Position numbers and translations under genes: made by a program | In this document: in pieces, positions 1 through 46,346 of the stretch | Layout of the letters: every line of letters starts with the position of its first letter | Position numbering within the stretch: the first letter of the stretch is position 1 | Notes under the pieces: model-generated | What the model saw: only the letters and a program-made list of their open reading frames with translations | Databases searched by the model: none | What the model was told of the DNA's origin: nothing | IMG/VR virus record: IMGVR_UViG_3300025141_015469 | Coordinates: 1-46,346 of that record | Origin: a virus | Reading direction: 5' to 3' (one strand) | Length of the DNA: 46,346 bases

Positions 1-36
1 TACAAGACTGAAAGCTTTTTTGAAGAAAAAGATTAA
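1..36 (+). CDS. 3' end of an unidentified gene (partial)
   Basis: An open frame runs from base 1 to a TAA at 34-36 and would encode the last 11 residues (YKTESFFEEKD) of a protein that starts before the window. The acidic tail and the close fit to the tmRNA promoter that starts at 43 make a real gene end plausible. Eleven codons are too few to identify anything, and the frame could be fortuitous. Confidence 0.35.
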   Translation, partial: YKTESFFEEKD

Positions 37-42
37 AAAAAC

Positions 43-71
43 TTGACATCTATTATATCATTATATATACT
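43..71 (+). promoter_or_regulatory. sigma70-type promoter of the tmRNA gene
   Basis: TTGACA at 43-48 and TATACT at 66-71 are separated by exactly 17 bases. This is a near-perfect host housekeeping promoter. Initiation would fall near 78-79, about 12 bases before the mature tmRNA 5' end at 91, as expected for a precursor trimmed at its 5' end. Transcription by unmodified host polymerase implies expression early or throughout infection. Confidence 0.8.
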
Positions 72-90
72 TATTGCAGATCTTTGATAT

Positions 91-462
91 GGGGACGAAA
101 CGGTTTCGACGAAAAGCGAATAGAATAGCACGCAAGACTGTGTGAGTAGCACAGTAAAAATACTCAAACTTTATAAATGCCAACGACAACGTTGAATTTG
201 ATTACGCCTTAGCTGCATAATCGGAAGTTGCTAATGACTTTCTAAAGAGACATTAGCCATTTTCAATTTTAAGAAAAATTGATAGGAATTTAGTCATTTC
301 GATGACTATGTATATTTCGGTAGCCAACACCTTAAGTTGGTAAATGGATTCCCTGATTCTTTCAGGTGGCTGGTACTTCGGCGGTGAATGTGCCAATTTC
401 TTGTATATCGCGTTATTTTTGATTCTTTTCGGACTCGGGTTCGACTCCCGACGTCTCCACCA
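91..462 (+). ncRNA. ssrA: transfer-messenger RNA (tmRNA, one-piece)
   Basis: tmRNA rescues ribosomes stalled on broken mRNA: it is charged with alanine, then serves as a short template adding a degradation tag. Here the 5' GGGGACG pairs with CGTCTCC before a genome-encoded ACCA 3' end, and the third pair is G-U, the alanyl-tRNA synthetase identity element. A T arm with stem TCGGG/CCCGA and loop TTCGACT precedes the 3' strand. The tag frame at 179-220 ends in the typical LAA. The gene is 372 bases, not permuted, and so of the common one-piece type. No smpB is seen in this window, so host SmpB is probably used. No terminator follows, and the next gene starts 20 bases downstream. Confidence 0.95.
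179..220 (+). other. tmRNA proteolysis-tag reading frame
   Basis: Resume codon GCC at 179 is followed by 12 more sense codons and TAA, giving ANDNVEFDYALAA. The start (AND) and end (YALAA) match classical bacterial tags, and the middle NVEFD is an insertion relative to the E. coli tag. The A-rich TATAAATGCC context upstream of the resume codon is typical. The terminal LAA is what ClpXP-type proteases recognise in known tags. Confidence 0.93.
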
Positions 463-482
463 AAGACATAAAAGGAGAAATC

Positions 483-563
483 ATGGGTTTACTAGAGTAT
501 ATATTGGTTATTGCAACAGGAGTTGCAGTTGGTATTGTTTTGGCTAAGAAAGGCGTAGTATAG
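483..563 (+). CDS. 26-residue single-span membrane protein
   Basis: An ATG at 483, preceded by a strong AAGGAG (472-477), opens a 26-codon frame ending at TAG 561-563. The product is almost entirely one hydrophobic helix (residues about 5-21, YILVIATGVAVGIVLA) with a basic end (KKGVV). It lies 20 bases after the tmRNA and shares its last base with the GTG start of the next gene, so it is probably co-transcribed and coupled. Function is unknown. Small single-span phage proteins include holin-like and host-membrane modulators, but nothing here selects among them. Confidence 0.6.
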   Translation: MGLLEYILVIATGVAVGIVLAKKGVV

Positions 564-850
564 TGGAAGAAACTTTAAAAACGAAAGAATGGAAAACTGT
601 TGGGACTTTTTCAACTTATGAGGAAGCAAGCAAACTTCGCGATCAATTAGTAGAAAAGCACACATTAGTTAAAATTAAAATGGGGGCCCCAGCAAGAAAA
701 AAGAATGTTTTTAGAGTTAAATGCTGGGATCCCCCACACATTAAAAAAGAAGTTAAAAAAGAACGAAAGCAACTTAAAAAGGGTAAAAATAATAAAAGGC
801 AGCTAAAAAATGAAATCAGGAAGATACGCGCTGGACGAAACAAATCGTAA
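563..850 (+). CDS. small basic hypothetical protein
   Basis: 95 residues from a GTG start that overlaps the preceding stop (TAGTG). The next in-frame ATG would remove about 40% of the protein including its best-structured part. The N-terminal half (residues about 10-55, with VGTFSTYEEA and FRVKCWDP) looks like a small alpha/beta domain. The C-terminal third is a lysine/arginine-rich helix (KKERKQLKKGKNNKRQLK), suggesting nucleic-acid or ribosome binding. No family recognised. It overlaps the next gene by 41 bases. Confidence 0.65.
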   Translation: MEETLKTKEWKTVGTFSTYEEASKLRDQLVEKHTLVKIKMGAPARKKNVFRVKCWDPPHIKKEVKKERKQLKKGKNNKRQLKNEIRKIRAGRNKS

Positions 851-1016
851 GATTTTTATCGGAAGTAAGGTAAAATACAAAAATCGTATTTTTCTTGTTG
901 AAGACATTGAATATTTAGACTGGACCATTAAGCAATTTTTAACCCTTGTTGATGATAAAAACAAAAATAAAAAATTAAAGTTTATCTTACCTAAAGATGT
1001 AAAGGCAATACGTTGA
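810..1016 (+). CDS. 68-residue hypothetical protein
   Basis: ATG at 810 follows AAAGG about 11 bases upstream. It overlaps the previous gene by 41 bases and ends in TGA, which overlaps the TTG start of the GAPDH-like gene (TTGA). The predicted chain is beta-rich (GSKVKYKNRIFLVEDIEYLD, then KKLKFILPKDVKAI), compatible with a small SH3-like or Tudor-like barrel, but that is inference from strand pattern alone. Function unknown. Overlaps on both sides support a real, translationally coupled gene. Confidence 0.65.
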   Translation: MKSGRYALDETNRKIFIGSKVKYKNRIFLVEDIEYLDWTIKQFLTLVDDKNKNKKLKFILPKDVKAIR

Positions 1017-2065
1017 AAAAAAATATATTAATTGTTGGTACTGGCACGATTGGAGAACCTCTAATTGGCCTGTTGGCAGACTTCAGAAAAAAATTAAATA
1101 TTGGACATGTGATTTTTCACAAGCGAACCCCTTTAGTAGATGAGGTGGCAAAAGTCAATAGTTTAATAAAAAGAGGTGCGAGACTGGCTGTAAATGAAGA
1201 TTTGATTCCAGCCTTTAAAGAACTAGGCCACGATGTAAAATATGATTTCCAGACAGCTTTAAAAGCAGCGCATGTTGTGATTGACTGCACCCCCGCGGGC
1301 AACGAGCATAAAAAGAAGCATTACATAAAATATCCAGATAAAACTTTTATTGCGCAAGGCAGCGAAAAGGGCTTTGGGGTACCATATGCATATGGCATCA
1401 ATGATGAGGTTCTTGATAAGAAGCCGGCTTTCATTCAAATTGTTAGTTGTAATACACATAATATTGCCTCCATCATAAACTCGGTTGACCCTAGCGCTAG
1501 CAATATAGAGCATGGAGATTTTGTTTGCATCAGAAGAGCTAACGATATAAGCCAAGAAGGAAGCTTTATACCATCCCCAAAAGTAGGTAGCCATAATTCT
1601 GAAAAGTTTGGCACCCACCACGCCAGGGATGCATATGACTTGTTTCGTACAAAGAATAAGTTTGTCAATATTTTTTCAAGCGCCCTAAAAGTTAATTCTC
1701 AATATATGCACATCATTCGCTTTAACATGGTTGTTTATGGCCACGTATCAAAAGAAAATTTAATCAATAGATTCAGGGAAAATAAATTTGTTTCGCTCAC
1801 ACACAAAGAGACTACAAATAAAGTGTTTTCTTTTGGGAGAGACCACGGGTATTACGGACGAATATTTAATCAAACGGTAGTATCTGTGCCAACTCTTATG
1901 GTTGATAATCTACCAGGCAAAACAAAGGTAAGTGGATTTTGTTTTACTCCCCAGGATGGAAACTCGCTTCTTAGTAGTATTGCAGCTGCGCTGTATGGAA
2001 TGTGTGAAGAAGACTATCTTTCTAAAATGAAATTGTTTGATGATTTTCTTTTTTCGGAGATATGA
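1013..2065 (+). CDS. Type II (archaeal-type) glyceraldehyde-3-phosphate dehydrogenase homologue
   Basis: Members of this family oxidise glyceraldehyde 3-phosphate with NAD(P) and phosphate to 1,3-bisphosphoglycerate. The 350 residues show the dinucleotide loop VGTGTIGEP near residues 8-15, a CTPAGN segment near 92-97, the catalytic loop VSCNTHNI with Cys146, IRRAND near 173-178, and a THHARD segment at 201-206 where archaeal enzymes carry the active-site HHGPD. This is the archaeal class and not the common bacterial GapA (SCTTNC). Length fits the class (about 340). The start is TTG at 1013, with AAAGG 7 bases upstream; a later ATG would delete the Rossmann loop. It sits between unknown genes, so its role as an auxiliary metabolic enzyme is inferred. 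Confidence 0.82.
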   Translation: MKKNILIVGTGTIGEPLIGLLADFRKKLNIGHVIFHKRTPLVDEVAKVNSLIKRGARLAVNEDLIPAFKELGHDVKYDFQTALKAAHVVIDCTPAGNEHKKKHYIKYPDKTFIAQGSEKGFGVPYAYGINDEVLDKKPAFIQIVSCNTHNIASIINSVDPSASNIEHGDFVCIRRANDISQEGSFIPSPKVGSHNSEKFGTHHARDAYDLFRTKNKFVNIFSSALKVNSQYMHIIRFNMVVYGHVSKENLINRFRENKFVSLTHKETTNKVFSFGRDHGYYGRIFNQTVVSVPTLMVDNLPGKTKVSGFCFTPQDGNSLLSSIAAALYGMCEEDYLSKMKLFDDFLFSEI

Positions 2066-2391
2066 TGAAGTTTAATCGTAGCTACGTTTGTGATCCAAAC
2101 AATATATCAATAAAAGCAGAAAACACACCACACAACAGCAAAGGGATAAAATTAATATTTTATCTCGGAGAGCAAGAGGCGTTTTCTACGGTACAAACTC
2201 TGCCATCATTCACACCCGATAAAGAGGATATAGACAACGTGGTCAGATCTTACTGTAATATGATTAAAGGGTGCACCAAAAAATATATACAGGACAGGTT
2301 TCCGGTACACACTATAATGACAATAATGTCAATCAATCAATCTTTAAAAGAAGTGCGCGCAAAAACTGGTAAATTGATTTGGAGGGCATGA
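2062..2391 (+). CDS. hypothetical protein (109 aa)
   Basis: Two consecutive ATGs (2062 and 2065) overlap the GAPDH stop. GGAG at 2056-2059 is better spaced for the second, so the product may be 108 residues. No signal peptide or membrane segment. The chain carries an early strand-rich segment (IKLIFYLGEQEAFSTVQT) and a helical C-terminal half. No family recognised. It ends five bases from the stop of the opposing protease gene, so the two transcription units converge with no room for a conventional terminator. Confidence 0.6.
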   Translation: MMKFNRSYVCDPNNISIKAENTPHNSKGIKLIFYLGEQEAFSTVQTLPSFTPDKEDIDNVVRSYCNMIKGCTKKYIQDRFPVHTIMTIMSINQSLKEVRAKTGKLIWRA

Positions 2392-2395
2392 AGCG

Positions 2396-3148
2396 TCAGA
2401 GGTGCGAGTACTTGCTAATATTGAGTTCAATAAAGCTTGTTAGAGATTCGTAAGTTGGGCCGATAGAAATCACTTTAAATTTTACAAGCAAAGAGTGAAC
2501 CATTCCTATAATTTCAAATTTGTCATTTAAAACCATTGAACCAGAAGACCCAGGCGCCGCCGGCAATGTGTACACCGCAACGCGATCTAGCCCCCACTTA
2601 TTAGAAGCTTCTCCGTTGTAAAAGCCATCTATTATTGGCATCATTTGGTGATCAAATATTCCAACGGGCGCCGCAATATTATATATGCGCTCCCCTTGTA
2701 GTGGCTTTTGCGCTGAAACTCCGACGGCCGGCCTTCTGAGATCTTTTGCATATAACATGCATATGTCATTCGAATCATCCGTTGCTAATAATTCAGCTTT
2801 GTATTTTTTACTATCTATATCAACCAATTCATACGTAGTATAGAACGCATTCGGCCCAGAGGCACATACGTGCGCCGCCGTGATCACCAAACTTCCGTTC
2901 TTAGTGTTTTTGATTACAAAGCCGGATCCTGTATAGTATGCAGTTTTACCAATTTTGAAGCACCTCTCAAAAAGACATATTCTGCTTTCTTCTTTCACTT
3001 TAACAAAAGCAAAGGAGCTTCGCGGTAAATTATGTGCCGTCTCCTCTCCTGTGTAATTATAGGTGTTTTTATTGTGGTGGTGAACATGTTGGTACGTACA
3101 CGTCGACATAAAGGGCAGTATCCACAACATTAGCAAAAGATATTTCAT
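2396..3148 (-). CDS. Exported trypsin-like serine protease, probable lipoprotein
   Basis: The 250 residues begin with a hydrophobic export signal (KYLLLMLWILPFM) ending at Cys17. The -1 residue is Thr, so the lipobox is atypical. A chymotrypsin-fold protease follows, with a complete triad: His93 (ITAAHVC), Asp128 (DSNDICML) and Ser202 (APGSSGS). The chosen ATG at 3148 overlaps the upstream stop as ATGA; an ATG 8 codons earlier would spoil the signal peptide. It is coupled to the 154-aa exported gene and oriented against all other genes, which suggests a separately controlled, moron-like unit. The target is unknown: periplasmic host proteins or cell-surface modification are possible. The catalytic assignment is strong, lipidation moderate. 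Confidence 0.8.
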   Translation of the reverse strand: MKYLLLMLWILPFMSTCTYQHVHHHNKNTYNYTGEETAHNLPRSSFAFVKVKEESRICLFERCFKIGKTAYYTGSGFVIKNTKNGSLVITAAHVCASGPNAFYTTYELVDIDSKKYKAELLATDDSNDICMLYAKDLRRPAVGVSAQKPLQGERIYNIAAPVGIFDHQMMPIIDGFYNGEASNKWGLDRVAVYTLPAAPGSSGSMVLNDKFEIIGMVHSLLVKFKVISIGPTYESLTSFIELNISKYSHL

Positions 3149-3609
3149 TTTGTGGGCAACTCCAACTTCCATTGTATTTTTATCTTTTGTTTGCCATTTT
3201 TATCTTTTGCTTTTGTTTCTCTGTATTGCGCTATAACTCTAGCCCCGCTTTCTGTCCAACGCGCTATTGTAGCTTCAGGTGACATTTCTGAATATCGGCC
3301 CATAGCCACATCGATTATAAACTGCACACTTGCCTTAACTAAAGACGCGTCTTCAGTATTATATTTCGTAACGATGTGTTTTTTTGTGTCTTTGTGTATT
3401 GTGTCTAGCCACACAAGACATCTTGCAAACTTTGGTGAAATTTGTTTTTTGATCGACGGCTCCTGTGATTCGGCTACTTCGTACAAAAAGCCTTTGATTG
3501 CGTTGATTTGGGCGCTATCCATTGGTGTACAACCTTTTTCACACAAAGAAACTTTTGCTTGCACCATGGTTGGTATAAGCAAGAATAAAAGTATTAATGT
3601 TTTTTTCAT
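3145..3609 (-). CDS. exported hypothetical protein, partner of the protease gene
   Basis: 154 residues with a classical signal peptide (MKKTLILLFLLIPTMVQA, cleavage after about residue 18). The mature chain has three cysteines, two in a CEKGC motif near its N-terminus and one near the middle (ARCLVW), then a helical region and a basic C-terminus. It has a good Shine-Dalgarno site, AGGAG (3618-3622 on the minus strand), 8 bases before its ATG. Its stop overlaps the ATG of the protease lipoprotein, so the two are co-translated and probably act together in the periplasm, for example as protease and cofactor, substrate or inhibitor. No family recognised. Confidence 0.7.
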   Translation of the reverse strand: MKKTLILLFLLIPTMVQAKVSLCEKGCTPMDSAQINAIKGFLYEVAESQEPSIKKQISPKFARCLVWLDTIHKDTKKHIVTKYNTEDASLVKASVQFIIDVAMGRYSEMSPEATIARWTESGARVIAQYRETKAKDKNGKQKIKIQWKLELPTK

Positions 3610-3662
3610 TTTAGTATCTCCTAGTAATAACTATTAGCAAAATAAAACAACAGTTCTTTTTC

Positions 3663-3691
3663 TTAATAAAATAATTGAAACTATTTATAAT
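3663..3691 (+). promoter_or_regulatory. weak candidate sigma70 promoter for the PhoH gene
   Basis: TATAAT at 3686-3691 is preceded, after 17 bases, by TTAATA (3663-3668), a 4/6 match to the -35 consensus. Initiation would be near 3698, leaving only about 7 bases before the PhoH ATG at 3705. No Shine-Dalgarno sequence precedes that ATG. The site would therefore yield an almost leaderless message, or the match is accidental. It overlaps the minus-strand late octamer. Confidence 0.35.
3682..3689 (-). promoter_or_regulatory. candidate T4-type late promoter octamer for the minus-strand pair
   Basis: Read on the minus strand, 3689 to 3682 spells TATAAATA, identical to the T4 late-promoter consensus recognised by gp55-loaded polymerase. 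It lies about 70 bases upstream of the exported-protein start at 3609, in the only divergent intergenic region of the window. A gp55-like sigma factor is encoded at 25506-26198. The octamer can occur by chance in AT-rich DNA (one copy also lies inside a coding region near 22105), so the assignment rests on position. Confidence 0.45.
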
Positions 3692-3704
3692 GTAAACGAT
3701 TTAT

Positions 3705-5015
3705 ATGGCTAAAAAAACTTATATTTTAGATACTAGCGTGTACTTGACAGATGCCAACGCTATAACTGCTTACCAAAACAATGATATAATTGTTCCATTC
3801 AAAGTCCTAGAAGAGATCGATAAACACAAAAAACGACAAGATAGTGTCGGGTCGCATGCTAGAAGAACAATTAAAGCGCTCGACGCGCTAAGAGAGAAAG
3901 GCTCTTTATATAAAGGAGTCAGAATCGCAAAAGGGCACGGTATTCTAACAGTCAAGGGCGCGGAAAGTGATCTTTTGGATATTTCTATAGCAGATAACGA
4001 AATAATCACAGTTGCGCTAGAAGAACAACAAAGAACCCCAGGCAGAAAAGTTATATTAGCATCCCGCGACATTAATATGCGAGTTAAATGCGACGCCTTG
4101 GGGCTTTTGACAGAAGATTATATTATCAATCAAGTGGTCAAAGATACCGAGCACTTGTATACCGGAGTCAAAACGCACCTTGTTGACGAGCAGATTATAG
4201 ATCAATTCTATAATGGAGAAGAAACATATCTATACGAAGAAGATATTAAGCTGCAGCCAAATCATTTTTTAATGTTAGTTTCAAATGCAAATGAAAAGAA
4301 ATCGGCACTCGCCCGATTTTATAGTTATTCAACGCCGCTTAAAAGAATTAACGGGGAACACAAAAAAGGCGTTTGGAGCGTGCGACCAAGGAACAAGGAA
4401 CAGAATTTTGCCTTGGAGTTGTTAATGGATCCAACAGTTCAGGTAGTTACGCTGGTTGGAAAAGCAGGAAGCGGGAAAACGCTCTTATCAATTGCAGCCG
4501 GCCTAGCGCAAGTCGTAGAAGGGTCGAAAAGCACACCCTACAAAAGATTGATTGTGTCCCGACCGATTCAGCCGCTAGGGAAAGATATAGGGTATTTGCC
4601 TGGCACGTTAGAAGAAAAGATGACACCATGGCTCAGCCCAATTCAAGATAACTTAAGATATTTAATGGGGAACGACAAAGAAACTTTAAGAATGTACACA
4701 TCGCAGGGCACAATAGAGATTGAAGCGCTTACTTATATAAGGGGTAGATCCATCGCTGACGCTTTTATTATAATTGATGAAGCTCAGAACTTGACAGCAC
4801 ACGAATTAAAGACTATAATTACAAGAGTGGGAGAGAATACAAAAGTTGTGCTAACAGGCGACATTGATCAAATTGATAACGTGTACGTTGATGAAACTTC
4901 AAACGGGCTAGCATATGCAGTAGAAAAGTTTAAAAGCCATGATATATCAGGACACATCACCCTAGTCAAAGGCGAAAGATCTAAAGTTGCCACATTAGCA
5001 GCAAAAATACTTTAA
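3705..5015 (+). CDS. phoH: PIN-PhoH family protein (nuclease-ATPase fusion)
   Basis: 436 residues. The N-terminal PIN nuclease domain (about 4-135) shows ILDTSVYL with Asp9, VLEEID, a second acidic site at Asp97 and SRDINM with Asp122. The C-terminal PhoH P-loop ATPase has Walker A GKAGSGKT at 252-259 and Walker B IIIDEAQ at 355-361, followed by VVLTGDIDQID. The arrangement matches PIN-PhoH (YlaK-type) proteins, for which RNA helicase/RNase activity has been reported; phage phoH genes are widespread but their role is unsettled. No Shine-Dalgarno site is visible upstream of the ATG. It is divergent from the exported pair and followed by its own promoter-like region. Confidence 0.92.
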   Translation: MAKKTYILDTSVYLTDANAITAYQNNDIIVPFKVLEEIDKHKKRQDSVGSHARRTIKALDALREKGSLYKGVRIAKGHGILTVKGAESDLLDISIADNEIITVALEEQQRTPGRKVILASRDINMRVKCDALGLLTEDYIINQVVKDTEHLYTGVKTHLVDEQIIDQFYNGEETYLYEEDIKLQPNHFLMLVSNANEKKSALARFYSYSTPLKRINGEHKKGVWSVRPRNKEQNFALELLMDPTVQVVTLVGKAGSGKTLLSIAAGLAQVVEGSKSTPYKRLIVSRPIQPLGKDIGYLPGTLEEKMTPWLSPIQDNLRYLMGNDKETLRMYTSQGTIEIEALTYIRGRSIADAFIIIDEAQNLTAHELKTIITRVGENTKVVLTGDIDQIDNVYVDETSNGLAYAVEKFKSHDISGHITLVKGERSKVATLAAKIL

Positions 5016-5019
5016 AAGC

Positions 5020-5048
5020 TTGACAAAATAAATTATTATATATATAAT
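5020..5048 (+). promoter_or_regulatory. consensus sigma70 promoter
   Basis: TTGACA (5020-5025), a 17-base spacer, then TATAAT (5043-5048): all twelve consensus positions match. Predicted initiation near 5055 is only about 5 bases before the ATG at 5060 and would exclude the GGAGG at 5050-5054. Either this promoter makes a nearly leaderless transcript, initiation is unusual, or readthrough from phoH supplies the leader. It is the only perfect -35/-10 pair noticed in the window and stands at the head of the long co-directional block that leads into the glycan cassette. Confidence 0.65.
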
Positions 5049-5059
5049 TGGAGGTAGTT

Positions 5060-5326
5060 ATGGATATGACAGAAGAAAACCCAGAACTTTTGAAAACAGT
5101 AGAAAAAACAAACGAACTTAAAGAGTGGCTTGTGGGGTATGTTGGAAATAAATACAACCCAGAAGCTGGCGAAGTAAATGTAGAAATGATAATAAAAACC
5201 ATGGCAGAGGAATTTCCTGAATTTCTTTTGGTCTTGGCAGAAGAAAATTTTATACGAGGATACCAACAGGCTCTGGCAGACGTGGACGAGGGCGAGAGAT
5301 TAATGCGAAAAGAGGGAAAGCTTTAA
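5060..5326 (+). CDS. small conserved-type phage protein (88 aa)
   Basis: The start at 5060 is chosen because GGAGG (5050-5054) sits 5 bases upstream; a TTG at 5048 would extend it but lies inside the -10 box. The product is acidic and helical, with EWLVGYVGNKYNPEAGEVNV, then MAEEFPEFLLVLAEENFIRGYQQALADVD. Similar small proteins are recalled from large aquatic phages, with no known function; that recollection is not a database result. Its TAA overlaps the next ATG by one base. Confidence 0.7.
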   Translation: MDMTEENPELLKTVEKTNELKEWLVGYVGNKYNPEAGEVNVEMIIKTMAEEFPEFLLVLAEENFIRGYQQALADVDEGERLMRKEGKL

Positions 5327-6033
5327 TGATGAATTATATCTCTGAGAGTGCCGAGCAGGCAAAAAAGAACAGCAGAGAAAAATATATTTATGGAAATAAG
5401 CTAGTTTATATTAAGGACCAACTTCCTTTCGGGTTTGATTTAGAATACGTATTAAGCACTATAGAAAGTCTGATTCCAACTTCATTGTTCGAAAATATTG
5501 ATTCAATCTACGTGGGCTCCTTTAAGGATTTTGAAAACGGCGATTTGCCCTTTAATGCAAAATATAAAGATAATGCCATATATGTTACGAACCATCAAGA
5601 CAATGAAAATGATATGCTGGACGATATTATTCATGAAGTAGCGCATGCGGCTGAAGAAAGATATGGCGATCAAATTTATTCTGATTTTGCTATAGAGAGT
5701 GAGTTTAAAGGAAAAAGAAAAACCCTTTACCATCGTTTAGATCAAGCAGGCTTAGAGCCCTCTGCTTCTCGGTTTGATGAAGTAGAATATGATAAATATT
5801 TTGATCACTATGTTTACAATGTTGTTGGGTACCCCAAATTGAGCACTTTGACAACGGGCTTATTTTATTCTCCGTATTCTACAACGTCTCTTCGTGAATA
5901 TTTCGCAAACGGATTTGAAAATTATTTCCTGCGAGACCGGACGTATTTAAAAAAGATAAGCCCAGCGCTGTATAATAAAATTAATGATCTATTAGAAAGC
6001 AGTATAAAGGAAAAGGAAAATTATGAATATTGA
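5326..6033 (+). CDS. HEXXH zinc metallopeptidase (ATLF-like)
   Basis: 235 residues without a signal peptide, so probably cytoplasmic. The zinc site is IIHEVAHAAEE (His103, Glu104, His107), and the likely third ligand is Glu191 in REYFANGFENYF. The combination of HEXXH with a downstream E-(Y/F)-F-A-x-x-F-E-x-Y-F motif resembles the anthrax-toxin-lethal-factor-like (ATLF) peptidase superfamily. Before the active site, AIYVTNHQDNENDML provides the usual edge strand. Substrate unknown; virion-protein processing or attack on host proteins are possibilities. It overlaps the following gene by 11 bases. Confidence 0.72.
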   Translation: MMNYISESAEQAKKNSREKYIYGNKLVYIKDQLPFGFDLEYVLSTIESLIPTSLFENIDSIYVGSFKDFENGDLPFNAKYKDNAIYVTNHQDNENDMLDDIIHEVAHAAEERYGDQIYSDFAIESEFKGKRKTLYHRLDQAGLEPSASRFDEVEYDKYFDHYVYNVVGYPKLSTLTTGLFYSPYSTTSLREYFANGFENYFLRDRTYLKKISPALYNKINDLLESSIKEKENYEY

Positions 6034-6331
6034 GTTTATAGATGAGAACACTGTAAAAATTGAGGCTTCCATCGCCTGGTATGAAGCCAGACCGCCAGTT
6101 GCAAAAAGAGAAATAATTAATAGGGAAGCCTATATTGGTCAGTTTCGAAAGAAACACCCATCTTATAAAGTTGAGAGCGTCGATGGCCCACAGGAGCTTT
6201 GTAATTTTTGCAAAGAGGCTGAGTCTAGAGGTACGTGGATCCTCAAAGTTTCGAAAATAGTGAAGAATAAAAATACAACAACTCGTAGTAAAAGAAAAAC
6301 AACGAGCAAAACAACAGAAAAAGGTGCATAA
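6023..6331 (+). CDS. hypothetical protein (102 aa)
   Basis: Begins inside the metallopeptidase gene after an AAGGAAA ribosome-binding site. The first 75 residues include a CNFCKEAESRGTW segment, a lone Cys-x2-Cys pair that could hold a metal only with partners elsewhere. The C-terminal 25 residues are a lysine/threonine-rich basic tail (RSKRKTTSKTTEKGA), suggesting nucleic-acid contact. No family recognised. It directly abuts the GTG start of the PD-(D/E)XK gene. Confidence 0.6.
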   Translation: MNIEFIDENTVKIEASIAWYEARPPVAKREIINREAYIGQFRKKHPSYKVESVDGPQELCNFCKEAESRGTWILKVSKIVKNKNTTTRSKRKTTSKTTEKGA

Positions 6332-7108
6332 GTGCCCCACATATCTTTTTCAGAATTAAAGTTGTGGAATGAGTGTGCTTGGAAGCACAAGCTTGTTTAT
6401 TTAGATGGCATTAAAGCCTTCGAGGGAAACGAACATACTGCCTTTGGTACAGCCATACACTCCACATGTGAGCAATTGGTTGAAAACAATATTAAAAACG
6501 CACCAGAATATTTTCAGGAAGAATTTTTAAAAGAATTGCAGAAACTGCCCGACGGCCACGAATTAAAAAAAGATCTTGTGGTAAGCATGCGTACTCAGGG
6601 GTGTATGCTAGTCGGCTATATATTACCTGTCTTAAAGGAATATTTTGGAAATTATGAGTTAATCTCTGTCGAAGAAAAGCTATATGAGCCCATTAAGGAA
6701 TATGATGATTACAATTTCAAAGGGTACATTGATTTAGTTGTTAAAACAGATGATGGAAAGTACCATATTATTGATTGGAAAACGTGCTCCTGGGGTTGGG
6801 ATACAAGACGCAAAAGCGACAGAATGACGACATATCAATTAACATTGTATAAGCACTTTTTCTGTATCAAACACGGAATAGACCCAACATCGGCTACAAC
6901 TCACTTTGCGCTTCTTAAGAGAACAGCCAAAAAAAATAATGTGGAACTGTTTAAGGTCACGAGCGGCAACAAAAAAACTGAAAATGCACTTAAATTATTG
7001 TATAAAGCCCTTTATAATTTAACTAACAAAAATTACATTAAAAATCGAATGGCATGCCAAGGAAAATTTGGCCCATGCGAGTTTTTAAAGACACAATATT
7101 GTAATTAA
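6332..7108 (+). CDS. PD-(D/E)XK nuclease, Cas4/RecB-like exonuclease
   Basis: 258 residues from a GTG start right after the preceding TAA, with AAAGG upstream. Core motifs of the RecB-type nuclease fold are present: FGTAIHSTCEQ (His43), GYIDLVV (Asp134), IIDWKT (Asp148 and Lys150), and a QxxxY-like helix (YQLTLYKHF). One cysteine near the N-terminus (Cys15, NECAWKHK) and three at the C-terminus (Cys242, Cys249, Cys257) mirror the 4Fe-4S layout of Cas4/AddB nucleases, though the CX6CX7C spacing is looser. Probable role: DNA end processing in phage recombination or host DNA breakdown. No cas genes are nearby. Confidence 0.82.
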   Translation: MPHISFSELKLWNECAWKHKLVYLDGIKAFEGNEHTAFGTAIHSTCEQLVENNIKNAPEYFQEEFLKELQKLPDGHELKKDLVVSMRTQGCMLVGYILPVLKEYFGNYELISVEEKLYEPIKEYDDYNFKGYIDLVVKTDDGKYHIIDWKTCSWGWDTRRKSDRMTTYQLTLYKHFFCIKHGIDPTSATTHFALLKRTAKKNNVELFKVTSGNKKTENALKLLYKALYNLTNKNYIKNRMACQGKFGPCEFLKTQYCN

Positions 7109-7121
7109 GAGGCAAATAAAC

Positions 7122-8390
7122 ATGAGTGAAAAAATTAAGATCATGACTATCAGTGATATGCCCTTCGCTCCATCCGGCGTGGGGACTCAAACAAGATATA
7201 TCATAGAAAGCATGCTACAGACCGGTAAATATAGGTTTGTCAGCTTGGGGGGAGCTATGGCCCACCCCGGACACAACCCAATTAAGACAGAAGAGTGGGG
7301 CGATGACTGGGTTACTTTTCCTGTAGATGGGTATGGATCCCAAGAAATTGTAAGGTCTATGCTTCGGCAAGAGAGACCAGACATACTTTGGTTTATGACA
7401 GATCCTCGTTTTTGGGGCTGGCTGTGGGAGATAGAAAATGAAATTCGTCCGCTAGTTCCTATGATTTATTATCACGTTTGGGATAATTATCCGTATCCGA
7501 CATATAACAAACAATACTACGAGTCTAACGACATGGTCGTAACAATTTCTAAAGTAACGGACGATATTGTTAAAACGGTCGCACCAGCCGTAAAATCGAT
7601 TTATTTACCACATGCAGTAAATACAGAATCGTTTAAAAAGCACGATGAGGCGCCCGTTCAAGAATTTGCTAAAAATAGCTTCGATGAAAAATACGATCCA
7701 AATAAGTTCATCTTTTTTTGGAATAACAGAAACGCGAGACGAAAGCAGAGCGGCTCATTAATTTTTTGGTTTAAAAAGTTTTTGGATGTAGTTGGAAACG
7801 ACAAAGCATGCCTAATAATGCACACAGATATTAAAGATGCACATGGCCAGGATTTAGAAAAAATTATTAATCACCTTGGGTTAACGAATGGAGAAGTGCT
7901 TTTTTCACAGCAGAAGGTCGAACCCGAGATCTTGTCCATGTTATATAATATGGCAGATTGTACAGTCAATATTTCAGATGCCGAAGGGTTTGGTTTGGCA
8001 ACGTTGGAATCTCTTGCGTGCGAAACTCCGATTATTGTTAACATGACCGGTGGCCTACAGGAACAAGTTACTGACGGAGAAGAATTCTTCGGCATCGGCT
8101 TAAAACCAACATCGAAAGGTATCATAGGATCCCAGGAAATACCATGGATTTACGAGGATAGACTTTCTGAAGAATCTGTTGTTGATGCGCTATTAAAAAT
8201 ATATAATATGTCGGAAGAGGAAAGGAGCGAACTAGGAAGAAAGGGCAGAAATCACGTAATGACAAATTATAATTTTGATAATTTTGTTAAAAGGTGGGAT
8301 GAGTTATTCACAGCAGTTCACGACGAAAGTGGATCATGGGATACGCGGAAACCGTATGATAATCGTTGGGTTTTAAAGGAGATTGTATGA
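7122..8390 (+). CDS. GT4-family glycosyltransferase
   Basis: 422 residues, GT-B fold. The N-terminal acceptor domain begins with a glycine-rich loop (MPFAPSGVGTQTRYI). The donor domain carries the retaining GT4 EX7E motif in DAEGFGLATLESLACETPIIV near residue 287, followed by a nucleotide-sugar loop (NMTGGLQEQV). It opens the glycan cassette after an intergenic gap of 13 bases with a GAGG site. The product would transfer a sugar from an NDP donor; which one cannot be told. Its last codons overlap the next glycosyltransferase start as ATGA. Confidence 0.88.
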   Translation: MSEKIKIMTISDMPFAPSGVGTQTRYIIESMLQTGKYRFVSLGGAMAHPGHNPIKTEEWGDDWVTFPVDGYGSQEIVRSMLRQERPDILWFMTDPRFWGWLWEIENEIRPLVPMIYYHVWDNYPYPTYNKQYYESNDMVVTISKVTDDIVKTVAPAVKSIYLPHAVNTESFKKHDEAPVQEFAKNSFDEKYDPNKFIFFWNNRNARRKQSGSLIFWFKKFLDVVGNDKACLIMHTDIKDAHGQDLEKIINHLGLTNGEVLFSQQKVEPEILSMLYNMADCTVNISDAEGFGLATLESLACETPIIVNMTGGLQEQVTDGEEFFGIGLKPTSKGIIGSQEIPWIYEDRLSEESVVDALLKIYNMSEEERSELGRKGRNHVMTNYNFDNFVKRWDELFTAVHDESGSWDTRKPYDNRWVLKEIV

Positions 8391-9658
8391 AAAAGAAAGT
8401 ATTAGTACGAGCACCGGTACTTACCAGATCAGGGTATGGTGAACATTCGCGATTTGTTTTGAGGGCTTTGCGACAACACGAGGACGAAATAGACATTTAT
8501 CTACTCCCAGTTAATTGGGGAAAATGCGGGTGGATATATAATGATGACGAAGAGCGCCGCTGGCTGGACTCCTTGATTAATAAGACGGCCCACTACCACC
8601 AAGAAGGCAACCCACAGTATGATGCCAGCATTCAGGTTACGATTCCAAACGAATGGGAGCGATTTGCGCCAATAAACATTGGTGTGACTGCGGGGATAGA
8701 AACCAACATAGTCGCCCCGGTGTGGCTAGAAAAATGCAATTTAATGGACAAAGTAATTACCATCTCCAATCATTCGAAGAGCGGATTCCAAAACACAGTA
8801 TATGATGCGGTGCACAAAGAGACTGGACAAAAGTTTCCACTGAAATGTACAACGCCTGTAGAGGTTGTACACTACCCTGTTAAAAAATATGAAGAATCAA
8901 AAATCAACTTGAAATTAAAAACGGATTTTAATTTTTTAGCCATGGCGCAATGGGCCGGCCGCAAGAATTTAGAAAATACAATCACTTGGTTTGTTGAAGA
9001 GTTCATTGATAATCCTGAAGTCGGCCTCGTTGTAAAAACGTTTGCTGAAGGTAATTCTGTTATGGATCGGCATAGAATAGAGGATCGCCTAACAAGCCTG
9101 TTGAAAAAATATGAAAATAGAAAATGTAAAGTTTATTTTTTCCATGGCGATATGACGGACCAAGAGATTCATTCTATTTACAAACATCCAAAAATAAAAG
9201 CACTTGTTTCTCTGGCCCATGGCGAAGGGTTTGGTCTCCCGTTGTTTGAAGCAGCATATTCTGGGATCCCTGTAATAGCACCAGAATGGAGTGGCCACTT
9301 AGACTTTCTCTGCGCGCCAAAGAAAGACAAGAAGACTGGTAATGAAAAAATAAAGCCATATTTCGCATGCGTGGAATATGACATACAACCAATAGCAGAT
9401 GAAGTTGTTTGGGATGGGGTGCTGGAAAAGGGCGCTATGTGGTGTTATGCACAGCAAGGCTCTTACAAAATGAGACTAAGAGAAGTATATAAGGATTATG
9501 GAAGATTTAAAAAACAAGCCAATGAGTTGAAAAAATGGGTATGTAAGAATTTTTCACAAGAAGACCAGTATAAAAAAATGTATAACTCTTTAGAAATAAA
9601 AGAAAATTTTGATGTGGAGGACTGGCTAGATAGCCTAGACGTTCAGGTTAATGAATGA
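8387..9658 (+). CDS. GT4-family glycosyltransferase
   Basis: 423 residues, starting at the ATG (8387) that overlaps the previous TGA, with AAAGGA six bases upstream. A longer frame from 8366 would lie within the neighbour. Paralogous in layout to the preceding enzyme: N-terminal loop VLTRSGYGEHSRF, donor-binding EX7E in HGEGFGLPLFEAAYSGIPVIAPEWSGH near residue 280, and an AGRKNLENTI segment marking the start of the second Rossmann domain. The C-terminus ends in an acidic tail. Probable second transfer step of the same glycan chain. Confidence 0.87.
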   Translation: MKKKVLVRAPVLTRSGYGEHSRFVLRALRQHEDEIDIYLLPVNWGKCGWIYNDDEERRWLDSLINKTAHYHQEGNPQYDASIQVTIPNEWERFAPINIGVTAGIETNIVAPVWLEKCNLMDKVITISNHSKSGFQNTVYDAVHKETGQKFPLKCTTPVEVVHYPVKKYEESKINLKLKTDFNFLAMAQWAGRKNLENTITWFVEEFIDNPEVGLVVKTFAEGNSVMDRHRIEDRLTSLLKKYENRKCKVYFFHGDMTDQEIHSIYKHPKIKALVSLAHGEGFGLPLFEAAYSGIPVIAPEWSGHLDFLCAPKKDKKTGNEKIKPYFACVEYDIQPIADEVVWDGVLEKGAMWCYAQQGSYKMRLREVYKDYGRFKKQANELKKWVCKNFSQEDQYKKMYNSLEIKENFDVEDWLDSLDVQVNE

Positions 9659-10485
9659 TTGTTTTTGTAGCTGATTTTTTTGTTAACGAAATCCTCGGCG
9701 GCGGAGAACTAAACAACGAAGAGTTCATACAGATAGCCGCACAGCGCCTCCCAGTAAAAAAAATCAACTCTCACAATGTGACGTTAAATTTTTTGTATGA
9801 GTACAGAGATGCTAATTTCGTAATCGCAAATTATATTAATTTAAGATCAGACGCCAAAGATTATATAACGAATAATTTAAGTTATGTCATTTATGAGCAT
9901 GACCACAAATATTTAGTGAATAGGAATCCAGCATTGTTTGAAGATTTTGTTGCCCCAAAGGAAGCGCTTGTCAATTATGATTTTTGTCGGCGCGCCAAAG
10001 CAGTGTTGTGCCAGTCCGCCTTCCACTCCAACATCGTTAGAAAGAATTTAAATTTAAGCAATATAGTGAATTTAGGGGGCAATTTGTGGTCTAAAGAATC
10101 TTTGGATGCAATAGAACAGTATTCCAACAAAGAAAAAAAGGACGTCTGCTCTATAATGGATTCTCAAATATCTCATAAAAACACCAGGGAGGCGGTGTTA
10201 TATTGTAAACACAAAAATTTAGAATATGAATTGATAGGAAAAAATGATTACCTAACATTTTTAGATAAGCTAAGCAATAACAATAAGCTGGTCTTTTTTC
10301 CAAAAACCCCGGAAACTCTGTCTAGAATTGTTGTCGAGGCCAGGATGATGGGTATGAGCACGATTACAAATAAAATAATTGGCGCCACCGGAGAAGAGTG
10401 GTTCTCTATAAAGGGGAAGGATTTAGTTGACCACATGAGAGAGAAACGAACGACGATCACGAATACGATTTTAAATATTTTTTAA
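9655..10485 (+). CDS. putative GT-B glycosyltransferase
   Basis: 276 residues; start ATGA overlaps the preceding stop. The N-terminus begins with strand-loop VADFFVNEILGGGELNNEEF, similar to acceptor loops of GT4-like enzymes. The C-terminal part, KLVFFPKTPETLSRIVVEARMMGMSTITNKIIGATGEEWF, matches the donor domain of short GT-B proteins (the conserved Glu of VVEAR). It lacks a full EX7E motif and is 140 residues shorter than its neighbours, so donor specificity and activity are uncertain. Context strongly supports a glycan role. Confidence 0.65.
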   Translation: MIVFVADFFVNEILGGGELNNEEFIQIAAQRLPVKKINSHNVTLNFLYEYRDANFVIANYINLRSDAKDYITNNLSYVIYEHDHKYLVNRNPALFEDFVAPKEALVNYDFCRRAKAVLCQSAFHSNIVRKNLNLSNIVNLGGNLWSKESLDAIEQYSNKEKKDVCSIMDSQISHKNTREAVLYCKHKNLEYELIGKNDYLTFLDKLSNNNKLVFFPKTPETLSRIVVEARMMGMSTITNKIIGATGEEWFSIKGKDLVDHMREKRTTITNTILNIF

Positions 10486-10486
10486 A

Positions 10487-11404
10487 ATGAAAATCTTATT
10501 AGTTATAAATAAAACATTGTCTAACGGCAAAGCAGAGTGGCTTGATGGCGGCTATTGGAACCTTTTTTTACCACTAGAAAAGATGGGCCACAATGTTCGT
10601 CTTTACGATACCGTGAGGGGTGAACGCGCCGAGTTTTCAAAAACAGTAGATACATTTAAGCCAGATTTGATCTTTTGTTGCATGACGGGCGACGCGTCCT
10701 TGACGCCAAATGAACCTTGGGAAGAGATAATTCAAGAAACACAAAAAGGTAATTGCAAAACGTTCAATTGGTTTTGTGACGATACTTGGAGGTTCGAAAG
10801 CTTTTCTAGCCAGGTTTGTAATCATTTTCATGTGTGTTCAACGCCGGAAATAGAGTATATTGAAAAGTTTAAAGAAGTTGGATATAACAATATTATATTA
10901 GGCTTTTGGTATACCAACATTGATTTTTATCCCAAGAAAGCTGTCAAAAAGAACGACATTAGTTTTTGTGGGCAGCTAAATTTAGATAGAAGATATTTTA
11001 TTAATTATTTAATAGAAAACGGGATAGACGTAAAACACCATCACGGTTTAACGCCCAAAGAGATGATTCAATCGATTGCAGAGTCAAAGATAGGCATAAA
11101 TTTCAGCAAAAACTATAATGCGAATCCACCAGTGCTGCAAATGAAAGGGAGAATGGTTGAAGTGCCCGCAGCGAATGCTTTATTGTTTACGGAATACGCT
11201 CCCGGGTTAGAAGAGCATTTTATAATCGATAAGGAAGTTATAACCTTTAAATCATCATACGAGATGTTTAAAAAAGCTGATTTTTTGCTTAAAAACCCAA
11301 AGATAATAGAAGAAGTTGCTAATAACGGGCATAAAAGATTTCTGAAAGACCACGAATCTATGGTGCGCTTGACCAGTGCAATAAACAAGATAATGAAACT
11401 ATGA
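10487..11404 (+). CDS. CgeB-like glycosyltransferase
   Basis: 305 residues, one base after the previous stop. The N-terminal half has the DGGYWNLFLPLEKMGH loop and WFCDDTWRF, and the C-terminal half has KGRMVEVPAANALLFTEYAPGLEEHF followed by a helix-rich tail (VANNGHKRFLKDHE). These are hallmarks of the spore-maturation CgeB / glycosyl-transferase 1_2 group, in which the glutamate of MVEVPA sits where GT4 enzymes carry EX7E. Expected to add a sugar to a lipid-linked or protein-linked chain. Ends in ATGA overlap with the next CgeB-like gene. Confidence 0.78.
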   Translation: MKILLVINKTLSNGKAEWLDGGYWNLFLPLEKMGHNVRLYDTVRGERAEFSKTVDTFKPDLIFCCMTGDASLTPNEPWEEIIQETQKGNCKTFNWFCDDTWRFESFSSQVCNHFHVCSTPEIEYIEKFKEVGYNNIILGFWYTNIDFYPKKAVKKNDISFCGQLNLDRRYFINYLIENGIDVKHHHGLTPKEMIQSIAESKIGINFSKNYNANPPVLQMKGRMVEVPAANALLFTEYAPGLEEHFIIDKEVITFKSSYEMFKKADFLLKNPKIIEEVANNGHKRFLKDHESMVRLTSAINKIMKL

Positions 11405-12294
11405 AAATATATATTAAAGAACACAAAAACCATGCGGGGAAATGGATATACGCCGGATATAAATCAGCCTGGGAACAGTTAGGATACGATGTTGAATATT
11501 ATTCTGACTTACACGACATCAAAGAAGAAAATTATCAATTAATGGCAATTGATGCAGATGTAAATTTTAGCAACATTTCTAAACTAGAGAAGGCTGACAA
11601 AGTCTATCTATATGTACAGCCTAATCGATTTCCGCTTCCATGGGGGTCTCACCCTAATTTTGTTAGCCTTTGTCACCCGAGTGTCATCGATGAAATCATA
11701 AAGATGGATAATGTACATAAATGGGCTTTCGGCATCATCACCGACTTTCACGATAAATGGGGGGACGTAAATGAAATACCTTTAGCTTTTGATTCAGTTA
11801 ATTATGCACCGGCAGAAAACGAAAAATATCAGTTTGATGTGTGCTTCATTGGAGGCTGGGCGAACAACGGGTTTGATGAAAAACGAAAAATAATGATACA
11901 GCACTTATCACCATTTAAAGACTCTGGTCTTAAATGTGGGTTCTTTATCGATAGGGGGATATCGCATGCTGAAGAAAATTTAATTTTAAGCAATAGCAAG
12001 CTTGCAATAAATATACACGATGCGTATCAACGCACCTTGGGCCTAGATACAAACGAAAGAACTTTCAAATCTTTAGGGTTGACAGGCCTTTTAGTTAGTG
12101 ATACTATCAGTCAAATAGAAAACTTATTCCCAGAGATGCCAATGTATGATTCACCAGACGAAATGATGAATTTAGTTAAAAAATATATTGACATGGCACC
12201 TCAAGATGTGGTAGACTTAAAGCTGGCGAATAGAAAAAAGATCTTAGACGACCACACCTATATTAGTCGTGCTAAGTACATGAGAGACTTATAA
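11401..12294 (+). CDS. CgeB-like glycosyltransferase, second copy
   Basis: 297 residues with the same overall plan as the upstream gene: an N-terminal domain with HAGKWIYAGYKSAWEQLGYDV, a middle FDVCFIGGWANNGFDEKRK, and a C-terminal NERTFKSLGLTGLLVSDTISQIENLF segment with the usual tail (HTYISRAKYMRDL). The glutamate of NERTFKSLG is in the donor-site position. It probably arose from an old CgeB-type duplication but is very divergent from its neighbour, so likely uses a different sugar or acceptor. It directly abuts the phosphatase gene. Confidence 0.72.
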   Translation: MKIYIKEHKNHAGKWIYAGYKSAWEQLGYDVEYYSDLHDIKEENYQLMAIDADVNFSNISKLEKADKVYLYVQPNRFPLPWGSHPNFVSLCHPSVIDEIIKMDNVHKWAFGIITDFHDKWGDVNEIPLAFDSVNYAPAENEKYQFDVCFIGGWANNGFDEKRKIMIQHLSPFKDSGLKCGFFIDRGISHAEENLILSNSKLAINIHDAYQRTLGLDTNERTFKSLGLTGLLVSDTISQIENLFPEMPMYDSPDEMMNLVKKYIDMAPQDVVDLKLANRKKILDDHTYISRAKYMRDL

Positions 12295-12615
12295 ATGGTA
12301 ATATTTATTGATATAGACGAAACAATCTGCATATCCCCAGAGGACAGGGATTATAATAAATCTGTACCTATTGTAGAAAATATTCAAAAAGCAAATAAGT
12401 TATATGATGACGGCCATACTATAATATACTGGACAGCTAGGGGTACCGTCACTGGTATTGATTGGAGACAAACAACGCAAGAACAATTTAAAAAATGGGG
12501 CGTTAAACACCATGAGCTTAAAATGGGAAAACCGTATTATGATGTTTTTATTGATGACAAGAATATGAATGTGAAGGATTGGAATGAAAGTAGCTTTAGT
12601 AATACCGAGTTATAA
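12295..12615 (+). CDS. HAD-superfamily phosphatase, capsule-biosynthesis type
   Basis: 106 residues, a minimal HAD domain without a large cap. Motif I is DIDET (Asp6, Asp8, Thr10), motif II is YWTARG, and motifs III/IV are represented by the lysine of MGKPYYD and by FIDDKN. Such small enzymes occur in capsule/LPS clusters and remove phosphate from sugar phosphates. Its last 32 bases are overlapped by the GT2 gene in another frame. A natural substrate could be a sugar or 2-keto-3-deoxy sugar phosphate made by neighbouring enzymes, which is inference. Confidence 0.8.
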   Translation: MVIFIDIDETICISPEDRDYNKSVPIVENIQKANKLYDDGHTIIYWTARGTVTGIDWRQTTQEQFKKWGVKHHELKMGKPYYDVFIDDKNMNVKDWNESSFSNTEL

Positions 12616-13321
12616 CTCGTCTGATTTTTTGTCTGACTGTGTACAATCTGCAACTTCACAATCCTACGACAATTTAAAAATTTATATATATGATAATGAA
12701 AGTATAGACGGCAGTTATGAGTTGGCTAAAAAATTAGCTAGCGAAAATAAATTAATCGATGTGGTACAAGTAAAGAATTTTTATAAAAATTCCTACAGAG
12801 AGGCTTTTGACCACTCTTTCGAAAATTTAGATTTTGACTACATAACTTTTCTAGCGTCAGATGATTACATTTCAAAAGAATATATTTCTTCTTATATGTC
12901 GATAATATCTAAAAGCTCAAATAATATAAAGTGTGTTCAAAGCCACGCACAGGGAGTTATGAATGGCAGAATAATAGATACTTTGTCTCACAGCTACAAA
13001 AGCTTAAGTTCATTTAAAAAGCAGTGTTTGATTAAAAGCCCTGTAGTGACGCCAACCGTCATGTATCACAAATCAATATATGAACATTTAGTACCTCAAG
13101 CACATATCAGCAACTCTGTTGCGTTTGCCGGCGCCGAAGACTATGACACGTATTGTAACTTGGCGGATAAGGAAATATTTATTTATCCAATACCAAAAAT
13201 GTTGGGATATCATTATAGATGGCATACCAAACAAAACACCTGGCAGGTTAAAAAAAATAAAGAAAACATAGACTATGATAAAATGATACAAGAATATTGG
13301 AGTGAAAAATGGAAAGTTTAA
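12584..13321 (+). CDS. GT2-family glycosyltransferase
   Basis: 245 residues, GT-A fold. The N-terminus MKVALVIPSYNSSDFLSDCV is the classic GT2 opening, DNESIDGSYE binds the nucleotide, and the metal-binding DXD equivalent is FLASDDYIS near residue 94. The C-terminal part contains GAEDYDTY (acceptor-site ED) and a YHYRWH segment. Inverting transferases of this type build O-antigen and capsule chains. AAGGA sits upstream inside the phosphatase gene. It is translationally linked to the NeuB-like gene by a 13-base overlap. Confidence 0.87.
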   Translation: MKVALVIPSYNSSDFLSDCVQSATSQSYDNLKIYIYDNESIDGSYELAKKLASENKLIDVVQVKNFYKNSYREAFDHSFENLDFDYITFLASDDYISKEYISSYMSIISKSSNNIKCVQSHAQGVMNGRIIDTLSHSYKSLSSFKKQCLIKSPVVTPTVMYHKSIYEHLVPQAHISNSVAFAGAEDYDTYCNLADKEIFIYPIPKMLGYHYRWHTKQNTWQVKKNKENIDYDKMIQEYWSEKWKV

Positions 13322-14400
13322 TAAAAGAAAATATTTTTAAAGATCTGTTCGTTCTTGAATTAGCTAGTAATCACTGGGGTAGCCTAAAGAGAGGAAAGCA
13401 GATTGTTAAGCAATTTGCAAAAGTGGTAAAGAAACACAACATCAAAGCCGCCATAAAACTACAGCTAAGAGATTTAGACACCTTTATACATAAAGACCAC
13501 ACAGGCGATGGCGCAAACGTTGAGCTAAAGTCGCTTCCAAAAAAAACCAGATATATACAAAAAATATCAAGAACTAGATTGTCAAATCAAAATTACAAAA
13601 AGCTAATAGAATACATTAAAAAGATGGGCTGTATACCAATGGCAACACCATTTGATGAACCATCAGTTGATCTTTGTGTAGAAATGGGACTTGGCATACT
13701 TAAAGTGGCTAGTTCTGATATCAATGATTGGTTGTTATTGAATAAAATGGCCTCGACAAAACTACCAGTCATTGTATCAACCGGCGGCGCCAGTGAAAAG
13801 CAAATCGACGATTTTGTAAAATTCTTTAAGAAAAGAAATGTTCCCATTGCAATAAATCATTGTGTTTCAAAATACCCTAGTGAAGATGGAGAGCTAGAGC
13901 TAAATCAGATTGATTTTCTTAAACAAAAGTACCCAGATATAACTATTGGATTTTCTACTCATGAATATACAGACTGGCACTCTTCCATGCACATTTCATA
14001 CGCTAAAGGAGCCAGAGCTTGGGAGCGGCACATAGACATTCCATACCCAGAAGGCCACGAACAGAAAGAAATTACAAAATATTGTTCCACCCCTGAGCAG
14101 GTGGATATATGGTTTTCTGCGTTTAAAAAAGCTAAAATTATGTGTGGTTCAACAAACACAAAAGAGCGAAGGATAGTCGATAATAAAGAAGCAAAATACT
14201 TACAAGCTTTACACCGAGGTCTTTACTTGAAAACAAGCTTAAAGAAGGGTGATGCTATAACTTTAGATTGTTTATACAGCGCTGTGCCTTTTCAAGCAGA
14301 TATAAACCACTTAAGCAGTAGAAACTTTATTAATGAAGAGTATATATGTACAAAAGACATGAAAAAAGACGAACCACTCACAGCAGACAAAATAGCATGA
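13309..14400 (+). CDS. neuB: NeuB-like sialic/nonulosonic acid synthase
   Basis: Family members condense phosphoenolpyruvate with an N-acetyl-hexosamine-type sugar to form a 9-carbon ulosonic acid. 363 residues: TIM barrel with ELASNHWGS (residues 17-25), AAIKLQLRDLDTF, KVASSDINDW, VIVSTGG, the metal-ligand motifs GFSTHEY and WERHIDI, then a C-terminal SAF (antifreeze-like) domain (HRGLYLKTSLKKGDAI). Both NeuB domains are present at the usual length. No NeuC epimerase and no NeuA CMP-transferase lie in the window, so the product need not be sialic acid itself. The gene symbol denotes family only. Confidence 0.85.
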   Translation: MESLIKENIFKDLFVLELASNHWGSLKRGKQIVKQFAKVVKKHNIKAAIKLQLRDLDTFIHKDHTGDGANVELKSLPKKTRYIQKISRTRLSNQNYKKLIEYIKKMGCIPMATPFDEPSVDLCVEMGLGILKVASSDINDWLLLNKMASTKLPVIVSTGGASEKQIDDFVKFFKKRNVPIAINHCVSKYPSEDGELELNQIDFLKQKYPDITIGFSTHEYTDWHSSMHISYAKGARAWERHIDIPYPEGHEQKEITKYCSTPEQVDIWFSAFKKAKIMCGSTNTKERRIVDNKEAKYLQALHRGLYLKTSLKKGDAITLDCLYSAVPFQADINHLSSRNFINEEYICTKDMKKDEPLTADKIA

Positions 14401-16136
14401 AAGTCTCTGATATAATAATTAATTTTTTAGAAGTAAAAGGAATTTCAGATGTTTTTTGTATTTCTGGGGGTGGATGCATACACATTGTTGATTCTTTAAG
14501 AAAAAGCAACAAAATACAAACAACTTGTGCGCACCATGAACAAGCTTTATTGATGGCCGCGGAAGGATATACTAGGCTTTCAAACAAAGTGTGTGCAAGT
14601 GTTGTAACCACTGGCCCGGGCAGCACAAATGCAATAACAGGCTTATTGGGAATGTGGACTGATAGTATCCCTTCAGTTGTAATATCGGGTCAAGTTTCTA
14701 GATCCCAAATGTCAAAAGGAACGGGCTGCCGCCAAATAGGAGATCAGGAATACGATATTATTAAAAGCGTCTCCTCGATGACTAAGTACGCTAAAACAAT
14801 CAACAATCCCATTGAAATTGTTTCAGAGCTGGAAAAAGCTTTTGATATTGCAACCAGCGGTAGACCGGGCCCAGTATGGCTTGATATACCATTGGATGTT
14901 CAAGGCGCCGCGGTGCCTGATAATTTAGTGGTGTATAAATCTCAAAAAAAAGAAAAAAATATTTTAAGTAAGGAGCAGGTCGATAGTATCGAAAGCTTAT
15001 TAAAGCAAAGTAAAAAACCTTTGTTTGTCGTTGGAAACGGTATAAGACTATCAAATAGTTATGATCTGTTTAATCGCTTGCTAGAATCTTTCAATATCCC
15101 TGCAGTCACTGGTCCGCACTCTGGTGTGGATTGTATTGACAATACTTATGAATATTATATGGGAAGAATAGGTATCTTAGGGCAAATTACTTCAAATAAA
15201 ATAGTGCAAGATGCCGATCTTTTAATATGTTTGGGGACTAGACTCCCAGTCAAAATGACTGGATATGATGTTAGTAAGTTTTCCCCCAAATCAAAAAAAA
15301 TTCTTGTCGACATAGATGAAAATGAAATCAATAAACACAATTTCAACGTTGATTTAAAAATACAAATGGACTTGAATACTTTTTTAAATCAGTTTAAAAA
15401 TATTGATTTTAAGACGGATATCCACCGGTGGAGAAGTGATGTAAAACAAATAAGGTCGGAGCAAAAATATTATTACAACAAACATGAGTCTTTAAAAGAT
15501 TATGTTAGTTTTTACTATTTTACAAGCAAAGCTAAAGAGTATTATGGAGACTGCCCTATCGTAACCAGCAATGGCACCGCTCATGTTGTTACTTTACAAA
15601 TGTATAATCTCAACAAGAACCAAAGAATGTTTACTAATGTTGGCTGTGCTAGCATGGGGTATGGACTGCCCGCGGCAATTGGCGCCAGCATAGCTAATAA
15701 AAAAAGTAAAACAATTTGCATTGAGGGCGACGGGTCTATTATGATGAACCTTCAAGAGCTACAAACTGTTGTGAGTGAGCAATTACCCTTAAAAATAATA
15801 TTAATAAATAATGAAGGATATCTTTCTATTAAAATGACACAGGAGTCTTTTTTCCAGGGAAAAGAGTTTGCTAGTGGTCCGAATAGCGGTGTTACGCTGC
15901 CAGACATGGAAAAAGTTTCAAAAGCTTTTGACATACCATATTTTTCTATAAAAAACAACAGTCAGATTGATAGTATTATGCTAAAGGCAATGTCTAGTTC
16001 AGGCCCTTCGATTGTAGAGGTTTTTGCTCATCCTTTCGAAAGACATGAGCCGAAAGTCATGCACAAAGGAATCGGCCCCGATGGTAAAATAATACCTGGC
16101 GAATTGACAGATATGAAAATCAGAGAGGGGTTTTGA
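14397..16136 (+). CDS. ThDP-dependent enzyme, acetolactate-synthase-like (YerE-like candidate)
   Basis: 579 residues from the ATG that overlaps the NeuB stop; the longer frame from 14346 lies inside neuB. Catalytic Glu48 (CAHHEQALLMAAEGY), the central FAD/ADP-type domain (KKPLFVVGNGIR), and the C-terminal ThDP signature GDGSIMMNLQEL ending with INNEGY are all present. In LPS clusters such enzymes include YerE, which transfers a two-carbon unit from pyruvate to a 4-keto-3,6-dideoxy sugar to give a branched sugar. The RfbH-type dehydrase downstream would supply such a keto sugar, so a branched-sugar role is attractive but unproven. A general acetolactate synthase is less likely: no regulatory subunit gene is nearby. 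Confidence 0.82.
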   Translation: MKVSDIIINFLEVKGISDVFCISGGGCIHIVDSLRKSNKIQTTCAHHEQALLMAAEGYTRLSNKVCASVVTTGPGSTNAITGLLGMWTDSIPSVVISGQVSRSQMSKGTGCRQIGDQEYDIIKSVSSMTKYAKTINNPIEIVSELEKAFDIATSGRPGPVWLDIPLDVQGAAVPDNLVVYKSQKKEKNILSKEQVDSIESLLKQSKKPLFVVGNGIRLSNSYDLFNRLLESFNIPAVTGPHSGVDCIDNTYEYYMGRIGILGQITSNKIVQDADLLICLGTRLPVKMTGYDVSKFSPKSKKILVDIDENEINKHNFNVDLKIQMDLNTFLNQFKNIDFKTDIHRWRSDVKQIRSEQKYYYNKHESLKDYVSFYYFTSKAKEYYGDCPIVTSNGTAHVVTLQMYNLNKNQRMFTNVGCASMGYGLPAAIGASIANKKSKTICIEGDGSIMMNLQELQTVVSEQLPLKIILINNEGYLSIKMTQESFFQGKEFASGPNSGVTLPDMEKVSKAFDIPYFSIKNNSQIDSIMLKAMSSSGPSIVEVFAHPFERHEPKVMHKGIGPDGKIIPGELTDMKIREGF

Positions 16137-16137
16137 T

Positions 16138-16782
16138 ATGAAAATACTGTTAACTGGCAATACCGGCGGCATTGGAAGCTGCATTGAAGAAAAACTGAAA
16201 CAATGTGGAGTGGACATAGTTGGCATAAACAGCAAAATTTGTGATTTATCAAATGTGAAAAACATATCTTACTTTTTACGAGATCACGAGTGTTTTGATG
16301 GTATGGTCCACTGTGCAGGCGTAAACCCGATTAAATCATATAAAGATATAAAACAAGAAGATTTTCAAAAAGTTTTTAATATCAATACCTTTAGTTTTAT
16401 AAAAATGTGCCAAGACATTAATTTTTCTGATGGAAGCAACATAATAGCTATTGGTTCGCTGTGGGCGACTGGTACAAAGGAAGGTAGAGGACAATATTCC
16501 ATGACTAAGCACGCCTTGTATGCTGCAGTTAAATCTTTATCTTTGGAAATGTGTGATGATAATATAAAAGTCAATATGATATCTCCCGGCTTTGTAGACA
16601 CGCAGATGACAAGGGATAATAATTCTATAGAAACTATAAAAAAAATAAACAAATATATTCCTTTGGGGCTAACAAAGCCCATAGAAATTGCTAAAATGTG
16701 CGAGTACTTGCTAAAAAATAACCAATCCATCACTGGACAAAATATTATTATTGATAGCGGGTATTCAATCAAAAATATTTAA
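16138..16782 (+). CDS. short-chain dehydrogenase/reductase
   Basis: 214 residues, classical SDR. Cofactor loop TGNTGGIGSCI (residues 6-16), VHCAGVNP, and the catalytic set Ser107 (AIGSLWA), Tyr120 and Lys124 (QYSMTKHA), with the MISPGFVDTQM loop afterwards. Length is slightly short for the family (about 250), with a compact N-terminal half. It follows the ThDP enzyme by one base with GAGGGG upstream, consistent with reducing the keto group left by that enzyme or oxidising a cyclitol made by the next gene. Confidence 0.86.
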   Translation: MKILLTGNTGGIGSCIEEKLKQCGVDIVGINSKICDLSNVKNISYFLRDHECFDGMVHCAGVNPIKSYKDIKQEDFQKVFNINTFSFIKMCQDINFSDGSNIIAIGSLWATGTKEGRGQYSMTKHALYAAVKSLSLEMCDDNIKVNMISPGFVDTQMTRDNNSIETIKKINKYIPLGLTKPIEIAKMCEYLLKNNQSITGQNIIIDSGYSIKNI

Positions 16783-16798
16783 TTAAAGCGGAATAAAA

Positions 16799-17884
16799 AT
16801 GAATTTTAAAATTGATAACAAAATATTAGAAGTACAAAGCTTTTATGAAAATAGATTTGAAGTTGCATCTCAGCCAATGAAGTATCTTGTTTCTTTAACG
16901 GATAGAGAACCTTTGGAGTGTGTTAAAGAAGTATATGAAGGTGGCGATGTTATCTTAATAGATAAAAAATTAGTTCCTTTGTATGGTTTTAATTCTTTGA
17001 ACAATGCAGTCATATATTCTGTTGAAGCGACTGAAGAAAATAAAACTATTGAAACATGCCTAGATTTAGTTAAGTTTTTATCTAGCAATGGCTTCAATAA
17101 GGGAAATACGTTACATGTTATCGGCGGCGGCATAATCCAAGATATTGGATCATTTACTGCTGCTGTATATAAAAGAGGTGTAAAGTGGATTCTTTTTCCA
17201 TCTACTTTGTTATCCATGGCAGATTCCTGCATTGGAGGCAAAAATGGCATTAATTACAACGGGACTAAAAATCAATTAGCGCTTTTTTCTTCCCCAGCCT
17301 CCGTTATAATATGTACCAAATTTATAAAAACCCTAGAGAGTAAAGAAATAAAATCTGGCTTGGGCGAGGCTTTAAAACTATTGTCCATGGGTGGCTCTAG
17401 TTTACTAAATCAATATAAATCCATGGTTAAAAATGGTAAAGTTGTAGATGACTCATTCTATCTTGATATTATTAAAAACTCACTTGCTGTAAAAAAAGAA
17501 GTAATAGAGGTTGATGAATTTGAATTAACCATAAGACAATGTTTAAACTATGGCCATACTATTGGCCATGCACTTGAGACTCTTTCAAAACATGACATAC
17601 CTCACGGTGAAGCTGTTGCCATTGGTATGTTATTGGTAAACAGACTTTACAACACAAATACTGAAAAATTAGATACAGCATGTAAAGAGCTGATAGATTT
17701 TAAAAAATTAAAAAATGTTGACTTAACAGGATTAAAAGACCTCATTCTCAAAGATAAAAAAACCTTTGGCAATCAAACAACATTTATAGTATTAAAAGAA
17801 TACGGTGAGACTGTTTTCATAAAAGAAACAATAAACGATGAGTTCATTGATCGCATCATCACAGAAATAAACAATATAAAATGA
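16799..17884 (+). CDS. sugar-phosphate cyclase of the 3-dehydroquinate synthase superfamily
   Basis: 361 residues. NAD-binding GGGIIQDIGSFTAAVYKRG (109-127), then STLLSMADSCIGGKNGIN with Asp142 and Lys148, and Lys157. Zinc ligands Glu190 (GLGEALK), His253 (LNYGHTIGH) and His269 (PHGEAV) are all intact, as is Lys193. The superfamily includes AroB and the cyclases that turn sedoheptulose 7-phosphate or glucose 6-phosphate into cyclitols. A sugar kinase directly overlapping downstream and a glycan-cluster location favour a cyclitol or unusual-sugar role over aromatic biosynthesis; sequence alone cannot decide. All catalytic residues suggest an active enzyme. Confidence 0.85.
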   Translation: MNFKIDNKILEVQSFYENRFEVASQPMKYLVSLTDREPLECVKEVYEGGDVILIDKKLVPLYGFNSLNNAVIYSVEATEENKTIETCLDLVKFLSSNGFNKGNTLHVIGGGIIQDIGSFTAAVYKRGVKWILFPSTLLSMADSCIGGKNGINYNGTKNQLALFSSPASVIICTKFIKTLESKEIKSGLGEALKLLSMGGSSLLNQYKSMVKNGKVVDDSFYLDIIKNSLAVKKEVIEVDEFELTIRQCLNYGHTIGHALETLSKHDIPHGEAVAIGMLLVNRLYNTNTEKLDTACKELIDFKKLKNVDLTGLKDLILKDKKTFGNQTTFIVLKEYGETVFIKETINDEFIDRIITEINNIK

Positions 17885-18834
17885 AAAATTTATTATTTAT
17901 AGATTTTGGTGCATCTAGAATAAAAAGCATTGAATATAATGTAGAAAAAGATTTATTTTATAAACAAAAAGAAGTGCCATCGCCATTTCTTTATAAGCAC
18001 GCTATACCAAAGGATGAAGTTTCTAATGTTTTAACAAATGTTATGAAAAAACACGATAGTTTCGACGCTGTTTTTATATGTACCATTTTAGGGGGCGGCT
18101 ATGTCGACGATATATATTATTCATGGAAATCTAGTAAAAATGTAAAAAACAAAACTTGCCTTATTAGTCATATATTTAAACACGACTCCACATACCATCT
18201 ACACAAAGATCACGGTGGCCTCCAAGACAGAATAAAGCAGCTGGGCATTTTGAATGAAAAAATAGTATACAGCGCGCTCGGTGATACTGATTGCGTTAAA
18301 AGATCTTTTTTATTGAAAAATGATGAATGTATTGTTAATTTGGGCACCGGATCCCAAGTTATCAGAAACAAAAGTATTATAAAGTATATACCCTCTGGAA
18401 GAGCTTTAAATTGTTTTGAAAACTTTTTCAAAAACCTTGATGTTAACATGTTTGAGATATTTAAAAATTTATCTACGGACCAATTAATAGCATCAGATAT
18501 GAATTTTAATCTCAATATCTTCGAACAAGCTTTACACTACGATTCAACTGTTTGCGGCTCTATAACAAATATAAGAGAAGATAATTTTACTTTAATAAAT
18601 TTTATCTGTTCATTGTTTAAAAATTATTTAGATCAATATATTCCATTAATAAAAAGCAATAAAAAAATATATTTGACCGGGGGCATATCAAGAAAGTATC
18701 CCGTAATAAAAGAATATTTCAAAGTAAAAACAAACGCTGAAGTTATTTTAAATTCAAGACACATAGAGGATACCTTTTTGGGTATTAAAGAAAAGGTGCT
18801 AGCAGATTATGAACATATTAATCACGGGATCTAA
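17881..18834 (+). CDS. ASKHA-fold sugar kinase (FGGY-like, short)
   Basis: 317 residues with the three ASKHA nucleotide motifs: phosphate-1 FIDFGASRIKS (residues 6-16), phosphate-2 IVNLGTGSQVI near 157-167, and adenosine motif IYLTGGISRKYPVI near 264-277. It resembles FGGY carbohydrate kinases but is about 150 residues shorter. Overlap with the cyclase as ATGA suggests tight coupling. It could make the cyclase's substrate (for instance a heptulose 7-phosphate) or phosphorylate its cyclitol product, as kinases in known cyclitol pathways do. Low-GC sequence. Kinase fold is confident, substrate is not. Confidence 0.75.
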   Translation: MKNLLFIDFGASRIKSIEYNVEKDLFYKQKEVPSPFLYKHAIPKDEVSNVLTNVMKKHDSFDAVFICTILGGGYVDDIYYSWKSSKNVKNKTCLISHIFKHDSTYHLHKDHGGLQDRIKQLGILNEKIVYSALGDTDCVKRSFLLKNDECIVNLGTGSQVIRNKSIIKYIPSGRALNCFENFFKNLDVNMFEIFKNLSTDQLIASDMNFNLNIFEQALHYDSTVCGSITNIREDNFTLINFICSLFKNYLDQYIPLIKSNKKIYLTGGISRKYPVIKEYFKVKTNAEVILNSRHIEDTFLGIKEKVLADYEHINHGI

Positions 18835-19636
18835 TGGATTCATAGCCAGAAACATATCAAAAAAAATAAATAAAAAACATAATATTATCGAAACCAACAG
18901 AAAAACTTTAAATGTTTTAAATACTGAAATGGTGACTGATTTCTTAATAAAAAACGATATCAACTTTGTTATACACACAGCAGTGTCTGGGGGCCGTAGA
19001 ACTAAACAAGATGAGATATCCGTATTAATAGATAACTTAATAATGTTTAGAAATTTTTTGATAAATAAAGATAAGTTTGATGGGCTGATACATTTTGGCT
19101 CAGGGGCCGAGTTTGACCGCAGAACAAGTATAAGTCTAGCAAAAGAGAGCACTGATGCAAATCCCATAGATTATTATGGGCTTTCAAAGAAAATCATCAG
19201 CAATGAGATTAAAAATACAAATAATTTTTTTAACTTGAGAGTCTTTGGGTGTTTCGGGCTCGATGAAAAAGAAGACAGGTTTATAAGATCGTCCATCAAG
19301 AATGTCAGAAGTGGCAAAAAAATAAAAATACACCAAAACCGCAATATGGATTTTATATCTGTAGATGATCTTTGTCTGGTAGTAGATCATTATATTGAAA
19401 ATTATCACAAAAAAACACTACCAAAAGATATAAACTTGTGTTATAATAATCAAATGTCCCTGTTGGACATATCAAATAGAATTAACACGCTATTAGAAAA
19501 GCCTATAGAAAATGTTCTTATTGAGAAGAGAGGGAACAATAACGACTATAGTGGCGATGGTACTCTATTGGAACAGCTAAATTTAAAATTAAGTGGTTTT
19601 GATAAAAGCTTAACAAAGATTATTAAAGGTGTATAA
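18809..19636 (+). CDS. NAD-dependent epimerase/dehydratase (extended SDR)
   Basis: 275 residues. N-terminal Rossmann loop ITGSNGFIARNI, FVIHTAVSGG, LIHFGSGAEFD in place of the usual S-S/T motif, and the catalytic YYGLSKK (YxxxK). NLRVFGCFG follows. This is the nucleotide-sugar epimerase/reductase architecture, somewhat shorter than typical (about 310). It overlaps the kinase by 26 bases and abuts the RfbH gene. A 4-keto reductase or 3,5-epimerase step on the NDP-keto sugar formed by neighbours is the simplest role. Confidence 0.8.
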   Translation: MNILITGSNGFIARNISKKINKKHNIIETNRKTLNVLNTEMVTDFLIKNDINFVIHTAVSGGRRTKQDEISVLIDNLIMFRNFLINKDKFDGLIHFGSGAEFDRRTSISLAKESTDANPIDYYGLSKKIISNEIKNTNNFFNLRVFGCFGLDEKEDRFIRSSIKNVRSGKKIKIHQNRNMDFISVDDLCLVVDHYIENYHKKTLPKDINLCYNNQMSLLDISNRINTLLEKPIENVLIEKRGNNNDYSGDGTLLEQLNLKLSGFDKSLTKIIKGV

Positions 19637-20983
19637 ATGTCGGAAAGAATAAATAAAATACTTGATTTAGTTGAAGAACACGTAGAAGAGAAAAATAAAA
19701 GTACCTGGAAGCCAGGAGAAGATTGGGTGTCATACTCAGGCCCTGTGTTCACATCAGATGAATATAAAGCTGCAATAGAAGCGTTATTAAGCGGTTGGCT
19801 GATTTTTGGGGAAAACGGAAGACTTTTTGAAAAGGAGTTTGTTGATCATTTAGGCAAGAAACACGGTGTGTTAACAAATTCTGGAAGCTCTGCTAATCTT
19901 TTGATGGTCGCTTCTTTAACTTCACAAGACAACTATATCAAAAAAAGATGGAATCTTGAAAAAGGCTCCAAGTTTATAACCCCAGTTGTTTGTTTCCCAA
20001 CCACAGTAAATCCTTTAATCCAGTGCGGATTCGAACCGGTCTTTGTGGATGTTACCTTACCAGATGTTAATTTAGACTTAGATGAAGTGGAAAATCTGCT
20101 GAAGAAAGACACTAAGGGAGAAATTAGGGGGATAGTCTTTGCTCACGTTTTAGGAAACCCTCCGGACATGGATAGATTAATGCATTTGATAGAAAAATAT
20201 AATTTAGTTTTTTTAGAAGATACTTGTGATGCTCTTGGCTCTACATATGATAATAAAAAACTAGGATCTTTTGGTCACATTTCAACTTGTTCTTTTTTTC
20301 CTGCGCACCATATGACTATGGGAGAAGGGGGCTTTGTCGCGACCGATTCAAATAAAATGAGACAAATTATTTCAAGCTTTAGAGATTGGGGCCGTGCCTG
20401 TTATTGCAACACTATTTGCCCGGGAAATGTAACGTCACGTACTGCATGCGGCAATAGATTCCAATCTTGGCTCCCGGGCGCCCCAACCGCTGTATATGAT
20501 CATAGATATGTTTTTGATGAAATCGGATATAATCTCAAGCCCTTAGACATCCAAGCAGCCATTGGTTTGCAACAAATTAAAAAGCTTGATTATTTGGATG
20601 AAGCAAGAAGAACTAATTTTAAAAGAATGACAGAGATATTTTCTGAACATTGCGATAAATTGCATTTACCAGTTGCAACAGAAAAAGCCGATCCAAGTTG
20701 GTTTGCTTATATGATGACGGTTAAGAAAAAAGCCAACTTCAAACGACAGGATCTTGTAAACCACCTTGAAACAAACCGAATACAAACACGCTCTTATTTT
20801 GCGGGCAATATTCTTTATCACCCGGGTTACCAGAAGCTGGCAAAGAAGTATGGAAATCTACAACAACGATTTCCAGTTGCTCACCACGTTACTTTTAACT
20901 CCTTCTTTCTAGGAACATATGCTGGCTTGACAGAAGAGAAGATAAGCTATATTGGAAGCGTGGTTAAGGATTTTTTTAAATGA
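19637..20983 (+). CDS. rfbH: RfbH-type NDP-6-deoxy-4-keto-hexose 3-dehydrase (E1)
   Basis: PMP- and [2Fe-2S]-dependent enzymes of this type remove the C3 hydroxyl from CDP-6-deoxy-4-keto-glucose on the way to 3,6-dideoxy sugars. 448 residues, DegT/aminotransferase fold. Diagnostic: the internal-aldimine lysine is replaced by His224 in FFPAHHMTMGEGG. A cysteine cluster (Cys255, Cys257, Cys261, Cys271) follows WGRA, where E1 holds its iron-sulfur centre. GYNLKPLDIQAAIGLQQ is present as in known RfbH. The partner flavin/iron-sulfur reductase (E3) and the CDP-glucose genes rfbF/rfbG are absent from this window, so partners must be elsewhere or supplied by the host. Confidence 0.9.
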   Translation: MSERINKILDLVEEHVEEKNKSTWKPGEDWVSYSGPVFTSDEYKAAIEALLSGWLIFGENGRLFEKEFVDHLGKKHGVLTNSGSSANLLMVASLTSQDNYIKKRWNLEKGSKFITPVVCFPTTVNPLIQCGFEPVFVDVTLPDVNLDLDEVENLLKKDTKGEIRGIVFAHVLGNPPDMDRLMHLIEKYNLVFLEDTCDALGSTYDNKKLGSFGHISTCSFFPAHHMTMGEGGFVATDSNKMRQIISSFRDWGRACYCNTICPGNVTSRTACGNRFQSWLPGAPTAVYDHRYVFDEIGYNLKPLDIQAAIGLQQIKKLDYLDEARRTNFKRMTEIFSEHCDKLHLPVATEKADPSWFAYMMTVKKKANFKRQDLVNHLETNRIQTRSYFAGNILYHPGYQKLAKKYGNLQQRFPVAHHVTFNSFFLGTYAGLTEEKISYIGSVVKDFFK

Positions 20984-21930
20984 AAGTGGTATATGTGACA
21001 GGCTGTTTGGGCTTTATTGGCTCTTATATAACCAGAAAGTGCCTTGAAAAAGGTTGGATGGTGCGTGGAATAGATAAAGTAACATACGCAGCGAATGAAA
21101 GCCTTTTGGGTGAATTTGAACAATACGCCAATTTTGTTTTTGAAAAAAAAGATATAAAAGATTTAAGCTTTTTATATGATTGTGATTATGTCATTAACAC
21201 CGCTGCCGAATCTCACGTTGGAAATAGTATTATAAACAGTGATGAGTTTATTAGTAGCAATATAGTTGGGGTTAAGAACCTGCTTGATCTAGTAAGGCAT
21301 AAGCCAGAAAACTGTAATAAAAGACCAATATTTTTTCACTTCAGCACAGATGAGGTTTATGGAGATATTGATGAAGGAGCGCATACGGAAAAAGATTTAT
21401 TAAAGCCCAGCAATCCTTATTCCGCGGCCAAGGCAGCAGCTGACATGCTAGTGCTTGCTTGGGCAAGAACATACGGTGTTGAATATGTAATTTTAAGGCC
21501 GACCAATAATTATGGAATAGGCCAATATCCAGAAAAACTTATTCCGATTTCTATCAAAAATTTGATGAGAGGTAGGAAAATTAGACTCCACAATAATGGC
21601 ACGCCTGTTAGGAGTTGGTTGCATGCAGATGATACTGCTGAAGCTGTCATAACCATTGTAGAAAGTGGTAAAATAAATGAAATATACAATGTTGCTGGCG
21701 GCTTCGAGCAGACTAATATCGATACGACTAAAAAAGTTATCAACAGTTTTTATGGAACTTTAGAAAACTGGCAAGAAAACATAGATTTTTCTTATTCACG
21801 CCAAGGCCAGGACGTGCGTTATGCTTTAAACGATGATAAGCTAAGAGCTTTAAGCTGGCGCCCAAAAAAGATTTTTGATACTGAAATAGGTAAAATAGTA
21901 GAACATTATAAAAAAAACTGGAGATGGTAA
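20980..21930 (+). CDS. RmlB-like NDP-hexose 4,6-dehydratase
   Basis: 316 residues. VTGCLGFIGSYI, DKVTYAANES (the RmlB substrate loop), STDEVYGDI with the Asp-Glu catalytic pair, PYSAAKAAAD (YxxxK), NNYGIGQYPEKLIP and VRSWLHADDTAEA are all features of dTDP-glucose 4,6-dehydratase. The product is a 4-keto-6-deoxy sugar nucleotide. Linked by an ATGA overlap to the RfbH-type gene that would consume such a keto sugar. Whether the nucleotide is dTDP, CDP or another cannot be read from the sequence. Confidence 0.88.
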   Translation: MKVVYVTGCLGFIGSYITRKCLEKGWMVRGIDKVTYAANESLLGEFEQYANFVFEKKDIKDLSFLYDCDYVINTAAESHVGNSIINSDEFISSNIVGVKNLLDLVRHKPENCNKRPIFFHFSTDEVYGDIDEGAHTEKDLLKPSNPYSAAKAAADMLVLAWARTYGVEYVILRPTNNYGIGQYPEKLIPISIKNLMRGRKIRLHNNGTPVRSWLHADDTAEAVITIVESGKINEIYNVAGGFEQTNIDTTKKVINSFYGTLENWQENIDFSYSRQGQDVRYALNDDKLRALSWRPKKIFDTEIGKIVEHYKKNWRW

Positions 21931-21931
21931 T

Positions 21932-22813
21932 ATGAAAACAGGTTGTTTAATATATTTTTATGGTAAAAAATATGAAAATATTGGACTATGCGCCTTAAAT
22001 AGTTTTAAAAAGCACCACCCAGAGATTATGCTACATCATGTAAACGAGTTTAACGAAAGTGAATATGAAGTAAGTAATTTTAAAGATACAGCCGGCTGCG
22101 GCGTATATAAATATATGCTAGCTGTTGAAATAATGAAAAAGAATAATTACGAAAAATTTATAATATTGGGCGCGGATACTATAACATGTGCCAGATTAGA
22201 TGAATTTTTAGATGACAATGAACACGATATTTTAGCTTCGCTAGATTATCCCTATCAGTTGTCTGAATGTGGTATAATACTTTCTCCAAACCATGAAACA
22301 CATTTAAATGCAGACGTGGTTTGTTTTAATAAGATAAGACCTATTATTGATATTATAAAAATATCTAAAAATTTTCCAGCATATGCGGAACAAGGTGGTT
22401 TAAATTATGTTGCATGGTCAAACAATTATAAACATTCTTGTAAAATAGTTGATGGGCCTTATTTAAAAAGCAATGTTGTTTATAATGTTCGTTCAAAAGG
22501 AAATATGTGTCTTCCATATGAATATCAAGATCATTCTGCAACAACTGGCGAACCACCAAAATTTCCTCCTTATGAAAAGCCATGGGGCCCTCATTTAAAT
22601 AAATTTTATGTTAAAGATAAAAAACTTTACACTAAAGATCATAAACAAATAAAAGTATGGCACTATTGTGAGGGTCTTGGTAACTTAAACGAAGAAAACT
22701 TTGTTAAAATAATGAATAATTATATTTTTAAATGGTTTAATAAAGAAACCAAACAATTTTTCAAGGAACAGTGTGGCGCCGACGACTTCTTCGAAAAGGA
22801 GTTTACACTTTAA
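21932..22813 (+). CDS. putative GT-A glycosyltransferase
   Basis: 293 residues. N-terminal MKTGCLIYFYGKKYENIGLCALNSFKKHHPE, then KFIILGADTITCARLDEFL, the position and form of a GT-A metal-binding D-x-(D/T) motif on a strand end, with CGVYKYMLAVEIMKK before it as in GT8-like and nucleotide-diphospho-sugar transferase families. The C-terminus has VWHYCEGLGN. Expected to be a cytosolic transferase for one of the deoxy sugars made next door. Family assignment is tentative. Confidence 0.65.
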   Translation: MKTGCLIYFYGKKYENIGLCALNSFKKHHPEIMLHHVNEFNESEYEVSNFKDTAGCGVYKYMLAVEIMKKNNYEKFIILGADTITCARLDEFLDDNEHDILASLDYPYQLSECGIILSPNHETHLNADVVCFNKIRPIIDIIKISKNFPAYAEQGGLNYVAWSNNYKHSCKIVDGPYLKSNVVYNVRSKGNMCLPYEYQDHSATTGEPPKFPPYEKPWGPHLNKFYVKDKKLYTKDHKQIKVWHYCEGLGNLNEENFVKIMNNYIFKWFNKETKQFFKEQCGADDFFEKEFTL

Positions 22814-22816
22814 ACA

Positions 22817-23716
22817 ATGAAAGTTTTAGTAACAGGGGGGACTGGGTTTGTAGGTAAGAGATTACAAAAATATAGACCAGAGTGGATTTATGTCTCCTCC
22901 AAAGACTGTAATCTTTTAAACAAAGACGACTGTAATTGGCTTTTTAAGGAATACAAACCAGATGCAGTAATACATTTAGCGGCCAGAGTAGGCGGGATCA
23001 AAGAAAACAAAAACAACCAGGCGTCTTTTTATTATAAGAACACTATAATAAATACAAATGTGCTAGACTGTGCATATAAAAATAATATTAAAAAAGTTTT
23101 ATCTTCTTTAAGTACGTGCGCATTTCCGGATGTTTTACCAGAATATCCATTCACCGAAAAGGACCTATTCAGAGGCCCTCCAGCACAAACTAATTTTTCA
23201 TACGGATATACAAAAAGATCTCTTCACGTACAAACCATTTCTTATAGAAAACAATACGGTGTAAACTATTCTACGTTTTGCCCTTCGAATATTTATGGCC
23301 CCGGAGACAATTTTAATAATGAGAGTTCTCATTTTATACCAGCCTTAATTAGAAAGTATTCAGAAGCCAAAGATGGAGACACATTAGAATTGTGGGGAAC
23401 TGGAAAACCATTGCGGCAACAACTTTACATCGACGATCTAATAAAGATTATACCTTTGTTGCTGGAAAAGCACAATTCTGGCGCGCCCATAATAGTGGCG
23501 CCAAATGAAAATTTGTCGATATCAGAAATGGCAAATATATTGCATAAAAATGTCAAAAAAAATGTTAAAATAGTTTATAATAATAGACTAGATGGACAAT
23601 TCAGAAAAGACGGATCAAACAAAAAATTGCTTAAATTGTTAGGTGGTTTTAATTTTACTAAGTTTGAGGACGGCGTCACAAAAACATATGAATGGTATAA
23701 ACAAAACAAACAATAA
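22817..23716 (+). CDS. fcl: GDP-L-fucose synthase
   Basis: Converts GDP-4-keto-6-deoxy-mannose to GDP-L-fucose by 3,5-epimerisation and 4-reduction. 299 residues. [21 protein letters not shown] followed by N-rich [22 protein letters not shown] (catalytic Cys), [12 protein letters not shown] (YxxxK), and [14 protein letters not shown] are the family signatures in order. AAGGAG is upstream. It overlaps gmd by 29 bases; in most genomes the order is gmd-fcl, here it is fcl-gmd. Confidence 0.9.
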
Positions 23717-24701
23717 AACAGCAATCGTAACAGGTATCACTGGCCAAGACGGCTCTTATTTAGCGGAGCTGCTTTTAAAGAAGGGCTATAAAGTTGTTGG
23801 CCTTAAAAGAAGGTCTTCTGCAATATGCACAGGCCGGATCGATCATATTTTCAGCTCTCCAAATCTTGAAATGGAGTACTATGATTTAAGCGATTCTGGG
23901 AAAATTTGGGAAGTGCTGCACGAGTACCGTCCGGACGAGATTTATAACTTGGCAGCCCAATCTCATGTTAGGGTTTCGTTTGATATTCCCGAGCACACTG
24001 TTGATGGTATTGCCATGGGTACATTGCGGATTCTAAACGCCATGAAAACAGTAGTCCCGGACGCCAAGTTTTATCAAGCATCTTCTTCGGAGATGTTTGG
24101 GGATAACCCCAACCACCCATTCAACGAAGGGTCTAGGCTTATGCCGGCCTCCCCATACGCTTGTGCCAAAGTATTTGCTCACAGCCTGATTAGAAATTAT
24201 AGAGAAAGCTATAATTTACATGCATCGAGCGGGATTCTTTTTAACCACGAATCGCCAAGAAGGGGAGAAACGTTTGTTACAAGAAAGATAACAAGAGCCG
24301 CGGCCTCCATCAAAATGGGGCTACAGGACAAATTATATTTAGGCAATTTAGATGCTAAGCGAGATTGGGGCTTTGCTGGCGACTATGTTGAAGCGATGTG
24401 GCTTATGTTGCAACAAGAAAGGCCAGATGATTATGTTATATCAACCGGAAAGACATATTCTGTTAGAGACTTTTTAGAGTGTGTTTTTGACATATCGGGC
24501 CTCGGAGATCCAATGAAATATGTAGAAATCGATCCAAGACTCTTTAGACCACAAGAGGTACCGTATTTAATTGGAGACTCTACAAAAGCGAAAGAAAAAT
24601 TAGGATGGACCCCTAACGTTACACTCGAAGAATTGGCAAAAATGATGTATGATTCCGATTGGAATGACCTATGCCAAACACCAAAAATTAATAGCATTTA
24701 A
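23688..24701 (+). CDS. gmd: GDP-mannose 4,6-dehydratase
   Basis: Makes GDP-4-keto-6-deoxy-mannose, the substrate of the fcl product. 337 residues from the ATG at 23688 ([16 protein letters not shown]); the longer frame lies inside fcl. Motifs: [53 protein letters not shown] (Ser-Glu catalytic), [11 protein letters not shown] (YxxxK) and [18 protein letters not shown], all diagnostic for Gmd. With Fcl it gives a complete GDP-mannose to GDP-L-fucose route; GDP-mannose itself must come from the host. It closes the glycan cassette. Confidence 0.94.
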
Positions 24702-24722
24702 GAAGATATAAAGGAGAATAAT

Positions 24723-24950
24723 ATGTCACAAGAAATGAATTTATCTGATCAGGCCGTGGGGGCCCTCATGATGGCTCTTCAAAAAAGCCTGCTTGAGCAA
24801 AGCGATATAGTACCCGTATTAAAGAATTTTAAAGTTAAATTATCTGAAGAGGGACTTATTGTGCTGAACCCACCTATTGTTAAGTTCGACGAGGATGTGC
24901 GTGAAAATTTACAACTATCTCTTGACCTTGACGAGCGACCAACCTCATAA
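24723..24950 (+). CDS. small acidic hypothetical protein
   Basis: 75 residues, behind a clean AAGGAG site. The helical N-terminal half (LSDQAVGALMMALQKSLLEQSDIV) is followed by a short beta-rich acidic end (GLIVLNPPIVKFDEDVRE). No Cys and no membrane span. Its stop shares a base with the next ATG (TAATG). Small proteins like this, grouped with a zinc ribbon and a late sigma factor, are typical of transcription-linked regions of large phages, but function is unknown. Confidence 0.65.
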   Translation: MSQEMNLSDQAVGALMMALQKSLLEQSDIVPVLKNFKVKLSEEGLIVLNPPIVKFDEDVRENLQLSLDLDERPTS

Positions 24951-25204
24951 TGCCTATTTATATTTATGGCTGTGAAAAGTGTGGTTGCGAAACAACAGTT
25001 AGCCACTCCATGACTGAAACAATGGAGTACTGCGACGTATGCGAAACTATAGGCACTCTTGTTAGAAGACCTTCTATGTTTTTTAGCCCAAAGAACGAAT
25101 CAGAACAAAAAGAAAAACCCGGGTCTTACGTCAAAGAATTCATAGAGGACGCTAAAAAAGACCTCAACAAACAAAAAGAAGAGTTAAGTATTAAAAATGA
25201 TTGA
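24950..25204 (+). CDS. FmdB-type zinc-ribbon protein
   Basis: 84 residues: MPIYIYGCEKCGCETTV opens with the FmdB/CxxC_CxxC_SSSS family start, the first CxxC is CEKC, and the second is CDVC about 20 residues later, followed by RRPSMFF. The four cysteines should bind one zinc ion. The C-terminal half is a charged helix (VKEFIEDAKKDLNKQKEEL). FmdB-type ribbons are annotated as regulatory but their mechanism is unknown; next to a sigma factor, a transcription role is plausible. Confidence 0.82.
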   Translation: MPIYIYGCEKCGCETTVSHSMTETMEYCDVCETIGTLVRRPSMFFSPKNESEQKEKPGSYVKEFIEDAKKDLNKQKEELSIKND

Positions 25205-25502
25205 AATAATACTAGGATTATCTGTTTTATTAAATGTGATTTTTATATGGTATCTCATTAAGTTGTTAAAAAGGTTTCTTAACGTCTCTGACGAACTAGA
25301 AAATCTTTTTGTTTTTTTGGAAGATTACGCGAACCATATAGAATCTGTATACAAATTAGAAAGATTTTATGGCGACGCCATATTAGAAAATTTGATGAAA
25401 CACTCTAAATCTGTAACGGATTTAGCTAAGAATTTTCGATCCACTTACGACGTAGAATACGAAATTCCAGAAGATGAAGAACATTACGATGAGGAAGAAT
25501 AA
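25197..25502 (+). CDS. small membrane-anchored acidic protein
   Basis: 101 residues. One N-terminal membrane helix (IEIILGLSVLLNVIFIWYLI, residues 2-21) with a basic cytosolic edge (KLLKRF), then an acidic helical domain and a strongly acidic tail (EIPEDEEHYDEEE). It overlaps the zinc-ribbon gene by 8 bases. The layout suggests an inner-membrane protein with an N-terminal anchor and a soluble C-terminal domain. No family recognised. Confidence 0.65.
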   Translation: MIEIILGLSVLLNVIFIWYLIKLLKRFLNVSDELENLFVFLEDYANHIESVYKLERFYGDAILENLMKHSKSVTDLAKNFRSTYDVEYEIPEDEEHYDEEE

Positions 25503-25505
25503 TAT

Positions 25506-26198
25506 ATGGCAAGAAAAGGAAAGAAGAATCATTATTTTACGAAGGTCCACGAAGAAGCTATTATAAATTATTGCCTTTCTAAAGACTTTCGTATAAAAAA
25601 TGAATTATATAATACATATATAGGCCCAGCCTTTAATGAGTTGGTAGATAAAATTGTTTATACTTATAAGTTTACAAATTTACCAAATATCGATTACTTG
25701 AAAGAAGACTGCAAAAATTGGTTAATTACCGTGCTTGATAAGTACGATCCGAATAGAGGCTCCAAGGCCTTTTCGTACTTTAGTGTTATAACAAAAAATT
25801 GGTTTATTCATAAAGTTAAAAAGAACGTTCAGAGAGCCAAAAGAGAAATGATAATCGAAGATTGTTATGTCGCGACACGAACCATCAAAGACGTCAATCA
25901 CCCCCTTGTGGTGCACAATACCTACGTCCAAGATAGTATAAAGAATGAATTTTGGGAAGCCTTTAGAGGACAGGTAAGCGAATGGGAAAAACTTCCTGTG
26001 CGCAATAATGAGAAAAAGGTAATTCAGGCGGTTAAGATTTTATTTGAAGAGTCTGAAAACATAGAAATTTTTAATAAAAAAGCTATTTACTTGTATATAA
26101 GAGAAATTACCGGCTTGAACACAAAACAGGTGGTCAGTAGTTTAAATAGAATTCGTGCGCGCTATAAGGATTTTAAAATCAAGTGGGACAAAGAATAA
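25506..26198 (+). CDS. late sigma factor, T4 gp55-like
   Basis: 230 residues. A sigma region-2-like core (about 40-115) carries LKEDCKNWLITVLDKYDPNRG and AFSYFSVITKNWFIHKVKKN, the arrangement seen in T4 gp55 and sigma70 region 2. Unlike T4 gp55, the C-terminus ends in a helix-turn-helix-like stretch (KKAIYLYIREITGL, then TKQVVSSLNRIRARYKDFK), resembling region 4. It would redirect host polymerase to late promoters. It lies just upstream of the virion structural genes. The sigma assignment is confident; promoter specificity is not known. Confidence 0.82.
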   Translation: MARKGKKNHYFTKVHEEAIINYCLSKDFRIKNELYNTYIGPAFNELVDKIVYTYKFTNLPNIDYLKEDCKNWLITVLDKYDPNRGSKAFSYFSVITKNWFIHKVKKNVQRAKREMIIEDCYVATRTIKDVNHPLVVHNTYVQDSIKNEFWEAFRGQVSEWEKLPVRNNEKKVIQAVKILFEESENIEIFNKKAIYLYIREITGLNTKQVVSSLNRIRARYKDFKIKWDKE

Positions 26199-26485
26199 AA
26201 AATGTTAATGAATACATCGAAGAATCGCTTTCCAACATAAGAGATGACCGCGCTGTAACATCAAACCTTTTAACAGATCTATTAATAGAAATGAAAAAAG
26301 CGTCTGATATCGAAACTCACAAACAACTTGGCCTCATTGCATCTAAATACGTCGAGACTCTACAGCGGTCTAATGAACAACTAGTTAAAATTACTGCTAT
26401 ATTAAACAAAAGACAAGAGAATGCCGTTGAATTAGATGAAAGCGATCGGCAAGAGCTTTTTGATATAATTCAAGGGGAGAAATGA
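26183..26485 (+). CDS. hypothetical helical protein following the sigma factor
   Basis: 100 residues from a GTG that overlaps the sigma gene by 16 bases; there is no in-frame ATG nearby. Mostly alpha-helical and amphipathic (VNEYIEESLSNIRDDRAV, YVETLQRSNEQLVKITAIL), with an acidic C-terminus (ELDESDRQELFDIIQGE). Coupled translation with the sigma gene invites comparison with late-transcription co-activators such as T4 gp33, but no sequence similarity can be claimed. A packaging role is equally open. Confidence 0.6.
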   Translation: MGQRIKNVNEYIEESLSNIRDDRAVTSNLLTDLLIEMKKASDIETHKQLGLIASKYVETLQRSNEQLVKITAILNKRQENAVELDESDRQELFDIIQGEK

Positions 26486-26489
26486 TTGG

Positions 26490-29400
26490 ATGTCTGAAAA
26501 TGATATTGATGAGAAACATTTACCATCTCGCCCGCCAGACGCCAATGCACTACTAAAGCTCCCACCCGGAGTACTCAACGAAGGGCTTGACGTTGATCCA
26601 TCTTCCCCAGGCGCAATCGGCGACGAAGAAAGCGGCTGGTCCATACTACAGCGCGTCGTAGGGGAAGTTTTTAACCCAAGCAAATTAGAAACACAAAAAC
26701 TATGGAAAGGCGTTTTAATGCGCGTTGACAACCCATATGAAGAGGGCGCCCCCTATACACCAACAGACATTGCTCTTATGGCATCAACCCCCATGAAGGA
26801 GAGCACAAAATATAGGCTACCAACGTATAAAATACGGATACCGGAATTACATTTGCCGCTTCCAATACCGAACAATGTTTATGAGCCCACAGCACAGGAC
26901 CAACTTATTATTGATCAGTACCCTACAGTGCAGGCTATAGATAGATTTGCATCGCGCCAGACAGTTTCTGTAGGAGACGTTGTGTGGGTGGAGGTGCCAA
27001 ACAGTCGCGCATCATCTTCTGGCTTGTTGTACCGAGGGCCCGTTGATCCAGAAGGGTTAGGAAGAGGCAAATCAGACGGCTCTTCACCAGTTCCCCAAGG
27101 CGCCTGCCTGGAGAAGTGTATACAAACTTACCCCAACAGGGGATCAATTGGGGATACCGTCAGCAGAGAAGTGTTGTTAGACAAACCGAATAGCGGCCTT
27201 CCACCGGTCGTGCTTGGCCAGGGCATTGTTGACGATAGAATAATCACGGGGGATGTATATAAGTCTTGGGTTGTGAATTTGTTTAAAGCGCTTAAAGCTG
27301 AAGGGAAATATAAAGGATTAGTTTGGACAGGGGTTTGCGACAATAACGGCGCAAACGATAGTCTTGGGATGTTGTCGGACGCCGGCCGAAAAGTTACCGA
27401 AGGAAAACCTGGCCGCTCAACGGTAATTTACATGCCCGTGGGAACAGATCCAACACAACCATTGGAAATAATATACTGGTTTCACGATAATCTTGGGTTT
27501 AGAAACAGCTTGAAAGAGTGGCGAGATCTTTGGCGCGCATCATTAAGCGAAATGACAAAAAAGAAGGCACAAAGATTAAATGGCGGCCGCCGAAATTTTG
27601 TTTTTGTGGTACCGGAGATGCCCTGGTCTTTGGAGGGATCCAACATACAAACGGGCGCCCCACGAGCCACCGCACCATCGGGCGCCCCCGCCGGCAGCCC
27701 AGAGGCGTACGGCTACAGAGATCGACAGTGGACAATGTGGGGCTTCCAGGGTATTTTGAAAGAGAGTTTTGAGCACGGCGGGAACATCCTAGGGGCATGC
27801 AACGAAAATGGAGCGCTCCAGAGCATCATTAGCACAACAACCAACAACACCACCGAATATTTTGATGACTTCCCCGGGGGAGACGCAGGATTTAACCCGC
27901 ACGGAGACACTCCGAGCTGCAGCCAACAGTATCTCACGCCATATTCCTTCCCATCCCAAGCGCTTGATCTACCTAAACTTACATTTCATAATTATTGGGA
28001 GTCTACAGAAGTCGGCGAAGCGGTGGCGACGAACAGGCTGGAACACTTGATTGATCCCAACGCGGATGCAAATATGGAACTTTTTCATGAAGAGGTTATA
28101 AGCATTTTAAAGAAACATTTTGGTGCAGTTAGTTCAAACGTGCAGTTAACTCTGGCTGCAGAAGGCCGCGGCGGTGCCGCGATATCTAATTTGGCCCGGA
28201 TTATAGCCACGGACCAAGAAGGCAAGGTACTTTCTGATAGCACAACAACAAGAACATTTAAGCTAGACATCGGCCCACTCCTAAAACGCCACTACAGAAC
28301 ATACGTGTCTCAGCTAGCCACGCTAGCCCCATCCAAAATTGTTCTTATAAATTCAGACTATAGTAGTGTTCATTATAATTTTTATCACGACAATGATATA
28401 TATCAGATTGCAAAAGGATGTAATCAGGCGAATCCACCTAAAATAGAAATACACTTAACGCCGAAATCTGTTGCAACAGCCCCCCTTCCACAGAGAGCCG
28501 CATCCGCCTTTTTTGGCAGCCTCGCCAACGTTAATGCGATAGATCCCTCGTCACCACCGACTTCATTTAAGGATGGGATAAAAAGATTAAAGCAATTTTA
28601 TTCTATTTGGGGCCACGTTGGATATTCACTTACCCAGCCGGGCGCCTGTGAAGAGGCACCGGGCGCTTCCACCAACAGTGTCGGCAGCCAAATGGTTATG
28701 TACGACGGCGCCACCGCAGCTTTATATTCTTTCTCGCCCGAACAGGCATACGCCAGCAGTCGGTCCATTATATACAAGGGCATTGGTCCCAAGTCCATGG
28801 CCAACAAAAATGCGGCCACCATCGGCATTGACCAGTGGAGTATATTACCCTTTCACCTACAAAAGAACCGAATGTTGGAGAATTTTTATAACGCAGGCGC
28901 ACAGATGATAAGAAGTGAAAAAAATGGCACTTTTGTATTGCCGGCACCTTTTCAAAACATCACGTATAAAGGTTGGCCGGCCGCCGCGGCACAGGGGGCC
29001 GTCGGATGGCTAGCCGCAAAGCATCCCCTCCCAACTGCACCACCGGTTGTACACCAAATTACACAAACGGAACAAAACAAAAAAAGTACGATTATAGCAT
29101 CGGATTCAATTGGCAGCCCAACGAAAAAAGTGTTTGAAAATTTTAATGGAAAGGTAATATTATATTCTTCTGAATTGGCCGGCCCATCAAAGACGGTCGC
29201 TATATTGCAACCACATCCCGCCGCAGCGTGGTCGGACTATGAACTCATTTATTATTTCCATGGCGATCTTGGGGCAAACGGCGCCGCAAAAACGTTCAAA
29301 CCAGCATTGATCAACCAACTTAATACAATAACAGAGACTGAAACCAATTGGAGCGGCCGCAATATTATAGTTGTTTTGGTGGATATTGACCCTCATCCGT

Positions 29401-31043
29401 ATAGCTATAGCTCAAAACTCTGGAAGGATCCTGAAAGGCCAGACGTTACATTTAACAAGTTCCACGAAGAGGTCGTTGGGAAAATTAAGACTAATTTTGC
29501 TTGGTGTTACCCAGGGGCCTCTTGTCTCGGCGTTCCACATGAGCCAGCAAAAAATCCAAAATTCTTTACAATTAAGGCGCACGGCGGCGGAAGCCGAATG
29601 CTTAAACACGCTATAAAAGACTTAGATGCCAAGTACATAGGAGGAACCGGCGGCCTCCGGAGAATAGATTTTCTTGATGGTAACTGGGGCGCCGAATACG
29701 GAATAATTAACACAATTTACAATAACTCAAAGTGGACCAGCAGAGTGACTCCTGGCACAGATTTTGAGATACACATAGTCGCCAGCCCACAAGCATTTGG
29801 CCCAAAAAAGATCCCGGCTTCCATCCGCGCCGCAAAATATTTACCTGGAGCGGAGAACGCCAGGCTAGGCGTGTGGGTTACATTAACGAATGTATCTTAT
29901 GGAGCGCTTCCATACAAGTACTTTTCAGCAGCTAGCAAATTAGACAAAGGCCCAGAAATATCTAATACTGCATTTTTTCTGGCTGAAAAGATGGGCAAGG
30001 TATCATGGCCGAATACACTCCCAGCGCCAGGATGGAGCGATTCCCCAGGCCTAGAGGACGCTACACTATTAACTTTTGGCAAAGACGGCAAAGCATATGC
30101 ACCCGCGGGGTCTCCATACTATGGAATGCACGTGCCGGAATTTGATTTATCTTCCGCGCCGGTATTCTACAAAGGAAAGCTAGAAAATCACACCCCATCG
30201 ACAGAGCAGGTTGCGCAAATTAGAGAATGCGATATTGAATGCCGGCAAGCCAAAGGTACCACAGCGGAGCCTACGGTGCCATCGTTCCTGACCAACCAAG
30301 ACTGTAAAACAAATCCGCTGGGACTGATAGAGTATGCCACCTCTCAGTTTAGTAGTATAAAAATCGACCCTCTCACAACGGGTTTCGATTGGGGGGTTGA
30401 GAAACTTGGTGATTTTCTAAGGGGGTTAGATTCTGGGGTATGGCTTAAGACAGCATATGTTGACTCTGCGGGTGCCAGGTACCAAAGGCCGACCACGTGG
30501 GTTGTCAAAGACATATCCCCACGACAGGCCAACGGTGTTGATCGAGTGAGAGGACACAGAGCCCACAGAGAGGGCATAGAAGCAGATATTGTTTTGCCTC
30601 AATTAAATATTGACGGCCTAACACCGGAACCAATTGGCACACCCTCTCTTAAACGTCTCACCTCAAAAGAACTCGACATAGATAAAACCGTTGCTCTTTT
30701 GATTTTATCGAACTTAAATGGTGCACGCGTCGTATTTTTAGATAAGAAATTTTTTGGTAAGATTCGGGCCCGCGCCAACTTTATTGCAACTGATGGCCAC
30801 GGATATGGATCAGAATTAAAAATGGATAAAGCGTTGAAATCGTTTTTTAGAAAACACCTGTTTGGAAAACCGAACGTCGTTGATCAATTGATGCGCCTGT
30901 TGCAACACAAAAAGGGCTATGACGATAGGTTAAAAATAAGGGTGCACCGAAAACTGGCATTATATGAGCATAGCAGCCATCCGCGCGATGCTATTAAACA
31001 CCTTCAAGATCTGGGGTGTGATTATGTCGGTGGTCCAGCTTAA
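26490..31043 (+). CDS. large baseplate hub/spike-like protein with degenerate hydrolase and murein-endopeptidase-like domains
   Basis: 1517 residues. An N-terminal segment (about 95-190) with YKIRIPELHLPLPIPN and VSVGDVVWVEVPN resembles the OB domain of phage spike/hub proteins. Two homologous alpha/beta-hydrolase-like units follow: IIYWFHDNLG (about 327) with FHEEVISILKKHF, and LIYYFHGDLG (about 919) with FHEEVVGKIKTNF. The nucleophile elbow GHSAGG reads AEGRGG and AHGGGS, so the serine is missing in both. The C-terminus (about 1340-1517) is MepA-like: HRAHREGIEADI keeps His/His/Asp, but the final HxH is replaced by DRLKIRVH. Position before gp25 supports a baseplate role. Unusually GC-rich for the window. 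Confidence 0.72.
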   Translation: MSENDIDEKHLPSRPPDANALLKLPPGVLNEGLDVDPSSPGAIGDEESGWSILQRVVGEVFNPSKLETQKLWKGVLMRVDNPYEEGAPYTPTDIALMASTPMKESTKYRLPTYKIRIPELHLPLPIPNNVYEPTAQDQLIIDQYPTVQAIDRFASRQTVSVGDVVWVEVPNSRASSSGLLYRGPVDPEGLGRGKSDGSSPVPQGACLEKCIQTYPNRGSIGDTVSREVLLDKPNSGLPPVVLGQGIVDDRIITGDVYKSWVVNLFKALKAEGKYKGLVWTGVCDNNGANDSLGMLSDAGRKVTEGKPGRSTVIYMPVGTDPTQPLEIIYWFHDNLGFRNSLKEWRDLWRASLSEMTKKKAQRLNGGRRNFVFVVPEMPWSLEGSNIQTGAPRATAPSGAPAGSPEAYGYRDRQWTMWGFQGILKESFEHGGNILGACNENGALQSIISTTTNNTTEYFDDFPGGDAGFNPHGDTPSCSQQYLTPYSFPSQALDLPKLTFHNYWESTEVGEAVATNRLEHLIDPNADANMELFHEEVISILKKHFGAVSSNVQLTLAAEGRGGAAISNLARIIATDQEGKVLSDSTTTRTFKLDIGPLLKRHYRTYVSQLATLAPSKIVLINSDYSSVHYNFYHDNDIYQIAKGCNQANPPKIEIHLTPKSVATAPLPQRAASAFFGSLANVNAIDPSSPPTSFKDGIKRLKQFYSIWGHVGYSLTQPGACEEAPGASTNSVGSQMVMYDGATAALYSFSPEQAYASSRSIIYKGIGPKSMANKNAATIGIDQWSILPFHLQKNRMLENFYNAGAQMIRSEKNGTFVLPAPFQNITYKGWPAAAAQGAVGWLAAKHPLPTAPPVVHQITQTEQNKKSTIIASDSIGSPTKKVFENFNGKVILYSSELAGPSKTVAILQPHPAAAWSDYELIYYFHGDLGANGAAKTFKPALINQLNTITETETNWSGRNIIVVLVDIDPHPYSYSSKLWKDPERPDVTFNKFHEEVVGKIKTNFAWCYPGASCLGVPHEPAKNPKFFTIKAHGGGSRMLKHAIKDLDAKYIGGTGGLRRIDFLDGNWGAEYGIINTIYNNSKWTSRVTPGTDFEIHIVASPQAFGPKKIPASIRAAKYLPGAENARLGVWVTLTNVSYGALPYKYFSAASKLDKGPEISNTAFFLAEKMGKVSWPNTLPAPGWSDSPGLEDATLLTFGKDGKAYAPAGSPYYGMHVPEFDLSSAPVFYKGKLENHTPSTEQVAQIRECDIECRQAKGTTAEPTVPSFLTNQDCKTNPLGLIEYATSQFSSIKIDPLTTGFDWGVEKLGDFLRGLDSGVWLKTAYVDSAGARYQRPTTWVVKDISPRQANGVDRVRGHRAHREGIEADIVLPQLNIDGLTPEPIGTPSLKRLTSKELDIDKTVALLILSNLNGARVVFLDKKFFGKIRARANFIATDGHGYGSELKMDKALKSFFRKHLFGKPNVVDQLMRLLQHKKGYDDRLKIRVHRKLALYEHSSHPRDAIKHLQDLGCDYVGGPA

Positions 31044-31057
31044 GGAAAAATTGATAT

Positions 31058-32035
31058 ATGGAATCAAACACAACAAAAACTAGAGACACAAAGCTTGAAC
31101 CAAAGGACGGTACGAACCAACCTAAAAATAAGTTGGCGCGCCAAGCAGGTATTGACGGCGACGACAATTTTTATAAAGTACCACAGTTAAATGTTGCACC
31201 GTGCGAAACCGTACTTAAGGGGAAGTACGGCTCTCATATTGGTCTTGGGGTTGACAGGTTGAATTCTTTGCAGGGTCGCAAGTTCGGTTCAGGGCTAGGA
31301 ATGGACGGTCATTTCGGATGCGCAGCGCTGGATATGGTTGCCGGCCTTGGATCATCCGAACAAATGCGAAATAGAGTTCCGGATGTACCAGTGAACCCGG
31401 ATGTGTTTAGGGACGCCGCGCGCGTGTATCTTTCTCAAAACTGCAACGTGGATGAGCAGTTTCAAATCTCAGATGGCACTATAGGAAATATAAGAAATAA
31501 ATCGACAGTTGCGATGAAGGCCGATCAACTAAGAATGTGGGCAAATGAAGGCATTAAAATTGGCACCGGCGCCGGAATAAACTCAAAGGGAAGAAAGGTG
31601 GTTAGTGTACCGCCCATTGACTTAATGCCGGGAAATACACCACCTGAAATGATGCAGCCGCTTGTTCGCGGCAGAAACATGCAGGCAGCTTTAAATGAAG
31701 TGATAGATAGAATGAATCAACTAATGTTAATTCTTGATGACTATATGTATTTTCAACAGATATTTAATAATGTATTGGCCTTTCATGATCATTATGACCC
31801 GCTAGCCATGGGCGCCGGTATTATTGCTGGCATTGGGCCCACGGGCTATTTCGGTGGTCGCACCGCAAAAAGCCCCAAGTGTATGGACGCGGGAGCAAAG
31901 ATGGGAGTCGCCATGACAACACATTTACAGCCTAATGTGACTAAATGGCTCATTGGGCTTGAGGGTACCCGCGCAGAATATTTATGGGAATGTATGACAA
32001 AACATATTAATAGTCGACATACAAACACTGGATAA
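31058..32035 (+). CDS. baseplate-associated structural protein (putative)
   Basis: 325 residues, beginning with a polar, lysine-rich arm. A central segment, GNIRNKSTVAMKADQLRMWANEGIKIGTGAG, resembles beta-helix/spike-tip-like repeats of phage tail proteins (AMKAD...EGIKI). A helical middle (MQAALNEVIDRMNQLMLILDDYMYF) could trimerise, and a glycine-rich loop follows. It is flanked by the hub-like protein and a 2110-aa virion protein, so a place in the spike or baseplate is inferred. No enzyme motif was seen. Confidence 0.6.
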   Translation: MESNTTKTRDTKLEPKDGTNQPKNKLARQAGIDGDDNFYKVPQLNVAPCETVLKGKYGSHIGLGVDRLNSLQGRKFGSGLGMDGHFGCAALDMVAGLGSSEQMRNRVPDVPVNPDVFRDAARVYLSQNCNVDEQFQISDGTIGNIRNKSTVAMKADQLRMWANEGIKIGTGAGINSKGRKVVSVPPIDLMPGNTPPEMMQPLVRGRNMQAALNEVIDRMNQLMLILDDYMYFQQIFNNVLAFHDHYDPLAMGAGIIAGIGPTGYFGGRTAKSPKCMDAGAKMGVAMTTHLQPNVTKWLIGLEGTRAEYLWECMTKHINSRHTNTG

Positions 32036-32061
32036 CATAAACCAATAAACGAGAAATTATT

Positions 32062-35000
32062 ATGAGATGGTACAAGCAAACAAAAACACATTTATCAGAA
32101 GACGAGAATTATTATATTGTTCCAGTGGTTTATGAGCGCATATCTAGTAACGATGCTATAAGCCAATTTTTTGAAAATGGTAAATTGAACCTTTATAAAG
32201 AGAGCGGCCTTTTTAGCACCTCCCCTGCGGCAAAAAGCGTGATAGATTCAGCAAAAGGATGGGCCCTCGAAAAACTATCTGTTGACTTGGCAAAAGCAAT
32301 AAGCTACGATCACCGAAGCGAAGCCTTGGCGAAAGCAACTCTTCCAGAAGACACAGAAACAGCAGAGGCGTGGTACATTGAGTCGCGCCCAAAAGAATAT
32401 CAAAATTTATTTTTGAAAATAATGTTTGAGAAAAAGTGGGTTGACAATCTTCCTCCAAGGCTCGACCCCTGCGTTGATTTGGGCGAAACAGACCATAGCG
32501 TAATGCTTTTTATCAACACCCTACAAAAAGATTTAAAAGACTTGGCTAGTATATTATATCACTTTGATTATCAAATACGAGATTCTAATATTCAAATGTC
32601 GTTTGATGCTGTTTGTAACGCTGTAAAAATTGCAGCCGTTCAAGCCGCTTTGGATAACTTGTTGAGGTTGAACGACAAGCCAGAAATGAGCGACCGGTCA
32701 AAAGGAGCACTGCAGTTTGGCTTTACAAAATCGTTTGGCCTACAATACATTGCCTATAGTGAACAACCAGATTGCCTGTGTGACAAAGAAAACATTAATG
32801 CATATGTTTTAAAAAAGGGAGTGGAGGAGGCGCGCACAACATCTCCTTTTGACTCTTCTACGGCCAACGCTTTGTTGTATTATTTGCCGGAAATAACAAG
32901 AAAATATTCTTCATATCTGTCTGGCGGGAAGAACAAGTACCTTTTTGCGGCGCAGCAGTCGTGGCTTAATTTTGTTAAATCTTTTGTATACCCAGCAACA
33001 GAGGTTGTATTTGATACATCTGCCACGTCCGAGACCCTTTTTCTTGAAAAAATGGGAGCAGTAAGTGATATAGGCAATGCCTTGAGCGACCTTGCTAAAA
33101 AAGGAAATTATATTCAGGACCCAACTTTAATTTTGGCGCCCGATGTGAGACAAAGAATTCTGGCGGCGACTAGCGGCCAAACTGCATATGCCGGCGACGA
33201 CACTATGTTGAGGGCGATAACCTCGGAAATATATTCGATTACAACGCTTTATGATCGTTTGTTAAATAAAGTGCCGGCCCTAGAGTTGGTTAAATTTGCG
33301 GTCGCCGCGATTGTAAAGTGTGTACCCGACAATGAACTTAGAAAAAAATTGTGTAAGACCGTCCTTAAAGGAATGCCGCGGTCTGAGGTTGAAACAAAAT
33401 TAATTCCATGCCTCCGCGCCAAGGGGTTTATCGGCGCAGTTAATGGGATAACCACTGCAATTGCCGGCCGCCGTAATGAAATGTATGAAATGGCGCGCGC
33501 CCGGTGGCCCGAAAAATTTCAGAAAAGCCCCAGCGCCGATTTGATTACAGAAGCAGATATGGCCTCAGTTAGTGATCTTTATTGCGCAGACCCAGAGTTT
33601 CAGAAAAAGATGGGTCGACCAGCAGATGATATTTCCGAAGAACTTCTCTTGTGGATAGAACAACAACAAAGCGACGCAGTTTGTGATTGCGTTTTAACAG
33701 TTTACGGCCCAGTGCAACAAATACTCGGAGTCGTAGAGGATTTGGCCGAAGATACCGCCGATGTGCTTGGCGCGTTGGGAGACAACAAGGCTAAGTCTGT
33801 CGAGTCAACATCAACAATGTCTTTGAAGAGTATTATGGCCCCGTTCCATGCGATCACGGGCCAAAAACACGGCCTCGCCCAAGGCATCGCCGAGGCCATC
33901 GGCAAGATGATTTTGCAAATAATACTTGGCGCCGTCATTGTTGTTTTAAACCATGCAAAATCTTCTGTAATGGGAGACTTGATGCGGGACATGTGTGGTG
34001 CCCCTGGCAATCCGTTTTCTAGGAAAAATATGACAGATATGATCATGAATTCAAATCTCTACAAAGATCAAGATTTTGCAAAACTAAAGAAAACAATAAA
34101 GAAATTAGGTTCTGTGGCCGGCCTAACTGGTGAAATACAGGCTATAATTGATGCAATAAATAAGCTTGGAGAACAGTTTACACCTAGTGAAATAAAGCGC
34201 CTCTTTACTACCAAGTGCGGAGATAATTCTTTTGATGAGGGGTATAAAAAGGCATTGGACACTTTTAAAGCCACGGGCGCCATATCTTCAGTTGGCGCCT
34301 CCACACCCACTGATGCTTATAGTGGAGCATCAGTGGATCTATGTGCTGCTGGCGATTCGATTGGGCCCATCCACGATTTTTTAGCCAGTGTGGGCAGCTT
34401 AATCGACCCGGTTCAGTTCGAAGAGGCCATAGAGGAATGGGAAAAGGCCAAAGAGGAATTGATTGATATTTGTGATCCTGAAGGTACAAATATTTTAGCT
34501 GACACTTTAAACGAGGATGCTCTTCGTAAGTTGGCGCAGAAAGATCAAAATGATTTGTTAAATGATATAACAAACATGTTGCCACTACTTGACCCAAGTA
34601 AAATAGAAGATATGATACCTCCGTTGGTTTGCGGCCCATGCGCCCCTGCAAAAGTTGGACAGAAACCACTAATGCCAAGCCAAACACATCCATCGGCGCG
34701 CTTTCTATCTGATCAACTCCATAAGAATATGTACGAAGCAATTAATGACTTGTTCAACAACAACCTTAGTGGCTACAAGCCGCTTATTTTAAATATCAGC
34801 GCAGCCCAAAAAGATATAACTAGGGAAATGATCTCCGGCTCACCCAACATCAGCAAAATGACCCCCACCGCCGCCCTTCCGGGCATCGAGACAGTTCAAG
34901 AAAAAATCGCCGCCCATTTTCAGAGCATGCGGGGCCTCATGGCTGATAAGCACCCAACGGGAGTCCCAGGAGTTGTGGGCGCCCCACTTTTGGCTGCGAT

Positions 35001-38000
35001 TGATACGGCAGTTACAATGAACCCAGCTTTGGAGAACCCAGCCAACGCTCCAGAAGGCTACGAAGCTTTTTTGTATAACATCCCGGATTCTCCGTATAAG
35101 ATAATACTGGTATTTAATTTTTCTCCCGTTCAAGTCAATATGGACCCACCCTATGATGCAATAACAACAGCTGCGCACCAAATAAAAACTGTAGTTTTGG
35201 GCCTAGGCAACGAAATTTTATTCGAACATCCTTCTGATGATTTTATAGACGACGAGCCGTCCGTCATAGCAACAAAAGCGCAAACCGTTCGTGATATGAC
35301 CTTCAACTTGAAAGGGTTTGCCGCCGGCAACTTTTTAGGCGACCTCCCCCTCGTTCAGGACGTGCTACAGGATTATGTTCCTAATATTAGTAATTTAATA
35401 TTTGAGTCTATTTTGATGGAGGCAACTCATGAAGATTTATTTAAAGCACATACGTTTAACAAGATACCACTGACAGATAGTGAAACCAAAGAGTCGTGCA
35501 TTTCTGGCACCGGCGCCACGCCAATATTGAATATCGAGGGGGTACGAGAAAAAGTTAACAAGACGGCTCAAGATCTTGAGTGTGTTGTAGGTATGTTTGA
35601 TACACCGAATGCGCAACAAATTGCAACGATGTATGGCCTTTACAACTTATTGATTAAGATTTGTATTGTTGAAGAATATATGAAAAATATTTTTATTTTT
35701 GGATTTATGAAAATAGCGGACATTCTAAGAATTCCTACTTACATGTCATTATTAATAGACAATGTTATTAGTGCTACACAGAATATTTCCGGCCAAGATG
35801 GTTATGATAATTTATTAGATTACGCGTCAAAAATCATACAAGGGCGTCAGAATTTAGGAGAATCCATGCAGCGGTATATGAGCTTGCTGGGTATCCAACA
35901 ACTAGATAACGGCGTTCTTGGCGCCGATGGCAAATCAATAGAAAGGAGGCTTTCCCCGGCCGAATGTTTGAAAATATTGGTTTTAGAAGCAGCAGAAGAA
36001 ATTAACGACACATTGGATTCTCGCATACACAGCGTCGTAGCAAGCGATTGGAAAAAGTTTACTCAAATAGAAGCCGTCGACGATCTTAATGCAAAACAAC
36101 AACTTGAAAACAATTTAATAAATTATGTAGTTTCTTCACGGCCAGAATATTGGTCTCCTGATCTTTATCCCCATCACACAGACTACGCAGATAATGCTGA
36201 TTTTCCCATTATGCGCCAAATCGGCGAAGAAGTGTGGCCAGAGCGCGGCCCGCAAAGCAAGCCGTGGGACGGCGGCCTCTTTTTCCAACCATATATGCGA
36301 CTCGAATCGAAATTGCCATCAATAGTAGATCCGATTGTAGGCGAAGAAAACATATATTCAGCCACTCAACAATTAGAGCAAAAAAAACAAGGGCTGAATA
36401 ATTTTTGGCAACGTCTTATGTCTGCTGCCACCGAGCGCGCCAACCAGGGCGCCCCAGATATAACCGGCCCATTGGCGGCGGTGTTTAATAAAATCCAAAA
36501 TGAAGCCGCGGCTTTCGATGGAGACGTCTCCCAGTCACCGGCTTTTATAAACTTTTTTATATTTTTCTTTATGCCATCCAACAGCATTGTCGCTTCGTCC
36601 CCGCTACGGAAGGCGTACACGAGTGTGGTCTCTTCTTTCGATACGAGCCAGGGGCATCAAACCCCTACATTTATTGTGGATGATGCATTTTATTATTGGG
36701 AGAAAGAACACCTTGGCACGACTAATGATAAAAGCCCTCATTGGCAAAAAAGAGGTGTTTGTTCTCATAAACAGATCGTCGACTGGGCCACCACACTTGA
36801 CGCCTCTCCTCTCGACCCTCAGACGTCGATGTCTGGCGACGAGCATCTGCCGACCATGGAGTTCTTGATAAATCATTATGATTACGAACAGGCGGATTTT
36901 TATAGCGCGGACTGGAATCCGGATGCAAATATTGCACCTGTGACGGTAGCAACATTAACCAGTAAGCTTTGGAATGATTTGAGAGACTTGGTTCTTTTAT
37001 CTTCTTATGACAAGTGGTTTGATATTAAATTTGGAATGAGATTAAATTTACTACTCCCAATTGAAGATGATAAACCCTTGAGTTTTCTTAGCACGATAAA
37101 TGAGGACTTGAACTACGATTCTTATAGCAAAGAAAAGATATTTATTTGGCAAAAAAAATCCGGGGAAAAATTTCTTTGCTTGCCTTTGGCTGTAAATGAG
37201 AAAGATTGGAAAGAATTCCAAAAAATCGTTGACCGCTTGCCAAGCGGGCAAGACCTTACGGATCCACGCTTTTCTTTGAGAAGCGTTGCGGCCGCCATAA
37301 AAAAAGAATTTGAAGACAAAGAAGGAGAAGGCCAAAACCAAATCTTTAAGGAGTTGAGGGTTGATAGTGAAGAAATTTACTCGATAGCTAATACGCTACC
37401 AATCAAGGAAATAACCATGGTTGCAGCATTATTTTATCGGTATTCTATGGATACGGCGTGGCCAAATCTAACTAACTTGTTTGCACCATCTAAAAATATA
37501 ACCTCAAGGTTTATTGCACAATCAGCAGCAACCGTTAAGCGCGATTATCAGTTTCTAGATTCGGCAGCCACAGATATTAATCCAGACATGCAGCTTGATA
37601 GTATTGGAGCGAGCCCTGGAGAGATTGGATGGAAATTCTTCTTGCTAGCTGTTCAGGCGGGCGCAAACACGGTTGATCCGACATGGCAAACCCCATGGTT
37701 CCTTCCCGGCCCCCTGACTCCAATTGGTATAATTGCCAAAAGCTTGGCAACCGATTGGACAGAAGACAAGGATCAAAAAGACATGGACCCGAGCTTGGGT
37801 GTTACAGAAAAAGTATGTTTACCTCCCCCAGGAGATCCCACCGCAAATCAAACTACCGAGGTACCAACAGAGGAAGTCGACGCTGGCCAGCCCGCCCCCG
37901 CAGTAGTATACGCCACCAAACTAGAAGATTGGGTATTGGTTTTCCCGGACGACGATGAGATCTACTCAGACGTATCCTCCTCCACCCTTGCGAAACTCAA

Positions 38001-38394
38001 ACTGACCGTCAAGGGTGTTAAATACACTGGGGTTGCTATGCCATCGGTGGCGCCCGATGATCCCGCGAATGCTATCATCCCACATAAGCCAAATTTCGAC
38101 AAAGACGCAGACCAAGAGTATCTTATAGCACTTGGATTCCAGGGCTCGAATTTATCGAACCTCGCTGAATATGTTCGCGACGCCATCTATGCAGCGCTGT
38201 CGTCACCACCGGGCGTTACGGGTCCATCACCATTTGACCCCACAGTTGATTTTTCAAAAGACGGCCCAGCGATTAAGCTAACACTGGATTGTGGCACCTC
38301 TCCGGAAGGCTCGATGTTAGAGGCGTTCGGTATCAAACTTTACGCAGCGGGCGAGGTTCAACTAGGCCCGACGGCTTCCGAGAGCGCAGAATAA
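32062..38394 (+). CDS. very large virion structural protein (2110 aa)
   Basis: A 6.3-kb uninterrupted frame upstream of gp25. No recognised domain. Several hydrophobic stretches occur: near residue 625-640 (MILQIILGAVIVVLNHA), near 1210 (IFIFGFMKIADIL), and near 1495 (FINFFIFFF). The N-terminus (HLSEDENYYIVPVVYERISS) and a beta-rich C-terminal 170 residues (LEDWVLVFPDDDEIY to the end) look like separate domains. Position among baseplate genes and its size suggest a baseplate or tape-measure-like component; it lacks the long coiled coil of classical tape measures. Weak GAGAAA before the ATG. Confidence 0.65.
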   Translation: MRWYKQTKTHLSEDENYYIVPVVYERISSNDAISQFFENGKLNLYKESGLFSTSPAAKSVIDSAKGWALEKLSVDLAKAISYDHRSEALAKATLPEDTETAEAWYIESRPKEYQNLFLKIMFEKKWVDNLPPRLDPCVDLGETDHSVMLFINTLQKDLKDLASILYHFDYQIRDSNIQMSFDAVCNAVKIAAVQAALDNLLRLNDKPEMSDRSKGALQFGFTKSFGLQYIAYSEQPDCLCDKENINAYVLKKGVEEARTTSPFDSSTANALLYYLPEITRKYSSYLSGGKNKYLFAAQQSWLNFVKSFVYPATEVVFDTSATSETLFLEKMGAVSDIGNALSDLAKKGNYIQDPTLILAPDVRQRILAATSGQTAYAGDDTMLRAITSEIYSITTLYDRLLNKVPALELVKFAVAAIVKCVPDNELRKKLCKTVLKGMPRSEVETKLIPCLRAKGFIGAVNGITTAIAGRRNEMYEMARARWPEKFQKSPSADLITEADMASVSDLYCADPEFQKKMGRPADDISEELLLWIEQQQSDAVCDCVLTVYGPVQQILGVVEDLAEDTADVLGALGDNKAKSVESTSTMSLKSIMAPFHAITGQKHGLAQGIAEAIGKMILQIILGAVIVVLNHAKSSVMGDLMRDMCGAPGNPFSRKNMTDMIMNSNLYKDQDFAKLKKTIKKLGSVAGLTGEIQAIIDAINKLGEQFTPSEIKRLFTTKCGDNSFDEGYKKALDTFKATGAISSVGASTPTDAYSGASVDLCAAGDSIGPIHDFLASVGSLIDPVQFEEAIEEWEKAKEELIDICDPEGTNILADTLNEDALRKLAQKDQNDLLNDITNMLPLLDPSKIEDMIPPLVCGPCAPAKVGQKPLMPSQTHPSARFLSDQLHKNMYEAINDLFNNNLSGYKPLILNISAAQKDITREMISGSPNISKMTPTAALPGIETVQEKIAAHFQSMRGLMADKHPTGVPGVVGAPLLAAIDTAVTMNPALENPANAPEGYEAFLYNIPDSPYKIILVFNFSPVQVNMDPPYDAITTAAHQIKTVVLGLGNEILFEHPSDDFIDDEPSVIATKAQTVRDMTFNLKGFAAGNFLGDLPLVQDVLQDYVPNISNLIFESILMEATHEDLFKAHTFNKIPLTDSETKESCISGTGATPILNIEGVREKVNKTAQDLECVVGMFDTPNAQQIATMYGLYNLLIKICIVEEYMKNIFIFGFMKIADILRIPTYMSLLIDNVISATQNISGQDGYDNLLDYASKIIQGRQNLGESMQRYMSLLGIQQLDNGVLGADGKSIERRLSPAECLKILVLEAAEEINDTLDSRIHSVVASDWKKFTQIEAVDDLNAKQQLENNLINYVVSSRPEYWSPDLYPHHTDYADNADFPIMRQIGEEVWPERGPQSKPWDGGLFFQPYMRLESKLPSIVDPIVGEENIYSATQQLEQKKQGLNNFWQRLMSAATERANQGAPDITGPLAAVFNKIQNEAAAFDGDVSQSPAFINFFIFFFMPSNSIVASSPLRKAYTSVVSSFDTSQGHQTPTFIVDDAFYYWEKEHLGTTNDKSPHWQKRGVCSHKQIVDWATTLDASPLDPQTSMSGDEHLPTMEFLINHYDYEQADFYSADWNPDANIAPVTVATLTSKLWNDLRDLVLLSSYDKWFDIKFGMRLNLLLPIEDDKPLSFLSTINEDLNYDSYSKEKIFIWQKKSGEKFLCLPLAVNEKDWKEFQKIVDRLPSGQDLTDPRFSLRSVAAAIKKEFEDKEGEGQNQIFKELRVDSEEIYSIANTLPIKEITMVAALFYRYSMDTAWPNLTNLFAPSKNITSRFIAQSAATVKRDYQFLDSAATDINPDMQLDSIGASPGEIGWKFFLLAVQAGANTVDPTWQTPWFLPGPLTPIGIIAKSLATDWTEDKDQKDMDPSLGVTEKVCLPPPGDPTANQTTEVPTEEVDAGQPAPAVVYATKLEDWVLVFPDDDEIYSDVSSSTLAKLKLTVKGVKYTGVAMPSVAPDDPANAIIPHKPNFDKDADQEYLIALGFQGSNLSNLAEYVRDAIYAALSSPPGVTGPSPFDPTVDFSKDGPAIKLTLDCGTSPEGSMLEAFGIKLYAAGEVQLGPTASESAE

Positions 38395-38413
38395 AGTACA
38401 TATTTACTTGAAG

Positions 38414-38439
38414 AATAATTAATCTAATTGCTAATTATT
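38414..38439 (+). repeat. AT-only inverted repeat upstream of gp25
   Basis: AATAATTA (38414-38421) and TAATTATT (38432-38439) are perfect inverted arms around a 10-base loop in the 61-base gap before the gp25 gene. All-A/T pairing gives a weak hairpin and no U-run follows, so a terminator is unlikely. A protein-binding operator or chance AT-rich symmetry are both possible. The gap otherwise holds only the AAAAAGGAA ribosome-binding site. Confidence 0.35.
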
Positions 38440-38455
38440 AAAAAGGAATAGAAAT

Positions 38456-38851
38456 ATGCCAATTGGGTTTTCTCCAAGTTTACCATTACGACACGATGCT
38501 ACTGACGGGTTTTATAAATTAAACAAAACTTTGGGCGCCGTAGTGAAACAGAATTTAAAGATGATTGTGTTAACAACGCCCGGAGAAAGAATTATGCATC
38601 CCGATTTCGGTGCCGGCGCTAGAAATTATCTATTTGATACAAAAGAAGAATCGTTCCAGGGTTTGAGAACTAAGATTATACAGCAGGCACGCCAATTTCT
38701 ACCTTTTATTGAAATTACCGAAATCAATCTTGCTGACGTGAATAAAAGAAGCTATAAAGACACAAACTACATGGGGTTGCAAATTAAATATTATATTTCA
38801 AATTTAAATTTAAATGATTCTTTGAAAATAACTGTTTCTAGCAAGTTTTGA
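38456..38851 (+). CDS. baseplate wedge protein, gp25/GPW family
   Basis: 131 residues. GFSPSLPLRHDATDGFYKLNKTLGAVVKQNLKMIV followed by PGERIMHPDFGAG is the GPW/gp25 signature, a fold shared with the baseplate wedge of T4 (gp25) and with type VI secretion TssE. It joins sheath to baseplate. Length matches T4 gp25 (132). Good AAGGAA Shine-Dalgarno. It is followed after 19 bases by the gp6-like gene, the order found in contractile tail clusters, and fixes the window as myovirus-type. Confidence 0.92.
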   Translation: MPIGFSPSLPLRHDATDGFYKLNKTLGAVVKQNLKMIVLTTPGERIMHPDFGAGARNYLFDTKEESFQGLRTKIIQQARQFLPFIEITEINLADVNKRSYKDTNYMGLQIKYYISNLNLNDSLKITVSSKF

Positions 38852-38870
38852 TTCATGAGGAAAATTAAAG

Positions 38871-40661
38871 ATGCCGAAAGTAAAACCATCTATAAACTAT
38901 ACAAGTCGTGATTTTAGCGCGATTAGAGCAGATCTAGAATCCTATGTAAAAAGATATTATCCGGACAATTACAAGGATTTTACAGAGGCTTCATTCGGCT
39001 CTTTAATGTTGGATACCGTGTCTTATGTTGGAGACATTCTGTCTTTTTATGTAGATTATCAAGCAAACGAATCATATCTTGCTACCGCAATGGAATTTAA
39101 TAACATATTGAAACTTAGTAGCGGGCTAGGGTATAAGTATAAGCCCCACCCATCGTCTTTTGGGGCCTGTAATTTTTACGTAACGATTCCGGCACAATCA
39201 AACTTTCCAGCCCCAGACGATGACTATAAACCGATTTTAAAAAAAGGTTCAACCTTTTATTCTACTTCAAATTCTATTTTTACCTTACTGGAGGATGTAG
39301 ATTTTTCCAAGTCGACGAATCCAATTGTTGTTGGCGCTCAAAATGCAACGACTGGTGCACCCGAAACATATGCTGTGCGCACCTCCGGACAAGTTGTGTC
39401 TGGAGAGTTAGCCGTCCAGGAGATCTCAATCGGAGAGTTTCAAAAGTTTCTCCGATTGGGGATAAACGGGCAGAACATAAGTGAGATAGTTTCTGTTTTT
39501 GATGACAATGGGAATCAATATTTTGAGGTTGATTATCTTACCCAAAATATTGTGTATGTACCAGTTTTAAACAAGGGGTCGGATACAAGCACGGTACCTT
39601 ATATAATGAAGCCCGTTTCTGTGTCTAGGCGCTTTATGGTTGATCACACTCCCAATGGGGCCTTTTTGCAGTTTGGATATGGTAGCGAAGAAACACCCGT
39701 GGAACTTAAAGACCCTTCAAGCGTTGTTCTGAATCTACATGGGAAAGATTTTGTTTCCGACACATCTTTTGATCCCTCGGTTTTGAACGAAACTGACAAA
39801 CTAGGTGTCGTTCCAGCAAACACCGTTCTAACAATAATTTATAGAATTAATACAAGTGAAGATGCTAATGCCGCGACCAATACTGTTACAAGGGTCGGAT
39901 CCGCAAATTTTCAATTTAGCTCACCAGAAGCGCTTGACGAATCCAAAAAGAATCAAGTAATCAATAGTTTGTCTCTTTTAAACGAAGAGCCCATCGTCGG
40001 GGACGTTAGCTTAGTATCACCGGACGAGATCAAAGAAAGGGCCCTCGGCAACTTTGCATCCCAATACAGAGCCGTAACAAAACAAGATTATATTAGCATG
40101 GCTTATAATATGCCGGCAAAGTATGGAAAGTTTAAAAGAGTAGCCATAGAGTTAGACTCTGATTCATACAACCAAAGAAATATGAATTTTTATGTAGTAT
40201 CTGAAAACATCGACGGCAAGCTCGTAGCCAGTACCAGCACCCTTAAAAGCAATCTAAAAACCTGGATTAATCAATATCGAATGATTAATGATACAATAGA
40301 TGTCCTAGACGCCAAAATCGCCAATATTGGTATTGAATTTCAAGCGATCGCATTTCCCGGTGTAAATAAATATGATGTTTTAAATGACTGTGTAGCTGTT
40401 TTAAAATCTGTCTTTGACAGAACGTTTTATATTGGCGAGCCCCTGTTAATAACAGATGTTTACCAAACGTTAAAGTCTGTTCCCGATCTGATGGATGTTG
40501 TAGATGTTAGCATTACTGTAAAGAACGGCGCAACGTACTCTAGTTCACCAATAAATATTGAAGAGGCGATGTCGGCAGACGGAAGGTATGTAAACGCACC
40601 AATAGATACCGTTTTTGAAATTAAATATCCAAACTCTGATATAGTAGGAACAATATTATAA
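38871..40661 (+). CDS. baseplate wedge protein, gp6/baseplate-J-like
   Basis: 596 residues. The start INYTSRDFSAIRADLESYVKRYYPD and FGSLMLDTVSYVGDILSFYVDYQANESYL are typical of T4 gp6 and related baseplate J proteins. The middle is a beta-rich region, and ERALGNFASQYRAVTKQDYISMAYNMP marks the conserved J-domain segment. Two copies per wedge form the baseplate core in known phages. GAGGAAAA site upstream. The stop overlaps the next start (TAATG). Confidence 0.9.
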   Translation: MPKVKPSINYTSRDFSAIRADLESYVKRYYPDNYKDFTEASFGSLMLDTVSYVGDILSFYVDYQANESYLATAMEFNNILKLSSGLGYKYKPHPSSFGACNFYVTIPAQSNFPAPDDDYKPILKKGSTFYSTSNSIFTLLEDVDFSKSTNPIVVGAQNATTGAPETYAVRTSGQVVSGELAVQEISIGEFQKFLRLGINGQNISEIVSVFDDNGNQYFEVDYLTQNIVYVPVLNKGSDTSTVPYIMKPVSVSRRFMVDHTPNGAFLQFGYGSEETPVELKDPSSVVLNLHGKDFVSDTSFDPSVLNETDKLGVVPANTVLTIIYRINTSEDANAATNTVTRVGSANFQFSSPEALDESKKNQVINSLSLLNEEPIVGDVSLVSPDEIKERALGNFASQYRAVTKQDYISMAYNMPAKYGKFKRVAIELDSDSYNQRNMNFYVVSENIDGKLVASTSTLKSNLKTWINQYRMINDTIDVLDAKIANIGIEFQAIAFPGVNKYDVLNDCVAVLKSVFDRTFYIGEPLLITDVYQTLKSVPDLMDVVDVSITVKNGATYSSSPINIEEAMSADGRYVNAPIDTVFEIKYPNSDIVGTIL

Positions 40662-42172
40662 TGGCTATTAAAAGATATACAGCAGACGCAGATACAACGA
40701 TAACAAACGCTTATAAAGCGAATTTATCGACGCGCGGCGAAAGCGGAAACATGGGCCAATCAGACATTCTTGAAGTGTTTTCAATTTATGCGCAGGCCAA
40801 CACATCTTCTTCTGAGCTGGAAAGAATCTTAATTAAGTTTCCTGTTACAGGCACAAGCGCCGGCTACATTTCATACGATAGAACACAAAATAACATTCCT
40901 GCGTCTGGAAGCGTTTCCTTTTATTTAAGAATGTTTAACGCTAAACATTCACAAACCGTACCTAAAGACTTTAAACTAGTTATATCGGCACTGACGCGGT
41001 CTTGGGACGAAGGTCTAGGCCTAGATATGGAAGAGTATTCGGACAAGGGCGCGGCAAATTGGCTAACGGCTAGCATGAATGGTACAACGCCAGAAAAGTG
41101 GGCGTCCGAAGGCGGCGATTATTATACAGACTCCTCTTCTTCTTTTACTGCCTCTTTTGATACTGGCTTTGAAGACGTGGAATTAGATATTACTCCGTTG
41201 GTGGAACAGTGGATTAACAGTTCTGGGAATGTCTTAGGGTCAAAATCGAACTACGGGGCAATCATTAAATTGTCTTCCTCTTTGGAAACCGGCACTGATT
41301 CGTATTATACTAAAAAGTTTTTCGCCAGAGGGTCTCAATTTTTCTTTAGGCGCCCTCACATTGAAGCGCGCTGGGATTCTTCCAAAAAAGACAACAGGGG
41401 AAGCTTCTATTATAGTAGTTCACTAGCCCCTGCAGCAGATAATTTAAATACAATTTATCTCTATAACTACGTAAGGGGACAATTAAAAAATATTCCTGCC
41501 ATTGGGACGGGCAGTATTTATGTTAGCATTTATTCTGGTTCTGCTGCTAACACGGCGCCATCTGCATCAAAGCTGCAACTAAGCGCCGGCGGTGATGTTG
41601 TTGCGGCTGATCTTTATAATGTATCTGGCGGGTATGTGTCAGCAGGCATATATTCGGCATCGTTTGCGTTTACGGGATCAACCTCTTTAACGCGGTTATT
41701 CGATGTTTGGCACAGCGGCACCACCGAATATTTTACCGGGACAATTAATCCAGCTAGCGTGAGTTCCAGCTGGTCGGCACAGTCTTTCAACCCGAGTCAA
41801 CAATATGTCTCTAAGATTACAAACTTAAAACCCTCTTATTCGAATAAGAATAAATCTGCCCGTTTGCGCCTATACAGCAGAAAGAAGGATTGGAGCCCGA
41901 ATATTTATAGCATAGCTTCAAATGAAGCTCCCATTGAATTAGTAGAGGACGCTTATTATAAAATATATCGTACCAATGATGGCTTAGATATTATCGCATA
42001 TGGCACCGGCAGCGACAACAACACGCGCTTGTCGTATGATAATAGTGGTAGTTATTTTGATCTAGATATGTCCCTTTTAGAAGAAGATTACACATATGCA
42101 GTTAAATTTGTTTATTATCTTAATGGGCAATACGCTGAACAGCCTGAAAAGTTTACTTTTAGAGTAGAATAA
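40661..42172 (+). CDS. virion protein with DNRLRE-like N-terminal domain
   Basis: 503 residues. The first 200 residues (RYTADADTTITNAY, LERILIKFPVTG, FYLRMFNA, DVELDITPLVEQW) look like a DNRLRE-type beta-sandwich, a module found in adhesins and cell-wall-binding proteins. The middle is serine-, threonine- and glycine-rich with paired beta strands (SIYVSIYSGSAANT, SGGYVSAGIYSASFAF). The C-terminus is another beta domain (DLDMSLLEEDYTYAVKFVYY). Directly after gp6, it may be a wedge or short fibre component. No enzyme motif seen. Confidence 0.65.
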   Translation: MAIKRYTADADTTITNAYKANLSTRGESGNMGQSDILEVFSIYAQANTSSSELERILIKFPVTGTSAGYISYDRTQNNIPASGSVSFYLRMFNAKHSQTVPKDFKLVISALTRSWDEGLGLDMEEYSDKGAANWLTASMNGTTPEKWASEGGDYYTDSSSSFTASFDTGFEDVELDITPLVEQWINSSGNVLGSKSNYGAIIKLSSSLETGTDSYYTKKFFARGSQFFFRRPHIEARWDSSKKDNRGSFYYSSSLAPAADNLNTIYLYNYVRGQLKNIPAIGTGSIYVSIYSGSAANTAPSASKLQLSAGGDVVAADLYNVSGGYVSAGIYSASFAFTGSTSLTRLFDVWHSGTTEYFTGTINPASVSSSWSAQSFNPSQQYVSKITNLKPSYSNKNKSARLRLYSRKKDWSPNIYSIASNEAPIELVEDAYYKIYRTNDGLDIIAYGTGSDNNTRLSYDNSGSYFDLDMSLLEEDYTYAVKFVYYLNGQYAEQPEKFTFRVE

Positions 42173-42175
42173 TAT

Positions 42176-45100
42176 ATGAGCACAGATTATAAAAAGTTAT
42201 TCGGTCAAAAAGACGTTAGTCTAACAAACACCGAAAGAAGCCAGCTAGGTTCGGAAGTAGAATCCGTCGAATACATGGCGGAGTACTTTAATAGAAAGCA
42301 AAAATTCATTCCGCCTGTAGACTTTTCTAGTCCAAAGAACTTTGCACGCTTCGGATCCGCCGAAAAATACTATATCGATGCAATTGATAGGATTTATAAA
42401 ACCTATCCATACGATGGCTCATTAAAAGAGCGCATCCAGTGGGAATTAAGTTCATCTTATTTAGACCTTCACGTCTTCGAGAACGAATACCCTCGGACAA
42501 ATGGGCACATTATATTATGCTCCAGCGGCTGGGGCACTCAAGTGCACACATCAGATGGCTACGGAGCAACAGCAACGGCCTCTTACGAATATATTTCTCT
42601 TAAGGGTGGCCCGCACACTTCTCAAAGGTCGACTGGTGCAGGCATTCGAGACACAAACGGGGATTATAAAAGCGGTTACGCAAACGTTTGGGATATAGAA
42701 AAAAATAGAGAAAGTAATTTAAAAATTGGTGGCACAGATGGAAACACTGTAGAATTTTGGTTAAAAAAAGATGCGTTTTTAGGATCTTCTTTAACAAATC
42801 GAGAAGTAATATTCGACCTATATACATCCAACGCCGCATCTTCAAGCGTCGACTATGGGCGCCTAACGGTGGAGCTATCGGCCGCCGCCAGCGGCAGTCC
42901 ATTCCGTGTCACATATATGTCAGGGACCAGCGGGCTCTCTTATGAAACGATTGGAAGTGGGATCGACACATCTTCCATTGCTGATAGCCTTTGGCATCAT
43001 TATGCCCTCACTTTTAAAAACACGGGGAGTTCTGTAGAAATAAAGTTGTTCGTCGACTCTGCATGCAATCAGACGTTGATCACGGGGTCTTCAATAAATT
43101 ATGTAAGCGGCAATATTAATGCAACTATAGGAGCACTAAGCGCAGCGCCATCTGGGACACAAACACCAACGTTAGGTTGGGGTAAATTATCGGCGTCAAT
43201 GGATGAATTTAGATTCTGGAAAACGAAACGAACTTCCCAGCAAATAGGAAGACAATATATCGAACCAGTGGGCGGCGGCACAAATACGGACGAAGCAAAC
43301 ACACCGTTGGGCGTATATTATAAATTTAACGAGGGAATTACCCAAACCTCTTCTGTTGATAAGGTTGTTTTAGATTATTCTGGAAGGATTAGTAATGGAA
43401 CTTTTGTGGGATATAATACGTCTGCGCGCAACGTTGGGTCTGCTATGGTCCAATCTGGAAAAGTAACGAAAGAGTTCAAAGACCCGATTCTTTACAATTT
43501 CCATCCCGATGTCATAGCGTACAAAAATACTAAGAAAAACGAAGGGCTAACTTATGACTATTCTAATAATTCATCAATTTACTTTACATTGCCGACATGG
43601 ATTTTAGAGGAAGAAGAAAACAACGAAAGCTCCACATTAAAAAATCTTACACAAATTATAGGTAGTTATTTTGATTCTTTAGCGGCCCAGATTGAAGCCA
43701 TTCCAAAACTAAAGCACAAGAATTATTTAAGCTCAAGCCAAAAGGCCTACCCATTTTCAGACAGACTGTTGGAGTCCGTCGGCTTTTCATATTTCCCAGA
43801 GTTATTCTCCGATGCGACAGCGTTGGGACAATTTCGAAATAGGGACGACAAGGCACTATTCAAACAAAAACTATATGATGTGAAAAATCGCATTTATCAA
43901 AACATTTATAATAACATTGTTTATATCTATAAGACGAAAGGCACCGAAAAGTCTTTTAGAAACCTTATTCGTTGTTTCGGATTGGACGACGAAATTTACA
44001 AAATAAACCTGTATGGCAATCGCGTAACACATCAATTCAAAGACAACTATTCGTCCGTCGCCGAATTTAAAAAATATGCTAATTTCACGTTAACTGGTAC
44101 GCAAGCGGCAACGGTTTTTCCAACTTCTTCAAACGATAATGCGAACTCTACTTCATTCATCTCAGGCACCAACCCTGACAGCGGCTGGCTAAGCCATTAT
44201 ACAGCGTTTACGATGGAGACAGAGGCAGCTTTCCCACGTCGACATTCGCTAGCAGATGCTAACACCGTAGTAAGAACACCTGTTTCATCTAGCAACTCTT
44301 TTAGAACCTATGTACCCTTTAAGACCGCCTCTCTCTTTGGTGTACACCAAGTTAATGGCACCACTGAAAATGAACTAACATGGGCTGGAAATGATTATGC
44401 TAATTTTCAAGTATACGCGATTAGGGACGAAGACCACTCAAAGAGGTGCTTTTTTAAACTAACTGGCATCGAGGCCGGCGCGGGCCCAACACAAATAATA
44501 CCAACGCTAACGAGCAGCTACTTTGATAATGTATTTGATGATACCCGCTGGACTTTCGCGGTCTCAGTAAGGCCCAAAGTATATCCGGAAGCAGATTTGC
44601 CGTACTTGACTAACGTTAATGCCCTTGTTGGACAAAAGAGTGGCTATATAGTAGAGTTTTATGGTGTGGAAAAGGTTTTAGATACAGTCAAGAATGAATT
44701 CTTCTTAACATCTTCAATTGTTTATACTAATGGTAGCGTGTTTTTAGTAAGCCCAAAGAGTGTTTATGTTGGCGCACACCGCACAAACTTTACTGGCTCG
44801 TTGCGAGAAAAGTCTGATGCAAACATTTCATCAACACGCGTATGGTTATCACATCTAGCCACGGGGACAATACAACAGCATGCGCAAGATGTAAAGAATT
44901 ATGGTGTACCAAGCCCGTATAAAAGCGCGTATTTGTATCAGACATCCATGACAGGAACACGCGTTCCTGAGATACACACGTTGGCCTTGAATTGGACGTT
45001 TGACACTCTAAACAGTTCAGACGCCAGCGGCGAATTTATGGGCGAAGATTTTTCTTCAGGATCCGTTAGTTTACGAAACAGGTACAACTGGCTCGGAGAC

Positions 45101-46346
45101 ATCATAGGCAAACAATATTTGCCAAAAGGGTACGGCTTCCCAACTAACTTTTCTAGCTCAATTAATAGAAAATATGTTTATTCAGCAAAAAAACAATTAC
45201 CAGAGTTTGTCAATAGTTCTGATATGGTCAATATTTTAACGGATGATGATATTTCCTTCAATAAGGCTGATCTACTTAGACCCACGAACTATTATATGCA
45301 AATTGAGAAAAGCATGTACCAGACCATTTCTGAAGAAATGATAAGAATGTTTTCTTCAATCAAAGATTTTAATAATCTAATTGGAGAGCCAGTAAATAAA
45401 TATCGTGGCAAATATAAGCACTTGGAAAAGCTTCGGGAAATTTTCTTCGAAAGGGTCAGCAACACACCCGATTTGGATAAATACATCGACTATTACAAAT
45501 GGGTCGACCAAACATTAGACATCCTTCTCAGCCATTTGGTGCCTGCGTCCGCGGACATTAGCGACCAATACGGAAGTAATATCCGCACTCTGGTAGAAAG
45601 CCACATTTTAGAAAGAAACAAATATAAATGGCAGTACCCAACGATAGAAGATAAAACGCCCAATTCGTTCGAAGGCCATATTTTAGGTGTTAACGAACTT
45701 TTATATGATTGGGAATATGGCCATACACCCCCCGATCCTTTCAATTCGAAAAGTATCGCCTTTAATGGGATGGCCGGTCATTCACTATTGGCCGCCCCAG
45801 CACCCGCTTCTGATTTGCTCTTCGGCGCCGACGGGGATCCCGCCAATGAACCCAAGTTTTCTTTATGTGCGTGGGTTAAGCCAGCCACGTCTCTCAGCAC
45901 GAACTTTGGGGTTATAGGCCACGGCGCCTATTCCGCAACCAACGCGGGCTATGCTTTAGATATATCCACAGCACATAAAGTTCGAATGTCTATCCGCGAT
46001 GAAGACACCAATGCGAGCAACCTGTTGACTGCAATAGAAAATGCCGTTAGTTTGACACCTGGCGAATGGAACCACATTTGTGCAACTTATGATGGTTCTT
46101 CCGCCGCCACTGGAATAACTATTTATGTTAATGGAGAGTCTAAGACAACGACAAAAACCACTGGCGGTTCCTATTCTGCGATGCACAATATCAACTCCGA
46201 TGTTACTATTGGGCGGAAATATTCAAATTTCACCTATGATAGCCAGGCCGAAGGTAATATTGATGAAGTTGCCGCCTTCGGCAAAGAGTTGTCAGCTACT
46301 GAAGTTACCGAGCTTTACCATTCGCGACATGCGTACGATCTAAACA
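42176..46346 (+). CDS. LamG-domain tail protein, runs off the window (partial)
   Basis: The frame from ATG 42176 stays open to the last base (1390 codons), so the C-terminus is missing. After an N-terminal region (SLKERIQWELSSSYLDLHVFENEYPRTNG), a first concanavalin/LamG-like fold covers about residues 180-390 (SLWHHYALTFKN, MDEFRFWKTKR). A middle section with LTQIIGSYFDSLAAQIEAIPKL and YKTKGTEKSFRNLIRCFGL recalls phage tail protein I. A second LamG lies at the end (TPGEWNHICATYDG, GNIDEVAAFGKELS). It probably combines a wedge role with glycan binding at the tail. Starts three bases after the previous stop. Confidence 0.78.
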   Translation, partial: MSTDYKKLFGQKDVSLTNTERSQLGSEVESVEYMAEYFNRKQKFIPPVDFSSPKNFARFGSAEKYYIDAIDRIYKTYPYDGSLKERIQWELSSSYLDLHVFENEYPRTNGHIILCSSGWGTQVHTSDGYGATATASYEYISLKGGPHTSQRSTGAGIRDTNGDYKSGYANVWDIEKNRESNLKIGGTDGNTVEFWLKKDAFLGSSLTNREVIFDLYTSNAASSSVDYGRLTVELSAAASGSPFRVTYMSGTSGLSYETIGSGIDTSSIADSLWHHYALTFKNTGSSVEIKLFVDSACNQTLITGSSINYVSGNINATIGALSAAPSGTQTPTLGWGKLSASMDEFRFWKTKRTSQQIGRQYIEPVGGGTNTDEANTPLGVYYKFNEGITQTSSVDKVVLDYSGRISNGTFVGYNTSARNVGSAMVQSGKVTKEFKDPILYNFHPDVIAYKNTKKNEGLTYDYSNNSSIYFTLPTWILEEEENNESSTLKNLTQIIGSYFDSLAAQIEAIPKLKHKNYLSSSQKAYPFSDRLLESVGFSYFPELFSDATALGQFRNRDDKALFKQKLYDVKNRIYQNIYNNIVYIYKTKGTEKSFRNLIRCFGLDDEIYKINLYGNRVTHQFKDNYSSVAEFKKYANFTLTGTQAATVFPTSSNDNANSTSFISGTNPDSGWLSHYTAFTMETEAAFPRRHSLADANTVVRTPVSSSNSFRTYVPFKTASLFGVHQVNGTTENELTWAGNDYANFQVYAIRDEDHSKRCFFKLTGIEAGAGPTQIIPTLTSSYFDNVFDDTRWTFAVSVRPKVYPEADLPYLTNVNALVGQKSGYIVEFYGVEKVLDTVKNEFFLTSSIVYTNGSVFLVSPKSVYVGAHRTNFTGSLREKSDANISSTRVWLSHLATGTIQQHAQDVKNYGVPSPYKSAYLYQTSMTGTRVPEIHTLALNWTFDTLNSSDASGEFMGEDFSSGSVSLRNRYNWLGDIIGKQYLPKGYGFPTNFSSSINRKYVYSAKKQLPEFVNSSDMVNILTDDDISFNKADLLRPTNYYMQIEKSMYQTISEEMIRMFSSIKDFNNLIGEPVNKYRGKYKHLEKLREIFFERVSNTPDLDKYIDYYKWVDQTLDILLSHLVPASADISDQYGSNIRTLVESHILERNKYKWQYPTIEDKTPNSFEGHILGVNELLYDWEYGHTPPDPFNSKSIAFNGMAGHSLLAAPAPASDLLFGADGDPANEPKFSLCAWVKPATSLSTNFGVIGHGAYSATNAGYALDISTAHKVRMSIRDEDTNASNLLTAIENAVSLTPGEWNHICATYDGSSAATGITIYVNGESKTTTKTTGGSYSAMHNINSDVTIGRKYSNFTYDSQAEGNIDEVAAFGKELSATEVTELYHSRHAYDLN

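Follow-up and report, generated by a model that had tools for sequence, protein, structure and literature searches.

A phage operon that may build a 4-C-branched dideoxysugar with a ring-closed branch

To our knowledge, few surface sugars carry long carbon branches or carbocycles, namely caryophyllose, caryose and bradyrhizose. The closest described pathways, those of YerE (yersiniose), ErwE (erwiniose) and MMAR_2332 (caryophyllose), combine RfbF/G/H-type synthesis of a 4-keto-3,6-dideoxyhexose with C4 branching by a YerE-like ThDP enzyme and an additional reductase. CDP-4-keto-3,6-dideoxyglucose is a substrate of both YerE and ErwE, the latter favouring 4-hydroxy-2-oxo acids (PMC12247030); JanthE is another YerE-like enzyme (PMC12188165). 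Caryophyllose, made with the YerE-like MMAR_2332, bears a 1,3,4,5-tetrahydroxyhexyl branch and hence a CH2 at C2′ (PMC5706390), which fits the expectation of a 3-deoxy-2-oxo acid donor. The gdh cluster for bradyrhizose includes unnamed sugar genes along with a 4,6-dehydratase (PMC4743980), and we considered a link between bradyrhizose and the genes described here. In the literature that we consulted, most YerE-like enzymes have no known substrate and the bradyrhizose genes have yet to be characterised. Our literature searches found no prior report of a NeuB/ThDP/DHQS cluster. The original prediction of an undescribed sugar pathway is supported.

The operon described here is carried by a tailed phage (IMGVR_UViG_3300025141_015469, positions 1–46,346; the whole 46,346-nt stretch that we analysed is hereafter the window), and it is also seen in some bacteria. 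Its centre is a block of five genes (13309–18834) for a NeuB-like synthase, a ThDP carboligase, a short-chain dehydrogenase/reductase (SDR), a cyclase and a kinase. That these are adjacent and coupled, as predicted, proved correct: all five reading frames lie on the plus strand, domain matches are strong and the spacing is operon-like. The NeuB-like and ThDP genes overlap by 4 nt, gaps of 1 nt and 16 nt separate the ThDP gene from the SDR gene and the SDR gene from the cyclase gene, the cyclase and kinase genes overlap by 4 nt, and the kinase gene overlaps its downstream neighbour by 26 nt, in a tight run that extends beyond 18834 to about 24701. Because the same five genes recur in the same order in about 20 other viral contigs, the block is not a chance arrangement; gene order is kept across many contigs and phyla. 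Most matches in the ‘phages’ collection came from unannotated contigs or were housekeeping genes of bacteria in records of poor assembly.

The longer operon around the five genes, also on the plus strand, adds an RfbH-type 3-deoxygenase, a 4,6-dehydratase and a reductase. Upstream, a small protein that is HAD-like by sequence motif (12295–12615), possibly a phosphatase, had no match in a Pfam search and recurs at 65–75% identity beside NeuB in many viral contigs; a family 2 glycosyltransferase gene (12584–13321; PF00535, 5e-17) overlaps the NeuB start. Downstream lies an extended SDR of the RmlD/epimerase type (18809–19636; PF01370, 1e-18), which is kept in viral loci both with and without the cyclase and would reduce the branch ketone. 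It is followed by the RfbH-type sugar 3-dehydrase (448 aa; 19637–20983), which passes the NF011936 cut-off of 423 with 467 bits, and by an NDP-glucose 4,6-dehydratase (316 aa; 20980–21930) with 299 bits against the TIGR01181 cut-off of 365. In bacterial loci, a CDP-glucose 4,6-dehydratase above cut-off occupies the place of this last enzyme; the phage dehydratase resembles the dTDP type more than the CDP type, which counts against our best model.

That model, to which we give slightly better than an even chance, is that the operon makes a nucleotide-activated 4-C-branched 3,6-dideoxyhexose with a carbocyclised branch for surface glycans. The 4,6-dehydratase and the RfbH-type enzyme would yield an NDP-4-keto-3,6-dideoxyhexose, and the NeuB-like enzyme would condense PEP with an unphosphorylated short aldose into a 3-deoxy-4-hydroxy-2-oxo acid. 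The YerE-like ThDP enzyme would decarboxylate this acid and transfer its acyl group to the keto sugar at C4, forming a tertiary alcohol that bears an α-ketone branch. The kinase would phosphorylate the branch at its far end, or act on the corresponding end of the donor ahead of that transfer; the cyclase, using NAD and with loss of phosphate, would close the branch onto its own ketone by the 3-dehydroquinate synthase mechanism, sugar C4 taking the position of the DAHP carboxylate; and the small SDR would reduce the ring ketone. The steps up to branching draw on family identity and gene substitution, and the later ones and their order on gene co-occurrence. The core logic is well supported; we infer the order of cyclisation and the product, a caryophyllose-type 4-C-branched dideoxysugar with a ring-closed branch.

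The NeuB-like enzyme (363 aa; 13309–14400; best PDB match 3g8r) shares the Pfam NeuB fold (PF03102, 5e-39) and the metal and PEP residues of the NeuB/PseI nonulosonate synthases, H218 and H241 aligning with the metal histidines and K132 with the PEP lysine. The predicted PEP-condensing step is probable. The enzyme differs from those synthases in scoring 119–121 bits, far short of the NeuB/PseI equivalog cut-offs of 340–400, and in placing Trp23 at the Glu position of the sugar pocket (‘NHWG’ here, ‘NHEG’ in NeuB). We found no gene for a CMP-sugar synthetase partner within the window, and among the viral NeuB loci examined only one (L061) has such a gene. The product would be a 3-deoxy-4-hydroxy-2-oxo acid donor.

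The ThDP enzyme (579 aa; 14397–16136) has a canonical GDG motif and matches the ThDP N, M and C domains (1e-27, 7e-28 and 2e-36), with HHEQ at residue 46 and EGDGS at 443. The gene starts with the ATG at 14397, which lies within the NeuB stop, and not at 14346; the start of a relative matches. The best PDB match is JanthE (8rph; 5e-110, 372 bits), against 250 bits for acetolactate synthase II, placing it nearer the YerE-like enzymes than the acetolactate synthases. By sequence it is thus a YerE-like enzyme, one of those that couple 2-oxo acids to CDP-4-keto-3,6-dideoxyglucose, and the predicted carbon-branching step gains probable support. Genes for the putative NDP-4-keto-3,6-dideoxyhexose acceptor cluster with it: the window has the dehydratase and RfbH, the latter above cut-off; a bacterial relative (L092) has glucose-1-phosphate cytidylyltransferase (RfbF), CDP-glucose 4,6-dehydratase and RfbH, all above cut-offs; and RfbH lies near ThDP in 50 of 68 ThDP-selected loci. 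The operon resembles the yersiniose, erwiniose and caryophyllose pathways in acceptor synthesis, C4 branching and the additional reductase. It differs in being phage-borne, in an in-operon NeuB-like enzyme that apparently makes the donor acid, and in an extra SDR–cyclase–kinase module that predicts ring closure.

Independent occurrence of the five genes in relatives had been named as evidence against a joint pathway, and it was found in part: NeuB and ThDP occur without SDR, cyclase and kinase, and SDR and cyclase occur without NeuB, ThDP and kinase. The enzymes therefore form two swappable modules rather than one five-gene unit, a core of NeuB-like and ThDP enzymes and an option of SDR, cyclase and FGGY-type kinase. 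Retrieval with NeuB alone gave 44 viral contigs, every one of which has ThDP, cyclase-free contigs included, and SDR, cyclase and kinase go missing jointly; the phage ThDP enzymes fall into fully supported tree clades with and without the optional module. In bacteria, two unrelated aldolase types (HMGL and HpcH) stand in for NeuB beside ThDP. Among 32 loci with ThDP and cyclase, 12 have NeuB, 9 an HMGL aldolase, 7 an HpcH aldolase, 1 NeuB and HMGL together and 3 none, whereas of 48 loci with cyclase but no ThDP, 2 have such donor genes (p 4e-16, which overstates independence as the loci are related). An independent, mostly cyclase-free sample of 68 ThDP-selected loci gave 15 with NeuB, 7 with HMGL, 29 with HpcH, 17 with none and 0 with two; exactly one donor enzyme thus accompanies ThDP in 51 of 68, a pattern reached in 0 of 200,000 shuffles, although the loci are related and independence is again overstated. 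The exceptions are three Legionellaceae clusters and those 17 loci, which have no recognised donor enzyme, and L092, which has both NeuB and an HMGL aldolase. Since NeuB, HMGL and HpcH enzymes are all expected to make 4-hydroxy-2-oxo acids, NeuB is most likely the source of the acid that feeds ThDP.

The SDR that partners the cyclase (214 aa; 16138–16782; PF13561, 2e-34) is of a family found immediately upstream of the cyclase gene in 63 of 76 bacterial loci. The cyclase itself (361 aa; 16799–17884; DHQ_synthase PF01761, 2e-32) scores best against TIGR04425, an AroB-related putative sugar phosphate phospholyase (cyclizing) whose SDR pairing it shares, with 289 bits against a cut-off of 400; it also misses the aroB equivalog cut-off (247 bits against 305). 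It has in common with AroB (3-dehydroquinate synthase) the fold, the NAD/metal chemistry and every active-site residue checked, D142, K148, K157, N158, E190, K232, R246, N250, H253, H257, H269 and K320 all being those of E. coli AroB. Some of these positions presumably bind the DAHP carboxylate. In a quick tree with only five AroB rows, the family and AroB sit on separate branches (97–98 SH-aLRT), and the cyclase does not cluster inside true AroB. Its sequence thus marks it as a probable carbocycle-forming cyclase that is neither AroB nor EEVS. We dropped the idea of an AroB auxiliary gene for host shikimate synthesis, given the missed cut-off, the separate branch and the true AroB found beside this family in Legionella-like and clostridial genomes. 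A single-sequence cyclase scan of viral contigs gave no matches, and alignments were required. Clusters with cyclase and SDR but no ThDP (class II) are common, so the ancestral substrate of the family need not be a ThDP product; they pair SDR–cyclase with an HpcH aldolase and a cytidylyltransferase and also hold a GmhA-like isomerase. The two scanned TIGR04425 members that pass 400 bits lie in ThDP-free clusters with a SIS isomerase and a cytidylyltransferase.

For the shortened FGGY-type kinase (317 aa; 17881–18834), searches of Pfam, NCBIfam, PHROGs and the PDB gave no sequence-family match. Its assignment draws on longer relatives that match FGGY_N (8e-12 to 2e-18) and on a predicted fold (AlphaFold pLDDT 94.9) whose best Foldseek matches are glycerol kinases (E 1.6e-10, TM 0.73); Asp135, conserved at the catalytic position, and a GTGSQ motif are invariant. 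The kinase is found in 20 of 22 viral loci with NeuB and cyclase against 0 of 15 viral NeuB loci without cyclase, in 12 of 13 bacterial loci with NeuB and cyclase against 1 of 16 with aldolase and cyclase, and in 0 of 60 ThDP loci without cyclase. This near-restriction to loci where NeuB and cyclase coexist suggests that it provides the phosphate needed by the cyclase. Exceptions are L038/L043 and L144, with NeuB and cyclase but no kinase (likewise L206, at a contig end), and L121 and L255, where the kinase accompanies an HMGL aldolase.

Cyclisation might instead come first, with kinase, cyclase and SDR yielding a cyclitol aldehyde to which the NeuB-like enzyme adds three carbons, forming a 2-oxo acid that ThDP joins to the 4-keto sugar. 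Such an order accounts for NeuB and ThDP working without the cyclase module (on a different aldehyde) and for ThDP type tracking the cyclase, and the make-up of class II clusters speaks for it, but it needs an aldehyde, whereas the cyclase products known to us are ketones, and it leaves unexplained why the kinase of cyclase clusters pairs with NeuB and not with aldolases; we consider it unlikely, if worth keeping in view. We think it quite unlikely that the genes serve two separate sugars, a quinate-like carbocyclic acid made by NeuB, kinase, cyclase and SDR along a shikimate-like side route and a yersiniose-like branch made by ThDP from pyruvate. The AroB-type residues, including the presumed carboxylate binders, the resemblance of the NeuB mechanism to DAHP synthase and the linkage of the kinase to NeuB and cyclase all suit this division, yet NeuB remains with ThDP where cyclase, SDR and kinase are missing, in viruses and bacteria, and aldolases substitute for it beside ThDP even without cyclase.

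The C7-cyclitol route from sedoheptulose 7-phosphate that had originally been suggested, with an EEVS-type cyclase and a kinase, now appears very unlikely. The cyclase–kinase pairing recalls C7-cyclitol clusters, and class II clusters supply the GmhA-like isomerase; the retained AroB-type active site argues against it. EEVS-like cyclases belong to the same sugar phosphate cyclase superfamily but are remote in sequence: at the five positions that differ, our cyclase has K/R/N/H/K and a viral contrast group checked against ValA has M/D/D/P/M, the best PDB matches are AroB with ValA at only 83 bits, and the viral EEVS-like group forms its own clade. Least probable, and barely credible to us, is an ordinary CMP-activated sialic-type acid among unrelated glycan genes packed together. 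Membership of the NeuB Pfam family and the frequency of mosaic phage glycan clusters speak for it, set against the lone CMP-sugar synthetase locus, the low equivalog scores and the gene order conserved over many contigs and phyla.

On the most far-reaching reading, a DHQS-type cyclase would act on a nucleotide-sugar-linked branch made by ThDP from a NeuB-type 2-oxo donor, and the higher-carbon sugars that result, each with a carbocycle, would form a new class on surface glycans both phage-encoded and bacterial; we put this reading forward tentatively, at somewhat less than an even chance. The analysis offers a testable rule, that each YerE-like ThDP gene is accompanied by one enzyme forming a 2-oxo acid, gives a NeuB-type enzyme a role outside nonulosonate synthesis and proposes genes by which carbocyclic branched sugars may be made; the two swappable modules make the pathway separable and laboratory-testable. 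That phages carry and swap these modules suggests that such sugars matter for phage–host surface recognition or exclusion.

In the pathway that we propose for the five adjacent genes at 13309–18834, the ThDP enzyme would add a 2-oxo acid made by the NeuB-like enzyme to C4 of an NDP-4-keto-3,6-dideoxyhexose, and the cyclase would close the branch. All five ORFs (NeuB-like, 13309–14400; ThDP enzyme, 14397–16136; SDR, 16138–16782; cyclase, 16799–17884; kinase, 17881–18834; all + strand) were found where originally predicted, with the ThDP start moved to 14397. From 12584 to 24701, adjacent + strand genes overlap by ≤74 nt or are spaced by ≤16 nt, so the block is part of a packed gene run, which continues with an extended-SDR reductase (18809, +), an RfbH homologue (19637, +; score over the curated cut-off), a 4,6-dehydratase (20980, +) and a protein without a Pfam match. 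The last genes of this glycan operon encode a GDP-fucose synthase-like protein and a GDP-mannose 4,6-dehydratase (22817–24701; profile match of the latter, 453 bits, over cut-off). Ahead of the block lies a glycosyltransferase-like run (7122–12294) with several Glycos_transf_1 and Glyco_trans_1_2 matches, and the two together are a phage glycan island. By its baseplate and PhoH genes the record, a virus contig of 46,346 bases from IMG/VR, is a tailed phage; it also carries a tmRNA gene at the start of the contig (91–462; tag ANDNVEFDYALAA) and a weak match to the metalloprotease domain PF07737 (5326–6033; 24 bits, under the cut-off of 27.4).

The original prediction was partly right in spirit, but the cyclase residues are AroB-type and not EEVS-like, and the C7-cyclitol route from sedoheptulose 7-phosphate is wrong. 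Twelve checked active-site positions are essentially AroB-type in the cyclases of the window, 22 other viral loci, 29 loci with ThDP (class I) and 33 without (class II); a thirteenth, K193, is variable. In another, distinct group of viral cyclases, for which ValA is the top PDB hit (4p53, 5.5e-84), five of the 12 positions hold M, D/E, D, P and mostly M. Rather than nesting inside true AroB, the family stands apart from both AroB and this EEVS-like group in a tree built by a quick method with only five AroB rows, and Legionella-like and clostridial genomes encode a true AroB, above cut-off, beside the family cyclase. Judged by residues, tree placement and co-resident AroB, the window cyclase is neither a shikimate enzyme nor an EEVS. 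Given the positions that we take to contact the DAHP carboxylate, its residue pattern fits the DAHP-like 3-deoxy chain that our pathway requires. The EEVS-like viral cyclases themselves (regions in L073–L091, for example L090:9001–9633) lie near dehydratase/aminotransferase-like genes and are a possible phage sedoheptulose-7-phosphate cyclase family.

The ThDP protein as query first yielded one viral contig carrying the same block; two-sequence alignments then retrieved 44 contigs with NeuB, 14 with ThDP and, with the cyclase, roughly a dozen close relatives. Gene mapping gives a viral core of dehydratase, NeuB, ThDP enzyme and reductase, with ThDP in 44/44 NeuB-retrieved loci. SDR, cyclase and kinase lie between ThDP and reductase in most of 22 distinct cyclase-bearing contigs, with changed gene order in L061 and changed order and no kinase in the L038/L043 lineage, and are jointly absent from 15. 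In the ThDP tree, phage enzymes with and without this module form sister clades, each with full support, and the L031–L034 group represents a further absence. Because the cyclase-bearing L061 and L038/L043 branch earlier, the three genes of the module were probably lost together; L004, a row labelled as lacking cyclase within the module-bearing clade, is a contig that stops inside the ThDP gene. Loci without the module often (L009, L014, L019, L021 and L029) have one or two other, apparently methyltransferase-like, genes of about 252 and 174 aa in its place between ThDP and reductase. The cyclase tree places the window's protein, at low support, next to L061 and close to class I cyclases of bacteria, and the block may thus have been assembled more than once.

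A single genome scan with 23 viral cyclases as queries returned 80 loci; here as in all our locus counts, figures depend on thresholds, and the loci, many of them MAG contigs, are not phylogenetically independent. Elusimicrobiota and other loci combine, in one operon, glucose-1-phosphate cytidylyltransferase, CDP-glucose dehydratase, RfbH, SDR, cyclase, FGGY kinase, NeuB, ThDP enzyme and reductase. In locus L092 the first three exceed their curated cut-offs, an indication that the acceptor is CDP-4-keto-3,6-dideoxyglucose. A YerE-like ThDP gene occurs in 76/248 genomes of Elusimicrobiota (the phylum of genome G005), in two or three copies in some, which suggests that branched sugars are common there. 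Class II loci encode a GmhA-like SIS isomerase, Gfo/Idh, 2-hydroxyacid dehydrogenases, HpcH aldolase and cytidylyltransferase; a widespread version with SDR, TIGR04425 cyclase and YhcH-like genes (L126–L171; Bacteroidota and others) is a candidate for another undescribed carbocyclic sugar pathway. A locus binned as Thaumarchaeota (L123), with genes 38–76% identical to the phage's glycan genes, is probably a misbinned viral contig.

The enzyme beside ThDP varies. The 32 ThDP+cyclase loci have NeuB (12), an HMGL-type aldolase (9), an HpcH/HpaI-type aldolase (7), NeuB plus HMGL (1) or none (3), and only 2/48 cyclase loci without ThDP have any of these types. Among 68 loci selected by ThDP only (gammaproteobacterial, Elusimicrobiota and Bacillota sets), most without cyclase, 15 have NeuB, 7 HMGL, 29 HpcH and 17 none; none has two, an outcome reached in 0/200,000 shuffles. 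These unrelated types thus replace one another beside ThDP. All three are known or expected makers of 4-hydroxy-2-oxo acids, and the top score of the HMGL type is 4-hydroxy-2-oxovalerate aldolase, under cut-off. The most economical interpretation of this substitution is that NeuB supplies the donor for ThDP. ErwE prefers 4-hydroxy-2-oxo acids (PMC12247030), and such a donor fits the published structure of caryophyllose, whose 1,3,4,5-tetrahydroxyhexyl branch leaves C2′ as CH2 (PMC5706390).

The kinase follows NeuB and cyclase together: it is present in 20/22 viral NeuB+ThDP+cyclase loci versus 0/15 without cyclase, in 12/13 bacterial NeuB+cyclase loci versus 1/16 aldolase+cyclase loci, and in 0/60 ThDP-sampled loci without cyclase. 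Sugar phosphate cyclases require phosphate as the leaving group. With an aldolase, it could come from a phosphorylated aldehyde, giving a product that already bears phosphate; a NeuB-type enzyme acting on a free sugar would bring in none, and a kinase would be needed where NeuB and cyclase meet. Such a phosphate source and the kinase distribution would place the cyclase after the NeuB/aldolase step, and most probably after ThDP too, since a ring-closing aldol would use up the 2-oxo group that ThDP needs. The confidently predicted kinase structure (mean pLDDT 94.9) matches FGGY glycerol kinases, although in the phage form the N-terminal region of the FGGY fold is shorter by about 100 residues.

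Product, order of kinase, ThDP enzyme and cyclase, and reductase role are what we infer from these patterns. The acceptor to which the genes point, CDP-4-keto-3,6-dideoxyglucose, is also that of YerE and ErwE (PMC12247030). The block is best filed as a YerE/ErwE-type branched-sugar pathway extended by a predicted carbocyclisation module.
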